A DNA stretch of 64,000 nt, from contig NZ_CAMZOK010000001.1 in NCBI RefSeq assembly GCF_947331465.1, positions 62,001-126,000 of the forward strand. The letters are read 5' to 3'. This document shows positions 1 through 64,000 of the stretch, piece by piece; position 1 is the stretch's first letter, and every line of letters starts with the position of its first letter. A program made the position numbers and the translations under genes. This DNA is from Shimia sp. Alg240-R146. Its GTDB lineage: Bacteria; Pseudomonadota; Alphaproteobacteria; Rhodobacterales; Rhodobacteraceae. The notes below the pieces were generated by a model that was given only the letters and a program-made list of their open reading frames with translations, did no database searches and was not told the DNA's origin.

Positions 1-656
1 CAGGCGCCGGCAGCAACAACACCGTCGAAGCCATCCGTTTGGCGCAACATGCCGAAAAAGTTGGCGCCGATGCATTGCTCGTGGTCACGCCTTATTACAA
101 CAAGCCAACCCAGCGCGGTCTGGTTGCGCATTTCACTGCCATCCACGATTGCTGCGACCTGCCGATCATCATTTACAACATTCCGGGTCGCTCGGTTGTC
201 GACATGATGCCCGACACCATGGGTGAGCTGGCGAAGCTGCCCCGTATCGTCGGCGTGAAAGACGCCACCGGTGATCTGTCGCGCGTTCCGCAACAGCGCA
301 TCACCTGCGGCAAGGATTTTGTACAACTGTCCGGCGAAGACGCCACAGCACTCGGGTTCAACGCCCACGGCGGCGTCGGCTGCATCTCTGTGACCGCCAA
401 CGTCGCACCGCGCCTGTGTGCAGAATTCCAAACCGCCACGCTGGAAGGCGACTACGCCAAAGCACTGGAGCTTCAGGACCAGTTGATGCCTCTGCATCAG
501 GCGGTCTTTACTGAACCGGGTTTGGTTGGCGCAAAATACGGCATGGCCCGTCTGAGGCTGTGTTCTGACGAGGTCCGCCTGCCTCTGACCGGTTTGTCAG
601 ACGACACCAAAGCAAAAATGGATGACGCCATGCGTCACGCGGGACTGCTGAACTAA
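1..656 (+). CDS. dapA: 4-hydroxy-tetrahydrodipicolinate synthase, 3' part
   Basis: This is the C-terminal three quarters of DapA; the 5' end lies outside the window, and the reading frame is open from base 3. The enzyme condenses pyruvate with aspartate semialdehyde in the cytoplasm, the first committed step of lysine and diaminopimelate synthesis. Visible family motifs are [11 protein letters not shown], the tyrosine of YNIPGRS and the Schiff-base lysine of VGVKDATGD. The frame ends cleanly with TAA, followed by a hairpin and a strong terminator, so it is a single gene or the last gene of its unit. A second, divergent DapA-family protein is at 61248-62165, but only this one has the orthodox lysine-pathway sequence. 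Confidence 0.95.
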
Positions 657-699
657 GGCACGCTGGTCTCGTGGGCCATCGTGGCCTTACACACAGACT

Positions 700-721
700 G
701 TTGCCGCCGTCAGGCGGCAAC
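700..721. repeat. perfect 9-bp hairpin after dapA
   Basis: GTTGCCGCC (700-708) pairs with GGCGGCAAC (713-721) around a 4-base loop. There is no T-tract, so it is not a classical terminator by itself. It sits between the dapA stop and the real terminator and may stabilise the 3' end of the mRNA. Confidence 0.6.
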
Positions 722-756
722 GCGTTCGCCTACTTCAACCGATCACATCCGACATC

Positions 757-787
757 AAAAAAGCCCCGACCAAAGTCGGGGCTTTTT
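757..787. terminator. bidirectional rho-independent terminator
   Basis: AAAAAGCCCCGAC and GTCGGGGCTTTTT form a perfect GC-rich stem around the loop CAAA, with an A-run on one side and a T-run on the other. It separates dapA (plus) from the convergent membrane protein gene that ends at 847 (minus), so it can serve both. Confidence 0.9.
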
Positions 788-846
788 CTGCCAGTGCCTG
801 ATGGGGAGCCAACAAAGCGCTGATCAGGAGAGACCACTCTTTAACA

Positions 847-1209
847 TCAGTGCCCCGGCGTGACGGAATGGCGGGGGAACACCTGAGCCCGTCCAGCCGC
901 GCGATCCGACCGCCACTTCATAAACCGCCTCCCGAGCCCGAACAAACCAATCAGGACATAGCTTGACTGGATCAAAAAGGCGGCAAGGTTAAAGGCGGAG
1001 GCCAGACTGATCAGAACACAAGACGCCGCACAAACAACAAGTCCGGTGTAAAGCGCGCTGTTGCCGCAGACCTTGCCAGTTTGCAAGCATGTGAACGCCA
1101 CAATGTAGAGGGAAAATCCACATACACCGACCTTTTGCAAAGCGTCCGGGTGTTGCCGCAGGACATCTAAAAACTCGTACACAAAACCTCTCCCTGTTTG
1201 CACCCACAC
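847..1209 (-). CDS. small membrane protein, CBU_0592-like
   Basis: This predicted 120-residue protein has three hydrophobic segments (about 27-45, 52-72 and 76-94). The segments contain CGFSLYIVAFTCLQTG and the well-conserved FNLAAFLIQ followed by a basic tail (RRFMKWR). This pattern fits the small CBU_0592-type membrane protein family of unknown function: three helices, an FNLA..LIQ signature, then Arg/Lys. No catalytic residue is evident. The gene is monocistronic, convergent with dapA across the 757-787 terminator. The start at 1209 is the longest option; an internal start just before the first helix is possible. Cellular role unknown. Confidence 0.6.
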   Translation of the reverse strand: MWVQTGRGFVYEFLDVLRQHPDALQKVGVCGFSLYIVAFTCLQTGKVCGNSALYTGLVVCAASCVLISLASAFNLAAFLIQSSYVLIGLFGLGRRFMKWRSDRAAGRAQVFPRHSVTPGH

Positions 1210-1546
1210 CCTAAGGTTCTGACCGGCGTCACGTCATACCCCAAACAGGGTAAGAACCAACGTAACACCCCTTTTTGTAAGGGAAAAATTGGTATGGAAT
1301 GCCCTACTTTTTGGTCCAATTCACAAGAAAAGTAGGGTTTTCCGGAGGAGAAAAATGACCGAAGCGTGAGTGCGCGAGCTCATAGGCGACTTCCACCAAA
1401 TCACCCGACGCTTCTGTCTTGCGGGCAATCAACACAAAGGCCGCACCCGCGGAACGTCCAGAAGGGAAACCCGCGCGCTCAGAAGCCAAGAGTTGGCAGC
1501 CAAGCCAGGCATCCCGCTCACTTTAATTGAAGGCGGGTATGTGAGT
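1210..1546. other. intergenic stretch with a hairpin, no gene seen
   Basis: About 340 bases between the small membrane protein and the ubiB stop. The clearest structure is an inverted repeat, CCCTACTTTT (1302-1311) against AAAAGTAGGG (1328-1337), separated by 16 bases. It could terminate a transcript or be part of a small RNA. A minus-strand open frame around 1304-1489 has no credible start or homology and was not called. Confidence 0.5.
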
Positions 1547-3079
1547 TCAGGTCAGCCAAATCGCGCAAACTGCTGCAACTGCGCCAACCACAGCGCTGCT
1601 TCCACCGGTCAACACGATCCAAAGCCAGAAGTTGTCGCGCGGCCGCATCGGGGTTTCGTTCTGCTTCATCAGAACGCCCTCCACAATGCCCGGCAAACGC
1701 GGACCAAAGCGGCTTAGGACCCGTGCGGTTTTGGCCAGATCACCTAGCACAGCCCGCGGGCCGATGCTTTTTTCGATATAGGAAGACACAACAGGCTTGG
1801 CGACATCCCAAATATTCACCCGCGGATCCAGCGAGCGCGACACGCCCTCGACCACCACCATTGTGCGTTGCAACAGGATCAGCTCGGTCCGCGTGGCCAT
1901 GCCAAAGCGCTCGGTCACCTCAAACAGGTAACTTAGCAAACGACCCATCGAGATGCGGGTCGCATCCATGCCAAAGATCGGCTCCCCCACCGCGCGAAGC
2001 GCGCGGGCAAATTCGTCCACATCCTGATCGGCAGGTACATAACCGGCCTCAAAATGCACTTCGGCAACACGTCTGTAATCGCGCTGGATGAACCCAAAAA
2101 GGATCTCGGCATAAACTCGGCGGGTGTATTCGTCGATCTGCCCCATGATCCCGAAATCATAGGCAATGATGTCACCATTTGCAGCGACCTTCATATTGCC
2201 CTGATGCATGTCAGCGTGGAAAAAACCGTCCCGCAACGCATGGTTCAAAAACAGCTCCAGCACCCGATTGCCCAGCGCGTGACGATCATGCCCTGCCGCA
2301 TCCAAGGCGTCATTGTCGCCAATCGGCGTGCCCTCGGCCCAGCCCAGCGTCATCACCCGCTTGGCTGAATGCTCCCATATGATGGCAGGCACCTGATAGC
2401 CGGGATCATTGACGGTATTGGCCGCAAATTCACTGGCAGAGGCGCTTTCAATCCGCAGATCAAGCTCTGAGGAAACGCCATTGTCAAAATGCTCGATTAC
2501 ATCGCGCGGCCGCAAGCGGCGCGACCCCGGTGACAGGAATTCGATGGTGTTGGCCGCAAAATAGAAAGCATCGATGTCCTTGCGAAACGCCTTCTCGACC
2601 CCCGGACGCAGGATTTTCACCGCAACCTCTTCTCCGGTCTCTGCCAAGCGCGCGCGGTGTACCTGCGCAATCGACGCCGCCGCAACGGGCTCGGAAAACT
2701 CGGAAAATATCTCATCGACCGACCGGCCCAGTTCGCTTTGCACTTCGGCTTTGGCGGTCGCCATATCAAACGGCGGCAGCTTGTCCTGTAACACCCGCAG
2801 TTCGGTGGCCAGATCGCCGCCCACCACATCGGGGCGTGTCGACAAAACCTGACCAAACTTGATGTAAGCTGGACCCAACGCCGTCAACGCGCGCGGCAGA
2901 GGCGGCGCATCAGGATCGCCCTTGATGCCCAGCCATTGAAACGGCCAGGTCAAACCGCGCAACACCACCCGCATCAGCTTGGGCGCTTCAAACGCGTCCA
3001 GAACCACTTTCATTGCGCCGGAGCGCTCCAACGTGGCCCCCGTGCGGATCAGTCGGATGATGTTGTGAGGACCCCTCAC
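1547..3079 (-). CDS. ubiB: UbiB, ABC1/ADCK atypical kinase-like protein for ubiquinone synthesis
   Basis: UbiB is needed for aerobic ubiquinone synthesis; it is an atypical protein-kinase-like ATPase thought to help extract or organise lipid intermediates at the inner membrane. The 510-residue product matches the family length. Visible features: the family-specific KxGQ motif ([12 protein letters not shown], about residue 75), the A-rich loop [11 protein letters not shown] (about 133-143), the ATP-site lysine in VAVKIL, the catalytic stretch HADMHQGN, the metal-site AYDFG, and a C-terminal membrane anchor (last 25 residues). I choose the GTG at 3079 because it overlaps the ubiE stop as GTGA and gives the usual MRGPHN N-terminus; a GTG at 3088 would add three residues. 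It is translationally coupled to ubiE. Confidence 0.93.
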
Positions 3080-3825
3080 AATTTCCACCCCGAGTGCAGC
3101 GCCGCGATGCCCATTGTCAGGTTGCGGTATTTGGCGTTCTCAAAACCCGCCTGCCGCACCATGTCCAGAAACGTCTCCTGATCGGGGAACTTGCGGATGC
3201 TCTCGACCAGATACTGATAACTGTCGCGGTCATTCGCGATCATCTGCCCCATCTTGGGGATGATGTTGAACGAATAGAGGTCATAGACCTTCTGCATCAT
3301 GTCATTCGGGATCTGGCTGAATTCCAGCACCATCAGTCGGCCACCGGGTTTGAGCACGCGATAGGCCTCATTCAGCGCCTCTTGCGGGCGGGTCACGTTT
3401 CGAATGCCAAAGCTGATGGTGTAAACGTCAAAAGTATTGTCCTGAAACGGCAGCGCCATCGCGTCGCCCGTGACCCAGTCCAGACTCTCCGCCATCTGCG
3501 CCGCCTCAGCCCGCTTGCGACCCTCAACCAGCATGGGTTCGGTCAGATCGCACACCGTGGCATGACCATGTCCTGCGCGGCCCAGAAACTTGAACGACAC
3601 ATCGCCCGTGCCACCGGCCACATCAAGCAACTTCTGACCGGGGCGAGGCGCCAGCCAATCCATCATCGCATCTTTCCAGATGCGGTGAATGCCCATCGAC
3701 ATGACATCGTTCATCACGTCGTATTTGGACGCCACAGAGCCAAAGACGCCCTGAACTTTGCCGGCTTTTTCCGACTCCGGCACAGTTTCAAAGCCAAAAT
3801 GCGTGGTGTTGCTGTCTTGGGTCAT
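3076..3825 (-). CDS. ubiE: ubiquinone/menaquinone C-methyltransferase UbiE
   Basis: This SAM-dependent methyltransferase performs the C-methylation of 2-polyprenyl-6-methoxy-1,4-benzoquinol in ubiquinone synthesis. The 249-residue product has the family length, the SAM-binding motif [12 protein letters not shown] at about 66-77, and the UbiE signatures YDVMNDVMS (about 35-43) and SFGIRNV. The start is the ATG at 3825 (MTQDSN). The frame is open for another 112 codons upstream, but that extension is the antisense of mutM and has no family homology. It is divergent from mutM, leaving about 150 bases for both promoters, and is followed by ubiB in the same transcript. Confidence 0.96.
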
Positions 3826-3982
3826 CACACGGTCCCTTGTGGTTCGCGACTCTACATATCCCTCTGGCGAAAAAGGCACAATGCGGCGTTTGAGGAGAGG
3901 CCGCGTCGATCTTTCGGTCGGGCGGTTGAACGCCACCCAATTACCCGCCACAGTCTGCGTAACCAATGTTGCGAGCCACGTC

Positions 3983-4834
3983 ATGCCTGAACTGCCCGAA
4001 GTCGAAACCGTCCGCCGTGGTCTTGCGCCGGCTATGGAAGGCGCAGTGATTGCGCAGGCGCATGTCAACCGCCCCGACCTGCGCTGGCCGTTTCCGGAGC
4101 GTATGTCGGACCGGATTACGGGCGCCACGGTCAACCAACTGCGCCGCCGATCCAAATACATCCTCGCGGACCTCGATACAGGCGAGACTCTGCTTGTTCA
4201 CCTTGGCATGTCGGGCCGCATGACGGTTTCCGGCGACCCTTTGGGGCAATTTGTTCATGATCACCCGCCTGCGCAGAAACATGATCACGTTGTTTTTGAC
4301 ATGGACAACGGCGCACGCGTCACCTTCAACGATCCGCGCCGTTTTGGCGCGATGGATCTTCTGGACACCGCCACCGCGGACGCGCACCCATTGCTGGCCA
4401 AGATCGGGCCGGAGCCCTTGGGCAACGATTTCAACGAATCCTACCTCGCTGACCGACTCGCCGGCCGCAACACCCCAATCAAATCCGCGCTGCTGGACCA
4501 ACGCATTGTTGCCGGTTTGGGCAATATCTATGTGTGTGAGGCGCTTTATCGCGCGCGCATTTCGCCCATTTGTAAGGCAGGCAAACTTTCCACTAAGCGC
4601 ACGCGCAGCCTTGTCCCGATCATCCGCGAAGTTCTGTCAGACGCGATCGACGCCGGCGGCTCGTCACTGCGTGATTTCCGTCAAGCTGATGGAGAACTTG
4701 GATATTTTCAGCACAGCTTCGACGTTTACGGGCGCGAAGCCGAGCCCTGCAAGACTCCCGATTGTGGCGGTGAAATCAGCCGAATCACCCAATCAGGACG
4801 CTCATCCTTCTTTTGCCCGCAATGCCAAAGATAA
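3983..4834 (+). CDS. mutM: formamidopyrimidine-DNA glycosylase MutM/Fpg
   Basis: This bifunctional base-excision repair enzyme removes 8-oxoguanine and formamidopyrimidines and cleaves the abasic site. The 283-residue protein starts [13 protein letters not shown]; after Met removal, Pro2 is the catalytic nucleophile and Glu3 the acid. Lys58 lies in RRRSKY, equivalent to the conserved phosphate-contacting lysine. The C-terminal zinc finger uses Cys256, Cys261, Cys278 and Cys281. The frame is open 75 codons upstream, but the Pro-Glu N-terminus fixes the start at 3983. It is divergent from ubiE and followed after 63 bases by the crotonase gene. Confidence 0.97.
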
Positions 4835-4897
4835 CTTGATCCGTTTGCCGCAAATGGTAAGGAATCACTCCTGACTGGAACAACGAAAGCACCACTC

Positions 4898-5674
4898 ATG
4901 GCTTTTGAGACGATCATCGTCGAAGTAGAGGACCACGTGGCCCTCATCAAACTCAACCGCCCCGATGCCCTGAACGCGCTGAACCAACAGCTCATCGGTG
5001 AGGTTTTGACCGCCCTCAAAGACGCGGACAGCAACGACAAAGTGCGTTGCATTGTGCTCACCGGCTCCGAGAAAGCCTTCGCCGCCGGCGCCGACATCAA
5101 AGAGATGTCAGAGATGAGCTTTGCCGACGTGAACCTGTCGGATCTGTTCGGCGCATTTGGCGACGAGATCCAAACCATCCGCAAGCCGATCATTGCCGCC
5201 GTATCCGGCTATGCACTAGGCGGCGGATGCGAAGTGGCGATGGCCTGCGATTTCATCATCGCGGCGGACAACGCCAAATTCGGCCAACCTGAAATCAACC
5301 TCGGCGTCATCGCCGGTATCGGCGGCAGCCAGCGCCTGACCCGTGCGGTGGGCAAGGCCAAGTCGATGGACATGAACCTGACCGGCCGCTTCATGGACGC
5401 CGAAGAGGCAGAACGCTCCGGCCTCGTCAGCCGCGTGGTGCCAGCCAAAAAGCTGATGGAAGAAGCCCTCGCCGCAGCGCATAAGATCGCCGAAAAATCG
5501 ATGATCGCCGCGCGCACCGCCAAAGAAGCTGTGAACCGCAGTTTTGAAAGCACCCTCTCCGAAGGTTTGCTGTTTGAGCGCCGGTCCTTTCATGCGCTGT
5601 TCGCCACTGAGGATCAGAAAGAGGGCATGACCGCCTTCATCGAAAAGCGCCAGCCGCAGTTTCGCGACAAGTAG
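4898..5674 (+). CDS. enoyl-CoA hydratase (crotonase family)
   Basis: This 258-residue crotonase hydrates trans-2-enoyl-CoA to 3-hydroxyacyl-CoA in beta-oxidation or related acyl-CoA catabolism. The oxyanion-hole segments [11 protein letters not shown] and GYALGGGCE are present. Both catalytic glutamates are at the expected 20-residue spacing: Glu112 in [11 protein letters not shown] and Glu132 in [11 protein letters not shown]. The sequence is a full-length, orthodox short-chain hydratase. In roseobacters a crotonase commonly sits between mutM and rpsT. A strong bidirectional terminator follows. Chain-length preference cannot be read from the sequence. Confidence 0.92.
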
Positions 5675-5689
5675 GCTAAGCAAAAGCCT

Positions 5690-5730
5690 AAATGAAAATG
5701 GCCGCTCAGACAGAGCGGCCATTTTCATTT
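5690..5730. terminator. bidirectional terminator with 18-bp perfect stem
   Basis: The arms 5690-5707 and 5713-5730 are exact inverted complements around a 5-base loop. The GC core is GGCCGCTC/GAGCGGCC, flanked by A-rich and T-rich ends. It lies between the plus-strand crotonase and the minus-strand gene ending at 5738 and can terminate both. Confidence 0.93.
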
Positions 5731-5737
5731 ATCTGTA

Positions 5738-5995
5738 TCAACGGCGGTGCTTAACCCGTCGTTTTATGTTGTTTCGACGTTTGTTCTTTTTGACAATTCC
5801 GGACACGGCGCCAATCGAAGCTCCAATTGCCGCGCCTTTTCCCGGATCACCGCCAGTAATTTCACCAATCACAGCGCCTGCCACTGCCCCTCGCAAGGCC
5901 TTTTTGCCAATAGATCCAGCGTCTGCAGGCACCGATAGAGCCAACAGCGATATCAGCGCAACTGCGCCACCTATAGTTTTTGCATGACTCTGCAT
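5738..5995 (-). CDS. exported glycine-zipper small protein
   Basis: This predicted 85-residue protein has a Sec-type signal peptide (hydrophobic core AVALISLLALSV, then PADAG), followed by an alternating Gly/Ala segment (AVAGAVIGEITGGDPGKGAA, GASIGAVSGIV) of the glycine-zipper type. It ends in a very basic tail (KKNKRRNNIKRRVKHRR). Glycine-zipper segments pack as helical hairpins in membranes; the exact role is unknown. Its ATG at 5995 overlaps the stop of the upstream MORN-repeat gene by one base, so the two are almost certainly translated together. The Arg/Lys tail could bind nucleic acid or anionic lipid; that is speculation. Confidence 0.75.
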   Translation of the reverse strand: MQSHAKTIGGAVALISLLALSVPADAGSIGKKALRGAVAGAVIGEITGGDPGKGAAIGASIGAVSGIVKKNKRRNNIKRRVKHRR

Positions 5996-6843
5996 CAGTC
6001 CACTTTGCCTCCGTCTTTCCAGGTTTCCGTGCTTTGGCTGCCATCTTGTTTGGTCACAAGAATTAGACCATCCGCCACTCCTTCAATAAACCGCCCTTGA
6101 TATGTGGTCCCTTCTACATCCGTTGCCGTGCCTGTGCCGTTTGGCGCTCCGGTTTCAAATTGGCCGACGAAAGTATCCCCTGATGCGCCCTCATAGACGC
6201 CCATACCCGACGGAAATCCGTCAACAAAATCTCCCAGATAACTGGATTCATCTGCGTTGATCAGTATGCCAAATCCATTTCGAGCGTTGTCCTCTATATC
6301 GCCAAAGTACAGCTCACCTTCTTCGGTTTCGTAGTAAACGAACGCGGGCCCAATGGGTTGCCCGTCTTTGATTTTGCCCCGAAGCAGCCAACCTTCCGGC
6401 GTTTGTAGGTCGCCTTCCCCACCGGAACCATCCGCGTTCAAAGAACCGGTAAATACGTAGCCTGCCGCCGAAGTAATCGTGACTTCACCCGTCAGTTCAC
6501 CCTCCGAAAACTCCCCCTGATACCGATCGAACCCGCCAACGTCATCGTTGCGAACCCACGCAGTGCCGTGACCTTCTGCTTTACCGCTCTTGAGGTCTCC
6601 GTCGTATCTGCCTTCCAGTCCGGCATCGTCCCAAAAAATTGCGGTCCCTCGCCCAATTGCTTTCCCATCGCTGCAGGCTCCACTCCAAGAAACACCCTCA
6701 TCACCGGACAAAGCCCCATCGTTAAAGACTTCACAGCCTGTAATCTGATCCTCTAGCCAACCACCTTTGTCAGCTGCTTCACTTTGCCCGAAAGAAAGCG
6801 TGAGAACCGACGTCAATCCGAGCAGAACAAGTATTTTCCGCAT
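5995..6843 (-). CDS. secreted MORN-repeat protein
   Basis: This 282-residue protein has a signal peptide (MRKILVLLGLTSVLTLSFG, cleavage near SEA-AD), then a string of about six MORN-like repeats, for example GRYDGDLKSGKAEGHGT, YQGEFSEGELTGEV, YFGDIEDNARNGFGIL, YLGDFVDGFPSGMGVYEG, FVGQFETGAPNGTGT and YQGRFIEGVADG. MORN repeats form an elongated beta-sheet, often linked to membrane lipids or protein contacts. The start at 6843 is supported by an AAGGAG ribosome-binding site 8 bases upstream; the 89 extra open codons before it have no signal-peptide logic. It is coupled to the glycine-zipper gene at 5738. Function unknown; likely periplasmic. Confidence 0.85.
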   Translation of the reverse strand: MRKILVLLGLTSVLTLSFGQSEAADKGGWLEDQITGCEVFNDGALSGDEGVSWSGACSDGKAIGRGTAIFWDDAGLEGRYDGDLKSGKAEGHGTAWVRNDDVGGFDRYQGEFSEGELTGEVTITSAAGYVFTGSLNADGSGGEGDLQTPEGWLLRGKIKDGQPIGPAFVYYETEEGELYFGDIEDNARNGFGILINADESSYLGDFVDGFPSGMGVYEGASGDTFVGQFETGAPNGTGTATDVEGTTYQGRFIEGVADGLILVTKQDGSQSTETWKDGGKVD

Positions 6844-7115
6844 CAAAGTACTCCTTAAAAAGCTTGTTGGAATGGATTCACCGTAAGTCCACCATCCGAT
6901 TTTGTCCAATTTCTGACGGCTTAGTTCTGGGAAGCACGCTCGCCCCATTGAAGAATGACGCTTGTGTTTCATCGTCATTGTATCTAAAGAACGCCGCAAT
7001 ACATGCGCGTGCAGCCCGCTCTGGCTTGATCTGATTCTCTCCGAAGAACGAGAGGCCCTGTTCGGGACGTGGCACGCATTCACTAACGCACCGAACCAAG
7101 TAAAGGTCACAGATC

Positions 7116-7379
7116 ATGGCAAATTCGCCCCAGGCAAAAAAACGCGCCCGTCAGAACGAGCGCCGTCTCGAAGTTAACAAAGCCCGTCGTTCGCGCATCC
7201 GTACGCACCTGCGTAAAGTTGAAGAAGCAATCGAATCCGGCAACAAAGACGCCGCAACCGCCGCTCTGCGCGCCGCTCAGCCAGAGCTGATGCGTGGTGT
7301 GACCAAAGGCGTTTACCACAAAAATACAGCGTCCCGCAAAATGTCGCGCCTTGCTGCGCGCGTCAAAGCGATCGCCTAA
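7116..7379 (+). CDS. rpsT: 30S ribosomal protein S20
   Basis: S20 is a primary binding protein of the 16S rRNA 5' domain. The 87-residue product is strongly basic and shows the family N-terminus [17 protein letters not shown] and the C-terminal helix [20 protein letters not shown]. It is a full-length, orthodox sequence. The 272 bases upstream hold no gene and must carry its promoter. rpsT directly precedes the dnaA region, as in other roseobacters. Confidence 0.98.
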
Positions 7380-7508
7380 GGCGTTTACGCGCTTAGATAA
7401 CTTTGTGAGGTTCCGCATCCGGTGCGGTGCCTTGCCACCCCGGCGCCAAAAAGTGCGACGCATTTGCAGCACAAAAATGCTGCACCCGCGCGGCTCCGGA
7501 AACGAATC

Positions 7509-7592
7509 TTATCCACAGCTAGAAATTGTTTCTCCTGCCAGAAAAACAAGCCCCGTGACGCTCGATCGTCTATTGGAACTTCCTGTGGAAAA
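7509..7592. promoter_or_regulatory. pair of inverted consensus DnaA boxes
   Basis: TTATCCACA at 7509-7517 (plus) and TGTGGAAAA at 7584-7592, which is TTTTCCACA on the minus strand, both match the DnaA-box consensus TTWTNCACA exactly. They face each other and an AT-rich stretch follows. They could serve DnaA autoregulation, or be part of a replication origin. Confidence 0.65.
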
Positions 7593-7748
7593 CTATGCAA
7601 ATTCAATGCGTTGACTAAGGCTTCATAGATTCTTTTTTGTGAAAGCCCGAGTCAAGTTCGAAGATCAGTTGCTCGGTCCGCAGCGCACTTGCTAGGTTCG
7701 ATCAGCGAGTCACATCGCCTTGGGGGGAACGAACGCCACACCGCCACG

Positions 7749-7924
7749 CACGACAAAGTCGTGATGCACCTCCGGCCTAGAATTTGGGGTCGGCAGAGCG
7801 GTTTTTGTGTGCGTATTGCCGTTCCTAGTGGACCAGCGCAGCTGCGCTTTGATGACCGGAATCGGATTGGGGTAGGGACGCCCCGATACCAATGGGTTTT
7901 GGTGTCCATACGGCCTTTGGGCCG
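7749..7924 (+). promoter_or_regulatory. cluster of hairpins upstream of dnaA
   Basis: Four separate dyads occur in 176 bases: CACGAC-AAA-GTCGTG (7749-7763), the 14-base palindrome AGCGCAGCTGCGCT (7835-7848), GATACCAA-TGGGTT-TTGGTGTC (7885-7906, one wobble pair) and CGGCC-TTTG-GGCCG (7911-7924). If transcribed they would make a structured 5' leader or a small RNA. Whether it is transcribed cannot be told from sequence. Confidence 0.4.
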
Positions 7925-8006
7925 ACCATATGCGTTGTGACATCGTGCAAAAATGCGAAGAAAGCGGCTGGGGAACCGGCCCGACGGTGAAGGAACACGG
8001 GGACAC

Positions 8007-9368
8007 ATGACACAGGAACAATGGGGCGCACTGCGGCAAGACCTACTCAAAACGGTAGGCCAGAATAACTTTAAGACTTGGATTGAACCGATCGAGTTCT
8101 CCGACCTTGCCGATGGCGTCGCGACTTTCAGCGTCCCAACCAATTTCATTGGAAATTATGTGTCGCAAAACTACGGCGACCTGATTCTCAATCAGATGAC
8201 CAACGCCGGCCATTCCGTTCAGCGCATCAAGTTTTCCGTCGCCGCCAATACGCCTGCACGCCCCGTGGCCTCTCCGGCCAAAGCCGCACCAACGGCTGCG
8301 CCCGCCGCCGAATCCCGTGGTCTGGAAATGACCGGTGCACCTCTGGACGCCCGTTTCACTTTTGACAGCTTTATCGTCGGCAAGCCCAACGAACTGGCCA
8401 ATGCCGCCGCGCGCCGTGTTGCCGAAGGCGGTCCCGTCACCTTTAACCCGCTGTTCCTTTATGGCGGCGTCGGCCTTGGCAAAACCCACCTGATGCACGC
8501 CATCGCTTGGGAGCTTCAAACCCAGCGCCCCGATCTCAACGTGCTTTATCTCTCCGCCGAACAATTCATGTACCGCTTTGTACAAGCCCTGCGCGACCGC
8601 AAGATGATGGACTTCAAGGAACTGTTCCGCTCTGTGGACGTTCTGATGGTGGACGATGTGCAATTCATCGCCGGCAAAGACAGCACGCAAGAAGAGTTCT
8701 TCCACACCTTCAACGCGCTGGTGGATCAGAACAAGCAGATCATCATTTCCGCCGACCGCGCACCGGGCGAAATCAAAGACCTCGAAGACCGCATCAAGAG
8801 CCGCCTGCAATGTGGCCTTGTCGTGGATCTGCACCCGACTGACTACGAACTGCGCCTCGGCATTCTGCAATCCAAGGTCGACAACTACCGCGCGCAATAT
8901 CCCGGGCTGCAACTGGCAGACGGGGTTCTGGAATTCCTCGCGCACCGCATCTCGACCAACGTGCGCGTGCTTGAAGGCGCCTTGACCCGCCTTTTCGCAT
9001 TTGCCTCCCTTGTGGGCCGCGAAATCACTATGGAACTGACGCAGGACTGCTTGTCCGACGTGCTCCGCGCGTCCGAGCGCAAGATCTCCGTCGAGGAAAT
9101 CCAACGCAAGGTGGCCGAGCACTACAACATCCGCCTCAGCGACATGATCGGCCCAAAACGCGTGCGCACTTTTGCCCGTCCGCGCCAGATTGCCATGTAT
9201 CTCTGCAAACAGTTGACTTCGCGGTCCTTGCCAGAGATCGGCCGTCGCTTTGGCGGACGTGACCACACCACCGTTATGCACGGCGTCAAACGTGTTGAAG
9301 AGCTGCGCACAGCGGACGCCCAGATCAGCGACGATTTGGAACTGTTGCGCCGCGCGCTTGAGGCCTAA
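8007..9368 (+). CDS. dnaA: chromosomal replication initiator DnaA
   Basis: DnaA is an AAA+ ATPase that binds origin boxes and opens the duplex to start replication. The 453-residue protein has domain I (about 1-80), a short Ala/Pro-rich linker (about 82-108), and the AAA+ core. The core has Walker A GGVGLGKTH at 153-161, Walker B VLMVDDVQF and a sensor-II region. The C-terminal domain IV carries the DnaA signature GGRDHTTVMHGVKR. I use the ATG at 8007 (MTQEQWGALR), the usual domain I start; the frame is open 18 codons further upstream. The long 5' region with DnaA boxes suggests autoregulation, and a terminator follows at 9396. Confidence 0.97.
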   Translation: MTQEQWGALRQDLLKTVGQNNFKTWIEPIEFSDLADGVATFSVPTNFIGNYVSQNYGDLILNQMTNAGHSVQRIKFSVAANTPARPVASPAKAAPTAAPAAESRGLEMTGAPLDARFTFDSFIVGKPNELANAAARRVAEGGPVTFNPLFLYGGVGLGKTHLMHAIAWELQTQRPDLNVLYLSAEQFMYRFVQALRDRKMMDFKELFRSVDVLMVDDVQFIAGKDSTQEEFFHTFNALVDQNKQIIISADRAPGEIKDLEDRIKSRLQCGLVVDLHPTDYELRLGILQSKVDNYRAQYPGLQLADGVLEFLAHRISTNVRVLEGALTRLFAFASLVGREITMELTQDCLSDVLRASERKISVEEIQRKVAEHYNIRLSDMIGPKRVRTFARPRQIAMYLCKQLTSRSLPEIGRRFGGRDHTTVMHGVKRVEELRTADAQISDDLELLRRALEA

Positions 9369-9395
9369 CTGCCTGATTCCACCGCGACCGTGATC

Positions 9396-9427
9396 AAAAC
9401 GCCGCGTCTTTCGGGACGCGGCGTTTT
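9396..9427 (+). terminator. rho-independent terminator of dnaA
   Basis: AAAACGCCGCGTC (9396-9408) and GACGCGGCGTTTT (9415-9427) form a perfect 13-bp stem around TTTCGG, ending in a T-run. It separates dnaA from dnaN, implying that dnaN has its own promoter. Confidence 0.9.
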
Positions 9428-9432
9428 CAATT

Positions 9433-9441
9433 GTATCCACA
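9433..9441 (+). promoter_or_regulatory. DnaA-box-like site in front of dnaN
   Basis: GTATCCACA differs from the consensus TTATCCACA at one base and sits inside the small dyad TTGT-ATCC-ACAA, about 100 bases before dnaN. DnaA-controlled dnaN expression is plausible but a single near-match is weak evidence. Confidence 0.35.
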
Positions 9442-9542
9442 ACCTTGACGCCTCTGTCGAAGTGACAGACAAAGGCAAAAATGCTTGCGCCAAAAGGGGA
9501 ACACGCTAGTGTGCCCCTCCCGGCAATCGAGAGGACGATGGG

Positions 9543-10661
9543 ATGAAAATCAGTATCGAACGCAGCGTGCTGCTCAAGGCCGTCAGCCAGGCGCAGTCGG
9601 TTGTAGAACGCCGCAACACCATTCCGATCCTGGCCAACGTCCTGATCGAAGCCGAAGGCGACACCGCGCAATTCCGCGCCACTGACCTTGATATCGAGGT
9701 TGTGGACAAGGCCAACGCGATGGTGGAACGCGCCGGCGCGACCACTGTGGCCGCGACCACGCTGCACGAAATTGTCCGCAAGTTGCCCGATGGCGCGCTT
9801 GTGACCCTCACCGACGATGGCGCTTCCGGCCGACTGACAGTTGAGGCTGGCCGCTCCAACTTCTCGCTCGCCACCCTGCCGCGCGAAGATTTCCCGGTGA
9901 TGGCGACTTCTGAATATTCCTCAAACTTCTCGGCCCCTGCCCCCGTGCTGCGCCGCCTGTTTGATAAATCTAAGTTTGCGATCTCCACCGAAGAAACCCG
10001 TTATTATTTGAACGGCGTCTACCTGCACATCTCGGACTCCGAAGATGGCAAGGTTCTGCGCGCTGTGGCCACCGATGGTCACCGTCTGGCCCGCATTGAC
10101 GCCGATCTGCCAGAAGGCGCGCTGGAAATGCCCGGCGTGATCGTGCCACGCAAGACCGTCGGCGAGCTGCGCAAACTGCTGGACGACGACGACATGCAGA
10201 TTGCGGTGTCCGTTTCGGAAACCAAAGTACGCTTTGCCACGCCGAACATCACCCTGACGTCCAAAGTTATCGACGGCACCTTCCCCGACTACACCCGCGT
10301 GATTCCACAAGGCAACACCCGCAAGCTTGAGGTGGATGCGACTGAATTCGCGCAGGCCGTGGACCGTGTGGCGACAGTGTCCTCAGAGCGGTCGCGCGCT
10401 GTCAAACTGCAACTTGATGAAGACCGCCTGATCTTGTCGGTAAACTCGCCTGACAGCGGTGCCGCCGAAGAAGAGCTCGCCGTCGCCTACAATGACGAAC
10501 GTCTTGAGATCGGCTTCAATGCGAAATACCTGCTCGAGATCGCCTCTCAGGTGGATCGCGAGAACGCAGTGTTCATGTTCAATTCGGCGGGTGATCCGAC
10601 CCTGATGCGCGAAGGCAGCGACGCCAGTGCCGTCTATGTCGTCATGCCGATGCGCGTGTGA
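9543..10661 (+). CDS. dnaN: DNA polymerase III beta sliding clamp
   Basis: DnaN forms the ring-shaped dimer that tethers polymerase III to DNA. The 372-residue protein has the standard length and three clamp folds. Family sequences include the N-terminus MKISIERSVLLKAVSQAQSV, RRNTIPILANVLIEA, the TRYYLNGVYL segment and the C-terminal YVVMPMRV that borders the partner-binding pocket. The ATG at 9543 follows GAGAGGACGATGGG. It is followed after 74 bases by recF, a conserved neighbour; the upstream terminator indicates transcription separate from dnaA. Confidence 0.98.
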   Translation: MKISIERSVLLKAVSQAQSVVERRNTIPILANVLIEAEGDTAQFRATDLDIEVVDKANAMVERAGATTVAATTLHEIVRKLPDGALVTLTDDGASGRLTVEAGRSNFSLATLPREDFPVMATSEYSSNFSAPAPVLRRLFDKSKFAISTEETRYYLNGVYLHISDSEDGKVLRAVATDGHRLARIDADLPEGALEMPGVIVPRKTVGELRKLLDDDDMQIAVSVSETKVRFATPNITLTSKVIDGTFPDYTRVIPQGNTRKLEVDATEFAQAVDRVATVSSERSRAVKLQLDEDRLILSVNSPDSGAAEEELAVAYNDERLEIGFNAKYLLEIASQVDRENAVFMFNSAGDPTLMREGSDASAVYVVMPMRV

Positions 10662-10735
10662 TCAACACCGACTTTTCGAACCAAATAGCCCGGTCCCGGA
10701 CTGGGCGTCGCCCGGCCCTCTTCAGGGGCCGCTAA

Positions 10736-11842
10736 ATGTCTCGCCTCGCTCTCACCCGCCTGACGCTCAGCCATTTCCGTTCCCACAAACTGGGCACTCT
10801 GGAAACCGATGGTCGTCCCGTGGCTATCTTTGGGCCCAATGGCGCTGGCAAAACCAACATTCTTGAGGCCGTTTCCCTGTTCTCCCCTGGCCGTGGCCTG
10901 CGCCGCGCCAGTGCTGAGGACATGACCCGCCGTCCCGAAGCCATCGGTTGGAAACTGTCGGGGCTTCTGCAATCTGGCGCCCAGAAATACGAGATCGACG
11001 TCCGCTCCGAGGAGGGCGGCGCACGACAAATCCAGATCGACGGCAAAGCCGCACCTCAGACGCAACTCGCCCGTCTCGCTCGTGTGCTCTGGCTGATCCC
11101 CTCGATGGACCGCCTTTGGATCGAAGGCGCAGAAGGCCGCCGTCGGTTTCTTGACCGCACCACGCTCAGCTTCTTCCCCGAACATGCGGAGTCCTCGCTG
11201 GCCTATGAAAAAGCCATGCGCCAACGCAACCGCCTGCTCAAGGATCAGGTTAGCGACGCCCACTGGTACGCCGCGCTGGAGCGCCAGATGGCCGTCACAG
11301 GCACCCAGATCCACACTGCCCGCGCCAAGGCCCTCGCCCGTCTGTCCAAAGCGCAGCAGCAGGCACAAACCGCTTTTCCTATCGCGGACCTCGACCTTAT
11401 CCAATCAGAGGGCAGCCTGCCTGACACCACCGACGACCTGCGCGAGGCCCTCGCTGAAAGCCGCTTTCGCGACATTGCCGCTGGCCGCACCCTTGTCGGG
11501 CCGCACCGGTCCGACCTGATCGGCACCTATGCCGCCAAGGGCGTGCCCGCAAAAGACTGCTCCACCGGCGAGCAAAAGGCCCTGCTGGTGAGCTTGATCC
11601 TCGCCAATGCCCGCGCCCTGTCCGAAGACGTCGACGCACCGCCAATTGTATTGCTGGACGAGGTTGCCGCGCATCTTGATCCAACCCGCCGTGCCGCGCT
11701 TTACGACGAGATCACCGCCCTTGGCGCACAGGCCTGGATGACCGGCACCGAGACCGAGCTTTTTGACGCTCTGGGCGACCGCGCGCAGTATTTCGAAGTC
11801 ACCGACGAAAATGGAATTTCCACCGTGAAACCCGCCAGCTGA
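10736..11842 (+). CDS. recF: DNA replication and repair protein RecF
   Basis: RecF is an SMC-like ATPase that, with RecO and RecR, loads RecA at single-strand gaps. The 368-residue protein has the length and features of the family: Walker A GPNGAGKTN at 33-41, the ABC-type signature region around STGEQKALLVSLILANA, and Walker B PPIVLLDEVAAHLDPTRR. The N-terminus RLTLSHFRSHKL matches the RecF entry strand. It lies between dnaN and gyrB in the conserved order. The start at 10736 is the only in-frame ATG near the family N-terminus. Confidence 0.97.
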   Translation: MSRLALTRLTLSHFRSHKLGTLETDGRPVAIFGPNGAGKTNILEAVSLFSPGRGLRRASAEDMTRRPEAIGWKLSGLLQSGAQKYEIDVRSEEGGARQIQIDGKAAPQTQLARLARVLWLIPSMDRLWIEGAEGRRRFLDRTTLSFFPEHAESSLAYEKAMRQRNRLLKDQVSDAHWYAALERQMAVTGTQIHTARAKALARLSKAQQQAQTAFPIADLDLIQSEGSLPDTTDDLREALAESRFRDIAAGRTLVGPHRSDLIGTYAAKGVPAKDCSTGEQKALLVSLILANARALSEDVDAPPIVLLDEVAAHLDPTRRAALYDEITALGAQAWMTGTETELFDALGDRAQYFEVTDENGISTVKPAS

Positions 11843-11936
11843 CTCCCGCCTCCGCGGCTTGGGAAAAATGTGCCAATCGCGTGACATCCCCCGCTGAAAC
11901 AGATATAAATTCCGGAAATCAATAAAGGCGGATTGA

Positions 11937-14354
<2,418 letters not shown>

Positions 14355-14406
14355 CATTTGTCATCGGTGCACGTGGTGCGCCAAACCCAAGGTCCAAAAA
14401 GAAATG

Positions 14407-14437
14407 CGGCTGGCAGAGCAGAGATGCTCGCCAGCCG
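14407..14437 (+). terminator. hairpin downstream of gyrB
   Basis: CGGCTGGC (14407-14414) pairs with GCCAGCCG (14430-14437). Inside it GAGCA pairs with TGCTC around GAGA, leaving one bulged A. A short T-rich tail (CGTTTTG) follows a few bases later. It is probably the first terminator of gyrB. Confidence 0.6.
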
Positions 14438-14455
14438 TGTCGTTTTGAAAAGGTC

Positions 14456-14511
14456 TTTGGGTCGTGTTCCCGGGGGAGGGAGGGAGGGGGGAGAGTGGGA
14501 ACACGCCCAAA
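14456..14511 (+). terminator. long stem with a G-quadruplex-type loop after gyrB
   Basis: The arm 14456-14471 (TTTGGGTCGTGTTCCC) is complementary to 14497-14511 (GGGAACACGCCCAAA) except for one bulged base. The loop 14472-14496 is G5-A-G3-A-G3-A-G6 followed by AGAGT: four G-tracts separated by single A residues, the textbook pattern for a very stable parallel G-quadruplex. It could act in DNA or RNA, as a transcription roadblock or an RNA 3' end. Confidence 0.7.
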
Positions 14512-14568
14512 TCTTTGGTCCGGCGAACCGGAAATAGAGTTTGCTTTGATGTATTTGTTAATTCTGGA

Positions 14569-14787
14569 TCAGCACCCCGCAGCCCGATTGGCCATTAAGC
14601 CACCGGCAGCAGCACCACTGGCCGTCAAGATGTCTTTTCCGCTACCGCCACCCATCTGGTTACCGATAAGGCCCCCAACCACGGCACCGGTGAGGGCTGC
14701 ACCTCCGCATTCAACGTCACGCTGCGACGTGCAGGCAGGTACGATGACCAAAGTCGCCATTAGGGCTGAAATTGCTACGACCTTCAT
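14569..14787 (-). CDS. small glycine-zipper lipoprotein
   Basis: This predicted 72-residue protein has a lipoprotein-type signal (MKVVAISALMATLVIVPAC, lipobox VPAC). It is followed by a Gly/Ala-rich zipper (ALTGAVVGGLIGNQMGGGSG, ASGAAAGGLMANRAAGC) of the kind in small outer-membrane lipoproteins with a glycine-zipper 2TM domain. I choose the ATG at 14787 because AAGGA lies 8 bases upstream; the ATG at 14796 would place that element inside the gene. The lipid-modified Cys would anchor it to the outer membrane. Function unknown. It is similar in type, not in sequence, to the protein at 5738. Confidence 0.8.
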   Translation of the reverse strand: MKVVAISALMATLVIVPACTSQRDVECGGAALTGAVVGGLIGNQMGGGSGKDILTASGAAAGGLMANRAAGC

Positions 14788-15048
14788 GAGAGACATCCTT
14801 GTTTTTCACTCGATAGCAGTCATGTAGTATATTGATTGCGTTTTGCAAGGGACTCGATCGGACTTCTGTAAATATTTCGTCAATTTTTCGCCTACCGGCG
14901 TTAGTGCAATCATTTTACTACTGCACTAGAGGCAACCTCAATCTCTCGGCCAACCAGGCCCCGACAATCAGACTTCCCCCAGGCCTCCTTCCAATCGCGC
15001 CGCGATCGCCATACAAGGCGCACATCGCCTCATTTTCAGGACACACCA

Positions 15049-15483
15049 ATGACCAAACGCATCGCTCTTTCCAGTGACCACGCCGCCATCGACCTGCGCC
15101 AGACGGTTGCCAAACACATCGCCGCCAAAGGCTATGAATCCGTCGACATCGGCCCCAACACACCCGAAAGCACGCACTATCCGATCCACGGCAAGGCTGC
15201 GGCTGAACTGGTGGCAAAAGGCGATTGTGACCTCGGCATCATCCTATGTGGCACCGGCCAAGGTATCATGATGGCCGCCAACAAGGTCGACGGCATCCGC
15301 TGTGGTGTGTGTTCTGATACGTTCTCCGCCGCTATGATCCGCCAGCACAACAACGCCAACATGCTGTCGATTGGCGCGCGCGTTGTCGGCGAAGGCGTCG
15401 CGCTCGAAATCATCGACGCCTTTCTGGATGCGGAATTTGAAGGTGGCCGTCACGCCACCCGCGTGGACATGATCGAGGGCTAG
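15049..15483 (+). CDS. rpiB: ribose-5-phosphate isomerase B (RpiB/LacAB family)
   Basis: RpiB interconverts ribose 5-phosphate and ribulose 5-phosphate; some relatives act on other aldose phosphates. The 144-residue protein has the family length and motifs: the N-terminal SSDHAA (Asp10, His11), the catalytic cysteine Cys67 in IILCGTGQG, and the RQHNNANMLSIGAR block with the conserved His and Arg. The gene is alone on its strand and its last four bases overlap the convergent dehydrogenase at 15480. Since roseobacters often also carry RpiA, a role in a side pathway is possible. Confidence 0.93.
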   Translation: MTKRIALSSDHAAIDLRQTVAKHIAAKGYESVDIGPNTPESTHYPIHGKAAAELVAKGDCDLGIILCGTGQGIMMAANKVDGIRCGVCSDTFSAAMIRQHNNANMLSIGARVVGEGVALEIIDAFLDAEFEGGRHATRVDMIEG

Positions 15484-16319
15484 TTCTCTTTGCGATCGTC
15501 CACGATCGTCATCTGCGCTAACCCACTTTCGCCCAAATCGATCGCGGAAAACGGGCCGCCCTGACACATCTGCGCCGGGTCGGTGGGATCTCCCGCCGGC
15601 TCACGCGCCAGAATATCTGCGGCGAACTGTTCGGCATTGTCTTTGGGCCGATACCCCAATTGTCCGGCCTTGGTGTTGTCCACTGGCGAGCGATCGTTGT
15701 TGGACACGCCATAAATCACGCTGAACCCGACCGTGGGCGTCTCGACCGCCCGCGTCACCAACTGGATCAGATCGTCGTAACTCAGCCAGCTGCCCAACGC
15801 CCGCGAACTGGTGACCTGTGCGCAGCTCAGAATGCGCAGATGCACCGATTCCAAACCCCGCTTGTCCCAATACATCCGCCCTAGATCTTCGGTGAAACAC
15901 TTGGCCAATCCGTAGAACGAATCCGGACGATGCGCGACGTCAATATCGATGCAATCCTGCTTGGCATGCATGCCCACTGCGTGGATAGAGCTGGCATAAA
16001 CCACCCGCCGCGCGCCATGCTGGAACGCCGATTCCCAGACGTTGTAGGATCCCACAAAGTTCGGCCCCAACAGCGTCTCAAACGGCGCTTCATCCACGAT
16101 CGCACCAAAATGCACCACCATCTCTGCGCCTTCCAGCGCCTTGTGAACGTCGTCATAGCTCGCCAAATCGGCCCGCACATAACTCTCACCAGGGTAAAGT
16201 TTGCCAATATCGTCGGCGATATCGGTGCACACCAACTCCTCTGTCATCTTCGACAAAGGTTCGCGAAGATAGGAGCCCAACCGTCCGGCCGCCCCTGTCA
16301 GAACCAGCTTCTTAAGCAT
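15480..16319 (-). CDS. NAD-dependent epimerase/dehydratase family, uronate-dehydrogenase-like
   Basis: This 279-residue extended short-chain dehydrogenase has the NAD-binding glycine motif TGAAGRLG (8-15) and the catalytic Tyr136/Lys140 pair in FYGLAKC, with an upstream serine in YASSIHAVG. The spacing, the length and the C-terminal block YRPKDNAEQFA match uronate dehydrogenases, which oxidise galacturonate or glucuronate to the aldarolactone. In the window it follows an FAD oxidoreductase and hydantoinase subunits by 31 bases, an unexpected setting for a uronate enzyme, so the true substrate may differ. Family assignment is confident; substrate is not. Confidence 0.75.
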   Translation of the reverse strand: MLKKLVLTGAAGRLGSYLREPLSKMTEELVCTDIADDIGKLYPGESYVRADLASYDDVHKALEGAEMVVHFGAIVDEAPFETLLGPNFVGSYNVWESAFQHGARRVVYASSIHAVGMHAKQDCIDIDVAHRPDSFYGLAKCFTEDLGRMYWDKRGLESVHLRILSCAQVTSSRALGSWLSYDDLIQLVTRAVETPTVGFSVIYGVSNNDRSPVDNTKAGQLGYRPKDNAEQFAADILAREPAGDPTDPAQMCQGGPFSAIDLGESGLAQMTIVDDRKEN

Positions 16320-16350
16320 CGTGCATCTCCCTGCTTATCGTTAGCGCGGC

Positions 16351-17574
16351 CTAAATGACCGCTTTTTCCACAAACGGCCGCCCCTCGACGATCCGCTCAA
16401 ATCCAAACGGCGACAGATCGAGGCTGCGATAGCCGCCATAGGTCAGCCATTCCGCCGTGCCGCGTCCCATTGCGGGCGATTGTTGCAACCCGTGCCCCGA
16501 GAACCCGTTGAGAAACACAAAGTTCTCGACCTCTGGATGCGCGCCCAAAATCGCGTTCTGATCAAAGGTGTTAAAGGCATAGTGACCGGCCCATTCCGTC
16601 ACCACTTTGATCGCCTCAAACTGCGGAATGCGCGTGGCGATGATTGGCCAGACATGATCCTGCCACCGGCTGTGATCCATGTTGAAATCATCAAATTCGA
16701 CCGCCGGATCTGGATCGGCCGGACAGCCCGCGAGATAGCTTTTTGGCCCGTCCTGACGGAAATGCACACCGCTTGGATCAATGGTCAGCGGTAGGTCGCG
16801 ATCCAGCGGCTGCTCGGCCGTGAAAATCCATGTGAACCGCTTGCGTGGCTCCACCGGCACTTCGATGCCCGCCATCTTGGCCGTTCGCGCGGCCCGTGGT
16901 CCTGACGCATTCACCACCTGCCCACAGGCGATCACCTCACCCGATTTCAACGTGACGCTATCGACCCGCGTGCCAGCGGCGTTTTTGGTCATCGCCACCA
17001 CCTCGTTGGCGACATATTCCACACCCCGCTCGCGCGAACTGCGGCGGAACCAGTCAAACACACCGCCCCCGTCCCAATAGCCTTCGTCTTTGGTGTTGAT
17101 CGACCCCAAAACAACGTCATCCACGTTGTAAAACGGATAGTCCGCCGCGATTTGCTCAGCACTCAAAAGTCGCGTTTCCGCCCCGCTTTCAAGCTGCACT
17201 TTCTGGTTCGCTCGAAGCACATCGGCAAAGCCTTCGTTGTCCGCCAAATAGAGATACCCATAGTTCTGGATATCCATCTCAGGCACCCGTGTATCGCCAC
17301 CCATATAGGTCCGCAGGTTTTTGACAAAATCTGCCGCGAACTGCGAAATCTTCACGTTCAAAGGGCTGGAAAACTGCTGCCGCATGCAGGAATTTGTATG
17401 CGCGGTTGAAGAATTTTCGTAACTCGGATCACGCTCGATCACCAAGACAGATCCGTTGAAGTCCTTGTTATCACTCAAAAACCAAGCCGTGGAGGCTCCC
17501 ATGATGGCGCCCCCGATGATGACCACGTCATATGACGTCTTGGTCGGCGTGCTCGCAAATCCCGCTGTCGCCAT
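16351..17574 (-). CDS. FAD-dependent DAO-family oxidoreductase
   Basis: This 407-residue protein belongs to the D-amino-acid/sarcosine oxidase (DAO) fold. The dinucleotide motif VVIIGGAIMGASTAWFL lies at about 17-33, an Arg-rich ERDPSYENSST follows, and near the C-terminus is the second FAD contact FLNGFSGHGLQQSPAMGRG, typical of sarcosine- and dimethylglycine-type dehydrogenases. The ATG at 17574 overlaps the hyuB stop (ATGA), so it is co-translated with hyuB. It likely oxidises a secondary amine or N-methyl amino acid, perhaps a product of the neighbouring hydantoinase-like enzyme. The substrate is not determinable here. Confidence 0.85.
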   Translation of the reverse strand: MATAGFASTPTKTSYDVVIIGGAIMGASTAWFLSDNKDFNGSVLVIERDPSYENSSTAHTNSCMRQQFSSPLNVKISQFAADFVKNLRTYMGGDTRVPEMDIQNYGYLYLADNEGFADVLRANQKVQLESGAETRLLSAEQIAADYPFYNVDDVVLGSINTKDEGYWDGGGVFDWFRRSSRERGVEYVANEVVAMTKNAAGTRVDSVTLKSGEVIACGQVVNASGPRAARTAKMAGIEVPVEPRKRFTWIFTAEQPLDRDLPLTIDPSGVHFRQDGPKSYLAGCPADPDPAVEFDDFNMDHSRWQDHVWPIIATRIPQFEAIKVVTEWAGHYAFNTFDQNAILGAHPEVENFVFLNGFSGHGLQQSPAMGRGTAEWLTYGGYRSLDLSPFGFERIVEGRPFVEKAVI

Positions 17575-19280
17575 CAAAATTCCTCCCCACGTTTGGCCTG
17601 CGCCAAAACCGCGTCTATGTCCTCTTGGGTCATGCCATACTGCTCGGTCGCGAAACCGGGCGTGATGTAGCCCAATGCAAGGTCGCGCCGCACGGCTTCC
17701 CTCGCCCTCTCTTGTGGCTCGCCATAGCCTGCACCACCGGGAAAGGCCATGTCCACCCGACCGCCATGCGGCACGAATTGTTTGCCCTTGCCTTTCATCG
17801 CTGTGCCATCTCCGCGTGCGATCGTTGTGGGGGCGCCATTGCCGCCACCCCGACAGCCCAGCGCTGGATGATCGACGCGATCAAACATCGCCTGAATGTC
17901 GAATTCATGGCCCTCACGCGCCCCGACGCTCATGTATTGACCAAGACCGCCGCGATACTGCCCTGCACCGCCACTGTCAGGCCGCAACTCTTTACGCCAG
18001 ATCACAACAGGCCCGACTTGTTCGGTGGCTTCAACCGGCATGGTCATCACGCCGGATGGAAAAGCCGTGGCGCTCATGCCGTCAAGCGTCGCACGCGCGC
18101 CAGACCCGCCCGAGTTAAACGTCAAAACCTCAGCCCGCACGGCATCTTCCGGCGCAGGCGCATCCATGCGCGGGCGCAGCGACACTTGGAAATTGCACAA
18201 ACAGCCCGCGCCTTGCGCTGGCGCCAATCCCGGCAACAGCTTGTCGAGCGCGTCATAGACCGTGTCCGGCACCATATGGCCAATCACGTGCCGCAACGCG
18301 ACAGGCGCGGGATGTACAGCGTTCACGATGGAATTGACTGGCGCGGTGATCTCAAACGGCGCAAGCGAGGCGGCGTTGTTGGGAATTTCCGGCGCGATCG
18401 CACATTTCAGCGCGTAACAGGCGTAAGCCTTGGTATAGACCAGCGGCACGTTGATGCCCTTCTTGTCCAACCCGCTGGTGCCCTCCCAATCAGTCACAAT
18501 GCGGTCTTTCTCGATGCTCACTTTCACGCACAGATCAATCGGGCGGTCATAGCCATCAATCCGCATCTGCCCTTCCGCCACACCCGGCGTCAGCGCGTTG
18601 ATCGCATCCAACGTGGCTTGGCGGGAATGGGTCAGGATAAAGTCGGAAATGCCGGTCAAATCGCCCAGATCAAATTCGGTTATCATCTCGATCAAGCGGC
18701 GATGCCCGATCTCGTTACAGGTCGCCAGCGCATGAATGTCACCCACCAACTGATCCGGCTCGCGCACGTTGCCACGGATGATCGCCAACAGCGTCTGATC
18801 CACCGCGCCCTTGTCGGCAAACCGCATAATCGGGATATAAAGCCCCTCTTCGTGCACATCATTGGCATCCGCGCCAAATCCGCGCCCGCCGATGTCGGTG
18901 ATATGCGCGGTACAGGCGAAAAACCCGATCAACTGTCCACGGTGGAACGATGGTGTCACCACGGTGATGTCATGCTTGTGGCCCGTGCCTTCCCATGGAT
19001 CGTTGGTGATATAAACATCGCCCTCGGCCATGGTGTCGCGCCCGATCCGGCGGATGAAATGCCCCACCGCATCTGCCATTGCATTCACGTGGCCTGGCGT
19101 GCCGGTCACGGCCTGCGCCAGCATCTCGCCCGCGTCGTTATACACTCCCGCCGACAGATCACCCGCCTCACGAACCGAGGTTGAAAACGCGGTGCGCACC
19201 AAGGCCTGCGCCTGTTCTTCGACGATTGAAATCAACCGGTTCCACATGACCTGAAAGACAACTTTTGACGGCTCAGACAT
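17574..19280 (-). CDS. hyuB: hydantoinase B / oxoprolinase family subunit
   Basis: HyuB is the larger catalytic partner of HyuA in ATP-dependent hydrolysis of cyclic amides (5-oxoproline, N-methylhydantoin) or in related acetone-carboxylase-like reactions. The 568-residue protein has the family blocks REAGDLSAGVYN, GTPGHVNAMADAV, ITNDPWEGTGHKHDITVV and FNSGGSGARATLDGMS. The start at 19280 gives MSEPSKVVFQVMWNRL, the typical N-terminus, and overlaps the hyuA 3' end by 8 bases. An alternative longer frame (to 19466) is antisense-like and discarded. It is flanked by hyuA and the FAD oxidoreductase in one operon. Confidence 0.93.
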   Translation of the reverse strand: MSEPSKVVFQVMWNRLISIVEEQAQALVRTAFSTSVREAGDLSAGVYNDAGEMLAQAVTGTPGHVNAMADAVGHFIRRIGRDTMAEGDVYITNDPWEGTGHKHDITVVTPSFHRGQLIGFFACTAHITDIGGRGFGADANDVHEEGLYIPIMRFADKGAVDQTLLAIIRGNVREPDQLVGDIHALATCNEIGHRRLIEMITEFDLGDLTGISDFILTHSRQATLDAINALTPGVAEGQMRIDGYDRPIDLCVKVSIEKDRIVTDWEGTSGLDKKGINVPLVYTKAYACYALKCAIAPEIPNNAASLAPFEITAPVNSIVNAVHPAPVALRHVIGHMVPDTVYDALDKLLPGLAPAQGAGCLCNFQVSLRPRMDAPAPEDAVRAEVLTFNSGGSGARATLDGMSATAFPSGVMTMPVEATEQVGPVVIWRKELRPDSGGAGQYRGGLGQYMSVGAREGHEFDIQAMFDRVDHPALGCRGGGNGAPTTIARGDGTAMKGKGKQFVPHGGRVDMAFPGGAGYGEPQERAREAVRRDLALGYITPGFATEQYGMTQEDIDAVLAQAKRGEEF

Positions 19281-21363
19281 CGGTTTTCTCCTGCACAAAG
19301 ACATCAAGCGTGCCATCGGCATGGGCCGTCGCACTGCGGCTTTGCGGCACGACAATTGTGGTTTCCGCTTCGGTGATGACCATTGGCCCAGCCTTAACGG
19401 CACCTGCAGCAAAGGCCCCTCGCTCCACCACATCCGCCTGCAACACTGCGCCCTTGGCGGGGTCAAACAAGGCCCGCGTACCGCTGGCCTGAGGCGGTGC
19501 GGCGGGTGCGCTTTCAGTCACGCGATCCGCGCGTTCTTGTGCGGTAAAGGCATTCACGGACCACACCGTGATCTCAATGCCCATGCCGTCGACCACGCGC
19601 CCGAACAGCGCTTTGTATTCTGCTTCAAACAACGCTTGATAGGTCGCCGCATCCGGCTTTGCCGCTTGCTCAGCCGTCAAAGACACCGGAATCTCCCAGC
19701 CCTGCCCTGCATAGCGCATATAAACCCGATGTTCGGCCGAGATCGCCGCCTGTGCATCGCATGACCGCACAAAGGCCGTGGCTTCAGCTTCCATTTCGGC
19801 AAACAATGCTGTCACAGCGCTGCCATCAAAGGCGGCCAGACGCATGAATACCGACCGGTTGGCCTCAAAGCTAAACGGCGCCTTCAGGAACCCGATGGCC
19901 GATCCCACGCCCGCACCTTCGGGCACCAACAGCCTCCCAACGCCCAGCTTTTCGCACAATCGCGCAGCGTGCAATGGCGCGGCCCCGCCAAAGGCGATCA
20001 TCGTATAATCTGCCAAGTCCTCGCCGTTCTCCACGGCATGTACCCGCGCGGCGTTGGCCATGTTCTCATCCACCACCTCGGCCAAACCAAAGGCCGCCTC
20101 GGTTGCGTCCATATCCAGCTTGGTGCCGATCACAGCCTCCAACGCCTGCGCCGACTGCGCAGCATGCAATTGGATCGACCCGCCCGCGAAATTATCGGGG
20201 TCCAGCTTGCCCAACACCAAATCCGCGTCCGTCACCGCTGGCTTGTCGCCGCCACGCCCATAGCACGCTGGTCCAGGCTCGGATCCCGCGCTTTCTGGGC
20301 CAACGCGGATCTGGTTCATCCCATCCACATGCGCCAACGATCCGCCACCCGCGCCGATCTCAACCATATCGATCACCGGAATCGAAATCGGCATGCCCGA
20401 ACCTTTTTTGAACCGATACGTCCGCGCCACTTCAAACACGCGTGCCGTCTTGGGCGTCTGAGATTTGATCAGGCAAATCTTGGCGGTCGTGCCGCCCATA
20501 TCAAAACTCAGCGCCTTTTCCACGCCGTGCCGCGCTGCAATGTCGGCGGCAAAAATTGCCCCGCCCGCAGGTCCGCTTTCAACCAATCGCACAGGGAATT
20601 CAGCAGCACTTTCCAGCGACATGATCCCGCCACCCGAATGCATCAGAAACACCGGACACTCCGCGCCTTCATCCGCCAACCGCGCCCGCAACCGCCCCAA
20701 ATAGGACGCCATCAACGGTTTGATATAGGCGTTGGCAATCGTGGTGTTGAACCGCTCATATTCACGCATCTGTGGCGACACTTCGGACGACAGGGACACC
20801 AATATATCCGGCAAACGTTCGGCCAGCACCTCTGCAATCAGTCGCTCATGCGCGTCGTTCACGTATGAATGCAGCAAGCCCACCGCGACGCTTTCATACC
20901 CCGCCGCACCAATCTCATCGACCAGCGCCTCAACGTCCGCGCGCACCAACGGCATCAGCACATCGCCCCGCGCGTCCAGCCGTTCGCGCACCACATAGCG
21001 CCGGTTGCGCGGCAACAACGGCGCAGGCAGCGTCAGGTTCAGGTCATATTGCTCAAACCGGCTTTCGGTGCGCATCTCGATCACATCACGAAAACCCTCG
21101 GTGGTGATCAAAGCCGTCTTCGCTCCCCGCCGCTCAATCAGCGCATTGGTCGCCAACGTGGTTCCGTGGATGATCTGGCCGATCTCTTCCGGAGAAATGC
21201 CCGCCTTGGCACAAACTTGATGCATACCATCAATGATCGCATCTTCCGGCGCGCCATAAGTCGTCAGAACTTTGGTCGAGAACCACGCCCCGCCGCGTTC
21301 AAGCACAACGTCGGTAAACGTTCCGCCAATATCAACGCCCAATCGTGTTCCGGCCTGACCCAT
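19273..21363 (-). CDS. hyuA: hydantoinase A / oxoprolinase family subunit
   Basis: HyuA is the ATP-binding subunit of the two-part oxoprolinase/hydantoinase. The 696-residue protein opens with the ASKHA-type phosphate loop LGVDIGGTFTDVVLE. It contains IIHGTTLATNALIERRGAKT, a second nucleotide motif SFDMGGTTAKICL and EPGPACYGRGGDKPAVTDAD, all family hallmarks. It is the first structural gene of the minus-strand operon hyuA-hyuB-FAD oxidoreductase-dehydrogenase. A LysR gene ends 92 bases upstream on the same strand and may control it. The substrate (oxoproline, N-methylhydantoin or other) is not fixed by sequence. Confidence 0.93.
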   Translation of the reverse strand: MGQAGTRLGVDIGGTFTDVVLERGGAWFSTKVLTTYGAPEDAIIDGMHQVCAKAGISPEEIGQIIHGTTLATNALIERRGAKTALITTEGFRDVIEMRTESRFEQYDLNLTLPAPLLPRNRRYVVRERLDARGDVLMPLVRADVEALVDEIGAAGYESVAVGLLHSYVNDAHERLIAEVLAERLPDILVSLSSEVSPQMREYERFNTTIANAYIKPLMASYLGRLRARLADEGAECPVFLMHSGGGIMSLESAAEFPVRLVESGPAGGAIFAADIAARHGVEKALSFDMGGTTAKICLIKSQTPKTARVFEVARTYRFKKGSGMPISIPVIDMVEIGAGGGSLAHVDGMNQIRVGPESAGSEPGPACYGRGGDKPAVTDADLVLGKLDPDNFAGGSIQLHAAQSAQALEAVIGTKLDMDATEAAFGLAEVVDENMANAARVHAVENGEDLADYTMIAFGGAAPLHAARLCEKLGVGRLLVPEGAGVGSAIGFLKAPFSFEANRSVFMRLAAFDGSAVTALFAEMEAEATAFVRSCDAQAAISAEHRVYMRYAGQGWEIPVSLTAEQAAKPDAATYQALFEAEYKALFGRVVDGMGIEITVWSVNAFTAQERADRVTESAPAAPPQASGTRALFDPAKGAVLQADVVERGAFAAGAVKAGPMVITEAETTIVVPQSRSATAHADGTLDVFVQEKTDV

Positions 21364-21455
21364 GCCCGCGCTCCTTCGTGTTCGTGACCCAAAGCCTAGC
21401 GCAGCCGTTTCAATCTATTCCAATTATTCTTTTGTATTATATCAATCAAAAAAAT

Positions 21456-22364
21456 TTATCGTTCGTCTGTGACACCCACATCAGACCAACTGACCTGAGC
21501 CGCCAACGAGGCGGCCTCGTGCACAAAATGCGGGGCGGTCTCTTCGAAACGTGCAGAAAACCGCAACGCATCGGGACACCACAGGTACCGCAGCGCCTCA
21601 AGCTTACCGTCGGCCACTTCCTGACGCACCATGATCTCAGGCAAACAAGCGACGCCCAGACCTTCGATGGTCATCTGAATGCCCGCCGCCATATTGGTCG
21701 ACGGCACCAGCCGCGCAGGCACATCGGCAAAGCCAGCCATATGATCGCTGATCTGGTCAAACGGCAATGTGCCTCGCGCATGGGTAAGGATCGAAAACGC
21801 AGCAAGATCCGGCCAGCTCAGAACCTTTTGCCCGATCCCCAACGCCGGCGATGCCACCCAGATATAAGGGAAACTGCCCAACGGCAGCGCTTGCACCGTG
21901 GTGCGCCCAAACGGCCCGCTTTGCAGTGCCAAATCCAACCCGCGATTGAACAAGGCTTCTGACAAATTGGCCGACAAATCGACTGTCAAATCTACATCAA
22001 TGTTGGGAAATTTATCCTTCAAAGCACTGAGGTACGGTACCAACCAACTGTGGGCCACCATTTCAGTCACGCCCAGCCGCAACACCCCGTCAAACAGCAC
22101 GTCATTGCCTGCGCCCGCGACGAAATCATCCATCGATGCCAGAACCTGTCGTGCCTTTCCCAGCATGTTTTCACCAAATGGCGTCAACCGCACCGAGCCC
22201 GCATCGCGTTCCATCAACTTGCGCTGCAACTGCGCCTCAAGTCCGGCAATCCGCGCAGACACATTGGGTTGCGTTGTGTTCAGGCGCTCGGCAGCCCGCC
22301 GAAAACTGCCCAGATCCGCGACCTGCACAAAGGTTTCGAGCTGTTTCAGGGTAATTTGCGCCAA
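21456..22364 (-). CDS. LysR-family transcriptional regulator
   Basis: This 302-residue LysR regulator has the N-terminal winged helix-turn-helix (ITLKQLETFVQVADLGSFRR through ARIAGLEAQLQRKL) and a C-terminal effector-binding domain starting near residue 90. The start is a TTG at 22364 preceded by GGAGTAGGAA, which overlaps the PaaX-type gene's end region, only three bases after its stop. It probably regulates the hyuAB operon on the same strand, or the divergent carboxyltransferase operon. The inducer is unknown. Confidence 0.9.
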   Translation of the reverse strand: MAQITLKQLETFVQVADLGSFRRAAERLNTTQPNVSARIAGLEAQLQRKLMERDAGSVRLTPFGENMLGKARQVLASMDDFVAGAGNDVLFDGVLRLGVTEMVAHSWLVPYLSALKDKFPNIDVDLTVDLSANLSEALFNRGLDLALQSGPFGRTTVQALPLGSFPYIWVASPALGIGQKVLSWPDLAAFSILTHARGTLPFDQISDHMAGFADVPARLVPSTNMAAGIQMTIEGLGVACLPEIMVRQEVADGKLEALRYLWCPDALRFSARFEETAPHFVHEAASLAAQVSWSDVGVTDER

Positions 22365-22367
22365 TTC

Positions 22368-23141
22368 CTACTCCAGCGTGCTCAGCTCGGGCCGCGCCAA
22401 ACGGCCAAGTGCCTCAAGCACCACTGCCCGACAACGCGCACCAGCCCAGTCCTCGCCCAGCACCAGATCCGGCAAGTCGCCGTGCCGCAGCCGCAACCGC
22501 CGCCACTGGTGCAGGATCGCCAACCGCAACGCCGTGCGTTCCAAAACATCCACCGGAACCAGTGCGTTCAACAATGGCTTCACGACGGCTCGCAACGCGT
22601 CATATTCCTGCACAAGCGTTTCAGGCACCACCGCGGCCTCAACCCAATCAGGCAGGGCCGCCGCTTCATGCGGGACACACATCCAGTCCTCAGGGACTCC
22701 GTCTCGCCCCACAACAAGGCCCGAGCGCGAGGTCAAAACCGCGCTGTCCTTCGGCAACTGCACCGCGAAATCAGACGCCGCCAGCTGCGGCGGACCCACC
22801 ACCAGAAACACGCCTTTGCGATTTGGCTGAGCTGCCCCATAAATCTGGGGTCGCACACGCTCGGTCTCGGCCCAGCCTCGCGCGGTCAGCTGGTACCGTG
22901 ATCGCCGCCCCTGCCGCTGCGTCTCGACCCAACCGTCATTGCGCAACCGGTGCACGGCAACCCGCAAAGCCTGATTGTTGATCCCCATCGGCGCCACCAG
23001 CGCATCAAGCTGACTCGCACCGAGAGTGTCATCAGCCGATTGCATCAAATCGCCCAACACGGACACCACAACCGACCAGACTTTGATCGGGCCAACACCG
23101 GCCACCCGGGCAATAATCTGTTGTAGCTCAGTGGGTTCCAA
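22368..23141 (-). CDS. PaaX-family transcriptional regulator
   Basis: This 257-residue protein has the PaaX layout. It has an N-terminal winged helix (GASQLDALVAPMGINNQALR, VHRLRNDGWVETQRQGRRSR, YQLTARGWAE) and a C-terminal PaaX-like ligand domain (YDALRAVVKPLLNALV, LRLAILHQWRRLRLRHGDLP, DLVLGEDWAGARCRAVV). PaaX represses phenylacetate catabolism by sensing phenylacetyl-CoA, but no paa genes are near, so an acyl-CoA of the neighbouring pathway is the likelier effector. The start is a TTG at 23141 with no strong ribosome-binding site. It is divergent from the carboxyltransferase gene, with 172 bases for shared control. Confidence 0.88.
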   Translation of the reverse strand: MEPTELQQIIARVAGVGPIKVWSVVVSVLGDLMQSADDTLGASQLDALVAPMGINNQALRVAVHRLRNDGWVETQRQGRRSRYQLTARGWAETERVRPQIYGAAQPNRKGVFLVVGPPQLAASDFAVQLPKDSAVLTSRSGLVVGRDGVPEDWMCVPHEAAALPDWVEAAVVPETLVQEYDALRAVVKPLLNALVPVDVLERTALRLAILHQWRRLRLRHGDLPDLVLGEDWAGARCRAVVLEALGRLARPELSTLE

Positions 23142-23313
23142 AGTCTTGTTCCGCTTGGTGATCTGCGCCTACCCTAGGCGAGCCCCGCCGCCTACTCAAG
23201 ACACGCCACGCCGCAACCCGCACGTGACGTCACATCCGTCGCGACTTGCCGCGTTGCCGCAGGCAGAACACACTGTAGTCAAATAGGGCCGTGTCAGGAG
23301 GAGGGCGCACCCC

Positions 23314-24933
23314 ATGTGGACAGGACCAAAAATCACTCCGGCAGACCCTGCGTTTGCCGACAATCGCACGGCTATGCTGGCTGCTATCGACGCGCTTCGG
23401 GCGTTGGAGGCGCGCACCGCCGCGAAGTCCGAAGACCGCCGTGCTCGCTTTGAGGCCCGCGGCCAGATCACGCCACGCGATCGGCTTGCCCGCCTGCTTG
23501 ATCCCGGCGCGCCATTCCTGCGCCTGCACAGCCTCGCAGGTTACATGGCCGACACCAAGGACCCGGATAAATCCTTGCCCGGCTCGACCTTCATCATGGG
23601 AATCGGCGTGGTCTCCGGCGTGCGCTGCATGATCGTGATCGACGACAGCGGTATCAACGCAGGCGCGCTGAGCCCCAAATCCCTGCAAGCCATGCTCTCC
23701 GCTCAGGATATCGCCCTGCGCCAGAAACTCCCGTTTTTGCATCTGGTGGAAAGCGCCGGTGCCAACCTGATGAACTATCAGGTCGAAGATTGGGCCTTGG
23801 GCGGCGGCGTCTTCCGCAACTTGGCCAAACTCTCCGCCGCAGGTTTGCCAACAATTGCGGTGCTACATGGCCCCTCAACCGCAGGCGGCGCCTATATGCC
23901 GGGCCTGTCGGGCTACGTGATTGGGGTCAAGAAAAACGGCATGGCGGCGCTCGCGGGGGCCGCGCTGGTGAATGCCGCCACGGGGGAGGTCGCCAAGGAC
24001 GCCGACCTTGGCGGCGCTGAAATGCACGCCACCAAATCCGGCCTTGTCGAATACCTCGCAGATGACGACATCCACGCCATCGCGCTGGCCCGCCGCGTGA
24101 TGGCACGGCTTGATTGGAACCGCGATCTGCCCGACCTGCCAACCCGCGATTTCGCCAACCCTACGCATCCTATCGACGACATCGCTGGCGTCGTACCTGC
24201 CGACTGGTCCAAACCTTATGACGCGCGAGAGTTGGTCGCACGGCTGGTGGATGGCTCCGACTTTGACGAATTCAAACCCGGCTTTGGTGCCGCCACGCTT
24301 TGCTTGCAGGCACAAGTCCACGGCCACACCATCGGCATCCTCGCCAACAACGGCCCAATCGATCCGGCCGGCGCCAACAAAGCCACGCATTTCATTCAGG
24401 CCTGTGATCAGGCCGGAACACCTTTGGTGTTTCTCAACAACACCACCGGCTACATGGTCGGCACCGCCTATGAACAGGCGGGCATGATCAAACACGGATC
24501 GAAAATGATTCAAGCCGTGGCCAACACCCGCGTGCCCAAATTGACCTTCTATTGCGGCGCCTCCTTTGGTGCGGGCAACTACGGCATGTGCGGCGTGGCC
24601 TATGAACCGGATTTCCTCTTTGCCTGGCCCAATTCCCGCTCCGGCGTGATGGGCGGCGCGCAAGCCGCCAAAACCATGAGCCTCGTGGCCCGCGCAGGCG
24701 CCGCGCGCAAGGGCATCGACCTTGATGAGGACCGAATGGCCCAACAAGAGACGGCTATCCAAGGCCTGTTTGACGCGCAATCCTCGCCGTTTGTGACCTC
24801 CGGCAAAGTGCTGGATCACGGCGTTATCGACCCGCGCGACACGCGCAAAGTCATCGCCTTTTGCCTCGATACCGTTGCAGACGCCCGCCGACGCAGCCTC
24901 AACCCCAACGCCTTTGGCGTCGCCAGAATGTGA
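23314..24933 (+). CDS. acyl-CoA carboxylase, carboxyltransferase (beta) subunit
   Basis: This 539-residue carboxyltransferase transfers CO2 from carboxybiotin to an acyl-CoA (propionyl-, methylcrotonyl-, geranyl- or acetyl-CoA type). The two crotonase-like halves are clear. The N half has ARGQITPRDRLARLLDPG, VIDDSGINAGALSPKS and HGPSTAGGAYMPGLSGYV. The C half has GILANNGPIDPAGANKATHF, FLNNTTGYMVGTAYEQAG, GASFGAGNYGMCGVAYEP and MGGAQAAKTMS. No biotin-carboxylase or biotin-carrier subunit is encoded in the window, so it must pair with a distant partner or act alone. It is divergent from a PaaX-like regulator and the first gene of a three-gene operon with TIGR03084 and BKACE genes. The substrate is open. 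Confidence 0.9.
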   Translation: MWTGPKITPADPAFADNRTAMLAAIDALRALEARTAAKSEDRRARFEARGQITPRDRLARLLDPGAPFLRLHSLAGYMADTKDPDKSLPGSTFIMGIGVVSGVRCMIVIDDSGINAGALSPKSLQAMLSAQDIALRQKLPFLHLVESAGANLMNYQVEDWALGGGVFRNLAKLSAAGLPTIAVLHGPSTAGGAYMPGLSGYVIGVKKNGMAALAGAALVNAATGEVAKDADLGGAEMHATKSGLVEYLADDDIHAIALARRVMARLDWNRDLPDLPTRDFANPTHPIDDIAGVVPADWSKPYDARELVARLVDGSDFDEFKPGFGAATLCLQAQVHGHTIGILANNGPIDPAGANKATHFIQACDQAGTPLVFLNNTTGYMVGTAYEQAGMIKHGSKMIQAVANTRVPKLTFYCGASFGAGNYGMCGVAYEPDFLFAWPNSRSGVMGGAQAAKTMSLVARAGAARKGIDLDEDRMAQQETAIQGLFDAQSSPFVTSGKVLDHGVIDPRDTRKVIAFCLDTVADARRRSLNPNAFGVARM

Positions 24934-24938
24934 GCCCC

Positions 24939-25751
24939 ATGACACAGTCCCCAATGTTGACCCAAGCCGACGATTTTCTCACCGAATCCGAAACGCTTTA
25001 TACGGCCCTCGCGGATCTCGACGCCGACAGCCTGCGCCAACCAACGCAGTTCAAAGGCTGGACCATCGAAGACGTGCTGGTGCACCTGCATTTCTGGAAC
25101 ATCGCCGCCGATCTGTCGGCCACAGATGAGGCCGCGCTTCAGACCCGTGTCGCCACGGTCATGGCCTCACTCAAAGAAACCGGCTCCATGCGAAAAGCCG
25201 AGAACGACACCGTGGTCGAGCGCGGCCCCGCCTTGCGCGAGGCATGGATCAGCAACGCCCGAAACATGGCGGCACGTTGGCGCGACATGGACCCCAAACA
25301 ACGCCTGACGTGGGTCGGGCCGTCGATGTCCGCCCGTTCGTCAATTACCGCCCGCCAGATGGAAACATGGGCGCACGGATTTGAGGTTTTTGACACGCTT
25401 GGCAAAACCCGCTCCGAGTCTGATCGCGTCAAAAACATTGTCGTGCTGGGCGTGAACACATTTGGCTGGTCCCATCAGGTCCATTCTCTGCCTGTGCCCG
25501 AATCCATGCCACTCCTGACGCTGACTGCCCCTTCGGGCGAGGTCTGGACCTTTGGCGAAGACACCCACAACACCATCACCGGCCCCGCCACCGATTTTGC
25601 GGCTGTCGTCACGCAAACCCGCGCCTTTGCCAACACCGCGCTGACCGCCACTGGCGAAGCCGCGCAAACGTGGATGGCCAACGCTCAGTGTTTTGCTGGC
25701 CCGCCTGAAACGCCACCCGCGTCCGGCAGCCGCCATGTGCAGGAGGCGTAA
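24939..25751 (+). CDS. TIGR03084-type DinB-like metal-binding protein
   Basis: This 270-residue protein resembles the TIGR03084 group, related to the DinB / maleylpyruvate-isomerase N-terminal superfamily. That group forms a four-helix bundle that binds a divalent metal through His residues. Here FKGWTIEDVLVHLHFW (His49) and RQMETWAHGFEVFDTLG supply the candidate ligands. The start at 24939 (MTQSPMLTQ) follows the carboxyltransferase stop by five bases. The next gene starts immediately after its stop, so the three genes form one operon. The DinB superfamily includes thiol-dependent isomerases, so an isomerase role in an acyl-CoA pathway is possible. Function unknown. Confidence 0.8.
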   Translation: MTQSPMLTQADDFLTESETLYTALADLDADSLRQPTQFKGWTIEDVLVHLHFWNIAADLSATDEAALQTRVATVMASLKETGSMRKAENDTVVERGPALREAWISNARNMAARWRDMDPKQRLTWVGPSMSARSSITARQMETWAHGFEVFDTLGKTRSESDRVKNIVVLGVNTFGWSHQVHSLPVPESMPLLTLTAPSGEVWTFGEDTHNTITGPATDFAAVVTQTRAFANTALTATGEAAQTWMANAQCFAGPPETPPASGSRHVQEA

Positions 25752-26609
25752 ATGACCAAAGCCATCCTGACCTGTGCGCTGAATGGCGTACTAACCGACC
25801 CGACACAGCATCCCGTGCCAGTGACCCCTGACCAATGCGCCGCCTCCGCCCGCGAAGCGATGGACGCAGGTGCAGCGGTGATCCACATCCATTTTCGCCA
25901 ACAAGAGCACGGCAAAGGCCACCTGCCCAGCTGGGACCCAGCTGTCGCGACTGACATCGTCGACGCCATCCGCACCGCTTGTCCCGGCATCTTGATCAAC
26001 GCCACCACCGGCGTTGTCGGGCCGGATTATTCTGGCGCTCTGGCCTGCGTACGCGCCCTGAAACCCGAAATCGCTGCCTGCAACGCGGGCTCGCTCAACT
26101 ATCTCAAGCTGCGCTCAAATGGCGATTGGGCCTGGCCGCCGATGATGTTTGAAAACACGCCCACCAAGATCCAAGACCACATCGACGTCATGGCCGAGGC
26201 CGGAACCCTGCCGGAATTTGAATGCTTCGACACCGGCATCGTGCGTTCGGTGGCGATGTACGTCAAAAACGGCATGACCCAGCGGGCACAATACAACCTC
26301 GTGATGGGCGTCGCCTCTGGCATGCCCGTTAGTCCCGAGTTGCTGGAGTTCCTAATGCCCTTCATTCTTGAGGATAGCTTTTGGCAGGCCACACTGATTG
26401 GCCGCGAGGACATCTGGCCAACGCACCAAAAAGCCGCCGATTTGGGGGGTATGCTCCGCACCGGCGTTGAGGACACGTTCTATTTGCCTGATGGCAGCAA
26501 AACCCGCTCCAATGGCCAGTTGATTGAGGCTCTGGCCAAGTGCGCCGAAAACGCAGGCCGGGATATTGCCAGCCCTGATGAAGCGCGCGTGATGCTCAAA
26601 ATCACCTAA
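25752..26609 (+). CDS. BKACE (DUF849) beta-keto acid cleavage enzyme
   Basis: This 285-residue TIM-barrel enzyme belongs to the BKACE family. Members cleave a beta-keto acid with acetyl-CoA to form acetoacetate and a CoA thioester, the founding case being 3-keto-5-aminohexanoate. The N-terminal metal ligands are His45 and His47 in VIHIHFR; other family blocks are CNAGSLNYLKLR, FECFDTGIVRSV and ECFDTG. Its ATG directly follows the TIGR03084 stop. With the carboxyltransferase it suggests a pathway in which a carboxylated or isomerised acyl-CoA is converted to a beta-keto acid and cleaved. The actual substrate cannot be read from the sequence. Confidence 0.88.
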   Translation: MTKAILTCALNGVLTDPTQHPVPVTPDQCAASAREAMDAGAAVIHIHFRQQEHGKGHLPSWDPAVATDIVDAIRTACPGILINATTGVVGPDYSGALACVRALKPEIAACNAGSLNYLKLRSNGDWAWPPMMFENTPTKIQDHIDVMAEAGTLPEFECFDTGIVRSVAMYVKNGMTQRAQYNLVMGVASGMPVSPELLEFLMPFILEDSFWQATLIGREDIWPTHQKAADLGGMLRTGVEDTFYLPDGSKTRSNGQLIEALAKCAENAGRDIASPDEARVMLKIT

Positions 26610-26625
26610 ATCAAGGCAAGTGCCG

Positions 26626-26667
26626 AACCCTTCCAAGAAGGCAAAACGCCCTCCCTTGGAAAGGGTT
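26626..26667. repeat. imperfect inverted repeat after BKACE gene
   Basis: AACCCTTCCAAG (26626-26637) pairs with CTTGGAAAGGGTT (26655-26667) with one extra A, around a 17-base loop. It lacks a T-tract, so a terminator role is possible but not secure. Confidence 0.4.
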
Positions 26668-26759
26668 GGGCGCTGGTCTTCATCACTGGGCCAACCCTCC
26701 TTGCTCACCTAAGCAAATCGATACCTTGACCCCCGTCCACGCAGCGCCATGATCTCCCC

Positions 26760-27506
26760 ATGCTGGACCTGATCCCGCCCGACCTGACCCAATTCGCTGC
26801 CCTTGCCCTGTTGGCGGTCAGCTTCGCAGGGTCCTTTATCACCGCGGCCTTCGGCATCGGCGGCGGCATCGCTTTTCTTGCGGCCTGCGCGGTACTGTTG
26901 CCACCCGCCGCGATCATACCAATCCACGGCGTTGTGCAACTCGGATCCAACAGCGTGCGCGCTTTGATGTTCATCCGCTACCTGATGTGGTCCGCCCTGC
27001 CCGCCTTTGTCATTGGCTCGCTTGTTGGCATCGCCGTCGGCGGCAGCGTTGTGGTCAGCCTGCCGGGCTGGGTCATTCAATCGGTAGTCGGCCTCTTCAT
27101 CCTCTGGGTGGTCTTTGCCCGCCCGCCAAAATGGCTCGCGCAATGGCCCCTCGTCACGGGCGCAATCTCAAGCTTTCTGACGATGTTCTTCGGCGCCACG
27201 GGCCCCTTTGTGGCGGGCTACGTCAAAGCTTTGAAACTCGATCGCCACGCCCACACCGCCACGCATGCAGCTTTGATGACCGTTCAACACGGCCTCAAGG
27301 TCGCGATGTTCGGCGTGCTCGGCTTTGCCTTTCGCGACTGGGCACTGTTCATTGCCGGTCTGATCGCCGCTGGCGCCCTCGGCACATGGGTGGGGAAACT
27401 CGTTCTTGGCCGGATGAGCGATCACGGGTTTCATCGCATCCTGAACGTAATCCTCGTGCTGATCGCGCTGCGGCTGATCTGGGGTGGCATCAGCGCCTTT
27501 CCCTAG
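26760..27506 (+). CDS. TauE/SafE (TSUP) family membrane exporter
   Basis: This 248-residue membrane protein has about eight hydrophobic segments and the two family repeats. The first repeat includes FIT.AAFGIGGGIAFL; the second FGATGPFVAGYVKAL, where the GATGPFV loop aligns with the conserved TSUP motif. TSUP proteins move sulfonates, sulfite or thio-organic anions. It is a single gene with no obvious operon partner. The start at 26760 places the first membrane segment (LAVSFAGSFITAAFGIGGG) 20 residues in. Substrate unknown. Confidence 0.85.
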   Translation: MLDLIPPDLTQFAALALLAVSFAGSFITAAFGIGGGIAFLAACAVLLPPAAIIPIHGVVQLGSNSVRALMFIRYLMWSALPAFVIGSLVGIAVGGSVVVSLPGWVIQSVVGLFILWVVFARPPKWLAQWPLVTGAISSFLTMFFGATGPFVAGYVKALKLDRHAHTATHAALMTVQHGLKVAMFGVLGFAFRDWALFIAGLIAAGALGTWVGKLVLGRMSDHGFHRILNVILVLIALRLIWGGISAFP

Positions 27507-27633
27507 GTCCGAATTTCTGCCGGCGGCCTGCAGTTTTCGGAAACCCAAAGGCCAAAAACCGAACAGAAAGCTCGATTGTCGCAGCCGGCCCATCGATCTT
27601 GAAGAGAGTCTAAAATGGGCGTAATGGACCGCT

Positions 27634-28542
27634 ATGTTTACAGTCTGCGCCCTCTATCACTTTAGCCGTTTCGACAACCACGAGGCCCTGAAACCGCCTC
27701 TCATGGAGCTCTGCCTCAAAGAAGGCATCACCGGCACGTTGCTGCTGGCCCATGAAGGCATCAATGGCACCATTGCCGGTCCGCGCAAGGGCATTGATGC
27801 GGTCATAGCGCATATTCAATCCCTACCGGGCTGTGCGAATTTTGAATGGAAACTCAGCACCGCGGCCGACAAACCGTTTCCGCGGATGAAGGTGAAGCTC
27901 AAGAAAGAAATCGTGACACTTGGGCAACCCAATGTCGATCCAACGGCGCATGTGGGTAACTATGTGCAGCCTCAAGATTGGAACGACCTGATCCAGTCCC
28001 CCGATGTCGTCACAATTGACACGCGCAACGACTACGAAGTGGCAATTGGCACCTTTCAGGGCGCCGTCGATCCGGAAACCGCCTCTTTCCGGGAATTCCC
28101 GGCGTGGTGGGAGAAGAACAAGGACCGCTTCCACAACAAACGTGTGGCCATGTTCTGCACCGGCGGTATTCGGTGCGAAAAGTCCACCAACTTCTTGATG
28201 AGCCAAGGGGTTGAAGACGTTTATCACCTCAAGGGTGGCATCCTGAAATACCTCGAAGAGGTGCCACAAGAAGACAGCACATGGGATGGAGAGTGTTTCG
28301 TCTTTGATGGCCGCGTGTCGGTTGGGCACGAATTGAAGGAAGGCCCGCACGTGCTATGCCATGCGTGCCGCCGCCCGATCTTGCCTGAGGATCTCAAGCG
28401 CCCAGAATACGAAGCAGGCGTTAGCTGCCACCAATGTGTCGATGAATACTCTGACAGCGACAAAGCGCGTTTCCGCGAGCGTCAGAAGCAGATGATGTTG
28501 GCACGCCAGCGCGGTGAACAGCATATTATCGGACTGGACTGA
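27634..28542 (+). CDS. trhO: tRNA uridine(34) hydroxylase TrhO (rhodanese-type)
   Basis: TrhO (formerly YceA) hydroxylates U34 in tRNAs, starting the 5-methoxyuridine/5-oxyacetyluridine pathway. The 302-residue protein has the N-terminal acylphosphatase-like part (about 1-90), the rhodanese domain with the DTRNDYE segment and the catalytic loop FCTGGIRCEK (Cys175, Cys181), and a C-terminal Cys motif HACRRPILPED...CHQC. Length and motifs are orthodox. It is monocistronic with a strong terminator at 28596. Confidence 0.95.
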   Translation: MFTVCALYHFSRFDNHEALKPPLMELCLKEGITGTLLLAHEGINGTIAGPRKGIDAVIAHIQSLPGCANFEWKLSTAADKPFPRMKVKLKKEIVTLGQPNVDPTAHVGNYVQPQDWNDLIQSPDVVTIDTRNDYEVAIGTFQGAVDPETASFREFPAWWEKNKDRFHNKRVAMFCTGGIRCEKSTNFLMSQGVEDVYHLKGGILKYLEEVPQEDSTWDGECFVFDGRVSVGHELKEGPHVLCHACRRPILPEDLKRPEYEAGVSCHQCVDEYSDSDKARFRERQKQMMLARQRGEQHIIGLD

Positions 28543-28595
28543 TCCGAGGGGCAGCGCCAGTTCGTTGCCCGCTGCGTGGTCTCGACCAACAAATC

Positions 28596-28628
28596 AAAAG
28601 GCTGCACCGATTTCGGCGCAGCCTTTTT
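28596..28628. terminator. rho-independent terminator of trhO
   Basis: AAAAGGCTGC (28596-28605) and GCAGCCTTTT (28618-28627) form a perfect 10-bp stem with a 12-base loop and a T-run. It lies between trhO and the convergent methyltransferase gene, so it can serve both. Confidence 0.9.
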
Positions 28629-28658
28629 CGTTTTTCATCGTAAAGCTATGTCGACGGC

Positions 28659-29135
28659 TTAGGTCCGATAGAAATAATACCGCTCCGGCGCCACGGTTTC
28701 CGGCCCGCGCACCTGCTCAAACCCAACCAGCGGCTGACCCGAAATCAACACGCCGTTCGGGGCCATCACGTCAGCGATCATTTCAGACAACCGCGCCGCT
28801 TCGGCCACGTCTTTGGCTTTGACGCCAAACCCGAAATCATAATGCCCCAGCGCGATCTTCGTACCGTCAGCCGCAAGTTTGCGCAGCATATCCTCGGCCT
28901 CACCCTCAAGGTAGTCGGCCTTGGGGGGCACGCAGGATTCGTGACAATTCAATGCGCGATCTATCACCCAAATCCGGCGATCCGGCGCAATTTCCCGCAT
29001 GTGGTCATAGGTCCGGCCATTGCCAAGCCCCATCTCGAGAAAATCGCCTTCCAGGGTGCCAATTTGGGTCAAACCCCACTCCAGCCCTTCGGCCTGTGCC
29101 GCAAGGCGACGCATCATGCTGTTGAGACGGCTCAT
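28659..29135 (-). CDS. class I SAM-dependent methyltransferase, small
   Basis: This 158-residue protein has a Rossmann-like SAM-binding motif, FLEMGLGNGRTYDHMREI, at about 32-49, then an acidic strand (IWVIDRAL) and GVLISGQPLVGF near the C-terminus. It lacks a recognisable substrate domain, so the acceptor is unknown. Its ATG at 29135 overlaps the stop of the deacetylase gene (ATGA). It is the last gene of the glycoconjugate operon, which suggests that it methylates a sugar, lipid or phosphate group in that product. The methylation target and chemistry (O, N or P) are not visible. Confidence 0.8.
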   Translation of the reverse strand: MSRLNSMMRRLAAQAEGLEWGLTQIGTLEGDFLEMGLGNGRTYDHMREIAPDRRIWVIDRALNCHESCVPPKADYLEGEAEDMLRKLAADGTKIALGHYDFGFGVKAKDVAEAARLSEMIADVMAPNGVLISGQPLVGFEQVRGPETVAPERYYFYRT

Positions 29136-29884
29136 GAAAATCCCTTTTCATCATGACGATAAAGCCGAACGGGCCCATCGCACATTTCCTGCAAAAACTG
29201 TTGTGAAAACTCCCAGATATCCGTGTCGTGCACAAGGTGGTGTGTCAGATATCCAAGCGGCTCGGCATTGTCCTGTTCGCCCGCGCGTCGCGCCTGCAAC
29301 AAGGCAGCCGTCTGCGCCACCAATGTTTCAGGCGACACCAGACCGCGCGTCCCTCGCCAGAAAATCGGGTCAATATGCGTGTTGATTTGCCTAACGCCTG
29401 CCACTGGCTCCGCGACCTTGCGCGGCAAATAGGTCGAAAGCGCATCAAATTCCAACGCGGCTAAGGTCGGCAGCAAATTTACATCAAAACGGTTCCAAGG
29501 CGGCACAAACATTGGCGCCAGCCGCGCACCAAACAAGGTTTTCATCCGCGCAAGGGAATGTTCCAGATCCGCGCGCGCCGCCGCAGCATCGCGCCCGTCG
29601 CCAAACTCGGCCTTTTTGCCTTCGACCTGATTGTTGGCGTGCGCCCAGCCATGCACCACCGGCACAAACTGATCGCTCAGACTGCGCGCCAGAACCTCGG
29701 TCGCGTCATGTGGAATGACCGCCAGATGCACAGAAACGCCGGTCTTTGCACTTAGGGTTTCAAGCCGATCCAACGCCTGTGTCGGCGCAACAGCATCATC
29801 ATCGCGCCACCAAAGCGGAAGCGTCATACCCGCCGCCCGCCACAGCCGGAACTCTTCTCTCAAAGGTGCCCAGTCGACTTTCAT
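29132..29884 (-). CDS. polysaccharide-deacetylase-like protein
   Basis: This 250-residue protein resembles the divergent NodB-fold deacetylases found in surface-glycan operons. The aspartate-rich LWWRDDDAVAPT (about 24-35) matches the catalytic-base strand, HGWAHAN (about 78-84) matches the metal-ligand His motif, and FVPPWNRFD (about 125) the Pro-Trp groove. This group lacks the standard HxxxH second histidine motif, so activity is inferred. No signal peptide or membrane segment is evident, so it is cytoplasmic. Both ends overlap neighbours by four bases. It probably N-deacetylates a sugar intermediate, for example before transfer or modification. Confidence 0.75.
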   Translation of the reverse strand: MKVDWAPLREEFRLWRAAGMTLPLWWRDDDAVAPTQALDRLETLSAKTGVSVHLAVIPHDATEVLARSLSDQFVPVVHGWAHANNQVEGKKAEFGDGRDAAAARADLEHSLARMKTLFGARLAPMFVPPWNRFDVNLLPTLAALEFDALSTYLPRKVAEPVAGVRQINTHIDPIFWRGTRGLVSPETLVAQTAALLQARRAGEQDNAEPLGYLTHHLVHDTDIWEFSQQFLQEMCDGPVRLYRHDEKGFS

Positions 29885-31023
29885 GTCCGCGCCTTCGCCA
29901 ACATCTGCTCAACAATTCGCACAGCTTCCAGTGCGCCATCCAACCTGAGACCTGCCGCACTGCGTTTGCCTGCCTTTAGGACCCGAGAAAGATCGGACAC
30001 CAGTGCCTCAGGCGTCATGTCCTGCGCCATCAGCACTTCAATTCCGTCCTGTGTCGACAGCGACCGCGCCCGCAGGGTTTGCTCAACTTCGCCGCCGTCA
30101 TCAAACGGCACCAGCACCGCCGGAACACCGGTCTGCAACAGATCAAGCGCAGTGTTATAGCCGCACATGCTGATCGAAGCCGCCGCCCCTGTCAGCATCT
30201 CTCTGAAATCCGGACGCACAGGTTCAATGGTGATTTGCAGATTGCCGGCCTTAGCCTTCAGCGCCGCGATACGCGCGTCCCGATCTGAGCCGCCCACCAG
30301 CAATCGCCAATGCAGATGATGCCCTCGCGCGGCCTCAACCGCCGCTTCAAACAGCGCCTGCCCAACGGACCCGCCACCGGCGCTGACAATCACATCGCCC
30401 GTACCTGTGCCGTCTGGGTGTGATCCCGCCGGATCACGCGCGACATAGCCGGTGTATCGCAACAACGCTCCCACATCCGACGTGATCGGCCAGCTTTCGT
30501 CAAGCGTGGTGATTGCTGCGTCTGAATGCACCAGAACCCCGTCGTAATGCGCCAACAGAATGTCCCGTGCCCGGGTTGCTTTTTCCGGCTTACTCGGCGG
30601 CGCAAGGATGTCGCGCACCGACCCCAAAACCAGCGGCTTCACAGCCATTTCCCTGCATGCTGACAACAACGCCAGAAACTCTGCCGACAAAGACCTTCGC
30701 CCAAAAGGAAACAACTCGGTGATCACCACATCCGGCCCCTGATCATGCAGAGCACTTACGACAAACTCCTGTCGGGCCTGCAAAAAATCTGCATCCGCTT
30801 CGCTGTCGTCCTCGCGCAAAAGTCGGGTGAAATTGATGCCATCCGATGCCAAGGATGGTGCCTGAAGTAGCGTCACTCCGGACGCATCCAGATGTGGCGC
30901 AGGGCGGCCCCCTGACAACACAGCCACCTCATGGCCAGCCGCTGAAAACGCACGACCAAGCGTCAGTGCGCGGCCCAAATGTCCGGTGCCCAAAAGGTGC
31001 GTGACCGCGATCAGAACCTTCAT
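29881..31023 (-). CDS. MurG-like (GT28-type) glycosyltransferase
   Basis: This 380-residue GT-B protein has the N-terminal loop VTHLLGTGHLGRALTLG and the C-terminal donor-site features IVSAGGGSVGQALFEA and SMCGYNTALDLLQTGVPAVL. The latter is the GYNT motif of the UDP-sugar transferases related to MurG. The protein has no signal or membrane helix. It overlaps the histidine-phosphatase gene (31020) and the deacetylase gene (29884) by four bases each. It is one of two such transferases in the operon (the other at 33907), so the product probably contains at least two sugars added by this fold. Donor and acceptor are unknown. Confidence 0.83.
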   Translation of the reverse strand: MKVLIAVTHLLGTGHLGRALTLGRAFSAAGHEVAVLSGGRPAPHLDASGVTLLQAPSLASDGINFTRLLREDDSEADADFLQARQEFVVSALHDQGPDVVITELFPFGRRSLSAEFLALLSACREMAVKPLVLGSVRDILAPPSKPEKATRARDILLAHYDGVLVHSDAAITTLDESWPITSDVGALLRYTGYVARDPAGSHPDGTGTGDVIVSAGGGSVGQALFEAAVEAARGHHLHWRLLVGGSDRDARIAALKAKAGNLQITIEPVRPDFREMLTGAAASISMCGYNTALDLLQTGVPAVLVPFDDGGEVEQTLRARSLSTQDGIEVLMAQDMTPEALVSDLSRVLKAGKRSAAGLRLDGALEAVRIVEQMLAKART

Positions 31024-31607
31024 GGGGCTACTTTCTCCAACCGCACAATATCAGGATCCGCCACCCGCAATGCATCGCCCTCGATTTCGACCAGAAACAG
31101 CCGGTTACGTTTAACGGCAAAAGGTGCAGGTCCGTCAAAATTCCAGCCGTGTGCCTTAGCCAACACCATGCGCATGATGCCGATATGACAAACCGCAAGG
31201 CTGTCCTGCCTCAAGCCCATCAACCAAGGTTCTATGCGCGCCCAGACGTCGCGCGGGCTTTCCCCGTTTGGTGGTCGATAATCCCAGCCCCAATCTTCAA
31301 TATCACGAAAACCATTGGCTGGATCGGCTTTCAACTCAACGCCTTTGCGCCCTTCCCAGTCGCCCCAATCCATCTCGGTGATGGCGTCAACTGTGATTGG
31401 CGCACGCCCTGCAACGATTTCGGCGGTCTCTGCCGCGCGGCCCAAAGGACTGCTGTAAAGGTCAGCGTCACGCCAGCCCTCAGGCAGACAAAACCCGCCA
31501 AGATCGGCCCGCGCCTGATCGTCGAGCGGGATATCTGTGCTGCCTTGGATCTGACCCGCGCGATTCCACGAGGTGTGCCCATGTCTTAGCATTGCAAAAC
31601 GGATCAT
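31020..31607 (-). CDS. histidine phosphatase superfamily protein
   Basis: This 195-residue protein belongs to the phosphoglycerate-mutase-like superfamily. The RHG motif is in MLRHGHTSWN (about 6-15), the second catalytic block is in MDWGDWEG, and the C-terminal His is in AVCHIGIMR. The start at 31607 overlaps the glycosyltransferase stop at 31604 (ATGA); an upstream extension of 12 codons is discounted. In a glycan operon the likely role is hydrolysis of a sugar phosphate or a lipid/nucleotide phosphate intermediate. The substrate is not visible. Confidence 0.88.
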   Translation of the reverse strand: MIRFAMLRHGHTSWNRAGQIQGSTDIPLDDQARADLGGFCLPEGWRDADLYSSPLGRAAETAEIVAGRAPITVDAITEMDWGDWEGRKGVELKADPANGFRDIEDWGWDYRPPNGESPRDVWARIEPWLMGLRQDSLAVCHIGIMRMVLAKAHGWNFDGPAPFAVKRNRLFLVEIEGDALRVADPDIVRLEKVAP

Positions 31608-32674
31608 GTGGCCTCCGAAAGCAGGGGGGCAAGCGCGTCCCAAAGTGTCGTTTGCGCGGCCCCCATCAGGTGAAACGTCCGCACACGCTCCTGCGCGGTT
31701 GACGCGCGAACGGCGTGTTGCGCCGGATCATTCAACACCTGTGATATCGCCTCCGCAAGGGCCTCTGGCGACTGTTGCGGACAAAGTCCCCCAGGCGCCA
31801 CAACCTCGTTCACGCCAGGGCGATCCTGCGCCACCACGGGCACGCCATAAGCCTGTGCCTCAAGATAAACCATGCCAAAGGCTTCGTTCACACCGGGCCA
31901 AAAAAACACCCGCGCCCGCCCATAAGCCTCAGCCATACCAGACGCATCCAAAGCTCCCAAAAACCGCACCCGATCCCCAAACGGCGCCATCAAAGCCTCG
32001 ACCCAACTATGTTCGGGCCCATCACCAGCAATCTCAACCTGCCAATCGCCGGTCAGGTGCGCCAAAGCCTGCGCCGCGATCTCATAAGAGGCAAGCTTGT
32101 CACCCGCCCGCATCATACCCGCCATCAAAATTATGGGCGCAGATGCCTCTGTCGCCACCGGCAAGTCGAAACGATTCAAAAACGGCGGCAAAGCCACAAG
32201 CGCCTGACCCTCCAGCAGATCCCGCCGCAAAGCGACCGCATCGCGCGACGTGAAATGAAACAAGACATCCGCCGCATCACAAGCAGCCGCCGCCTTGCGT
32301 TCAAAGCCATCCCACGGACCACCCAACCGTTTGGAGGCCCGCGTGGCCTCGATCAACACATAAGGAATGCCCAGCGCCTTGCTGACCACCGGCCCCAAAA
32401 GATCCGGTGCCTTATAATAACTGTGATAACTCACCCAAACGTCCCAGCCGCCCTGCGCGATCAACCGTTTGGCGATCTCGGCGGCCTCAGCCACAAATCC
32501 CGCCTGCACCGCCGTGTCTCCCCGCTTGTCCAACGGGCGAAACTCCGAGACGAGATCAACCGTACTTCCGGGCTGTTCCAATGCGGTCATCAGGTTTCGC
32601 GCGATGGTGCGCTCGCCTGACGCAACTGGATGATGCGGGGATTTCAGTGCAGCGTAAAATGCAATCCGGGCCAT
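31604..32674 (-). CDS. glycosyltransferase family 4 protein
   Basis: This 356-residue GT-B protein shows GT4 features: the C-terminal donor domain with VEIAGDGPEHSWVEAL, RVRFLGALDASGMAEAYGRA and the E-x7-E type block NEAFGMVYLEAQAYGVPVV. The N-terminal SPHHPVASGERTIARNL resembles GT4 acceptor loops. It has no membrane segment, and it overlaps or abuts its neighbours (three bases from the next gene). It transfers a sugar from a nucleotide donor, probably the UDP-uronate made by the dehydrogenase at 35146 or another donor in the cell. Specific linkage unknown. Confidence 0.86.
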   Translation of the reverse strand: MARIAFYAALKSPHHPVASGERTIARNLMTALEQPGSTVDLVSEFRPLDKRGDTAVQAGFVAEAAEIAKRLIAQGGWDVWVSYHSYYKAPDLLGPVVSKALGIPYVLIEATRASKRLGGPWDGFERKAAAACDAADVLFHFTSRDAVALRRDLLEGQALVALPPFLNRFDLPVATEASAPIILMAGMMRAGDKLASYEIAAQALAHLTGDWQVEIAGDGPEHSWVEALMAPFGDRVRFLGALDASGMAEAYGRARVFFWPGVNEAFGMVYLEAQAYGVPVVAQDRPGVNEVVAPGGLCPQQSPEALAEAISQVLNDPAQHAVRASTAQERVRTFHLMGAAQTTLWDALAPLLSEAT

Positions 32675-32677
32675 GGC

Positions 32678-33910
32678 TCACACCAGCCCGCGCAAACGCT
32701 CGTCCAGCTTGGCAATTCCCGGCTGCATCAGAAAATGCGACGTCAAACGGCCATAGGCTGCCTCGGCCAAGGCCGCCCGTCGCGCCGGATCGCGCGCCAA
32801 GACCTCCATGGCCTGCGCCAACGCTTCTGGTGCATCGCTGCTCAGCACGCCATGCACACCATCATCGATGAATTCCGGAATGGCGCTGACAGGTGTCGAC
32901 AGCAGGCACAACTTCTGGCTGGCGGCTTCCATCAACACGTTGGGCAACCCGTCTCGGTCGCCGTCCTCGGCAATCCTGCTGGGCAAAACGAACACGTCCG
33001 CCGCGCGCATCGCTGCGATGACCTCAGGCTGGTCACAAGCGCCATGCCACGTGATGCGGTCCGCCACACCAGCAGCCACGGCTTGATCACGGAATCGGCT
33101 GTCAGAGCCGCCACCGCCGATATGGTCCCAGTGCCAATCCAAATCGTCAGGCAGCAAAGCCAACGCCGCAATCAGCCGATCAAATCCCTTTTTCTCTACC
33201 AGACGACCAACGGACAGAAACCGCACAGGGCCAGATGTATCCCGCGTGGCAGGTGGGGCAGGAAACCGCGTCAAATCCAACCCGTGATAAATCAGCTCAA
33301 CCCGATCCTCACGGTCCGCCAATCCCGCCAGATGCTTTGCACCTACGCCGGTGCAGGTCGCCAAAAACGCGGCGCCGAAAGTCTCCGCTTGCAGCTTTTC
33401 GCGCTTTTCCCACTCAGGCGAAGTCCAGATATCTTTGGCATGGGCTGACACAGACCACGGCATTTGACGCAGGATTGCAGCATAACGTGCCACCGAGGCC
33501 GGCGTGTGCATGAAATGCGCATAAAGCGCGTCACCGTCACCGCTTAGTTCACGCGCCAAAACGCAGGCCTGGCCAAACCGGCGCACGCGGTTGCGTGTCC
33601 TATCGCGCCGCAAATCCTTTAGCCACGCGCCGCATGCCGCCCAAAACCCGCGCCGCGCCATCGCATGCAAAACGCCTTTGGCCACCCGCAACGGCTCCTG
33701 ATGCAGGTATTCCGGCAGATAATTGACCTTAGCCTTCAGCCGGTCATGTAATGGATGGGTTTTTTTGTCCGTCGGGAACCGCAACGACCACAGGTCGAGC
33801 GTGTACCCCGCCTCTTCCAACGCCACCAATTCCTGCGCGATAAACGTCTCTGACAGGCGCGGCCAACCTTTGACCACCACCGCCAACTTGGGGCGTTGCA
33901 TTATGTTCAT
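32678..33910 (-). CDS. glycosyltransferase family 4 protein
   Basis: This 410-residue GT4 protein has the N-terminal motif VVVKGWPRLSETFIAQELVA typical of colanic-acid and exopolysaccharide transferases. It has ELIYHGLDLTRFP, then VRFLSVGRLVEKKGFDRLI, and the donor block DGLPNVLMEAASQKLCLL. Its start at 33910 overlaps the upstream stop (ATGA). It is the second of two GT4 proteins here. The presence of two GT4 and two MurG-like enzymes suggests a multi-sugar oligosaccharide. No polymerase or flippase gene is in the operon. Confidence 0.88.
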   Translation of the reverse strand: MNIMQRPKLAVVVKGWPRLSETFIAQELVALEEAGYTLDLWSLRFPTDKKTHPLHDRLKAKVNYLPEYLHQEPLRVAKGVLHAMARRGFWAACGAWLKDLRRDRTRNRVRRFGQACVLARELSGDGDALYAHFMHTPASVARYAAILRQMPWSVSAHAKDIWTSPEWEKREKLQAETFGAAFLATCTGVGAKHLAGLADREDRVELIYHGLDLTRFPAPPATRDTSGPVRFLSVGRLVEKKGFDRLIAALALLPDDLDWHWDHIGGGGSDSRFRDQAVAAGVADRITWHGACDQPEVIAAMRAADVFVLPSRIAEDGDRDGLPNVLMEAASQKLCLLSTPVSAIPEFIDDGVHGVLSSDAPEALAQAMEVLARDPARRAALAEAAYGRLTSHFLMQPGIAKLDERLRGLV

Positions 33911-35145
33911 GCCACCCCTTGCGAACGGGTCAGGCCCAAGATGTCCAACGCCCGGTTCGACACCACGTCCAACCCGTCCAACAGGCCCGGACAGAACGCC
34001 GATGACGGGCTGGGCTGTGTCGCCAGACCGTGGATCGCTTTCGCCATCGCTTCCGGTGTTAACTCACCGCGTGTTTCATCCAACATCCGCACAAGACCCA
34101 GCTCTTCGGCACGACTGGCGCGGATGAACTGTTCCAACCTTGGGCGGGTGCGCGGCACGATCACCACCGGCTTGTCAAACGACAGCACCTCACAAAAAGT
34201 GTTGTAGCCGCCCATGGACACGATGCCTTTGGCACCGCTCATCAGGTTTTCCATGCGGCTGTCGAAACCCACGGCATGCACCCGATCACCAAGTTTCGCG
34301 ACTCGCGTCTCAAACTGCGCGCGCACTTCGCCGGACAGGAAAGGTCCGTAAACCAGCATTGCCCGTGGGCTCAGGGTTGGATCGGCTTCATACGCCGACA
34401 ACACCAGATCCACCATTCCGGCACCATCGCCGCCTCCCCCCGGTGTTACGAGTATATAGGGGTCGGACGGAATTTCGCCATCCGGCAACTCTTCGCGCCG
34501 CAGATAGCCGGTAAAACGTGTTTTGTTGCGAAATGAGTCGGAGAAATCCAAACCCGCCGTCGGATCATGGATCGAACGCAACCCGTACACCCAGCATTCA
34601 TCATAGTATTGCTCAGACGCCTCGATCGCGCCCTTGCGCTCCCATTCAGCGGCCAGAGATTCCGGATCATCCAGCACATCTCGTAAGCCAAGCACGATGT
34701 GTGCCTTACGCTTTTGACGCAGCCATGTCAGGGCCGGAATCATTTCGCCGCGAAACCCTGTGGGTTCCTTGTCGACGATCACGATGTCGGGGTCGAAATG
34801 CTTGACCGTCGCATCAATAAGACCGGCCCGTAGCTCGGTCACCTCATCGATGTGAAGGCCCAGCCGTTCGCTTTCATAATTCCCATCCGGCGTTTTGGTC
34901 ACACCGGGCAGGCGGATATGGTCCACGTTGTCGGGAAAGGAAAAACGCCCCGCCACCGGTGACCCGGTCAAGATCAATGCCGACACATTGGGCGCTGCAC
35001 GGGTGATCGCCCCGGCCAAAGCCCGCGAGCGGCGCAAATGACCAAGCCCAAAGGTATCGTGGCTGTAAAACAAAATGCGCGGCGATTGCGCCCGTTGCTC
35101 TGCCTTTGTCACCGCTTCTGCCAATTTTCGCCCCGTCTGAATCAA
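33907..35145 (-). CDS. MurG-like glycosyltransferase
   Basis: This 412-residue protein is a distant MurG/GT28-type transferase. The N-terminal loop ILFYSHDTFGLGHLRRSRAL fits the acceptor-site G-rich turn, and the C-terminal donor region has ILVTPGGGGDGAGMV and IVSMGGYNTFCEVLSFDKP. The start is a TTG at 35145 directly after the dehydrogenase's TAA, without a strong ribosome-binding site, so a GTG about 11 codons in could be used. It is related by fold to the protein at 29881, and both have a GYNT donor-site motif. It is translated with the dehydrogenase. Confidence 0.8.
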   Translation of the reverse strand: MIQTGRKLAEAVTKAEQRAQSPRILFYSHDTFGLGHLRRSRALAGAITRAAPNVSALILTGSPVAGRFSFPDNVDHIRLPGVTKTPDGNYESERLGLHIDEVTELRAGLIDATVKHFDPDIVIVDKEPTGFRGEMIPALTWLRQKRKAHIVLGLRDVLDDPESLAAEWERKGAIEASEQYYDECWVYGLRSIHDPTAGLDFSDSFRNKTRFTGYLRREELPDGEIPSDPYILVTPGGGGDGAGMVDLVLSAYEADPTLSPRAMLVYGPFLSGEVRAQFETRVAKLGDRVHAVGFDSRMENLMSGAKGIVSMGGYNTFCEVLSFDKPVVIVPRTRPRLEQFIRASRAEELGLVRMLDETRGELTPEAMAKAIHGLATQPSPSSAFCPGLLDGLDVVSNRALDILGLTRSQGVA

Positions 35146-36420
35146 TTAAAGCCGCAAGTCCGACTCGGACTTCGCCAAAACGCCTTTGATATCGTAAAGC
35201 AAAGCTTCGGGCTTTCCGAGAACCCTTATCGCCGCTCCGCCCATCTCGACAAACTGCTCGTGTCCCACGGCCAGTATGATGCTGTCATAAACGCCCACGT
35301 CCGGCGCGGAAACAAGCGTGATGCCATATTCTTCGGCAACCGCCTCGCTGTCCACACGTGGATCCCACACATCAACTTCTGCGGAAAAGCTTTGCAATTC
35401 GGTCACAATGTCGATCACCCGCGTGTTGCGCGTGTCGGCGCAATTTTCCTTGAACGCAAACCCCATGACCAGCACCCGCGCGCCAGCCGGATTGATGTCT
35501 TTGCCCAGCATCGCCTTGATGGTCTGCTGCGCCACATAGGACCCCATCTGATCGTTTATCCGCCGGCCGGCAAGGATCACTTCTGGGTGATAACCCAACT
35601 GCTCGGCGCGATACGTCAGGTAGTACGGATCCACGCCAATGCAGTGTCCACCCACAAGACCCGGCTTGAACGGCAGGAAATTCCATTTGGTGCCGGCAGC
35701 TTCCAGCACTTCAAGCGTGTCCAACCCCATCCGGTCAAAGATCAGCGCAAATTCATTCACCAATGCAATGTTCAGGTCACGTTGGGTATTTTCGATCACT
35801 TTGGCCGCCTCTGCCGTTTTGATCGATTGCGCTTTATAAAGCCCTGCCATGATGACCGGCGCATAGATCGCCTCGACTCGATCGAGGGTTTCATCATCTT
35901 GTGCCGAGATCACTTTAACGATGGTCTCAAGCGTATTATTTGTGTCGCCCGGATTCACCCGCTCAGGTGAATACCCCAGCTTGAAATCCACCTTGCGCGT
36001 CAGCCCTGTCGCCGTCTCCAGCGCTTCGCCAAGCACATCTTCCGTCACACCGGGATACACCGTGCTCTCAAGGATCACCAAGGCACCTTTGGTCAGATGC
36101 GGCGCGACTGTTTTGGCGGCCCCAAAAATCGGATCAAGATTAGGTTTTTTTGCGCGCGTGATCGGGGTGGGCACCGTCAGAATAAAGACCGTACACCCGG
36201 CAAGATCCGCGTCATCCGCACTGAATTTCGCCTTTGTCGTCGCAACGGCCGCTGAGTTGGCCTCGCCATTGGGATCACTGCCGTCAAGCAACCGCGCTAT
36301 CAGGCGCGCGTTGGTGTCAAAACCAACAACCTCAAACCCTGCCTTCGCCAGCCCAAGTGTCAGCGGCAAGCCAACGTAGCCTTGACCCAAAACGGCGATT
36401 TTTTCTGCTGTGTTGTGCAT
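35146..36420 (-). CDS. UDP-sugar 6-dehydrogenase, WbpO/TviB-like
   Basis: This 424-residue enzyme oxidises the C6 of a UDP-hexose to the uronate with two NAD. The NAD-binding motif VLGQGYVGLPLTLGLAKAGF lies at about 10-29; the catalytic cysteine is in GLVGGHCIGVDPYYLT, and FAFKENCADTRNTR is the C-terminal NAD domain block. The Cys context matches the UDP-N-acetylgalactosamine/glucosamine type (WbpO, TviB) more than plain UDP-glucose dehydrogenase. The start at 36420 is chosen over a longer frame because it fits the family N-terminus. It is the first gene of the operon and would supply a UDP-uronic acid to its glycosyltransferases. Confidence 0.85.
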   Translation of the reverse strand: MHNTAEKIAVLGQGYVGLPLTLGLAKAGFEVVGFDTNARLIARLLDGSDPNGEANSAAVATTKAKFSADDADLAGCTVFILTVPTPITRAKKPNLDPIFGAAKTVAPHLTKGALVILESTVYPGVTEDVLGEALETATGLTRKVDFKLGYSPERVNPGDTNNTLETIVKVISAQDDETLDRVEAIYAPVIMAGLYKAQSIKTAEAAKVIENTQRDLNIALVNEFALIFDRMGLDTLEVLEAAGTKWNFLPFKPGLVGGHCIGVDPYYLTYRAEQLGYHPEVILAGRRINDQMGSYVAQQTIKAMLGKDINPAGARVLVMGFAFKENCADTRNTRVIDIVTELQSFSAEVDVWDPRVDSEAVAEEYGITLVSAPDVGVYDSIILAVGHEQFVEMGGAAIRVLGKPEALLYDIKGVLAKSESDLRL

Positions 36421-36635
36421 CCCTGCTGTCCCACCGCAAATCGCGGCCCGTCCCTTGTGTGCCCCAAGAAATCCTCGCCTTGCGCTATCTGTTTTGTTCC
36501 GGATTGTCACGCCAAAACCATAGCCCAAAAAGCAAGCGATCCGACCAGTGCAGCTGCCACACCGTCAGTATCAACAGTTTGCCCTACAGGTGTACTCGGG
36601 TTAGACCGGAAGTAACTGTTAAGAAAGGCTTATCA

Positions 36636-38978
36636 ATGCTGCGCTTTTTGACCGCCCTATTGATCTCTCTGCTGCTGCCTTTGGCCGCGGTAAACGCTCA
36701 AGAGGCAACTGAGGCCGAGACTTCGAATCCGGTGGCCACAATCATGCAGCAAGCCGCTGAGCAAGGCATGACTGTGATCATCATGGACGCCAACGGCGAT
36801 CCATTGGCTCCTGCGGACTCCTCCGAGGAAAGCGCAGCGCAAGAAGCCCTCGAAGGCGACTCAGGCACCGCCATCATGAAAGTGCAATCCGAGGTCGATC
36901 AGTTCCGCGAACTGCTGCAACGGCGGCTCGATGCGTGGCCCGCGTCCGTGAACGAAGTGCTGTTCATCCTGCGCGCCTCCAGCCCGGACGGCAAAATTTT
37001 CACCTTCTTTGAGGTCCTTCTGTGGTGTTTAGGGCTGTTCTTTGTGGCGCTTTTTGCCGAACGCTACATCTACGGTCAGCGTATTGCCGCACGTTTTGTT
37101 GTACCACTGATTCAAGAAAACCCACACGGCTACAGCGGAAAACTCCCGTTTCTTGTCGTACGTTTTATCGCGGGCGTGATTGGCGTTCTGTTTTCGATGA
37201 CCGTGGCCTTTCTGCTTGGCTTCCTGCTGCTGGGATCATCCGACGACACCGCCATCCGCTTCACCGTCGCTTCGATCTATTTCGCTTATTTCATGGCCCG
37301 TACGGCCGCCCTTATGTGGCGCATGATTCTGTCGCCATTTCTTGACCAATACCGCATCCCGGCATTCTCAACCCGCGACGCCAAGCGACTTTATCGCTGG
37401 CTCTTTCTGCTTGCAGCTTTGGATGTGTGTTCTCAGGTCTTCGGCGAGTGGCTCAAGGAACTGGGCCTGAATTACGATGTCTATGCGCTGATGACGCTTG
37501 CCTTGGTGTCGATCTTCTCGCTTGGCAACATTCTGATGGCGCTGGTGAATTACAAACCGGTGGCCAATGCTATCCGCAACGGTCGCGCCCGTGACGAAGT
37601 CAGCTTCCCGGTACGCATCATCAGCGATTTCTGGGCACCCGCTTTTATCCTGTATGTGGTCTATGGCTTCTTGGACCAGGCATTCGACCTAATCCTTGAA
37701 GTAGAAGACGCCGTACCGATGCTGGCCGCAGCCTACGCCATCTTCTCGGCCATCGTAGTGGTCTATGCGACCATCAACTTCGGCATCGAGAAATTCTTTG
37801 ACCGTGCACGCCGCATTCGCGAAATGAACGCGGATCAAGACGCCAAAGACGACGCCGAGGGCGACACACCAACACCGGACCAGATCGACGAAATAGAGTC
37901 GCTAAGGCAAAAAATCGAAGGTCGTCAGATCCAAACCTTCGAACAGCTCGCTCGCCGGATTTCTGGTATTCTCGCCGTGGTTGCCGGTGTCTATGCCGCG
38001 ATCCTTGCTTTTGGCGCAGGCGACATGATGGCAGATTCCCTGTCGAACCGGCTTTTGGACGTGCTGGTCATCTTGTTCTTTGGCTACATCGTTTTTCACG
38101 CGTTCCGCGTCTGGGTCGACGGCAAAATCCGGGATGAACAAGGCGACGAAGAAGAGGGCGAGCTGGGCGACGAGGGTGGTGGCAACAGCGCCAGCCGCCT
38201 AGCCACCCTGCTACCGCTGTTCCGCGCCACGATGCTGCTGGTGATCGTGATTTCGATCATTCTGATTGTGCTTTTGGAACTCGGCGTCAACGTCAGCCCG
38301 CTGTTTGCCGGTGCCGGTGTTGTCGGTCTGGCTGTGGGTTTTGGCGCGCAATCCTTGGTGCGCGACGTGTTCTCCGGGGCGTTCTTCTTGTTTGATGACG
38401 CCTTCCGCAAAGGCGAATACATCGACATCGGCGGCGTCAAAGGCACGGTCGAAAAAATCTCGGTACGGTCCTTCCAACTGCGCCACCACTTGGGGCCGCT
38501 GCACACGGTTCCGTTTGGCGAAATCCAGTACCTCACCAACTATTCTCGCGACTGGGTGATCATGAAGCTCAAGCTGCGTGTGACCTATGACACCGACGTC
38601 GAGCGGGTGCGCAAGCTGGTGAAGAATCTCGGGGTCGCACTTTTGGACGATCCGGTGATTGGCCACAACTTTATCCAGCCTCTGAAGTCGCAGGGCGTGG
38701 TCGAGATGCAAGACAGCGCCATGATCATCCGCGTGAAATTCATGACCAAGCCGGGCGATCAATGGCTGGTGCGCAAAAAAGTTTATCAGGAAATCCGCGA
38801 GCTGTTTGCCCGCGAAGGAATCAAATTCGCCCACCGCGAAGTCACCGTGCGTCTTGCTGATGGCAAAGAGGAAGAGAACCTTACTCCGAAAGAGCGCGAC
38901 GCAATTGTCGGCGCCGTCGAAGCCGCGATTGACGAGGACGCCATGGAGGGTGGGCCAGACGGCGGGGACGACCGGTGA
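36636..38978 (+). CDS. large mechanosensitive channel, MscS family
   Basis: This 780-residue protein has a signal peptide (MLRFLTALLISLLLPLAAVNA) and a soluble periplasmic segment (about 23-125). It continues with a membrane region of roughly 10 helices, and the MscS core near 545-720. The pore helix is GAGVVGLAVGFGAQSLVRDV, followed by the beta-domain (FRKGEYIDIGGVKGTVEKIS) and FGEIQYLTNYSRDWV. The length (780) and the N-terminal extension place it among the MscK/YnaI-like subtypes rather than the small MscS. It likely protects against osmotic downshift; the acidic C-terminal tail is unusual. The long upstream open frame to 36234 is discounted because the signal peptide starts at 36636. Confidence 0.88.
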   Translation: MLRFLTALLISLLLPLAAVNAQEATEAETSNPVATIMQQAAEQGMTVIIMDANGDPLAPADSSEESAAQEALEGDSGTAIMKVQSEVDQFRELLQRRLDAWPASVNEVLFILRASSPDGKIFTFFEVLLWCLGLFFVALFAERYIYGQRIAARFVVPLIQENPHGYSGKLPFLVVRFIAGVIGVLFSMTVAFLLGFLLLGSSDDTAIRFTVASIYFAYFMARTAALMWRMILSPFLDQYRIPAFSTRDAKRLYRWLFLLAALDVCSQVFGEWLKELGLNYDVYALMTLALVSIFSLGNILMALVNYKPVANAIRNGRARDEVSFPVRIISDFWAPAFILYVVYGFLDQAFDLILEVEDAVPMLAAAYAIFSAIVVVYATINFGIEKFFDRARRIREMNADQDAKDDAEGDTPTPDQIDEIESLRQKIEGRQIQTFEQLARRISGILAVVAGVYAAILAFGAGDMMADSLSNRLLDVLVILFFGYIVFHAFRVWVDGKIRDEQGDEEEGELGDEGGGNSASRLATLLPLFRATMLLVIVISIILIVLLELGVNVSPLFAGAGVVGLAVGFGAQSLVRDVFSGAFFLFDDAFRKGEYIDIGGVKGTVEKISVRSFQLRHHLGPLHTVPFGEIQYLTNYSRDWVIMKLKLRVTYDTDVERVRKLVKNLGVALLDDPVIGHNFIQPLKSQGVVEMQDSAMIIRVKFMTKPGDQWLVRKKVYQEIRELFAREGIKFAHREVTVRLADGKEEENLTPKERDAIVGAVEAAIDEDAMEGGPDGGDDR

Positions 38979-39145
38979 TCGCGCCGCCGCTTGCGTCCCG
39001 CGGGCTTTGACCGGATCGTAACGGGTATTTTTGGCCAGAAAGAAGCCGGATTGGCAGTGCCACGGCGCGGCCACTGATTGTGTGGCGAGACCTGATCAAA
39101 AGTGGGCCCGCAGTAAGGGCAGCGCCCCGTTCTGCAGGTGTGCTC

Positions 39146-40297
39146 TTAGCTCCGATTCGGATCCATCGCGTCACGCAACCCGTCGCCAAAGAAGTTGAAG
39201 GCCAGCACCACAATCACAATCGGCAGCATTGGAATGGCCGTCCACCAGTAGATCTCGATTGATGCAAGATTTTGCGCATCGTTCAGCATCACGCCCCAGC
39301 TCACTGCAGGCGCCCGCAGGCCAAGCCCAAGATAGCTCAGGGCTGTTTCGCCCAAGATCATCGCGGGGATCGACAGCGTCGCGCTGGCAATCAGGTGGCT
39401 TAGGAAGTTTGGCAAAAGGTGTTTGCTGATCACGCGGGTCGGCCGCGCACCCATCATCTCGGCAGCGCGCACAAATTCCTCTTCCCGCAGGCTCAGGAAC
39501 TTGGATCGAACGGCCCTCGCCAATCCGGGCCAATCCAGAATGCCCAGAATGATCGATATGATGAAAAACACCGCCACCGGGCCCCAATGGGACGGCACCG
39601 CAGCGGACAAGGCGAGCCAAAGTGGTAACTCAGGCAGACTGCGCAGAATTTCGATCACACGGTTGATGATCCAGTCCAGAAATCCGCCAAAATAGCCCGC
39701 TATCGAGCCCAGCGTGATGCCGATCAGGAAGGACACCGTGATGCCGACGAGACCGACAGTCAAAGACAGTTGCGCGCCGTACATGATCCTTGAAAACACA
39801 TCCCGACCCAACCTGTCAGATCCCAAAAGGAACACCGTCGCCCCTTCGGGCGCGCAGAACAGATGTTTATTGGTGGGGATAAAGCCGGACAGTTTGTAGT
39901 CCGAACCCTCGCAGAAGAACGACAACTTCGCCGGACTGTTTGTGTCAGCCACATACTTCCAACTGAAGCTCTCAAGATCCATCTCGGCTTGGGTTTCATA
40001 GACATGCGGTCCGATGAACTTGCCGTCGTGAAACAACCGCACCAGTTGCGGCGGCGCATAAAGGTAGTCTTCCAGCCGCTCGTTGGGCGTATAAGGCGAA
40101 ATGAAGCCCGCGAAAGGCAAGCTCAGGTAAGACACCAGCAGGAAGAGGGCCGAAATCAGACCCAATTTGTGTGTCTTGAACCGCAGCCACAGCAGCCTTG
40201 CGTTGGACATGTCCAATTCGGCGTTGCGTGCTTCGGCGCCGATGTCGGTTTCATAGGGGGCGTCGTCAACAAAACGCCCGTCAGGCAGAATACTCAT
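39146..40297 (-). CDS. ABC transporter permease, OppC/DppC type
   Basis: This 383-residue inner-membrane permease has a first helix near 37-55, a large periplasmic insert (about 60-170), then five helices including the ABC-coupling motif EEFVRAAEMMGARPTRVISK. The insert contains GSDRLGRDVFSRIMYG, the usual OppC conserved region. It overlaps the first permease by four bases. The unusual insert is typical of the subclass whose binding proteins are large (here 634 residues). Substrate unknown. Confidence 0.88.
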   Translation of the reverse strand: MSILPDGRFVDDAPYETDIGAEARNAELDMSNARLLWLRFKTHKLGLISALFLLVSYLSLPFAGFISPYTPNERLEDYLYAPPQLVRLFHDGKFIGPHVYETQAEMDLESFSWKYVADTNSPAKLSFFCEGSDYKLSGFIPTNKHLFCAPEGATVFLLGSDRLGRDVFSRIMYGAQLSLTVGLVGITVSFLIGITLGSIAGYFGGFLDWIINRVIEILRSLPELPLWLALSAAVPSHWGPVAVFFIISIILGILDWPGLARAVRSKFLSLREEEFVRAAEMMGARPTRVISKHLLPNFLSHLIASATLSIPAMILGETALSYLGLGLRAPAVSWGVMLNDAQNLASIEIYWWTAIPMLPIVIVVLAFNFFGDGLRDAMDPNRS

Positions 40298-41322
40298 CGC
40301 TCACGCCCTCCGAACCGAATACGGGGATCCAGCAGTGCCAGCAACAGATCCGACACCAACGTGCCGATCAGCGTCAGCAACGCCACGAACATCAACACGA
40401 AGGCCGACAGGAACACATCCTGCGATTTCAGCGCCTGCAACAACACAGGCCCGATGGTTTGTAACCCAAGAACCACCGACACCAGAACCGAGCCGGATAC
40501 CAGCGACGGGATCAACGTGCCGATGTCGGCGACAAAGGGGTTAAACGCCACCCGCAGCGGGTACTTGGTCAGCATCGCGCTTTCGCGCATGCCTTTGGCA
40601 CGTGCGGTTTCCACATAAGGCTTGCCCAGCTCGTCCAACAGGTTTGCCCGCAGGCGCTGCATCATTCCTGCCGCGCCTGATGTGCCGATTACAAAGGTCG
40701 GAATGATCAGGTGGATCAACACCGATTTCATTTTTTCAAACGACATCGGCTCGCCTTCAAATTTCGGATCCATCAGCCCCCCAATGGGCAGGTTCAAATA
40801 GCGGTTTCCGTAGTAAAACAGGATCAACGCCAACAAAAAGTTTGGCGTTGCGAGGCCGAGATAGCCAACAAAGGCAGAGGTATAATCAATCCACGTCTTG
40901 GAACGCGCTGCGGCCAAAACACCAAGCGGCAATGCAACTGCATAAATGAACACCACCGCCGCAAGGTTGACCAAAATGGTCATCCACAACGCGCCGCCCA
41001 CCAGCTCACTCACCGGCTCGTCAAATTCAAACGACCAGCCAAATTCGCCCTGCAGCATGCCCGCAAACCCATGCGGACCGGGGACAAGCCCCATCCAGAT
41101 CATGTATTGCTTCCAGATCGGCTGATCCATCGAGAATTCCTGTCTCAGGAACTCCGCCTTGGCGATGCCTGCCGACTGCCCCGTCGCGCGCAGCTCGTTG
41201 ATCTGATTGGACAGAAAGTCCCCCGGCGGCAGATTGATAATCGCGTATACGAACACCGAGACCACCATCAGCGTGCTCAGCATCGTAAATAACCGGAAGA
41301 CTGCAAACCGCAGCATCGCCAT
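40294..41322 (-). CDS. ABC transporter permease, OppB/DppB type
   Basis: This 342-residue permease has six predicted helices; the first is near 8-30, followed by a periplasmic loop (about 30-110). The EAA-type cytoplasmic loop is ELGKPYVETARAKGMRESAM. It forms the membrane pore with the OppC-type partner, whose gene overlaps it by four bases. The start at 41322 is chosen because the first helix then sits at the N-terminus. It lies nine bases after the binding-protein gene. Confidence 0.9.
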   Translation of the reverse strand: MAMLRFAVFRLFTMLSTLMVVSVFVYAIINLPPGDFLSNQINELRATGQSAGIAKAEFLRQEFSMDQPIWKQYMIWMGLVPGPHGFAGMLQGEFGWSFEFDEPVSELVGGALWMTILVNLAAVVFIYAVALPLGVLAAARSKTWIDYTSAFVGYLGLATPNFLLALILFYYGNRYLNLPIGGLMDPKFEGEPMSFEKMKSVLIHLIIPTFVIGTSGAAGMMQRLRANLLDELGKPYVETARAKGMRESAMLTKYPLRVAFNPFVADIGTLIPSLVSGSVLVSVVLGLQTIGPVLLQALKSQDVFLSAFVLMFVALLTLIGTLVSDLLLALLDPRIRFGGRER

Positions 41323-41331
41323 CAGACCGCC

Positions 41332-43236
41332 CTATTCCGCAAAGTAAAATTCATCGACGCGATATACGCCAAAATGCGCGCCGGGCGACCAGGCCCAGAT
41401 CGCTTTCTCCGGCACGTTGCGCAGACGGTTGGACACAACCACTGGCTGGGGCGCACCATTCAACACACCAATCGCAAAGACGTTTTCGGCATGAATATCA
41501 ACCATTTCCTGCCAGATCGTTCCACGTTCCACAGCGGAAAATGCACTCGCCCATTTATGCGCCAGATCATTAAGCCGAATGGCGGGGCCCATGTCAGGCG
41601 GCTCGCCACTGTCACCACTGGTCTGGTGATATTGCCCCCACTTCGGCCAGGCAAAGAACTCCTGCTGCCACGGCGCCACATAATCCGGCGAGGTGTAGGA
41701 CTGCGGAAGACCGTTGTCCCACCCGAACCAGACCGCCGCCATCGATTCTCCCGCGTACACCCGGTTGCGCAGAATATCGCGCTCCAACGGACGCATCAAA
41801 AGCTTGATACCAAGGTCTTTCCAGTTGTCGATAACGATCTGCAGCGCGCTTTCGACTTCCTGCCGCTCGCCTGCGGTTTCCACCACAATCCACAGCGGAC
41901 GCCCGTCGGGCAACAAACGTGTGCCGTTCTTGTCGCGCTCCGTTAGCCCCATCTCGTCCAACAAAGCATTGGCCTGATCCACATCGTAGGCCGCCCATGC
42001 CTTGCGATTTTCCTCGCGGTAAAACGGGCTGATCGGCAGCACCGTCATGCCGCCCTCTTTGGCCAGACCGAAATACAGCCCCTTGTTGATGATCTTGCGA
42101 TTTATGCCCAACGACAGGGCACGGCGGAACCGCACATCGCGCAGGGTCTCACGCCAGTTGTCATCGTTATAGTTCAGGTTTGGATAAATCGCGATTTGCG
42201 ATGCGGTGCCATTGCCCCACAAAAAGGTTTTGTAGTTTCCGGAGTTTTCGCCCTTTTTCAGGATCGCCGTGTCTTTGAAATCAAGACCACGCGCCTGCAG
42301 GTCCACTTCTCCGGCGTTGGCCTTGGCGGCCACAAGACCCGGCGCCACGACTTGCATTTCGACCACGTCAATATAAGGCAACTGCACACCGTTTGGATCA
42401 ACGCGGTGGTAATATGGATTGCGCACAAACAAGAACCGGCTTTTGCCGTCCTTGGTGGCCAGCATCCAAGGCTGCAACGTCGGCAAATCGGGGTTGTCGA
42501 ATTTGTACATGTTGTCGCTGCGATTGTGCAGCGCCGCCCAGCTGCGCACCCGCGCCTCATAAAGCGCCTCACTCAGCGTTTCTTCATCAGCATAATCCGC
42601 GTGCAGCGGCTTCAGAAAATGCGCGGGGCGATAAATGAACGGCGGCCGCGCTTCTGCCAGTTTCTGCAAAAACTGCGGGTTGGGCTTGTGCCATTCATAA
42701 ATGACCGTGTGTTCATCCGGAAAGGACACAGTCGGCAATTGGCCTTCGACCCGCATAAAGTCGATAGGGCCTGAAGGCGACAGGAATTCATTGGTCGCCA
42801 CGTCCTCCCACCAGTACCGGAAATCTTCCGAGGTAAAGGGATGCCCGTCAGACCATTTGTGTCCGGGGCGCAGGTGCATGGTGAACTTTATGTCGTTTTC
42901 GTTGTCGAGACTCTGAAGGATGTCAGGCACAATCTCATAGCGCTCATTATAACCCACCAGCCGCGCATAGCCGTAGACCACCATCTGGCGCACATCCTTG
43001 GCTCGGGTCACCATGGTGCGCATGGTGCCACCCGGCGTGCCCAGCTTGCGGCCACGCAGCTCCAGATCCGGAACCAACGGCACGCTTGGCAAACGCTCGG
43101 TCACAGGTGGCAGGTTGCCGGCATCAACTTCCTGTTTCCAGAACGCACCTTCGATCGGGTCCAGCGCCACCGCCACAGTGGCTACCATGCCAGTTGCCGC
43201 CCCGATGACCGCGGCCAACAGAGTTTTCTTAAACAT
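41332..43236 (-). CDS. ABC transporter substrate-binding protein, family 5
   Basis: This 634-residue protein has a signal peptide (MFKKTLLAAVIGAATGMVAT, cleavage around AVA-LDP) and a large SBP_bac_5 domain, with the blocks DNENDIKFTMHLRPGHKWSD and FTSEDFRYWWEDV. Its length exceeds the common OppA/DppA (about 530) and fits the subclass with oligosaccharide, peptide or opine cargo. It overlaps the upstream ATPase gene by eight bases. The SBP captures ligand in the periplasm and hands it to the two permeases. The cargo cannot be inferred from sequence alone. Confidence 0.9.
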   Translation of the reverse strand: MFKKTLLAAVIGAATGMVATVAVALDPIEGAFWKQEVDAGNLPPVTERLPSVPLVPDLELRGRKLGTPGGTMRTMVTRAKDVRQMVVYGYARLVGYNERYEIVPDILQSLDNENDIKFTMHLRPGHKWSDGHPFTSEDFRYWWEDVATNEFLSPSGPIDFMRVEGQLPTVSFPDEHTVIYEWHKPNPQFLQKLAEARPPFIYRPAHFLKPLHADYADEETLSEALYEARVRSWAALHNRSDNMYKFDNPDLPTLQPWMLATKDGKSRFLFVRNPYYHRVDPNGVQLPYIDVVEMQVVAPGLVAAKANAGEVDLQARGLDFKDTAILKKGENSGNYKTFLWGNGTASQIAIYPNLNYNDDNWRETLRDVRFRRALSLGINRKIINKGLYFGLAKEGGMTVLPISPFYREENRKAWAAYDVDQANALLDEMGLTERDKNGTRLLPDGRPLWIVVETAGERQEVESALQIVIDNWKDLGIKLLMRPLERDILRNRVYAGESMAAVWFGWDNGLPQSYTSPDYVAPWQQEFFAWPKWGQYHQTSGDSGEPPDMGPAIRLNDLAHKWASAFSAVERGTIWQEMVDIHAENVFAIGVLNGAPQPVVVSNRLRNVPEKAIWAWSPGAHFGVYRVDEFYFAE

Positions 43237-45007
43237 AACAACGCACCTTGTGGTTGGGTCCGGTCTCCGTCAGCGGCGGAACCTCCAGACCGTCAAATCG
43301 GAATGCATCAGGCCAGCTTGAGGGCTCGCCGGCCCCCTGCGACACGATGTTGAGATCAATTGGGCGGTTGATGTCCGGCTCAGGCTGGGCCGCGATCAAT
43401 GCCTTGGTGTAGGGATGTTGCGGATCATGAAACAGCACCTCTGGCGGGCCTTGCTCCACCACCAGACCGGACCGCATCACCGCCACTTCATCGGCAATAC
43501 GTGCCACCACGGCAAGGTCATGACTGATAAACAGATAGCTCAGTTTCAGCCGGTCGCGGATGTCTTCCAGCAACTGCAAAACCTGCTCTTGAACGGACAC
43601 ATCCAGCGCCGAAGTCGGCTCATCGCACACCAAAAACGTCGGCCCCAGCATCAGCGCGCGGGCAATCGACAACCGCTGGCGTTGTCCGCCGGAAAAGGCG
43701 TGCGGATAGCGGGTCAGCATATTCTCACCCAACCCCACCCAACGCAGCATTTCGGCGGCCCGCTCGACACGGTCACTGACTGACCCAACGCCGTGGATTT
43801 CCATTGGTTCCACCAGCGCATCCTTGACGCGCATCCGTGGGTTCAAGGTCGAATAGGGGTCCTGAAACACCATCTGCGCCTTGCGCTGAAACGCCAGTCG
43901 CTCTGCTTTATCCAGCTCTTGGAGGTTAACAGCCTCGCCGCCCGTCTCAGCCCTGAACAGGATTGACGACCCGGCATCTGCCACCTCAGCGCCCAGCGCC
44001 ATCTGCGCGGTCGTGGTCTTGCCGGACCCGCTTTCGCCCACCACAGCCAGCGTTTTGCCACGCTCAACGCCAAAATTCACGCCGCGCACGGCTTGAATGA
44101 CCGACTTGGGTTTCCACGCGGAACTGCCTTTGAGCACATAGGTTTTGCTCACGTCGCGCATTTCCAGAATGTAGTCACGGTCTTCTTCGCGCTTGGCTTC
44201 CGGAATGGTTGCCGGAATTTCCGGCGCCGCCGCCATCAGATCACGGGTATAGCCGTGCTTGGGGTCGTTCAATACAAGCGGCGCAGGTCCAGCTTCCATC
44301 ACGCGGCCGCGATTCATCACCACGACGCTGTCAGCCATATTTGCAACCACACCCAGATCGTGTGTCACCAGTACCACGGCCATGCCGTATTCGGCCTGCA
44401 AATCCTTGATCAATCCCAAAACCTGCGCCTGCGTCGTCACATCCAGCGCGGTCGTCGGCTCATCCGCAATCAGCACATCAGGCCGGCCCACCATCGCCAT
44501 CGCGATCATCGCGCGCTGACGCATCCCGCCCGAAAGCTCGAACGGATAGCTGTCAAAAATGCGCTGCGGGTCTTTGAAACCCACCCGTTCAAACATCGCC
44601 AGAACCAGTTTAATACGTTCGGCCTTGCTGATTTTCTTGTGCAGCCGCAGCACTTCGGAGACCTGATTGCCAATCCTGTGCAATGGCGACAACGAGCGCA
44701 TCGGCTCCTGAAAGATCATCGAAATACGTTCACCGCGAACATCGCACATCTGACGCTCGCTCATGGACATCAAATCCACATCCGGCGCGTCCTCGCGTCC
44801 TGCAAGCGTGATTTTACCGGACCGCATCTGCGCGGCGCCCGGCAAAATACGCAAGGCCGCACGACAACTCAGCGTCTTTCCAGAGCCGCTTTCCCCAACC
44901 AGCGCCAGCGTTTCACCACGCCGCACCGAGAAACTGACATCATTCACCACCGGCGCGGCATCGCCGAAGCCGATCGTCAGGTTTTCCACAGTCAAAAGTG
45001 CCGTCAC
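43229..45007 (-). CDS. double ABC ATPase (OppD-OppF fusion)
   Basis: This 592-residue protein contains two ABC nucleotide-binding domains. The first (about 1-290) has Walker A GESGSGKTLSCRAALRI, signature LSGGMRQRAMIAMA and Walker B DVLIADEPTTALDVTT. The second (about 290-560) has GESGSGKTTTAQMALGA, SGGQRQRLSIARAL and FLVCDEPTSALDVSV. It supplies both ATPase halves for the Opp/Dpp-type importer. The gene is the first of the operon ATPase-SBP-OppB-OppC; its stop overlaps the next start by eight bases. It has the same domain plan as YejF. Confidence 0.92.
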   Translation of the reverse strand: MTALLTVENLTIGFGDAAPVVNDVSFSVRRGETLALVGESGSGKTLSCRAALRILPGAAQMRSGKITLAGREDAPDVDLMSMSERQMCDVRGERISMIFQEPMRSLSPLHRIGNQVSEVLRLHKKISKAERIKLVLAMFERVGFKDPQRIFDSYPFELSGGMRQRAMIAMAMVGRPDVLIADEPTTALDVTTQAQVLGLIKDLQAEYGMAVVLVTHDLGVVANMADSVVVMNRGRVMEAGPAPLVLNDPKHGYTRDLMAAAPEIPATIPEAKREEDRDYILEMRDVSKTYVLKGSSAWKPKSVIQAVRGVNFGVERGKTLAVVGESGSGKTTTAQMALGAEVADAGSSILFRAETGGEAVNLQELDKAERLAFQRKAQMVFQDPYSTLNPRMRVKDALVEPMEIHGVGSVSDRVERAAEMLRWVGLGENMLTRYPHAFSGGQRQRLSIARALMLGPTFLVCDEPTSALDVSVQEQVLQLLEDIRDRLKLSYLFISHDLAVVARIADEVAVMRSGLVVEQGPPEVLFHDPQHPYTKALIAAQPEPDINRPIDLNIVSQGAGEPSSWPDAFRFDGLEVPPLTETGPNHKVRCYV

Positions 45008-45443
45008 GCCAGTTTTCCCTCACGCGCCCCGCAATCTCTCCCGAACTGCCTCATAGAACGCCAATTGGAGTGAACATGATTAATTGCGTTGTCGCAAGCG
45101 TCTCGCGCACCCCACCCGCACGTAAACGACTGAAAAAGAGCGGCTGCGCACCGCCGCGCGCACGTCTTTGACCGCTTCACACAAGGCAATCTCCGCCCCG
45201 AGACAAGAGACCGGGTGATACATCGCGCCAAAAGACGGCCCGGCATCAAAAATTGCCTGATACTGCGCCACCCACGCAGATGCGGCCATTTGATACGCAT
45301 TTCGTGACGTAAATCCCTAGACCCGCAAGTAGTTACCCGTCATATTGCGAACGGAGCCCTCGGCTTGATGCCCGTTTACGGAACGTACAAAATTTCAATA
45401 GTTTGGCTGCAAAATTTCGGCCGCTCCGCAAACGGAGACGACA
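45008..45443. other. divergent intergenic region upstream of the lipid cluster
   Basis: About 436 bases separate the ABC importer ATPase (minus) and the alpha-oxoamine synthase (plus). No convincing gene is seen; a minus-strand 69-codon frame (45080-45289) lacks a ribosome-binding site and homology. It must hold divergent promoters. A direct repeat, CAAAATTTC, occurs twice close to the plus-strand gene, whose ATG follows CGGAGACGACA. Confidence 0.6.
45388..45418 (+). promoter_or_regulatory. direct repeats CAAAATTTC before the lipid operon
   Basis: CAAAATTTC occurs at 45388-45396 and again at 45410-45418, 22 bases apart centre to centre, about two helical turns, ending 26 bases before the ATG. 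The core AAATTT is itself a palindrome. This looks like a pair of operator half-sites, but no regulator gene is nearby. Confidence 0.4.
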
Positions 45444-46670
45444 ATGACTGACACAGACAACAGCTTTCTTGCCTATGCGGACCGACGATTCCGTCTGAGC
45501 GGTAAAGCTCTGATAGAAAACGGACATCCGTATTTCGTACCCACCGACGCGCTGGAAGCCCGCTCGAGCGAGTGGAAAGACGGCTATCTGTCGATGTCTC
45601 ACTACGACTACTTGGGTCTGGCACATCACCCGGCCACCACCAACGCTGCAAAGACGGCCATCGACACGCTTGGCACCGGCGCAGGCGCCTCGCGTCTTGT
45701 GGGGGGCGAACGCCTCGGCCATCAGGCGCTGGAACGCAGCATGGCCGATTTTCTGGGCGTGGGCGGTACTTTGTCGGTGATTTCAGGCTATCTCACCAAT
45801 GTGTCGGTGATTCAGCTGCTGCTTGGCCCCAAGGATCTCGTGGTTGTGGACGAATTGGCCCACAATTCCATCATGGTTGGTGCCCGTGGCGTAAAATCCG
45901 ATCTCGTGACTTACGCGCACAACGATCTCGACGATCTCGAACGCATTCTGGCAGACAAACGCGACAGCTATTCGCGCGTTCTCATCTGCACCGAAGGGCT
46001 GTTTTCGATGGACGGCGACGTGACCGACCTGCCGCGACTGCTCGACATCAAAGAGCGCACTGATTGCTGGCTGCTGCTCGACGAGGCCCACAGTTATGGC
46101 GTGCTGGGTCCCACCGGCCGCGGATCTTGTGAACATTTCGGCGTTGACCCGAATCGCGTTGACGTCGCCATTGGCACTCTATCCAAAAGCTTTGCCTCAT
46201 CCGGTGGCTTCATCGCTGCCAATGCGGACGTGATCGAATGGATGCGCTTCTGCTTGCCCGGATTTGTCTATTCCGTGGGTCTCGCGCCCGCCACCGTCGC
46301 ATCCGCTCATGCGGCGCTCGACATTTTGCGCGCCGAACCTGACCGTGTGACGCGCCTGCGCGGCAACTCCCGCCGGTTCCTGCGCCGTGCCCGCGACGCT
46401 GGCCTGAATACCGGCACCGCCATTGGCGAGGCCGTGGTGCCCATTCTTTTTGACACTCCCGAAGACTGTGTATTTGTCGCCGAAGCCTTGATGCAACAAG
46501 GCATCTATGCGCCGCCCGTTGTGCATATCGGCGTTCCCAAAGACCTGCCTCGCATCCGGTTTTTCATCTCGGAAACCCACACCGAGGCGGATATCGACCG
46601 CGTGATCACCGCAGTGACCGAGGCCAGTTCCGCCGCCCGCGCCCTGCGCAACAGGATCAGCGCGGAATAA
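45444..46670 (+). CDS. alpha-oxoamine synthase, serine-palmitoyltransferase-like
   Basis: This PLP-dependent enzyme of 408 residues condenses an amino acid with an acyl-CoA or acyl-ACP with decarboxylation. Visible catalytic residues: the PLP lysine Lys248 in GTLSKSFASSGGF, Asp213 and His216 in LLDEAHSYG, and the stacking His140 in DELAHNS. The TLSKSF-SSGG context is closer to serine palmitoyltransferases (T-SKS-GG) than to the biotin or 2-amino-3-ketobutyrate enzymes (TLGKAL). Next to a ketosphinganine-reductase-like SDR, inositol synthase and a CDP-alcohol transferase, the simplest reading is that it makes 3-ketosphinganine from serine and palmitoyl thioester. Amino acid and acyl partner remain unproven. 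It is the first gene of the cluster; CGGAGA precedes the ATG. Confidence 0.83.
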   Translation: MTDTDNSFLAYADRRFRLSGKALIENGHPYFVPTDALEARSSEWKDGYLSMSHYDYLGLAHHPATTNAAKTAIDTLGTGAGASRLVGGERLGHQALERSMADFLGVGGTLSVISGYLTNVSVIQLLLGPKDLVVVDELAHNSIMVGARGVKSDLVTYAHNDLDDLERILADKRDSYSRVLICTEGLFSMDGDVTDLPRLLDIKERTDCWLLLDEAHSYGVLGPTGRGSCEHFGVDPNRVDVAIGTLSKSFASSGGFIAANADVIEWMRFCLPGFVYSVGLAPATVASAHAALDILRAEPDRVTRLRGNSRRFLRRARDAGLNTGTAIGEAVVPILFDTPEDCVFVAEALMQQGIYAPPVVHIGVPKDLPRIRFFISETHTEADIDRVITAVTEASSAARALRNRISAE

Positions 46671-46675
46671 CGCTC

Positions 46676-47329
46676 GTGCAAATCGCCGAGCCTAGACACA
46701 CCTTCTACCTACGCTGCCTCACGACCTTTCGTCGGCTAACGGCGCTGGTCCTTTTGGGCCTGTTGCTCTCCGCGCCTGACCTGTCGGCCAAACCGCAACT
46801 GACTGTCGAGTCAGTCACCTCCAGCGCCACGCTTCCGGCGGCCAACCCCGCCTTTAAACACCCCAACGACCTGCATCAGGTCTTTTTCCTGCAACGCAAC
46901 AGCAACGCCAACACCATCGTCTGGGTCGCGCAATTTGATCCGGATGGGCGCTTGAATCCCGACCGCCCAATCGCCGGATATTGGCGCCGGTTTGCGGGCC
47001 GCGGCCATGTGATGGCCTTCCGCTGGTATGAGCGTGTATTCGGATTTGGCACCAAATCCCGCGAACTTGCCGACGGATCAGGCTTTGAGGTGCGATTTAA
47101 TGGCATAAAAAGCGAACAATTACTGCTCAAGCAGAACGGACCCTTTGACGCGGCGCTCTATACACGGCAAAACGGGCGCGACCTTAAAATGATCTATGGA
47201 TATCTGGAAGTGGACGAAAGCGGGCTATTGCCAAAAGTTGTGCGATTGCGCCTATACACGTCTGACCCGAAAACGGGCCAGTATTCCACACACACAATTG
47301 CCGTTTCCGGTGGAGCCTTCCGCGAATGA
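46676..47329 (+). CDS. exported DUF4833 protein
   Basis: This 217-residue protein has an N-terminal signal or anchor (hydrophobic LTALVLLGLLLSAPDL, cleavage near LSA-KP) and a DUF4833-like domain. Its blocks are NANTIVWVAQFDPDGRLNPD, PIAGYWRRFAGRG and RVFGFGTKSREL. No catalytic motif is obvious. The GTG start at 46676 is five bases after the previous stop, and its TGA overlaps the inositol-synthase ATG (ATGA), so it is produced stoichiometrically with that enzyme. The location implies a periplasmic role in handling the lipid, but the function is unknown. Confidence 0.72.
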   Translation: MQIAEPRHTFYLRCLTTFRRLTALVLLGLLLSAPDLSAKPQLTVESVTSSATLPAANPAFKHPNDLHQVFFLQRNSNANTIVWVAQFDPDGRLNPDRPIAGYWRRFAGRGHVMAFRWYERVFGFGTKSRELADGSGFEVRFNGIKSEQLLLKQNGPFDAALYTRQNGRDLKMIYGYLEVDESGLLPKVVRLRLYTSDPKTGQYSTHTIAVSGGAFRE

Positions 47330-48441
47330 CTACTGAAGAGACCAAAACACTGATCCGCACCGTAATTGTGGGGGTTGGTAACTGTGCGAGTTCCCTCATT
47401 CAGGGCGTGTCCTACTGCCGTTCCGTCGGCGATGCCGCCATCGGGGTCAGCTTTCCCGATCTGGCAGGCTATACGCCCTCCGACATTGAACTTGTTGCCG
47501 GTTTCGACGTGGACTCGCGCAAGGTGGGCTCCACTTTGGGAGAAGCCGCTTTTGCCCCGCCCAATTGCACCGAACAATTTCACACCGACATAAGCGATCA
47601 AACCGGACCCGTGCTGCGCGGACCTGATCTCGATGGCGTCGCCGCGCATATGCTGGCCAAACCCGAAGACCGCAGCTTCCGTTTGTCGGCAGAACCCGCC
47701 CTGAGCAAAGACGAGATTGTTGCCAAACTGCGCGACCTGCAGGCCGAGGTGATGATCATCTTCCTGCCCGTCGGATCGCAAAAGGCTGTCGAATTCTACG
47801 CGGAATGCGCGCTTGAGGCCGGTGTCGCCGTGGTCAACGGCATTCCCGTGTTCATCGCCTCGCACCCCGTGTGGGCCGAAAAATTCCGCACCGCCGGCGT
47901 TCCGATCCTTGGCGACGATTTCAAAGCACAGTTTGGTGCCACAATCGTGCACCGCACGCTGGCCAACCTTGCCGAAATGCGCGGCGTCGAAATCGACCGC
48001 ACCTATCAACTCAACGTTGGCGGCAACACCGACTTCCTGAACATGAGCGAAAACGCCCGGCTTGCGAACAAACGCGAAAGCAAAACCGAAGCCGTGCAAG
48101 CCGTAATGGAAGAACGTCTGGACGAGAACGACATTCGCATCGGCCCCTCCGATTACGTGCCATGGCTGAATGATCGCAAAGTTGCCTATGTGCGGCTCGA
48201 AGGCCGCCTGTTTGGCGGCGCGCGTACCAACATCGAGGTGCGTCTGGATGTCGAGGACAGCCCCAACGCCGCTGCCGAAGCATTGGTAGCCATTCGTCTG
48301 GCCCGAATCGCCTGTGACCGTGGCTTGGCCGGACCCATCGTTGACGCCTCCGCCTTTCTCTTCAAACATCCGCCGGAACAGATCGAGGACACCGACGCCC
48401 ACGACGTGGTCCTCAAATTCGCGAACGGGACCGAGGACTAA
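47326..48441 (+). CDS. ino1: myo-inositol-3-phosphate synthase
   Basis: This 371-residue enzyme converts glucose 6-phosphate to 1L-myo-inositol 3-phosphate with NAD. It has the N-terminal NAD motif VIVGVGNCASSLIQGV (about 13-28), the active-site region GDDFKAQFGATIVHR, NVGGNTDFLNMSE, then IGPSDYVPWLNDRKVA and EVRLDVEDSPNAA, all conserved in the actinobacterial/archaeal-type synthases. Inositol synthesis is uncommon in alphaproteobacteria, so placement within a lipid cluster with a CDP-alcohol phosphatidyltransferase points to an inositol-phosphate head group. Its ATG overlaps the DUF4833 stop; the SDR gene follows two bases after its stop. Confidence 0.93.
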   Translation: MTTEETKTLIRTVIVGVGNCASSLIQGVSYCRSVGDAAIGVSFPDLAGYTPSDIELVAGFDVDSRKVGSTLGEAAFAPPNCTEQFHTDISDQTGPVLRGPDLDGVAAHMLAKPEDRSFRLSAEPALSKDEIVAKLRDLQAEVMIIFLPVGSQKAVEFYAECALEAGVAVVNGIPVFIASHPVWAEKFRTAGVPILGDDFKAQFGATIVHRTLANLAEMRGVEIDRTYQLNVGGNTDFLNMSENARLANKRESKTEAVQAVMEERLDENDIRIGPSDYVPWLNDRKVAYVRLEGRLFGGARTNIEVRLDVEDSPNAAAEALVAIRLARIACDRGLAGPIVDASAFLFKHPPEQIEDTDAHDVVLKFANGTED

Positions 48442-48443
48442 TC

Positions 48444-49244
48444 ATGCCCGGTCCGGCCTTCGTCACCGGCGGCTCAAGTGGCATCGGCCTTCAAACGGCC
48501 CGCCAACTCGCCGCCCGAGGCCATGACATCGCACTGTTTGCGCGCGACCCTGGCAAACTCGCTGCGGCGCGCGAACTCATCCTATCTGAAACCCCGAATG
48601 TGACCGTGCGGGAATTCCCCGTTGATGTCTCCAGCCGCACCGAAATCACCGCAGCCGTGACCGAAGCCGTCCGCATCATGGGTGCGCCGGACTATGCCAT
48701 CGCGTCAGCAGGCATTTCCGAACCGGGCCTGTTTGTCGACCAACCGCTGGACACCCACGAACGCCATATGGCGGTGAACTACTTTGGCGCGCTCTATTTC
48801 GCCCATGCGCTGGTCGACCCGATGCGCGCCAACGGCGGCGGGCGGCTTGGGTTTGTCTCTTCTGTCGCGGCGTTTTTCGGCATCTACGGCTACAGCGCCT
48901 ATGCCCCCTCAAAATTCGCGCTCTCAGGATTGGGCGAAGTGCTGCATCTGGAACTGGCCGAGGCCGGTATTTCGGTCACGGTGCTGCATCCGTCTGACAC
49001 TGAAACGGCGATGCTGGCCTCAGAAAACCTAACCAAGCCAGCTGCCACTGCCGAAATTGGCGAAGGCGGTGGTCTCTGGAAACCGGAAGACGTGGCAATA
49101 CGTCTGATCGCTGCCATGAACGCAGGCCGCGCCACCGCGGCCACTGGCGTGCAGATGACCGCACTCGGCGCACTCTCCAGTCTGCTTGCGCCGGTTCTGC
49201 GTTGGCACCAACGCCGCATTATCAAAAAGCACCGTCGCGAATGA
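48444..49244 (+). CDS. SDR, 3-ketodihydrosphingosine-reductase-like
   Basis: This 266-residue short-chain dehydrogenase has the cofactor motif TGGSSGIG at 8-15, the serine pair at about 139-140, and the catalytic Tyr153/Lys157 in YSAYAPSKFAL. The segment following the catalytic lysine, SGLGEVLHLELAEAGISVTV, and the C-terminal hydrophobic stretch (about 235-255) resemble eukaryotic-type 3-ketodihydrosphingosine reductase (KDSR). The C-terminal segment could associate with the membrane. The role would be NADPH reduction of 3-ketosphinganine to sphinganine, the step after the synthase at 45444. Its TGA overlaps the next ATG (ATGA). Confidence 0.78.
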   Translation: MPGPAFVTGGSSGIGLQTARQLAARGHDIALFARDPGKLAAARELILSETPNVTVREFPVDVSSRTEITAAVTEAVRIMGAPDYAIASAGISEPGLFVDQPLDTHERHMAVNYFGALYFAHALVDPMRANGGGRLGFVSSVAAFFGIYGYSAYAPSKFALSGLGEVLHLELAEAGISVTVLHPSDTETAMLASENLTKPAATAEIGEGGGLWKPEDVAIRLIAAMNAGRATAATGVQMTALGALSSLLAPVLRWHQRRIIKKHRRE

Positions 49245-50131
49245 CACCACTTCTCGTGACAGACATGGCGATGATCGCTGGCGGGCTTGTGCTCGTCGGG
49301 TATGTCCTGCTTACCACCGTGGCCCTGATCCCGGCGCGCCGTGCAGTTGGGATCGAGTTGCTCAAGGTGTTTTTCAGCGCCACGGTGATCATCTGCGTGC
49401 TTGTGGCGCTGTTTTTGACCGGCAACCCCGTGCTTATCCCCGCACTTGGCCTCGCGGCCCTTCGCATCGGCGTCGAATCCGCAGTCGTACGTATGCCGGA
49501 CGGGCCTGCGCCGCTGTTGATTGGATTGCTCAGCACCGGCCTCACCGTGGCCGCGATCCTTGACGCCCGTCTTGCTGTGGCTGTGCTTGGCGTCTGGCTG
49601 TTATTGTTTGCGCGACTGGTGATTTTGCCCAACGCCTCCAATCCGCGCCCCTCAAAATCCATCCTCGACATGCTTGTGTTCCCGATCCTGCCCTTTGCGC
49701 TGTTGGCCCATGGCGCAGTGCAAGCGGATCTCGCAGGGCTGATCCTCGCCGCGTATATTCTGGTCGAGGTGTTTGACAGCCTCGCTCTGCTCTCAGGCAA
49801 ACTCTTCGGCCGCACCAAAGCCTTCCCGACGCTCAGCCCGAATAAAACCGTCGAAGGCCTTATTGGCGGCGCGCTCTGTCTGATTGTGATCACCGCGCTC
49901 AGCGCGCTCATTCTAAACCAGCCGCTCTTTCTGTCCTGCGGTGTCGCGTTGCTTGTCGGCTTCTTGGCTGTTGCAGGAGATCTCTCCGCCTCCCGTCTCA
50001 AACGCATTGGCGGGGTCAAGGATTTCCCGGTTGTCCTCGCCCGTCAGGGCGGTCTTCTGGACAGCCTCGACAGCTGGATCGCGGCTGGTGCCGGGCTAAC
50101 CGCGCTCCATCTTGTGGCGGCTCTGTGCTGA
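49241..50131 (+). CDS. phosphatidate cytidylyltransferase (CdsA-like)
   Basis: This 296-residue protein has about seven or eight membrane helices and the CdsA signature at residues 249-278: SASRLKRIGGVKDFPVVLAR, then GGLLDSLDS. The usual final Arg (LDRxDS) is replaced by Ser. CdsA makes CDP-diacylglycerol from CTP and phosphatidate. The start at 49241 overlaps the SDR stop by four bases; an earlier frame start is not supported. A roseobacter would be expected to have its own housekeeping cdsA near uppS, so this is probably a second copy serving the CDP-alcohol phosphatidyltransferase in the same cluster. Its lipid substrate could be phosphatidate or a ceramide/sphingoid phosphate. Confidence 0.82.
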   Translation: MTPLLVTDMAMIAGGLVLVGYVLLTTVALIPARRAVGIELLKVFFSATVIICVLVALFLTGNPVLIPALGLAALRIGVESAVVRMPDGPAPLLIGLLSTGLTVAAILDARLAVAVLGVWLLLFARLVILPNASNPRPSKSILDMLVFPILPFALLAHGAVQADLAGLILAAYILVEVFDSLALLSGKLFGRTKAFPTLSPNKTVEGLIGGALCLIVITALSALILNQPLFLSCGVALLVGFLAVAGDLSASRLKRIGGVKDFPVVLARQGGLLDSLDSWIAAGAGLTALHLVAALC

Positions 50132-50171
50132 TCGGCTTGCCAGCAAGCCCGCAGGCAGGGACTATCCCCTC

Positions 50172-51299
50172 ATGAGTCTGCACCAAACTTTCCTGCGCCA
50201 ACCGGTGCTGCGCATCATCGGCTGGCCGATCCTGTGGCGGTTGTTGCTGATTCTGGCGGTGATCGAGGCTATTTTTCTCGCCGAAGAGTTCACCGGCTTG
50301 CTGCAACTTGCACTGCGGCTGGACGGCCCCGCATCTGTGATTGGTCAGATGCTGATCTTTCGCATGCCCGCAATATTTGATCTGGCGCTGGCTTTTGGCC
50401 TTTTGATTGCCGTCTATTTCGCAGTTGGCGAAGCCCGCGACAACGGCGAACTTGTGGTTTTGGCCACAGCTGGCATTCCGTGGTGGCGGGTGGTGACTCT
50501 GGTTCTCGGCATCGGGTTGGCGGGCGGTCTGCTCAGCTTATTAAACGCCGGCTATATACTGCCTATGGCCAAGTTTTCCGAACGGGTCACAGTGGCTGAG
50601 TTGCGCAAAGACTACGTGCTGAACCGGATTCAAACGCCTGACCACAAAACCGCATTGCAAACAATCGAGGACACCACCTTTGTGTCCACCCCACCAAACG
50701 ACGGCGATCCCAATCGCAACGGCAACCTTTTTGTGTTTCAGCCCGATGTGAACGGATTTTGGCGCGCGGCCACGTCGCGCAACTGGCAAATCAACGCCGT
50801 GGACTCCGACCGTCACGTCATTGCCCTGCAAAACTTGGCGGTCCACGATGTGCCGCTCGTCCCACCAAGCACACCTGCATTCATGAACCGCTACGAAGTC
50901 TCGGCAGCGGATTTCACCTTTGACATGTCCAAGGTCATTCCCGACGTCGATCGCGAACGCAGCGCTGCGGAAAGATTTCTGATGGTGTCTCAGGACCAGA
51001 CCCGGCGCATCACAAACATTGCCACCCGCGCCCTGATGGTGCCGCTTGCCGGACTACTGGCGCTGGCGGCGTTGGTCGCTGCGCGCAACACCCTGACCCG
51101 CCTTCTGGCTTTGCCGTTGTCGGGCGTATTGATGTTGTCCATCGACGTGGCCAGCCGCGCCACTGTTGTTGGCTGGATCAACGCCCTGCCGGAACAGGCC
51201 ATTGCCCTTCTTTCCGTGCTGCTCTACCTCGCGCCTCCGCTGCTGTTCCTTGCCTTCAAAAAGGAGGCGCTGATGAAACCGGCGGCGCGCGACCTATGA
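50172..51299 (+). CDS. LptF/LptG-family (YjgP/YjgQ) permease, first
   Basis: This 375-residue protein has the YjgP/YjgQ plan: three N-terminal helices (first about 19-40), a long periplasmic domain (about 130-285) and three C-terminal helices (RALMVPLAGLLALAALVA onwards). The cytoplasmic region GEARDNGELVVLATAGIPWW holds the coupling-helix block (E..NGELVVL.ATAGIPW) of LptF/LptG. LptFG carry lipopolysaccharide across the inner membrane with LptB2. Here the gene is inside a lipid-synthesis operon and not next to lptD, so it is probably a specialised paralog. Its stop overlaps the second permease by four bases. Confidence 0.83.
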   Translation: MSLHQTFLRQPVLRIIGWPILWRLLLILAVIEAIFLAEEFTGLLQLALRLDGPASVIGQMLIFRMPAIFDLALAFGLLIAVYFAVGEARDNGELVVLATAGIPWWRVVTLVLGIGLAGGLLSLLNAGYILPMAKFSERVTVAELRKDYVLNRIQTPDHKTALQTIEDTTFVSTPPNDGDPNRNGNLFVFQPDVNGFWRAATSRNWQINAVDSDRHVIALQNLAVHDVPLVPPSTPAFMNRYEVSAADFTFDMSKVIPDVDRERSAAERFLMVSQDQTRRITNIATRALMVPLAGLLALAALVAARNTLTRLLALPLSGVLMLSIDVASRATVVGWINALPEQAIALLSVLLYLAPPLLFLAFKKEALMKPAARDL

Positions 51300-52441
51300 G
51301 CCTGCGTGCCCACACCGGCATCGCTATGCGGATGATGATGCGCAGCTATCTGCAAACCATCGGCTTCGTCATGTTTGCGCTGCTGGTGATCGCGCTGTCC
51401 ATCGACCTGGGAAAAACCCTCGAAAGCCTGCGCGCCAAGGCGGATGCGACCGACACCCCGCTGTGGCGCCTGTTGCTGCCCTATGCCTCCTATCGGGCAA
51501 CCGATATCATCACCCGCCTGCTCGGCACCGCCTGCGTTGTGGGGGGCTTTGTTGCCGTGTTGTTGCGCCATCTGCGCCGCGAGGATGTGGTTCTTGCGGC
51601 AGCGGGAATGTCGCCGCGCGTGCACTTTTCGGCCCTTCTGGCTGTCGCGCTTGTTGTCGGCAGCGTGCAATTCGGGTTTCAAAATTGGCTGCGTCCCATG
51701 GCAGTAAAAGCCCAAGTCGAAACGCAACTCGGCCGGTACGGTCGTTGGTTCGGCGCGCCTCGTCTGGACGACCAGTGGGTTCTTAACAACGACATGGCGC
51801 TGCGCGTAAGCATCATTCGCGGCGACTCCGCCCGACTGGAATCTCTCAAGATCTTCGAAGGCCTGTCTGCGCCGACCCTCACCCGCCTAATTGATGCAGA
51901 CTCGGCCTTGCCTGATCCGGCCACCGGCCTTTGGGAACTGCAAAACGTCACTCTCTGGGCGCAAAATACCGGTTTTGCTCCGGTTCACGCAGACAGTTTA
52001 ACCTTGGCGCTGCCGCTCAGCGCGGCGCAGCTGCAATGGTATGACGTGCATGGCTATTACCTGCCCAACGCCGTCGCCCGCGACATCTCCCAACTCACCG
52101 GCACCGCCGCAGCCACCGACGCCGCAACGGTGTTGGCCTTCCGCAAAGCCGCGCTCTTGTTGCCGGGTATTTTTGTGCTGCTCGGCGCGTCTTTGGCGCA
52201 GACAGGCATCAGGGGCCGGCGGTTCAACGCGCCGCGCCTGTTGTCCCTGGCGGCTGCGGGATATCTGTCTGTTGTGATTGTAAAATCCTTTCTCATTTTG
52301 GGCATAAACGGTCGCATCCAACCGGAATTGTCAGCCGCCCTGCCATTGGCAATTGCCTTCGCGATTGCCTGCCTCTTACAACTGCGGCACGCGGGGTATT
52401 TGTTCCGCGCCTCACCTGTCGACCGAAAGCAAGTCTCGTGA
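51296..52441 (+). CDS. LptF/LptG-family (YjgP/YjgQ) permease, second
   Basis: This 381-residue protein is the partner permease. It has N-terminal helices (VMFALLVIALSIDLGKTL is the first), the coupling-helix region LRREDVVLAAAGMSPRVHFS (which lacks the NGE of the usual motif), a periplasmic domain (about 125-260) and C-terminal helices (LLPGIFVLLGASLAQTGIRG, LLSLAAAGYLSVVIVKSFLI). It should form a heterodimer with the preceding protein. Overlaps at both ends (ATGA with the first permease and GTGA with the glycosyltransferase) indicate tight coupling to the cluster. No ATPase of the LptB type is encoded here, so it would use the housekeeping one or the exporter nearby. Confidence 0.8.
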   Translation: MSLRAHTGIAMRMMMRSYLQTIGFVMFALLVIALSIDLGKTLESLRAKADATDTPLWRLLLPYASYRATDIITRLLGTACVVGGFVAVLLRHLRREDVVLAAAGMSPRVHFSALLAVALVVGSVQFGFQNWLRPMAVKAQVETQLGRYGRWFGAPRLDDQWVLNNDMALRVSIIRGDSARLESLKIFEGLSAPTLTRLIDADSALPDPATGLWELQNVTLWAQNTGFAPVHADSLTLALPLSAAQLQWYDVHGYYLPNAVARDISQLTGTAAATDAATVLAFRKAALLLPGIFVLLGASLAQTGIRGRRFNAPRLLSLAAAGYLSVVIVKSFLILGINGRIQPELSAALPLAIAFAIACLLQLRHAGYLFRASPVDRKQVS

Positions 52442-53556
52442 AAATCGTTCAGCTGACTCCCTATGCCATGGACCGCCCCGGCGGTGTGCAAAGCCACATC
52501 CGCGACCTGACCGGCTGGCTGCGCACCCAAGGCCATGACGTGCGTATTGTTGCGCCGCCCGGTGATACGCCGGTCGATGATCTCGACGGGTTGATCGAAC
52601 TTGGCAGCGTGCGCCAAATCGCCGTGCACGGCACAAAATTTGAACTTACACGCGCCAATCGAGCTGATCTCGCGTCCTGTGTTGCGGCGTTGCGCGACTG
52701 GGGCGCCGAAGTCGCCCATTTGCACACGCCATGGACACCGATGCTGCCGCTTCAGGTATGGCGTGCACTTGATATTCCGGGGGTCGCCACTTTTCACGCG
52801 ACCTTGCCCGACAGTGGCGGCTTTGATCCGCTCGCTTGGGCTTTGCGCCGGTCCGCGCATTGGTTCAACCGACGGCTTGCTGGCATTGTGGTGCCATCCA
52901 AAGCCCCGCAAGAGCAATGGCGCGCTAACAACGTTTCCCCCGTGCCGGGCATTCTCGCGCCAACCATCGATCTGTCCAAATGGCGCGCCGCCCGCGATGC
53001 CAACACCCCCGGCGACGGATTTCATGTGGTCTGCATGGGCCGGTTAGAGGAGCGCAAAGGCGCCGCCACACTGCTCTGCGCGTGGCACGAAGTGCAAACG
53101 CAACGTCCTGATGCACGGCTGACCCTCGCCGGAGACGGCCCATGCAAAGCCGACTTGCTGGAACAGGCCAAAAACCTCGACCTACACTCCGTCAGCTTTG
53201 TGCCACCACCCGACAACGCCGCCGCTCGTGACTTGATCGCCAGTGCGGATGTCTTTGCCGCGCCCGCCTTGCATGGCGAAAGCTTCGGCATCGTGCTGAT
53301 CGAGGCGATGGCCGCCGGCACCCTGCCGGTTGCCGCAAGCAACGTCGGCTATGCCACCGTCATGACCGGCCCCGGCAGCGACCTGCTTGTGCCACCCGGC
53401 GACGCCCCTGCTTTGGCCCGCAAGTTGCTGGAGCTTGCCAGTCAACCAGCGCTTCAAACCAAGCTTTTGCGATGGGCCAAAGGGCACGCGGATCACTATG
53501 ACGTGCGCCATCTCGGCCCTGCCTATGAGGCGTTTTTTCACGGCGCACTAGGCTGA
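52438..53556 (+). CDS. glycosyltransferase family 4, lipid-cluster member
   Basis: This 372-residue GT4 protein begins KIVQLTPYAMDRPGGVQSHI, the acceptor-loop pattern of lipid glycosyltransferases such as PimB/PimC-like enzymes. Donor-domain blocks are MGRLEERKGAATLLCAW, LAGDGPCKADLLEQA and the E-x7-E region HGESFGIVLIEAMAAGTLPVAA. Its GTG start overlaps the permease stop (GTGA). It has no transmembrane helix. In context it would add a sugar to inositol, ceramide or a related lipid, by analogy with the phosphatidylinositol mannosyltransferases of the same family. Acceptor and donor are inference. Confidence 0.87.
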   Translation: MKIVQLTPYAMDRPGGVQSHIRDLTGWLRTQGHDVRIVAPPGDTPVDDLDGLIELGSVRQIAVHGTKFELTRANRADLASCVAALRDWGAEVAHLHTPWTPMLPLQVWRALDIPGVATFHATLPDSGGFDPLAWALRRSAHWFNRRLAGIVVPSKAPQEQWRANNVSPVPGILAPTIDLSKWRAARDANTPGDGFHVVCMGRLEERKGAATLLCAWHEVQTQRPDARLTLAGDGPCKADLLEQAKNLDLHSVSFVPPPDNAAARDLIASADVFAAPALHGESFGIVLIEAMAAGTLPVAASNVGYATVMTGPGSDLLVPPGDAPALARKLLELASQPALQTKLLRWAKGHADHYDVRHLGPAYEAFFHGALG

Positions 53557-53643
53557 ACCAACGGTTGCCAAACCCTCTAAGGTCATGTCAGACCAAACAT
53601 AGGTGTTCGTGGACACAAAAAGACTTTGAAGGACGGGGCAGCA

Positions 53644-55167
53644 ATGCAAGGCGATCTGGTTATTTCAGCCGATTTCGGCACGTCCGGCGTCAAAGTCGGC
53701 GTGGTGGACGGCGATTTGAATGTCCTCGCCCGCGTGACCGAAACCTATCCCCTGACACTTGGCGCTGGCGGCATAGCCGAACAAAACCCTGACGACTGGT
53801 GGGGCGGCCTGACCCGCGCCGTTGCGGAGCTGCGCCAACAGGTTCCCGACCTGCGCGACCGTGCCGCGGTGGTGGTGTTTTCCGCGCAGCTCTGCGGCCT
53901 GATCTGCGCTGACGAAACCGGCCACGCCCTGCGGCCCTGCATGACGTGGCTCGACAAACGCGGCAGCGCACTTGTGCAAGCCCTGATCGGCGGCTTTCCT
54001 CAGGTGCACGGCTATCAGGTTGGCAAACTGGCGCGCTGGCTGCGTCTTGCCAATGGCGCACCCGCGAAAAACGGTATGGACGCAGCCGCCAAAATCCTGT
54101 GGATGCACCACCACGAGCCGGAGATTATGGATCGCACCCGCTGGCTAATCGACGCCAAAGACTGGCTTGTGCACCGCGCCACCGGTGTGATGACCACCAG
54201 CCCTGAAAGCGCAAACCTGTCTTGGATGATGGACAGCCGCCGCGGCCGCGAGGGGTGGTCACCACAGTTGGCAAAAATCGTCGGCGCACCGCTGGAAAAA
54301 CTCGCGCCTATTGTGACCGCCGACACACTTGTCGACACCCTCACGCCGCAAGCTGCAGCCGAACTTGGCCTCTCGCCAAGCACTCAGGTTCTTGCCGGGA
54401 CGTCAGATGTGACCGCCGCCGCGCTTGGATCGGGCGAGATGGAAGACGGCGCGCTGCACATTTCGCTCGCAACCTCCGCTTGGATCGCCGGTTTCCTCCC
54501 CAACCGCCGCCTCAGCGTGCCCTACTCATATGCGACTGTGACCTCCGGCCTCGACATGCGCCCGCTACTGATCGCCAGTCAGGAAAACGCTGGCTCCGCA
54601 CTCGATTGGGCCGCCAAGGTCACTGCAGGCGCCAACGCCCGTCCCGGTGACGACCTCGGCGCGCCACAACCCGATGACCCGTTCTTTCTACCTTGGTTGG
54701 CGGGCGAACGTATGCCGGTCGACAACGATGCCCTGCGCGGCACGTTCTTTGGCCTGTCGCTGCACCACGACGCGACCGCCATGCGCCGCGCTGCACTTGA
54801 AGGCGTCGCGCTCAACTTGCGCTGGGCGATGTCCAAGATCAGCCGCGAAAAAGGTCTGCGCAAAACCGGCCCAGTGACGCTGGTCGGCGGCGGCGCGGCC
54901 AATCCGCAAATGGCGCAAATGCTGGCCGATGCGCTCAACCGTGACATCCTAGTTGGCGAAACCCGCCATGCCGGGATGCTGGGCACCGCAACGCTTGCCG
55001 CCAAAACGATGGGTTGGGCTGCCTCCCCTGCCGAAGCAGCCACCCGCCTGCGCAGCCGCCCGAACGCGCATTACACACCGGATTCCGCCCGCGTCGACGC
55101 ACTGGCCGTCCGCGCCGCGCGCCTCGAAAAACTACGCCGTGCCGCGATCCGCAGCTATACGGCCTGA
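53644..55167 (+). CDS. FGGY-family carbohydrate kinase
   Basis: This 507-residue kinase has the two FGGY domains. The N-terminal phosphate-binding motif is SADFGTSGVKVGVVDGD, and the second phosphate motif and signature lie in LAGTSDVTAAALGSGEMEDG. The C-terminal block GPVTLVGGGAANPQMAQMLA is the adenosine-binding region of xylulokinase, glycerol kinase and related enzymes. I choose the ATG at 53644 because AAGGA lies about ten bases upstream; a TTG at 53626 would extend it by six residues. It phosphorylates a sugar or polyol, possibly inositol or another head-group alcohol, just before the CDP-alcohol phosphatidyltransferase. The substrate is not predictable from sequence alone. Confidence 0.88.
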   Translation: MQGDLVISADFGTSGVKVGVVDGDLNVLARVTETYPLTLGAGGIAEQNPDDWWGGLTRAVAELRQQVPDLRDRAAVVVFSAQLCGLICADETGHALRPCMTWLDKRGSALVQALIGGFPQVHGYQVGKLARWLRLANGAPAKNGMDAAAKILWMHHHEPEIMDRTRWLIDAKDWLVHRATGVMTTSPESANLSWMMDSRRGREGWSPQLAKIVGAPLEKLAPIVTADTLVDTLTPQAAAELGLSPSTQVLAGTSDVTAAALGSGEMEDGALHISLATSAWIAGFLPNRRLSVPYSYATVTSGLDMRPLLIASQENAGSALDWAAKVTAGANARPGDDLGAPQPDDPFFLPWLAGERMPVDNDALRGTFFGLSLHHDATAMRRAALEGVALNLRWAMSKISREKGLRKTGPVTLVGGGAANPQMAQMLADALNRDILVGETRHAGMLGTATLAAKTMGWAASPAEAATRLRSRPNAHYTPDSARVDALAVRAARLEKLRRAAIRSYTA

Positions 55168-55180
55168 AACGGAGTTCACC

Positions 55181-55816
55181 ATGATTGACGGGCTGCTCAA
55201 GACCAAAATCGACCCAATGTGGGAAGCGATGTCCACTCCGCTCGTTAAGGCCGGCCTGACGCCAAATCAGGTCACCGCCACGGGTCTGGTGCTGATCCTT
55301 CTGACGTCGCTGGCTTATCTGTGGCACGCCTCACCGGTGGTCTACGGCCTCTCCCTCGCGGTGGCCTTTGCCTTTGACGCGCTGGACGGCGCAGTGGCGC
55401 GCCGCACAGGTCTGTCTTCCCGATCCGGCGGCTATTTTGACGCCATGGTGGACCGCTACCAAGAACTCGCCGTTCTGGCCACTCTGGCCTTCATGCACGA
55501 CCTTTGGCCACTGGCACTGGCCTGCTTTTCCGGCAGCGTAATCACCTCATATGCCAAGGCCCGCACCGCCATCGAAATGCCCGTTTCCAACACCGATTGG
55601 CCTGACTTCTTCGAACGGATGGAGCGGGTGATTTATCTCTGCGCCATGCTGTTGCTTGCCGGCGTGTTCGGCGACTGGATCATGATGGCCGGCCTTGCGG
55701 GGTTCGCCATCCTGTCTCACGCCACCGCCTTGCAACGCGCCCGCCGCGCTTTTGGCATGCTACGCGACGCCGACACAGCGCCTCAGGCCGACACCACCGA
55801 TGGCCCCCGAACATAG
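55181..55816 (+). CDS. CDP-alcohol phosphatidyltransferase
   Basis: This 211-residue membrane protein has the complete CDP-alcohol phosphotransferase signature: Asp66, Asp69, Gly70, Ala73, Arg74, Gly83, Asp87 and Asp91 (DALDGAVARR...GGYFDAMVD). Helices flank the motif (VTATGLVLILLTSLAYLW, LYGLSLAVAFAFDALDG). These enzymes exchange the CMP of a CDP-lipid for an alcohol or alcohol phosphate, as in phosphatidylinositol-phosphate synthase. The ATG at 55181 follows GGAG by six bases. With inositol synthase, a second CdsA and the kinase in the same operon, an inositol- or polyol-phosphate acceptor is the best guess. It overlaps the convergent gene at its 3' end by 34 bases. Confidence 0.9.
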   Translation: MIDGLLKTKIDPMWEAMSTPLVKAGLTPNQVTATGLVLILLTSLAYLWHASPVVYGLSLAVAFAFDALDGAVARRTGLSSRSGGYFDAMVDRYQELAVLATLAFMHDLWPLALACFSGSVITSYAKARTAIEMPVSNTDWPDFFERMERVIYLCAMLLLAGVFGDWIMMAGLAGFAILSHATALQRARRAFGMLRDADTAPQADTTDGPRT

Positions 55817-56562
55817 CGCAAAATCGTCACAACACTGTCCGGCACAAAGCTCAGAACGTAGAACAGGAACGACGACAACAGCATCGGTTCTGTCGACACA
55901 TAGACCGTGAACAGCGGTTTGTTGATCACGCCGAAATCAAAGTCCTTGAGAATGAAACAGCTGAGATACACCACCGCCAGCAGGACCGGCACCCAGACGT
56001 AAACCCGCCGCACCCGCGCCATAACCGGCAACATCACCTGCCCCTGCGCAGGCAACCGTCCATAGGCGGTGGTTATGAGATGCCCGACAAAAACCACTGC
56101 CGCCTGACTGAAGAAAAACAAATAGCTTCCGGTCATGTGCCCCAAATGGTGATCGGGAAAACGCCAGTGGCTCAAGATCACCAAACCCACCGATGCCATC
56201 GCCTGCAACACCACCAGCACGCAACTCACTCGCAAAAACCAGCGCAGCGTCTGCGGCGCGGCAGACCCGTTTTGCCGCAACTCATGCAACGCCGCCCAGA
56301 CCAGCAGCCCGACCCCGACAAACAACACCGGTGCACAGATCGCCATCCACTCTGCAAAGGGTTCTCCGATGCGCGGATCGGAAATGGCGCGGCTGATCGT
56401 CGGCGACTTGCGTGCGGTCCTTTCCGGATGAAAGACGATGAAGTCCCACCGCGCCGTGTAAATCAACGCGTTGACCACCCAGACCACAAAGGTCGTGCAC
56501 AACACCGAAATGCTCAGACCAAGTACCGTTGCTTTCTTCGGCAATTGCGTCGAAGTGCTCAT
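55783..56562 (-). CDS. six-helix membrane protein, Frag1/DRAM/Sfk1-like (tentative)
   Basis: This 259-residue protein has six predicted helices, around residues 13-35, 72-96, 110-132, 144-165, 187-207 and 227-247. Its conserved-looking blocks include SPTISRAISDPRIGEPF, SHWRFPDHHLGHMTGSYLFF and HLITTAYGRL. The layout and the IS...P / H...F pattern remind me of the Frag1/DRAM/Sfk1 family, whose yeast and animal members act in lipid remodelling or lipid asymmetry; this is only a resemblance. Its ATG overlaps the exporter's stop (ATGA), so the two are one transcriptional unit, converging on the lipid operon. Function unknown. Confidence 0.6.
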   Translation of the reverse strand: MSTSTQLPKKATVLGLSISVLCTTFVVWVVNALIYTARWDFIVFHPERTARKSPTISRAISDPRIGEPFAEWMAICAPVLFVGVGLLVWAALHELRQNGSAAPQTLRWFLRVSCVLVVLQAMASVGLVILSHWRFPDHHLGHMTGSYLFFFSQAAVVFVGHLITTAYGRLPAQGQVMLPVMARVRRVYVWVPVLLAVVYLSCFILKDFDFGVINKPLFTVYVSTEPMLLSSFLFYVLSFVPDSVVTILRYVRGPSVVSA

Positions 56563-58286
56563 GTCCGTTCCTTTGCTTTCGCGGGGTTCAGTTGCGCGTC
56601 TGAAACCACCTTGCCGCCAGCCATTTTGATAAGCCGGTCGCATTTGTGAAACTGGTGATCGTCATGTGTCACGGCCAGCACCAACTGACCCGACGCACTC
56701 AATTCCGGCACCAGCACATCATAGAAAAACGCGCGGTTTGCCGGGTCCTGATCGGCGGCAAATTCATCCAGCACAATAATCGGGCGCTTCTCCGCAAGCG
56801 CCACCGCAAGCGCCAATCGCCGGCTTTGTCCAGCAGACAGCGACCGCGTGGAAAATTTGTCATCCAACATCGATACCCGCCCGCGCAAATCCAGCTGATC
56901 GATTCGGCGCTCCAGTTCTGCCAACTCGGACTCCGACATGCCATAAGCGTGCTCAAACAGATGGAATCCGGAGAACACGCCCGTGAACAGCTCCCGATAG
57001 GCCGCCGTCATCGCATCATCCAACGCCTCGCCATTCAATCGGACTTCGCCTTTGGTCGGATGCCGCAACCCGGTGATAAGCGACAAGAGCGTGGTCTTGC
57101 CTGACCCGTTGCCGCCGCAAATAAACACGGTCTCGCCCGGCCGGAACGTCAAATCCACCGGCCCCAGATGAAACGACGTTGCATCCGGTTTGTCCGGCTC
57201 ACCAATCGTGGCTTCAACTCCGGCCAATGTGATCTCGTCAAACCTGTCGATTTGCGGCCCCTCGTGGGTCAACGACGCGCTTTGCGAGCCTGCAAGGGCA
57301 TGTTCCACCGAACGGATGCGGTGATACGCCGTTTCAGACTGGCTCAGGTTTGGCATGGCATTGAACAGCGTTTCAATTGGGCCATTCACCAGAAAGATGA
57401 TGGACAACACCTGAAACAAAACTGTGGCATCTGCGACCTGCACAATCGGCAAGCCAATAACGACAAAACACAGCAACAGGATAATCGCGGATTGTCCCAC
57501 GCCGTCGCTGGCCGCAAACAACTGCTGTGCCTGCATACGCGCACCCACGTGCTTGTCGATCACCTCTAAGGTTTCTTCTTCCAGAGCGTCCCGGCGCGTC
57601 TTTCTCAGCCGCAGCTCTTTCCAGCCGCCCAGCATGTCACCAACGCGATCGCAGTACTCCGAGAACAGTGCACTCGCCTGTGCGCCATATCTGCGGGCAG
57701 GCTTGTCCAAAAGCACGAAGCCGATTGTACCGATGCCCACCGCGACCAAAGCCGCGATCCCCGAAGCAGGGGACACATACGCCAGATAGGGCAGCGCAAA
57801 CCCCAAAACGACAATCGCCCCAAATACCTCGGCCATGGACGTGACCGCGAGGGACAGCACGTTGATCTCGGTGGTCATCGCCGAATACACTTTCCCGTGC
57901 TTCTGCGACAAAAGAAAATCAATGTTGGCCCGCAGCAACAATTTCGACGTCCGCCTGCGCAACAGGCGCGACACCGAGGTGACCAAAACAAACGCCCGCA
58001 TCCGCTGAAAGTATCCGGCGACCAACATCGCCAACGCGCAGACTATCAACAAAAGCGACGACCAATTGAATATGTCCCCTGCCGCCCGCGCAGTTTCGTT
58101 GATCGCAAAAATCAGACCCGCGCGTGAAAAGCTGGCAACCAGAATCAGTATCAACAGCGGATCGCGCAGCAGTCCACTGGCCCGCATCAGGAACCGAAGA
58201 ACCGTCCAGCGCCGCTCGACCATCGCCCGCAAACTGCCGTCCTCGGGGCTTGGAATGTCTTTGAATTCGATGGTCATTTGCCTCAC
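56559..58286 (-). CDS. ABC exporter, permease-ATPase fusion
   Basis: This 575-residue protein has an N-terminal six-helix exporter domain (about 35-320) and a C-terminal ATPase. The ATPase has Walker A CGGNGSGKTTLLSLITG, signature RSLSAGQSRRLALAVAL and Walker B IIVLDEFAADQDP, with HDDH following. The architecture matches SyrD/PvdE-type cyclic-peptide or lipid exporters. The GTG start at 58286 has GGAG five bases upstream; the in-frame ATG at 58277 has its candidate ribosome-binding site too close. It is paired with the six-helix membrane protein, at the 3' side of the lipid cluster. Export of the lipid product is a plausible role; substrate unproven. Confidence 0.85.
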   Translation of the reverse strand: MRQMTIEFKDIPSPEDGSLRAMVERRWTVLRFLMRASGLLRDPLLILILVASFSRAGLIFAINETARAAGDIFNWSSLLLIVCALAMLVAGYFQRMRAFVLVTSVSRLLRRRTSKLLLRANIDFLLSQKHGKVYSAMTTEINVLSLAVTSMAEVFGAIVVLGFALPYLAYVSPASGIAALVAVGIGTIGFVLLDKPARRYGAQASALFSEYCDRVGDMLGGWKELRLRKTRRDALEEETLEVIDKHVGARMQAQQLFAASDGVGQSAIILLLCFVVIGLPIVQVADATVLFQVLSIIFLVNGPIETLFNAMPNLSQSETAYHRIRSVEHALAGSQSASLTHEGPQIDRFDEITLAGVEATIGEPDKPDATSFHLGPVDLTFRPGETVFICGGNGSGKTTLLSLITGLRHPTKGEVRLNGEALDDAMTAAYRELFTGVFSGFHLFEHAYGMSESELAELERRIDQLDLRGRVSMLDDKFSTRSLSAGQSRRLALAVALAEKRPIIVLDEFAADQDPANRAFFYDVLVPELSASGQLVLAVTHDDHQFHKCDRLIKMAGGKVVSDAQLNPAKAKERT

Positions 58287-58410
58287 TCGCGCTCCGGTGC
58301 CACGCTAGCCGACTTCGGATTTCAGCGCCAGAGACACAATGCGTCCCGACGCGCACCACACCGACGCGATACCGACGTATTACAGCCGCGATACAGAGGC
58401 CGCTTTTTGG

Positions 58411-59751
58411 CTATTCCGCCCGGGCTTTGAACTCCCGCCATCGCAGCACAGCATTTGCGCCGATGTCACTAAAGGGGCGCGGTGGCAAACGCTTAGGCGG
58501 GTCTTCTTTTGCAAAGAAATCGGCAATTTCCGACGGCACTTCCGCCGCCGCCTCTGCCGCCGCAATGCCAGTCAACGTGCCTCTGGCGGTGCCCAATCCA
58601 TTCTGCACACAGGCCGAAAACACGCCGCCCTCAATCTCTCGAGCCACAGCAACGCCATTGAGCGTCAAACACAGATGCCCCGCCCAGACGTGCGCCATCT
58701 CCAAGCCTTTAACTTGCGGAAAACGCTGATCAAATTTTCGCGTCATTACGCGCTTAGCCCGCGCCAAATCGCCGTGACCGGCGCGCATCCCAGGCCGCAA
58801 AACTGCACATGTTCGGGTCACAATGCGATGCCCGCCCTGACCGCCGTCGATCCGTCGCATCGTGGTGCCCATCGGGTCCGACGGCGTGATGCCCCATCGG
58901 TCCGCGCCGCCCAACTTGACCCTTGTCTCCGCGTCCAGTTCCTTTGTCATCATCGCAAACAGAAACAGCTGCATAAGCCGACCCTTGGCGACACCAAAGC
59001 TCTCCAAATGACCATTCACACCCAAGATAACCTTGCCCGCGGAAATGCCCCCTCGCGCGGTGATCACCTCCCAAGACGTTCCGTTTCTCTTGATCGCTGT
59101 CACAGGGGAATCTTCATATATTTCAACATTCTGTGCTGTCAGGCCGTTGGTCAATCCGCGCACATACCCAGCCGGCTGCAACATCACTGTGCCGGGAGTA
59201 TACAGACCGGAAACATAGTGCTGCGACCCGGTCAACTCGCGCATCTGCTGCGCATCAAGCACCTCATGCGGCTCGCCCAATGCCGCCAAATGCGTCGCGT
59301 AGCTGACGTTGTGCCCATGCCCCGCATCCCCAGCGGCGCCATTCACCTTGCCAACCGGATCAAAATAATCCGCCTTGATGTCAAACTCAGAGACTGCCTG
59401 CGCCGCGAACCCAATCGCCTTGCGGTTCAGGGCCATCACCTGTCGGTCGTCACCCGCTCCCGCATAATCCTCAGACGCAAGATCATGCGGTAAGTCGATC
59501 ATAAAGCCCGAATTTCGCCCAGCCGCACCCTCGGCAACGCGTCCAGCCTCAACCACCACAATTCGCGCATCTGGCGCCAGCTGGCGCAACCGTCGCGCAG
59601 CCGACAACCCTGCAAACCCCGCGCCCACAACACAAAAGTCCGCGATGATGTTTTCGTCCAAAACCCGTGCCGCAGGCTGTGGTCCAAGGATCGCATTCCA
59701 CGCAGCCACACCGCGCTGCACTGGTGTGCGGCGCGCAGTGTATTCATTCAC
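58411..59751 (-). CDS. FAD-dependent DAO-family oxidoreductase
   Basis: This 446-residue protein contains the dinucleotide motif DFCVVGAGFAGLSAARRL (Gly43, Gly45, Gly48), the FAD-contact block GAAGRNSGFMIDLPHDL and the C-terminal LNGVAVAREIEGGVFSACVQ. It resembles gamma-glutamylputrescine oxidase and related amine or D-amino-acid oxidoreductases. The GTG start at 59751 overlaps the aldehyde-dehydrogenase stop (GTGA). It would oxidise an amine or imino acid, feeding an aldehyde or ketoacid to the neighbouring enzymes. Substrate unknown; D-hydroxyproline or a polyamine are possibilities given the operon. Confidence 0.87.
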   Translation of the reverse strand: MNEYTARRTPVQRGVAAWNAILGPQPAARVLDENIIADFCVVGAGFAGLSAARRLRQLAPDARIVVVEAGRVAEGAAGRNSGFMIDLPHDLASEDYAGAGDDRQVMALNRKAIGFAAQAVSEFDIKADYFDPVGKVNGAAGDAGHGHNVSYATHLAALGEPHEVLDAQQMRELTGSQHYVSGLYTPGTVMLQPAGYVRGLTNGLTAQNVEIYEDSPVTAIKRNGTSWEVITARGGISAGKVILGVNGHLESFGVAKGRLMQLFLFAMMTKELDAETRVKLGGADRWGITPSDPMGTTMRRIDGGQGGHRIVTRTCAVLRPGMRAGHGDLARAKRVMTRKFDQRFPQVKGLEMAHVWAGHLCLTLNGVAVAREIEGGVFSACVQNGLGTARGTLTGIAAAEAAAEVPSEIADFFAKEDPPKRLPPRPFSDIGANAVLRWREFKARAE

Positions 59752-61244
59752 TGCACGGCCTCATCTTCGTCGTCGGACAGGTCGACCCAGATCGTCTTGA
59801 GCTGGGTGTATTGGTCGTGTGCATGCACGGAATTGTCACGCCCGCCAAAGCCCGATTGCTTGTAGCCTCCAAACGGCGTCGCGATGTCGCCTTCCCCATA
59901 GCAGTTGACCGTCACAGTCCCCGCCCGAAGCATTCGGGCACCGCGGATGGCGCGCTTGGCGTTGGCCGTAAACAGCGACGCACACAGGCCATAATCCGTG
60001 TCGTTGGCAACCTGAATCGCTTGGTCAAAGTTGTCGACTTCGATCACCCCGAGAACCGGTCCAAAAATCTCATCTCGCGCAAGAACGTGATTATTATCAG
60101 GCAGTTGAACCAGGGACGGCGCGACAAATCCACCACCGGCGGACCCACCAAAAACCACCTTCTCGGCCTTCTCAAGATACCCGCTGACCTTGTCAAAGTG
60201 CGCCTGAGAGACCAGCGCCCCGATCCGCGTTTCCGGATCCAACGGATCGCCGACATTCCATTGTTGTGCGTGGTGCTCTATCCGCTCCAGCAACTCGTCC
60301 CGCACATCGTGGTGCACGATCAACCGCGACGTGGCCGAGCAATTTTCGCCCATATTCCAATAAGCGCCGTTCACCAAATGCTGCGCTACGCGATCCAGAT
60401 TTTCTGCATCGTCCATCACAATGGCGGGGTTCTTGCCACCCATCTCAAGCACAACTTCTTTGGCGTTGCTGTCCGCCGAATAGGTCAGGAACCGCTTGCC
60501 CGTCACGGTCGATCCGGTGAAAGACACCATGTCGATGTCCATGTGCCGCCCGATGGGCTCGCCGACAGCGGCCCCACCACCGGGAACAACGTTCAGCACG
60601 CCGCGCGGCAAACCGGCCTCGCTTGCGAGCTCCCCCACCCGCAAGGCCGTCAACGAAGTCTCTTCGGCAGGTTTCACGACGACCGAGCACCCCGCAGCCA
60701 AAGCCGGACCGATCTTCCAAGCCAGCATAAGCAAAGGGAAGTTCCACGGCAGCACCAAGCCAACAACGCCAATCGGCTCACGTACGACCATCGCAATATG
60801 GTCATCCGAACTCGGCGCCATCTGGTCATAGATCTTATCAATCGCCTCGGCGTGCCACTTGATGCAATGGATGGTCTCGGGGATATCCACCGTCTCGCAA
60901 TCAAAAATCGGCTTACCGCTATCAAGGCTCTCCATGACCGCCAATTCCCGCGCATTGCGGGTCATCAGCTTGGCAAAACGGATCAGAATATCCTTGCGTT
61001 CTGACGGGTGCATGCGCGACCAACGCCCATCGTCAAAGGCCTCGCGGGCCTTGGCGACGGCGAATTCAACATCCTCGGCGCCACAGGCCGCAACGTCTGT
61101 CAACGCAGCGCCGGTGGCCGGATTGGTCGTCGCAAACGTCGCGCCTGACATCGCAGGCCGATAGGCCCCGTCGATATAGGCCGCGTTGGGAAAGTCCATC
61201 TGGGCCGCAATCGCCGCGTATTCGTTTTTTGTCAGCAGATCCAT
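59748..61244 (-). CDS. NAD(P)-dependent aldehyde dehydrogenase
   Basis: This 498-residue enzyme oxidises an aldehyde to the acid. Cys302 in GENCSATSR and Glu267 in VVLEMGGKNP are at canonical positions. The cofactor blocks PWNFPLLMLAWKIGPALAAG and FTGSTVTGKRFL are present. It resembles the PuuC and semialdehyde dehydrogenase group, acting on gamma-aminobutyraldehyde or ketoglutarate-semialdehyde-type substrates. It lies between the DapA-family lyase and the FAD oxidoreductase, with the upstream gap of three bases and a downstream GTGA overlap, so all are co-transcribed. The exact substrate is not fixed. Confidence 0.94.
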   Translation of the reverse strand: MDLLTKNEYAAIAAQMDFPNAAYIDGAYRPAMSGATFATTNPATGAALTDVAACGAEDVEFAVAKAREAFDDGRWSRMHPSERKDILIRFAKLMTRNARELAVMESLDSGKPIFDCETVDIPETIHCIKWHAEAIDKIYDQMAPSSDDHIAMVVREPIGVVGLVLPWNFPLLMLAWKIGPALAAGCSVVVKPAEETSLTALRVGELASEAGLPRGVLNVVPGGGAAVGEPIGRHMDIDMVSFTGSTVTGKRFLTYSADSNAKEVVLEMGGKNPAIVMDDAENLDRVAQHLVNGAYWNMGENCSATSRLIVHHDVRDELLERIEHHAQQWNVGDPLDPETRIGALVSQAHFDKVSGYLEKAEKVVFGGSAGGGFVAPSLVQLPDNNHVLARDEIFGPVLGVIEVDNFDQAIQVANDTDYGLCASLFTANAKRAIRGARMLRAGTVTVNCYGEGDIATPFGGYKQSGFGGRDNSVHAHDQYTQLKTIWVDLSDDEDEAVQ

Positions 61245-61247
61245 GTC

Positions 61248-62165
61248 TCAGCCCTCCGCCTGAATATTGGCAATTGTGGTTTTCAGCACGCGCACCACCT
61301 GTTCCAGCGCGCGCTTGTCATCTTTGTTCAGCCCCTTAAGCGGCGCCCGCATCGGCCCTGTGTCCATCCCGTTCAGCGTCACACCGTATTTGATGGTCTG
61401 AATGAATTTTCCGCCCTGCTCCAACACTCGCATCAACGGCATCATCGCGCTCATGATCCGGCGACCTTTGTCGAAATTCCCTTCGATGGCACAGGCTTGA
61501 TAAAGCGCGATGTGTTCATCCGGCAAAAAGTTGGACCCGCCGCACACCCAAAACCGCGACCCCCACGCAAAAAACTCCAACGCCTGATCATCCATGCCAC
61601 AACCCATTTGGATGTGCGGATAGTCCCGCGCCAAAAGATGCACGCGGTTGATGTCACCAGAGCTTTCCTTGATGCCGCAAAAATTGCGCGATCGACCCAC
61701 GCGATCAAGGAATTCTTCTCCCATCATGGTGCCCGTACGATGCGGGTAATTATAGAGCATCACCGGAAGGTTCGCCGCCTTATCAATCGCCAAGGCATTC
61801 AACGCATTTTCGCGGTCCGTCGGCACCGCATAAGGCGGACTGGCCAGCAAAATCGCATCCGCACCCATCTCCCGCCCAGCAGTCGCAAGCGCCACGGAAT
61901 CGTCTGTAAGCATCGCGCCCGTACCCATCACAAGCGGCACACGCCCCTTGATCTGCTCTTTGGTAAACCGCGCGATTTCAACGCGTTCGGCCACCGTTTG
62001 CGCATAGTTCTCACCGGTGGACCCACCTGTGATCAGCCCGTGCACGCCTCGGTCGATCAAATGCGCGACCACATTGGCCAGCGTATCGAAATTCACGCTT
62101 CCGTCCGCATAATGCGGCGTCACCACAGGCGTATAGATACCTTCGAATTGGAATAATGGCGTCAT
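61248..62165 (-). CDS. DapA-family lyase/deaminase (not DapA itself)
   Basis: This 305-residue TIM-barrel enzyme has the DHDPS/NAL-superfamily catalytic Lys166 in FCGIKESSGD and Tyr138 in YNYPHRTG. It lacks the lysine-pathway N-terminal signature and differs from the dapA at 1-656. In roseobacters such enzymes with an FAD oxidoreductase and an aldehyde dehydrogenase often form the hydroxyproline route, where the DapA-like protein is 1-pyrroline-4-hydroxy-2-carboxylate deaminase, producing ketoglutarate semialdehyde. No hydroxyproline epimerase is in the window. Other lyase or aldolase roles are possible. Confidence 0.87.
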   Translation of the reverse strand: MTPLFQFEGIYTPVVTPHYADGSVNFDTLANVVAHLIDRGVHGLITGGSTGENYAQTVAERVEIARFTKEQIKGRVPLVMGTGAMLTDDSVALATAGREMGADAILLASPPYAVPTDRENALNALAIDKAANLPVMLYNYPHRTGTMMGEEFLDRVGRSRNFCGIKESSGDINRVHLLARDYPHIQMGCGMDDQALEFFAWGSRFWVCGGSNFLPDEHIALYQACAIEGNFDKGRRIMSAMMPLMRVLEQGGKFIQTIKYGVTLNGMDTGPMRAPLKGLNKDDKRALEQVVRVLKTTIANIQAEG

Positions 62166-62174
62166 CTTGGTCCT

Positions 62175-62885
62175 CTAAGCTGTGCGCGCGCCAGGCAAGG
62201 CACCCAGCGGCATGTCGAGCCCGGCGGGCATCACAAAAAGTTCGATCTGGCCTCGCGACAGGTTCCAGTGGTCGATTGCTAACTGGCTGCAGGCGGCCTC
62301 ATCCCGCGCCTGGATAGCGGCAATCACGTCGTCATGCTGTGCGGCGGCTTCGGTGACATTGCGTGCCATGTCATCGTCTTGCGGGCGGTAAAATGTCATC
62401 GAGATCCGCGCGTGGTCAATCAACAGGCGTTGAAAACTTGGCAGCAAATAGATGTTGTCTGCCATCTCGCCTGTGACTTCATGAAACCGGTTGTTCGCCA
62501 AAGCGCGATCCGTGCCGGAACCGCTGCGTAGCGCGGCGCGGAAATCGTCCTGCGCGGACTGCAGCGCTTCAATCTGGGCTGCGGTCCGATTGACTGCGGC
62601 CAACCGCATCACGGCACCATAGATCATCGGCGCAGCAAGGAAAAAGTCGCGTAGTGTTTTATGGCTCATCTCGCTTACACGCGCGCCGCGGTTTTCGCGC
62701 AGATCAAGGTACCCCTCGCCCGCCAAATTGCGAAACACCTCACGCAAGGGCGTGCGAGACAACGAAAACTCCTCGCTCAGCGCAGTTTCATCAAGGTCAG
62801 AACCTGGCGGCAACTCCAACGTAAGAACCGCGGCTTTCACCGACTCATAGAGCGCCTCTTTGCGGGTTTTCGGGTCGGCCGACAT
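62175..62885 (-). CDS. GntR/FadR-family transcriptional regulator
   Basis: This 236-residue regulator has a winged helix (ALYESVKAAVLTLELPPG, LSEEFSLSRTPLREVFRNLA, EGYLDLRENRGARVSE) and a C-terminal FCD all-helical ligand domain (about 90-220), with His residues in NRFHEVTG and IDHWNL suited to metal or carboxylate binding. I choose the ATG at 62885 because GGAGAG is seven bases upstream; 30 further open codons precede it. It is probably a repressor of the downstream catabolic genes, with its first gene only nine bases after it, and may also control the divergent GlxA-like gene. Confidence 0.9.
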   Translation of the reverse strand: MSADPKTRKEALYESVKAAVLTLELPPGSDLDETALSEEFSLSRTPLREVFRNLAGEGYLDLRENRGARVSEMSHKTLRDFFLAAPMIYGAVMRLAAVNRTAAQIEALQSAQDDFRAALRSGSGTDRALANNRFHEVTGEMADNIYLLPSFQRLLIDHARISMTFYRPQDDDMARNVTEAAAQHDDVIAAIQARDEAACSQLAIDHWNLSRGQIELFVMPAGLDMPLGALPGARTA

Positions 62886-62937
62886 TGGCTCTCTCCATTC
62901 AGGAATCACATACTGTGACCACACGCTATCCATAAAA

Positions 62938-62950
62938 ATACAATATGTAT
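62938..62950. promoter_or_regulatory. dyad operator candidate between divergent regulators
   Basis: ATACA-ATA-TGTAT is a perfect 5-bp inverted repeat with a three-base spacer, lying between the GntR start (62885) and the GlxA-like start (62998). FadR-subfamily GntR proteins bind short dyads of this general size, so this is a plausible autoregulatory operator. Confidence 0.5.
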
Positions 62951-62997
62951 ACAGAAAGAATTTCTTCTTACCCACAACCCTGTGCTAGCCTCATCAC

Positions 62998-63948
62998 ATG
63001 ACCAAAACCGAACGATTTGCCATTCTTCTGGTGCCAGAATTCACGCACATCGCGTTTTCCTGCGCGATTGAGCCCTTGCGCATTGCCAATCTGATCTCCA
63101 ACGAAACCCTTTATGAATGGGTGTTGGCGAGCCATGATGGCAACCGCGAGACCTGTTCCAACGGCACCGTGTCTCTGGTCGACTACAGCTTCAAAGATCT
63201 GCCAAAATGCGACCGCGTTTTTGCGCTGTCCGGAATCAATGTACACAAACACTTGGACCCCGATTTGCTTAACGCGCTGCGTCGCGAGCGTGCCACAGGG
63301 GCCAAAGTCGGCGCGCTTTGCTCCGCTGCGTTCATCCTTGCCAAGGCTGGAATGCTAGACGGCATGCGCGCGGCGATCCATTGGGATTTCCACGACGGTT
63401 TCCTTGAGGATTTCCCTGATGTGAACCTCGTCAGCAGCGTTTTTGTGGCGGATGAACCTATCATCACAGCCTCCGGCGGAACCGCCACCGCTGACTTGAT
63501 GCTGCACCTGATCGAAGACACTCACGGGCCGGACCTCGCCATCGCTGTTGCCGATCAGATGGTCTATAACGCCGTGCGCGAAGGAACCGCCGAACAACGA
63601 GTGTCGCTGCAAAGCCGCCACGGCATGCGCAATCCGCATCTTGTGCGCGCCATCCAGATCATGAACGACTGTATCGAGCGCCCGCGTTCGCCGTCATTAA
63701 TTGCCGAGGAAATCGGCATCTCTACCCGACAGTTGGAACGCATCTTTGGCCGCTACCTGAACTGTTCTCCGAAAAAGTACCTGATGGACCTGCGCCTCAA
63801 CCGCGCCCGCAATCTGTTGGTGCAAACCGATCAATCCGTGACCGAAATAGCGCTCGCCTGCGGCTTTGAAAGCCCTGGTCACTTTGCCCGCGTCTATCGC
63901 GGGAAATTTGGCATCACGCCAACTGCACAGCAATCAAAGATCAGGTGA
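62998..63948 (+). CDS. GlxA-family (DJ-1/PfpI-AraC) transcriptional regulator
   Basis: This 316-residue protein has an N-terminal DJ-1/PfpI-like domain (about 1-180, with GALCSAAFILAKAG resembling the nucleophile elbow). A C-terminal double AraC helix-turn-helix follows (SLIAEEIGISTRQLERIFGR and VTEIALACGFESPGHFARVY). The layout matches GlxA/GbdR/CdhR-type activators that respond to glycine betaine, carnitine or arginine-like compounds. It is divergent from the GntR gene and may regulate the catabolic unit or genes beyond the window edge. The effector is unknown. Confidence 0.9.
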   Translation: MTKTERFAILLVPEFTHIAFSCAIEPLRIANLISNETLYEWVLASHDGNRETCSNGTVSLVDYSFKDLPKCDRVFALSGINVHKHLDPDLLNALRRERATGAKVGALCSAAFILAKAGMLDGMRAAIHWDFHDGFLEDFPDVNLVSSVFVADEPIITASGGTATADLMLHLIEDTHGPDLAIAVADQMVYNAVREGTAEQRVSLQSRHGMRNPHLVRAIQIMNDCIERPRSPSLIAEEIGISTRQLERIFGRYLNCSPKKYLMDLRLNRARNLLVQTDQSVTEIALACGFESPGHFARVYRGKFGITPTAQQSKIR

Positions 63949-64000
63949 CCAAACACCCCGCTATCTATCCTCAACCGCCGGAAACCAAACACGGAACGTT

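Follow-up and report, generated by a model that had tools for sequence, protein, structure and literature searches.

The window, a stretch of 64,000 nucleotides from a Shimia genome, carries ten plus-strand genes between positions 45444 and 55816, all of them open and contiguous reading frames, with boundaries given for the most likely start of each. A first-pass annotation had placed ten plus-strand genes of a roseobacter here and read them as an operon for sphingoid-lipid and inositol-lipid synthesis. Genes and host are as it described (Shimia is a roseobacter), as are the 4-bp overlaps at 47326, 49241, 51296 and 52438 and the gaps of 40 bases (50132–50171) and 87 bases (53557–53643). Its family calls match those by Pfam, and the second gene, which it left unnamed, encodes a DUF4833 protein. 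The locus is larger than it gave, with two convergent minus-strand genes lying 3' of the CDP-alcohol transferase gene:

45444–46670, plus strand: alpha-oxoamine synthase (AOS), probable sphingoid-base-forming enzyme (Pfam Aminotran_1_2; PDB serine palmitoyltransferase (SPT) 3a2b/8guh; tree; Ser-Lys)
46676–47329, plus strand: DUF4833 protein with a signal-like N-terminus, by eye (PF16117)
47326–48441, plus strand: inositol-3-phosphate synthase INO1, actinobacterial (mycothiol) type (PF01658; TIGR03450; PDB 1gr0)
48444–49244, plus strand: SDR, probable 3-ketosphinganine reductase of KDSR type (PDB TSC10 8jat)
49241–50131, plus strand: CdsA-like cytidylyltransferase with an altered signature (PF01148; 4q2g; motif comparison)
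50172–51299, plus strand: LptF-type permease (PF03739; TIGR04407)
51296–52441, plus strand: LptG-type permease (PF03739; TIGR04408)
52438–53556, plus strand: PimA-like GT4 glycosyltransferase (PDB PimA 4n9w, 2gej)
53644–55167, plus strand: FGGY carbohydrate kinase (PF00370/PF02782; PDB 2itm)
55181–55816, plus strand: CDP-alcohol phosphatidyltransferase, probable inositol-phosphate transferase (NF040950, NF045883; PDB; homologues)
55783–56562, minus strand: Frag1/DRAM/Sfk1-family membrane protein (PF10277; conserved neighbour)
56559–58286, minus strand: ABC exporter of the cyclic-peptide exporter class, candidate flippase (PF00005/PF00664; TIGR01194)

The operon recurs in many genomes. Among 80 loci selected by AOS (the best 80 of 125 confirmed), 42 keep the order and strand of AOS-DUF4833-INO1-SDR-CdsA-like-LptF-LptG, and in 40 of these the GT4 gene continues the run. 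The order persists where AOS identity falls to 56% and LptF identity to 28%, which indicates that the arrangement is not due to chance. The 42 clusters belong to Rhodobacterales, Stappiaceae and one metagenome-assembled genome labelled Mesorhizobium. Shimia and several other loci also keep the Frag1-family and ABC exporter genes next to the CDP-alcohol transferase; in one relative (L053), the CDP-alcohol transferase, FGGY, Frag1 and ABC genes lie on a contig (L133) other than that of the cluster. Clusters of relatives also hold a nucleotidyltransferase, a second CDP-alcohol transferase, a Stealth protein and aminoethylphosphonate genes. A PgpA-type gene lies inside 12 of the 42 clusters and in two sister loci, L087 and L088. 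No PgpA-type PIP phosphatase is present in the Shimia cluster, where the 40-base gap between the CdsA-like gene and LptF leaves no room for it.

The inositol-lipid genes that had been proposed are borne out. INO1 scores 376 bits against TIGR03450 (cut-off 638) and matches 1gr0 at E 1e-105. The CDP-alcohol transferase carries the perfect signature claimed for it (DALDGAVARRTGLSSRSGGYFDAMVD, read from the translation), scores 121.9 bits against NF040950 (cut-off 180) and 78.4 bits against NF045883 (cut-off 170), and has inositol-phosphate transferases, PIP synthases among them, as its nearest solved relatives. With homologues at 60–78% in 28 of 30 genomes, it is probably an inositol-phosphate transferase. 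The best PDB matches of the GT4 protein are PimA 4n9w and 2gej (E about 1e-35), the sole other match at E ≤ 1e-12 being 3oka (E 1e-12); no PimA model is among the 25 NCBIfam matches listed. This enzyme probably glycosylates the inositol head group. The FGGY kinase is closest in the PDB to xylulose kinase 2itm (E 1e-41). The CdsA-like protein (PF01148, 117 bits; T. maritima CdsA 4q2g, E 4e-14) differs in all 42 clusters from the E. coli and T. maritima enzymes at two signature positions, His to Gln and Arg to Ser, Ile or Thr, which suggests an unusual substrate, possibly a phosphorylated sphingolipid.

Taken together, INO1, the CdsA-like protein, the CDP-alcohol transferase and the PimA-like GT4 resemble the actinobacterial PI-mannoside set, a pathway that acts on diacylglycerol. 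The head-group genes could accordingly make a glycosylated phosphatidylinositol, a PIM-like glycerolipid, while AOS and SDR make a separate amino lipid, with co-transcription and the exporter shared. The lack of an L088-type IPC synthase in the 28 cluster genomes searched would fit such a division, but we consider it unlikely: in all 42 clusters the inositol gene lies between AOS and SDR, the altered CdsA-like signature is unexpected for ordinary CDP-DAG synthesis, and L087 and L088 pair kin of AOS with an IPC synthase homologue.

The lipid backbone depends on what AOS makes. Its best PDB matches are SPT 3a2b/8guh, both by single sequence and by profile, and its motifs GTLSKS and DEAHS place a Ser before the PLP lysine and a DEAH-type Asp/His site as in SPT. 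The residue before the catalytic Lys is Ser in the four SPTs compared, Gly in the compared KBL and BioF, and Ala in ALAS; the Ser is not SPT-specific, since PKS-linked and Desulfovibrio homologues carry it too. In the best tree AOS stands with its own starred clade and not with KBL, BioF or ALAS, so that the outcome named beforehand as speaking against the proposal, a firm placement with KBL or AONS, did not occur. SPT is its sister in that tree only at 80/40 support, the tree came with long-branch warnings for BioF and SPT, and AU tests reject none of the other sisterhoods (KBL, p 0.114; BioF, 0.244; ALAS, 0.311). All NCBIfam SPT models score below cut-off (NF047600, 277 of 640 bits; NF047599, 271.3 of 500; NF047603, 199.2 of 670), and the best NCBIfam model, also below cut-off, is BioF. 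Given the unrejected sisterhoods, the long-branch warnings and the sub-cut-off models, phylogeny does not establish AOS as an SPT. The proposal of a sphingoid and inositol-lipid operon is upheld in part: the Ser-Lys pair of the SPT-type PLP site first described stands, as do the gene families, and the SPT identity of AOS does not follow from phylogeny. We regard AOS as a probable sphingoid-base-forming enzyme.

A different amino acid would change the product. If AOS used alanine, glycine or cysteate, it would form a 1-deoxy, norsphingoid or capnine-like base and no sphingolipid proper. The AOS clade reads 'HNS' where the compared SPT, KBL, BioF and ALAS read 'HAS', and has a 'YDYL' motif besides; its best NCBIfam model, BioF, stands for an alanine user, and the AU tests leave its sister open. 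Against these points, a head group at C1 needs a 1-hydroxyl, which such a base would lack, and both the Ser before the catalytic Lys and the SPT structures as best matches speak against this alternative. We judge this alternative improbable.

The SDR is KDSR-like, as had been claimed: of 546 PDB matches, the 3-ketodihydrosphingosine reductase TSC10 (8jat) comes first (E 1e-23), and TGGSSGIG and YAPSK fit the TGxxxGIG and YxxxK motifs. In a family as crowded as the SDRs such a likeness is suggestive only; the protein is probably a 3-ketosphinganine reductase of KDSR type. A BLAST comparison with E. coli CerR, allowing E up to 1, gives no match. AasR, AcpR, CerR and CerS are all missing among the twelve genes of the locus, and against the E. 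coli ceramide set the window genes give only the AOS-SPT match at E < 0.01; AcpR and AasR are described as co-occurring with SPT in alpha-, beta- and gammaproteobacteria in the part of PMC9386255 used here.

The sphingoid reading of the locus rests mainly on context, namely desaturases, sister loci and Lpt permeases near spt. A DES1-like desaturase is part of 7 of the 42 clusters; in a genome-wide search of a set made up of 28 cluster-holding genomes only, 21 have one. Shimia has its own, 61% identical and unlinked to the cluster (G000:C1:1882204-1883262). Of five cluster-type desaturases none passes PF08557 Lipid_DES, the Shimia gene reaching 14.7 of 23 bits and the others staying below the cut-off or giving no match, and the P0012 desaturase (first-start variant) has no relative among solved structures at E ≤ 0.001. 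Both desaturases of the Rhizobiales relatives pass the PF08557 sphingolipid Delta4-desaturase cut-off (L087, 31.4 bits; L088, 29.8 bits), and a C-terminal GYH[NS]EHH block is common to the six aligned. The sister AOS genes of L087 and L088 are 53 and 51% identical to that of Shimia. Near them lie a homologue (38%, E 3e-82) of YghO, the ceramide N-acyltransferase proposed for E. coli in the relevant part of PMC9386255, and a PAP2 protein with a sub-cut-off match (E 1e-35) to phosphoinositol dihydroceramide synthase NF052609, together with PgpA, INO1 and desaturase genes. The L088-type IPC synthase, found in both sister genomes, was absent from all 28 cluster genomes including Shimia's own in a search that could miss a distant enzyme. 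The known ceramide N-acyltransferase bCerS was not found in the Shimia genome, with L088 as positive control, and occurs in 2 of the 28 cluster genomes, at 32% and away from the cluster.

The transport module first described is also upheld. LptF and LptG both match PF03739 (58.4 and 78 bits), with 71.1 bits for LptF against TIGR04407 (cut-off 230) and 78.9 bits for LptG against TIGR04408 (cut-off 240), and their order is kept in the 42 clusters. An LptF/LptG pair adjoins the conventional spt of E. coli BL21, and weak matches to LptF or LptG (39–80 bits) occur in 6 of 9 alphaproteobacterial spt loci; in Caulobacter, LptC2/F2/G2 lie near sphingolipid genes, as the section of PMC11324152 on them has it. 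The window pair has no BLAST match to E. coli LptF2/G2. The ABC exporter scores 281.3 bits against TIGR01194 (cut-off 286.2) and the Frag1-family protein 32.0 bits against PF10277 (cut-off 30.3). DUF4833 (PF16117, 66.8 bits; cut-off 23.1) is above cut-off in 2 of 385 class genomes and has no significant relative among solved structures (sole match, E 0.54). As a counterpart of Bacteroides BT_1524 it is ruled out, BT_1524 being a GtrA-type membrane protein in the passage of PMC9246714 that describes it. Possibly it forms a periplasmic part of transport. That the lipid instead anchors or primes a surface polysaccharide, with the AOS/SDR chain phospho-glycosylated and exported, is very improbable: related AOS genes have PKS-like ORFs as neighbours in other Rhodobacteraceae (judged by eye) and belong to a capsule locus in Acidisoma, and Stealth and FGGY genes occur in the clusters, but inspection of the listed cluster stretches by eye turned up neither a polysaccharide polymerase nor a Kps gene, and LptF/LptG, inositol and DES1-like genes better fit a membrane lipid.

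The gene content can be set beside four known systems. The mycobacterial PI-mannoside pathway comprises Ino1, PIP synthase and PimA, and the Shimia locus shares its parts (INO1 nearest 1gr0, a transferase near PIP synthases, a GT4 nearest PimA) while adding sphingoid genes and Lpt-type export. The spt locus of E. coli BL21 likewise has an AOS gene adjoining an LptF/LptG pair, but that AOS is 31% identical to the Shimia enzyme, and the locus carries an acyl-AMP ligase, ACP, an epimerase-type reductase and YghO and no inositol head-group genes. With Caulobacter CC_1168–CC_1152, as far as PMC11324152 was drawn on, it has in common an AOS, a CdsA-domain protein (CC_1161), a CDP-alcohol-type enzyme (CC_1159), a second LptF/LptG adjoining lipid genes and, on the Shimia side only in relatives, nucleotidyltransferases. 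However, the Shimia AOS is of another clade, its SDR lacks a match to CerR, the cluster is without AasR, AcpR and CerS, and INO1 and the PimA-like GT4 replace glycerate chemistry. None of INO1, DUF4833, FGGY and the PimA-like GT4 occurs in 9 conventional spt loci at E ≤ 1e-5, which gave one weak CDP-alcohol transferase match and one weak nucleotidyltransferase match; a CdsA-type motif scan of the same loci found none, with a pattern that may be too strict to judge orthology to CC_1161. Bacteroides BT_1522–BT_1526, in the portion of PMC9246714 concerned, shares INO1 (MIPS), a CDP-alcohol inositol-phosphate transferase and the pairing of sphingolipid and inositol, the Shimia MIPS and transferase both lying below NCBIfam equivalog cut-offs. 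The PI pathway there includes the PgpA-type BT_1525, the type of gene found in clusters of 12 relatives. For PI-DHC, PMC9246714 names an inositol-phosphate ion of m/z 241. Unlike BT_0870, the AOS lies inside the cluster here, GT4, LptF/LptG, DUF4833 and CdsA-like genes are added, and the L088-type IPC synthase is missing from the cluster genomes.

Genes, their order, their conservation and their family relations are seen directly, and from them we infer every substrate, the order of steps and the final structure. On balance we think that the locus makes, and exports to the outer membrane, a glycosylated inositol-phosphate sphingoid lipid. AOS would join an acyl thioester and an amino acid, probably serine, into a 3-keto base, which the KDSR-type SDR would reduce. 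A double bond may be introduced by the DES1-like desaturase, the gene for which lies outside the cluster. INO1 would supply inositol-3-phosphate, the CdsA-like enzyme would activate a lipid phosphate with CTP, the CDP-alcohol transferase would place inositol phosphate onto the CDP-activated lipid, and the PimA-like GT4 would add a sugar to the inositol. The ABC exporter would then flip the lipid, and the LptF/LptG pair, with shared LptB and perhaps DUF4833 as periplasmic partner, would carry it to the outer membrane. Additional head-group pieces may come from FGGY and, in relatives, from the nucleotidyltransferase, second CDP-alcohol transferase, Stealth and aminoethylphosphonate genes. A wider reading, which we put forward tentatively, is that roseobacters and Stappia have a third bacterial sphingolipid route, with AOS, reductase and acylation independent of Bacteroides and Caulobacter. 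It would yield a glycosyl-inositol-phospho-sphingolipid, the bacterial equivalent of MIPC in fungi and GIPC in plants, through a CDP-activated sphingolipid rather than AUR1-type exchange, and a private LptF/LptG would deliver it into the outer leaflet.

The locus leads to the prediction that marine roseobacters and Stappia make sphingolipids whose head is built from inositol and sugar, a head otherwise typical of fungi and plants. In the open-access literature, preprints being outside its scope, we found no paper on this locus. Alphaproteobacterial sphingolipids appeared restricted to Sphingomonadales in a 2020 survey (PMC7179689, in the part bearing on them), those of Caulobacter having been reported in 2019 (PMC6445935, in excerpt), and in work on roseobacter lipids that included cultures of Stappia stellulata, sphingolipids come up in the relevant sections only where capnine is discussed (PMC8319176). 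If the prediction is true, sphingoid synthesis would gain another lineage. The locus would also matter for the route of sphingolipids to the outer membrane, called unknown in the pertinent part of PMC11324152, and would offer a defined genetic target in culturable Shimia or Stappia.

The first-pass annotation had described ten plus-strand genes as a candidate sphingoid-lipid and inositol-lipid operon. All ten open reading frames (ORFs) were found intact and where it had placed them, and Pfam families were identified for all ten. The cluster and its surroundings are:

39146-45007 (-), oligopeptide-type ABC transport system
45444-55816 (+), ten-gene cluster, in order: alpha-oxoamine synthase (AOS; Aminotran_1_2), DUF4833, INO1 (Inos-1-P_synth), SDR (adh_short), CdsA-like protein (CTP_transf_1), LptF and LptG (LptF_LptG, twice), GT4, FGGY, CDP-alcohol transferase (CDP-OH_P_transf)
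55783-56562 (-), Frag1-family gene
56559-58286 (-), ABC exporter

A 436-base stretch separates the cluster from the opposite-strand ABC system on its 5' side; in two Maritimibacter loci (L131, L137) a similar-looking solute-binding ORF, judged by eye, adjoins the CDP-alcohol transferase.

The reading as a sphingoid-lipid and inositol-lipid operon mostly holds as a prediction. TSC10 ranks first among 546 solved matches to the SDR, and serine palmitoyltransferases (SPTs) are the top solved matches to the AOS in single-sequence and profile searches alike. The residue preceding the catalytic lysine of the AOS is Ser, as in four compared SPTs, and Gly or Ala in the KBL, BioF and ALAS sequences shown. 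The phylogeny does not establish membership of SPT proper: in a 57-row tree the AOS falls in a clade separate from SPT, KBL, BioF and ALAS, with SPT as its sister at 80/40 under long-branch warnings, and sisterhood to KBL, BioF or ALAS is not rejected. The two other AOS proteins found in the organism's genome are a KBL-clade protein and an ALAS, and the alphaproteobacterial SPT (NF047603, E <= 1e-100), present in 24 of 190 class genomes, was not found there. On balance, we regard the locus as a variant of bacterial (inositol-)sphingolipid loci.

The AOS has matches at E <= 1e-80 in 15 of 292 genomes of the order. In nine of these, the own genome counted, all ten genes follow one another in the same order, in some cases with additional genes interspersed; one (G087) has the AOS only, and in the remaining five the AOS (42-46%) adjoins very long ORFs that look by eye like polyketide synthases (PKS). 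In other Rhodobacteraceae (L034-L038) such PKS-like ORFs, mostly with an SDR, directly adjoin a sister-clade AOS, perhaps as a chain-releasing system. The nearest named AOS locus is that of Shimia sp. SK013 (97%), and the matching genome G108 is given as of the same genus; the organism is evidently a Shimia. Among the best 80 of 125 named AOS loci, the first seven genes are ordered on one strand in 42, and 40 of these also have GT4. Three loci within L041-L085 miss this arrangement: L069 (contig end), L074 (contig end after four genes) and L067 (AOS alone). At L067/L033 a lone cluster-clade AOS is flanked by an elongation-factor-G-like gene on one side and a class V aminotransferase on the other, an apparent loss of the remaining genes. 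Of 385 class genomes, two score above cut-off for DUF4833, both of them Shimia; one further match lies below it. The CDP-alcohol transferase has homologues (60-78%) in 28 of 30 genomes, being absent only from the Rhizobiales metagenome-assembled genomes L087 and L088; FGGY adjoins it in 13 of 14 stretches examined (the fourteenth, L134, is irrelevant), and the Frag1 and ABC genes do so in Shimia and several other loci.

AOS sequences also occur in other settings: in many Desulfovibrio (L093-L120; 42-48%, of the wider clade), where glycosyltransferase and asparagine-synthetase-like genes adjoin some of them; on an Acidisoma plasmid (L152; 50%) with an SDR, a sterol-desaturase-family gene and capsule genes; and as the C-terminal domain of a protein of about 1600 aa on a Streptomyces anthocyanicus plasmid (L153:1227-6065).

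For the inositol head group, the closest solved relative of INO1 is inositol-3-phosphate synthase 1gr0. The best solved relatives of the CDP-alcohol transferase are inositol-phosphate transferases, and its family scores are highest for archaetidylinositol phosphate synthase, then PIP synthase, both below cut-off. Three solved structures match GT4 at E <= 1e-12, and two of them are PimA, at about 1e-35. The KD of the CdsA signature is retained in the CdsA-like protein; where the E. coli and T. maritima enzymes read GHGG..DR, it has Gln in place of His and Ser, Ile or Thr in place of Arg in all 42 clusters. A proposed role of a CdsA-domain protein in Caulobacter is the formation of NDP-activated ceramide (PMC11324152), which is a precedent, though no proof, for the role of the protein here; ceramide phosphate is supplied in Caulobacter by a ceramide kinase, and no such kinase was recognised at this locus.

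Relatives' clusters carry further genes. Between LptG and GT4 lie an opposite-strand nucleotidyltransferase (29 of 42 clusters) and a second CDP-alcohol transferase (27 of 42), with families determined for L031. A Stealth gene follows GT4 on its 3' side in at least 19 of 42, and a desaturase follows it in seven. Twelve Stappia-type clusters (L073, L075-L085) have PgpA after CdsA. These twelve and L053, L071 and L072, 15 loci altogether, carry 2-aminoethylphosphonate synthesis genes upstream of the AOS (for a fusion of PEP mutase with a nucleotidyltransferase, for phosphonopyruvate decarboxylase and for 2-AEP aminotransferase; families for these and for PgpA determined for L073), which suggests a phosphonate head group in those relatives. 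None of these extra genes is present in the window cluster.

A desaturase of the cluster-embedded, DES1-like kind (P0012-type) was found in 21 of 28 cluster-holding genomes searched, the own genome included (G000:C1:1882204-1883262; L165:9199-10287, -; 61% to the desaturase that Ca. Rhodobacter lobularis has within its cluster). It is flanked, by eye, by an MFS-like gene and TRAP-like genes, with no lipid gene of the set adjacent. None of five tested P0012-type desaturases passes PF08557; that of L087/L088 does. There the AOS (53 and 51% to the window AOS) is accompanied by homologues of the proposed ceramide N-acyltransferase YghO/bCerS and of phosphoinositol dihydroceramide synthase, with PgpA, INO1 and the desaturase, apparently a complete gene set for inositol phosphoceramide; an ORF that by eye resembles a ketosynthase is also present. 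Among the 28 cluster genomes, bCerS occurs in two (32% identity, distant from the cluster) and the L088-type inositol phosphoceramide synthase in none, so N-acylation and head-group joining must be the work of different enzymes, unless the product lacks N-acylation. In one of the two, Shimia abyssi (G255), bCerS lies with a second, distant AOS and a CerR-like gene (L177:4766-8265), adjoining a radical-SAM-like ORF (by eye).

LptF and LptG are known neighbours of spt in Caulobacter (PMC11324152) and also neighbour spt in E. coli BL21, and weak LptF or LptG matches lie within the stretch at 6 of 9 conventional alphaproteobacterial spt loci. The recurrence of these permeases beside a different AOS points to private Lpt permeases for sphingoid lipids.
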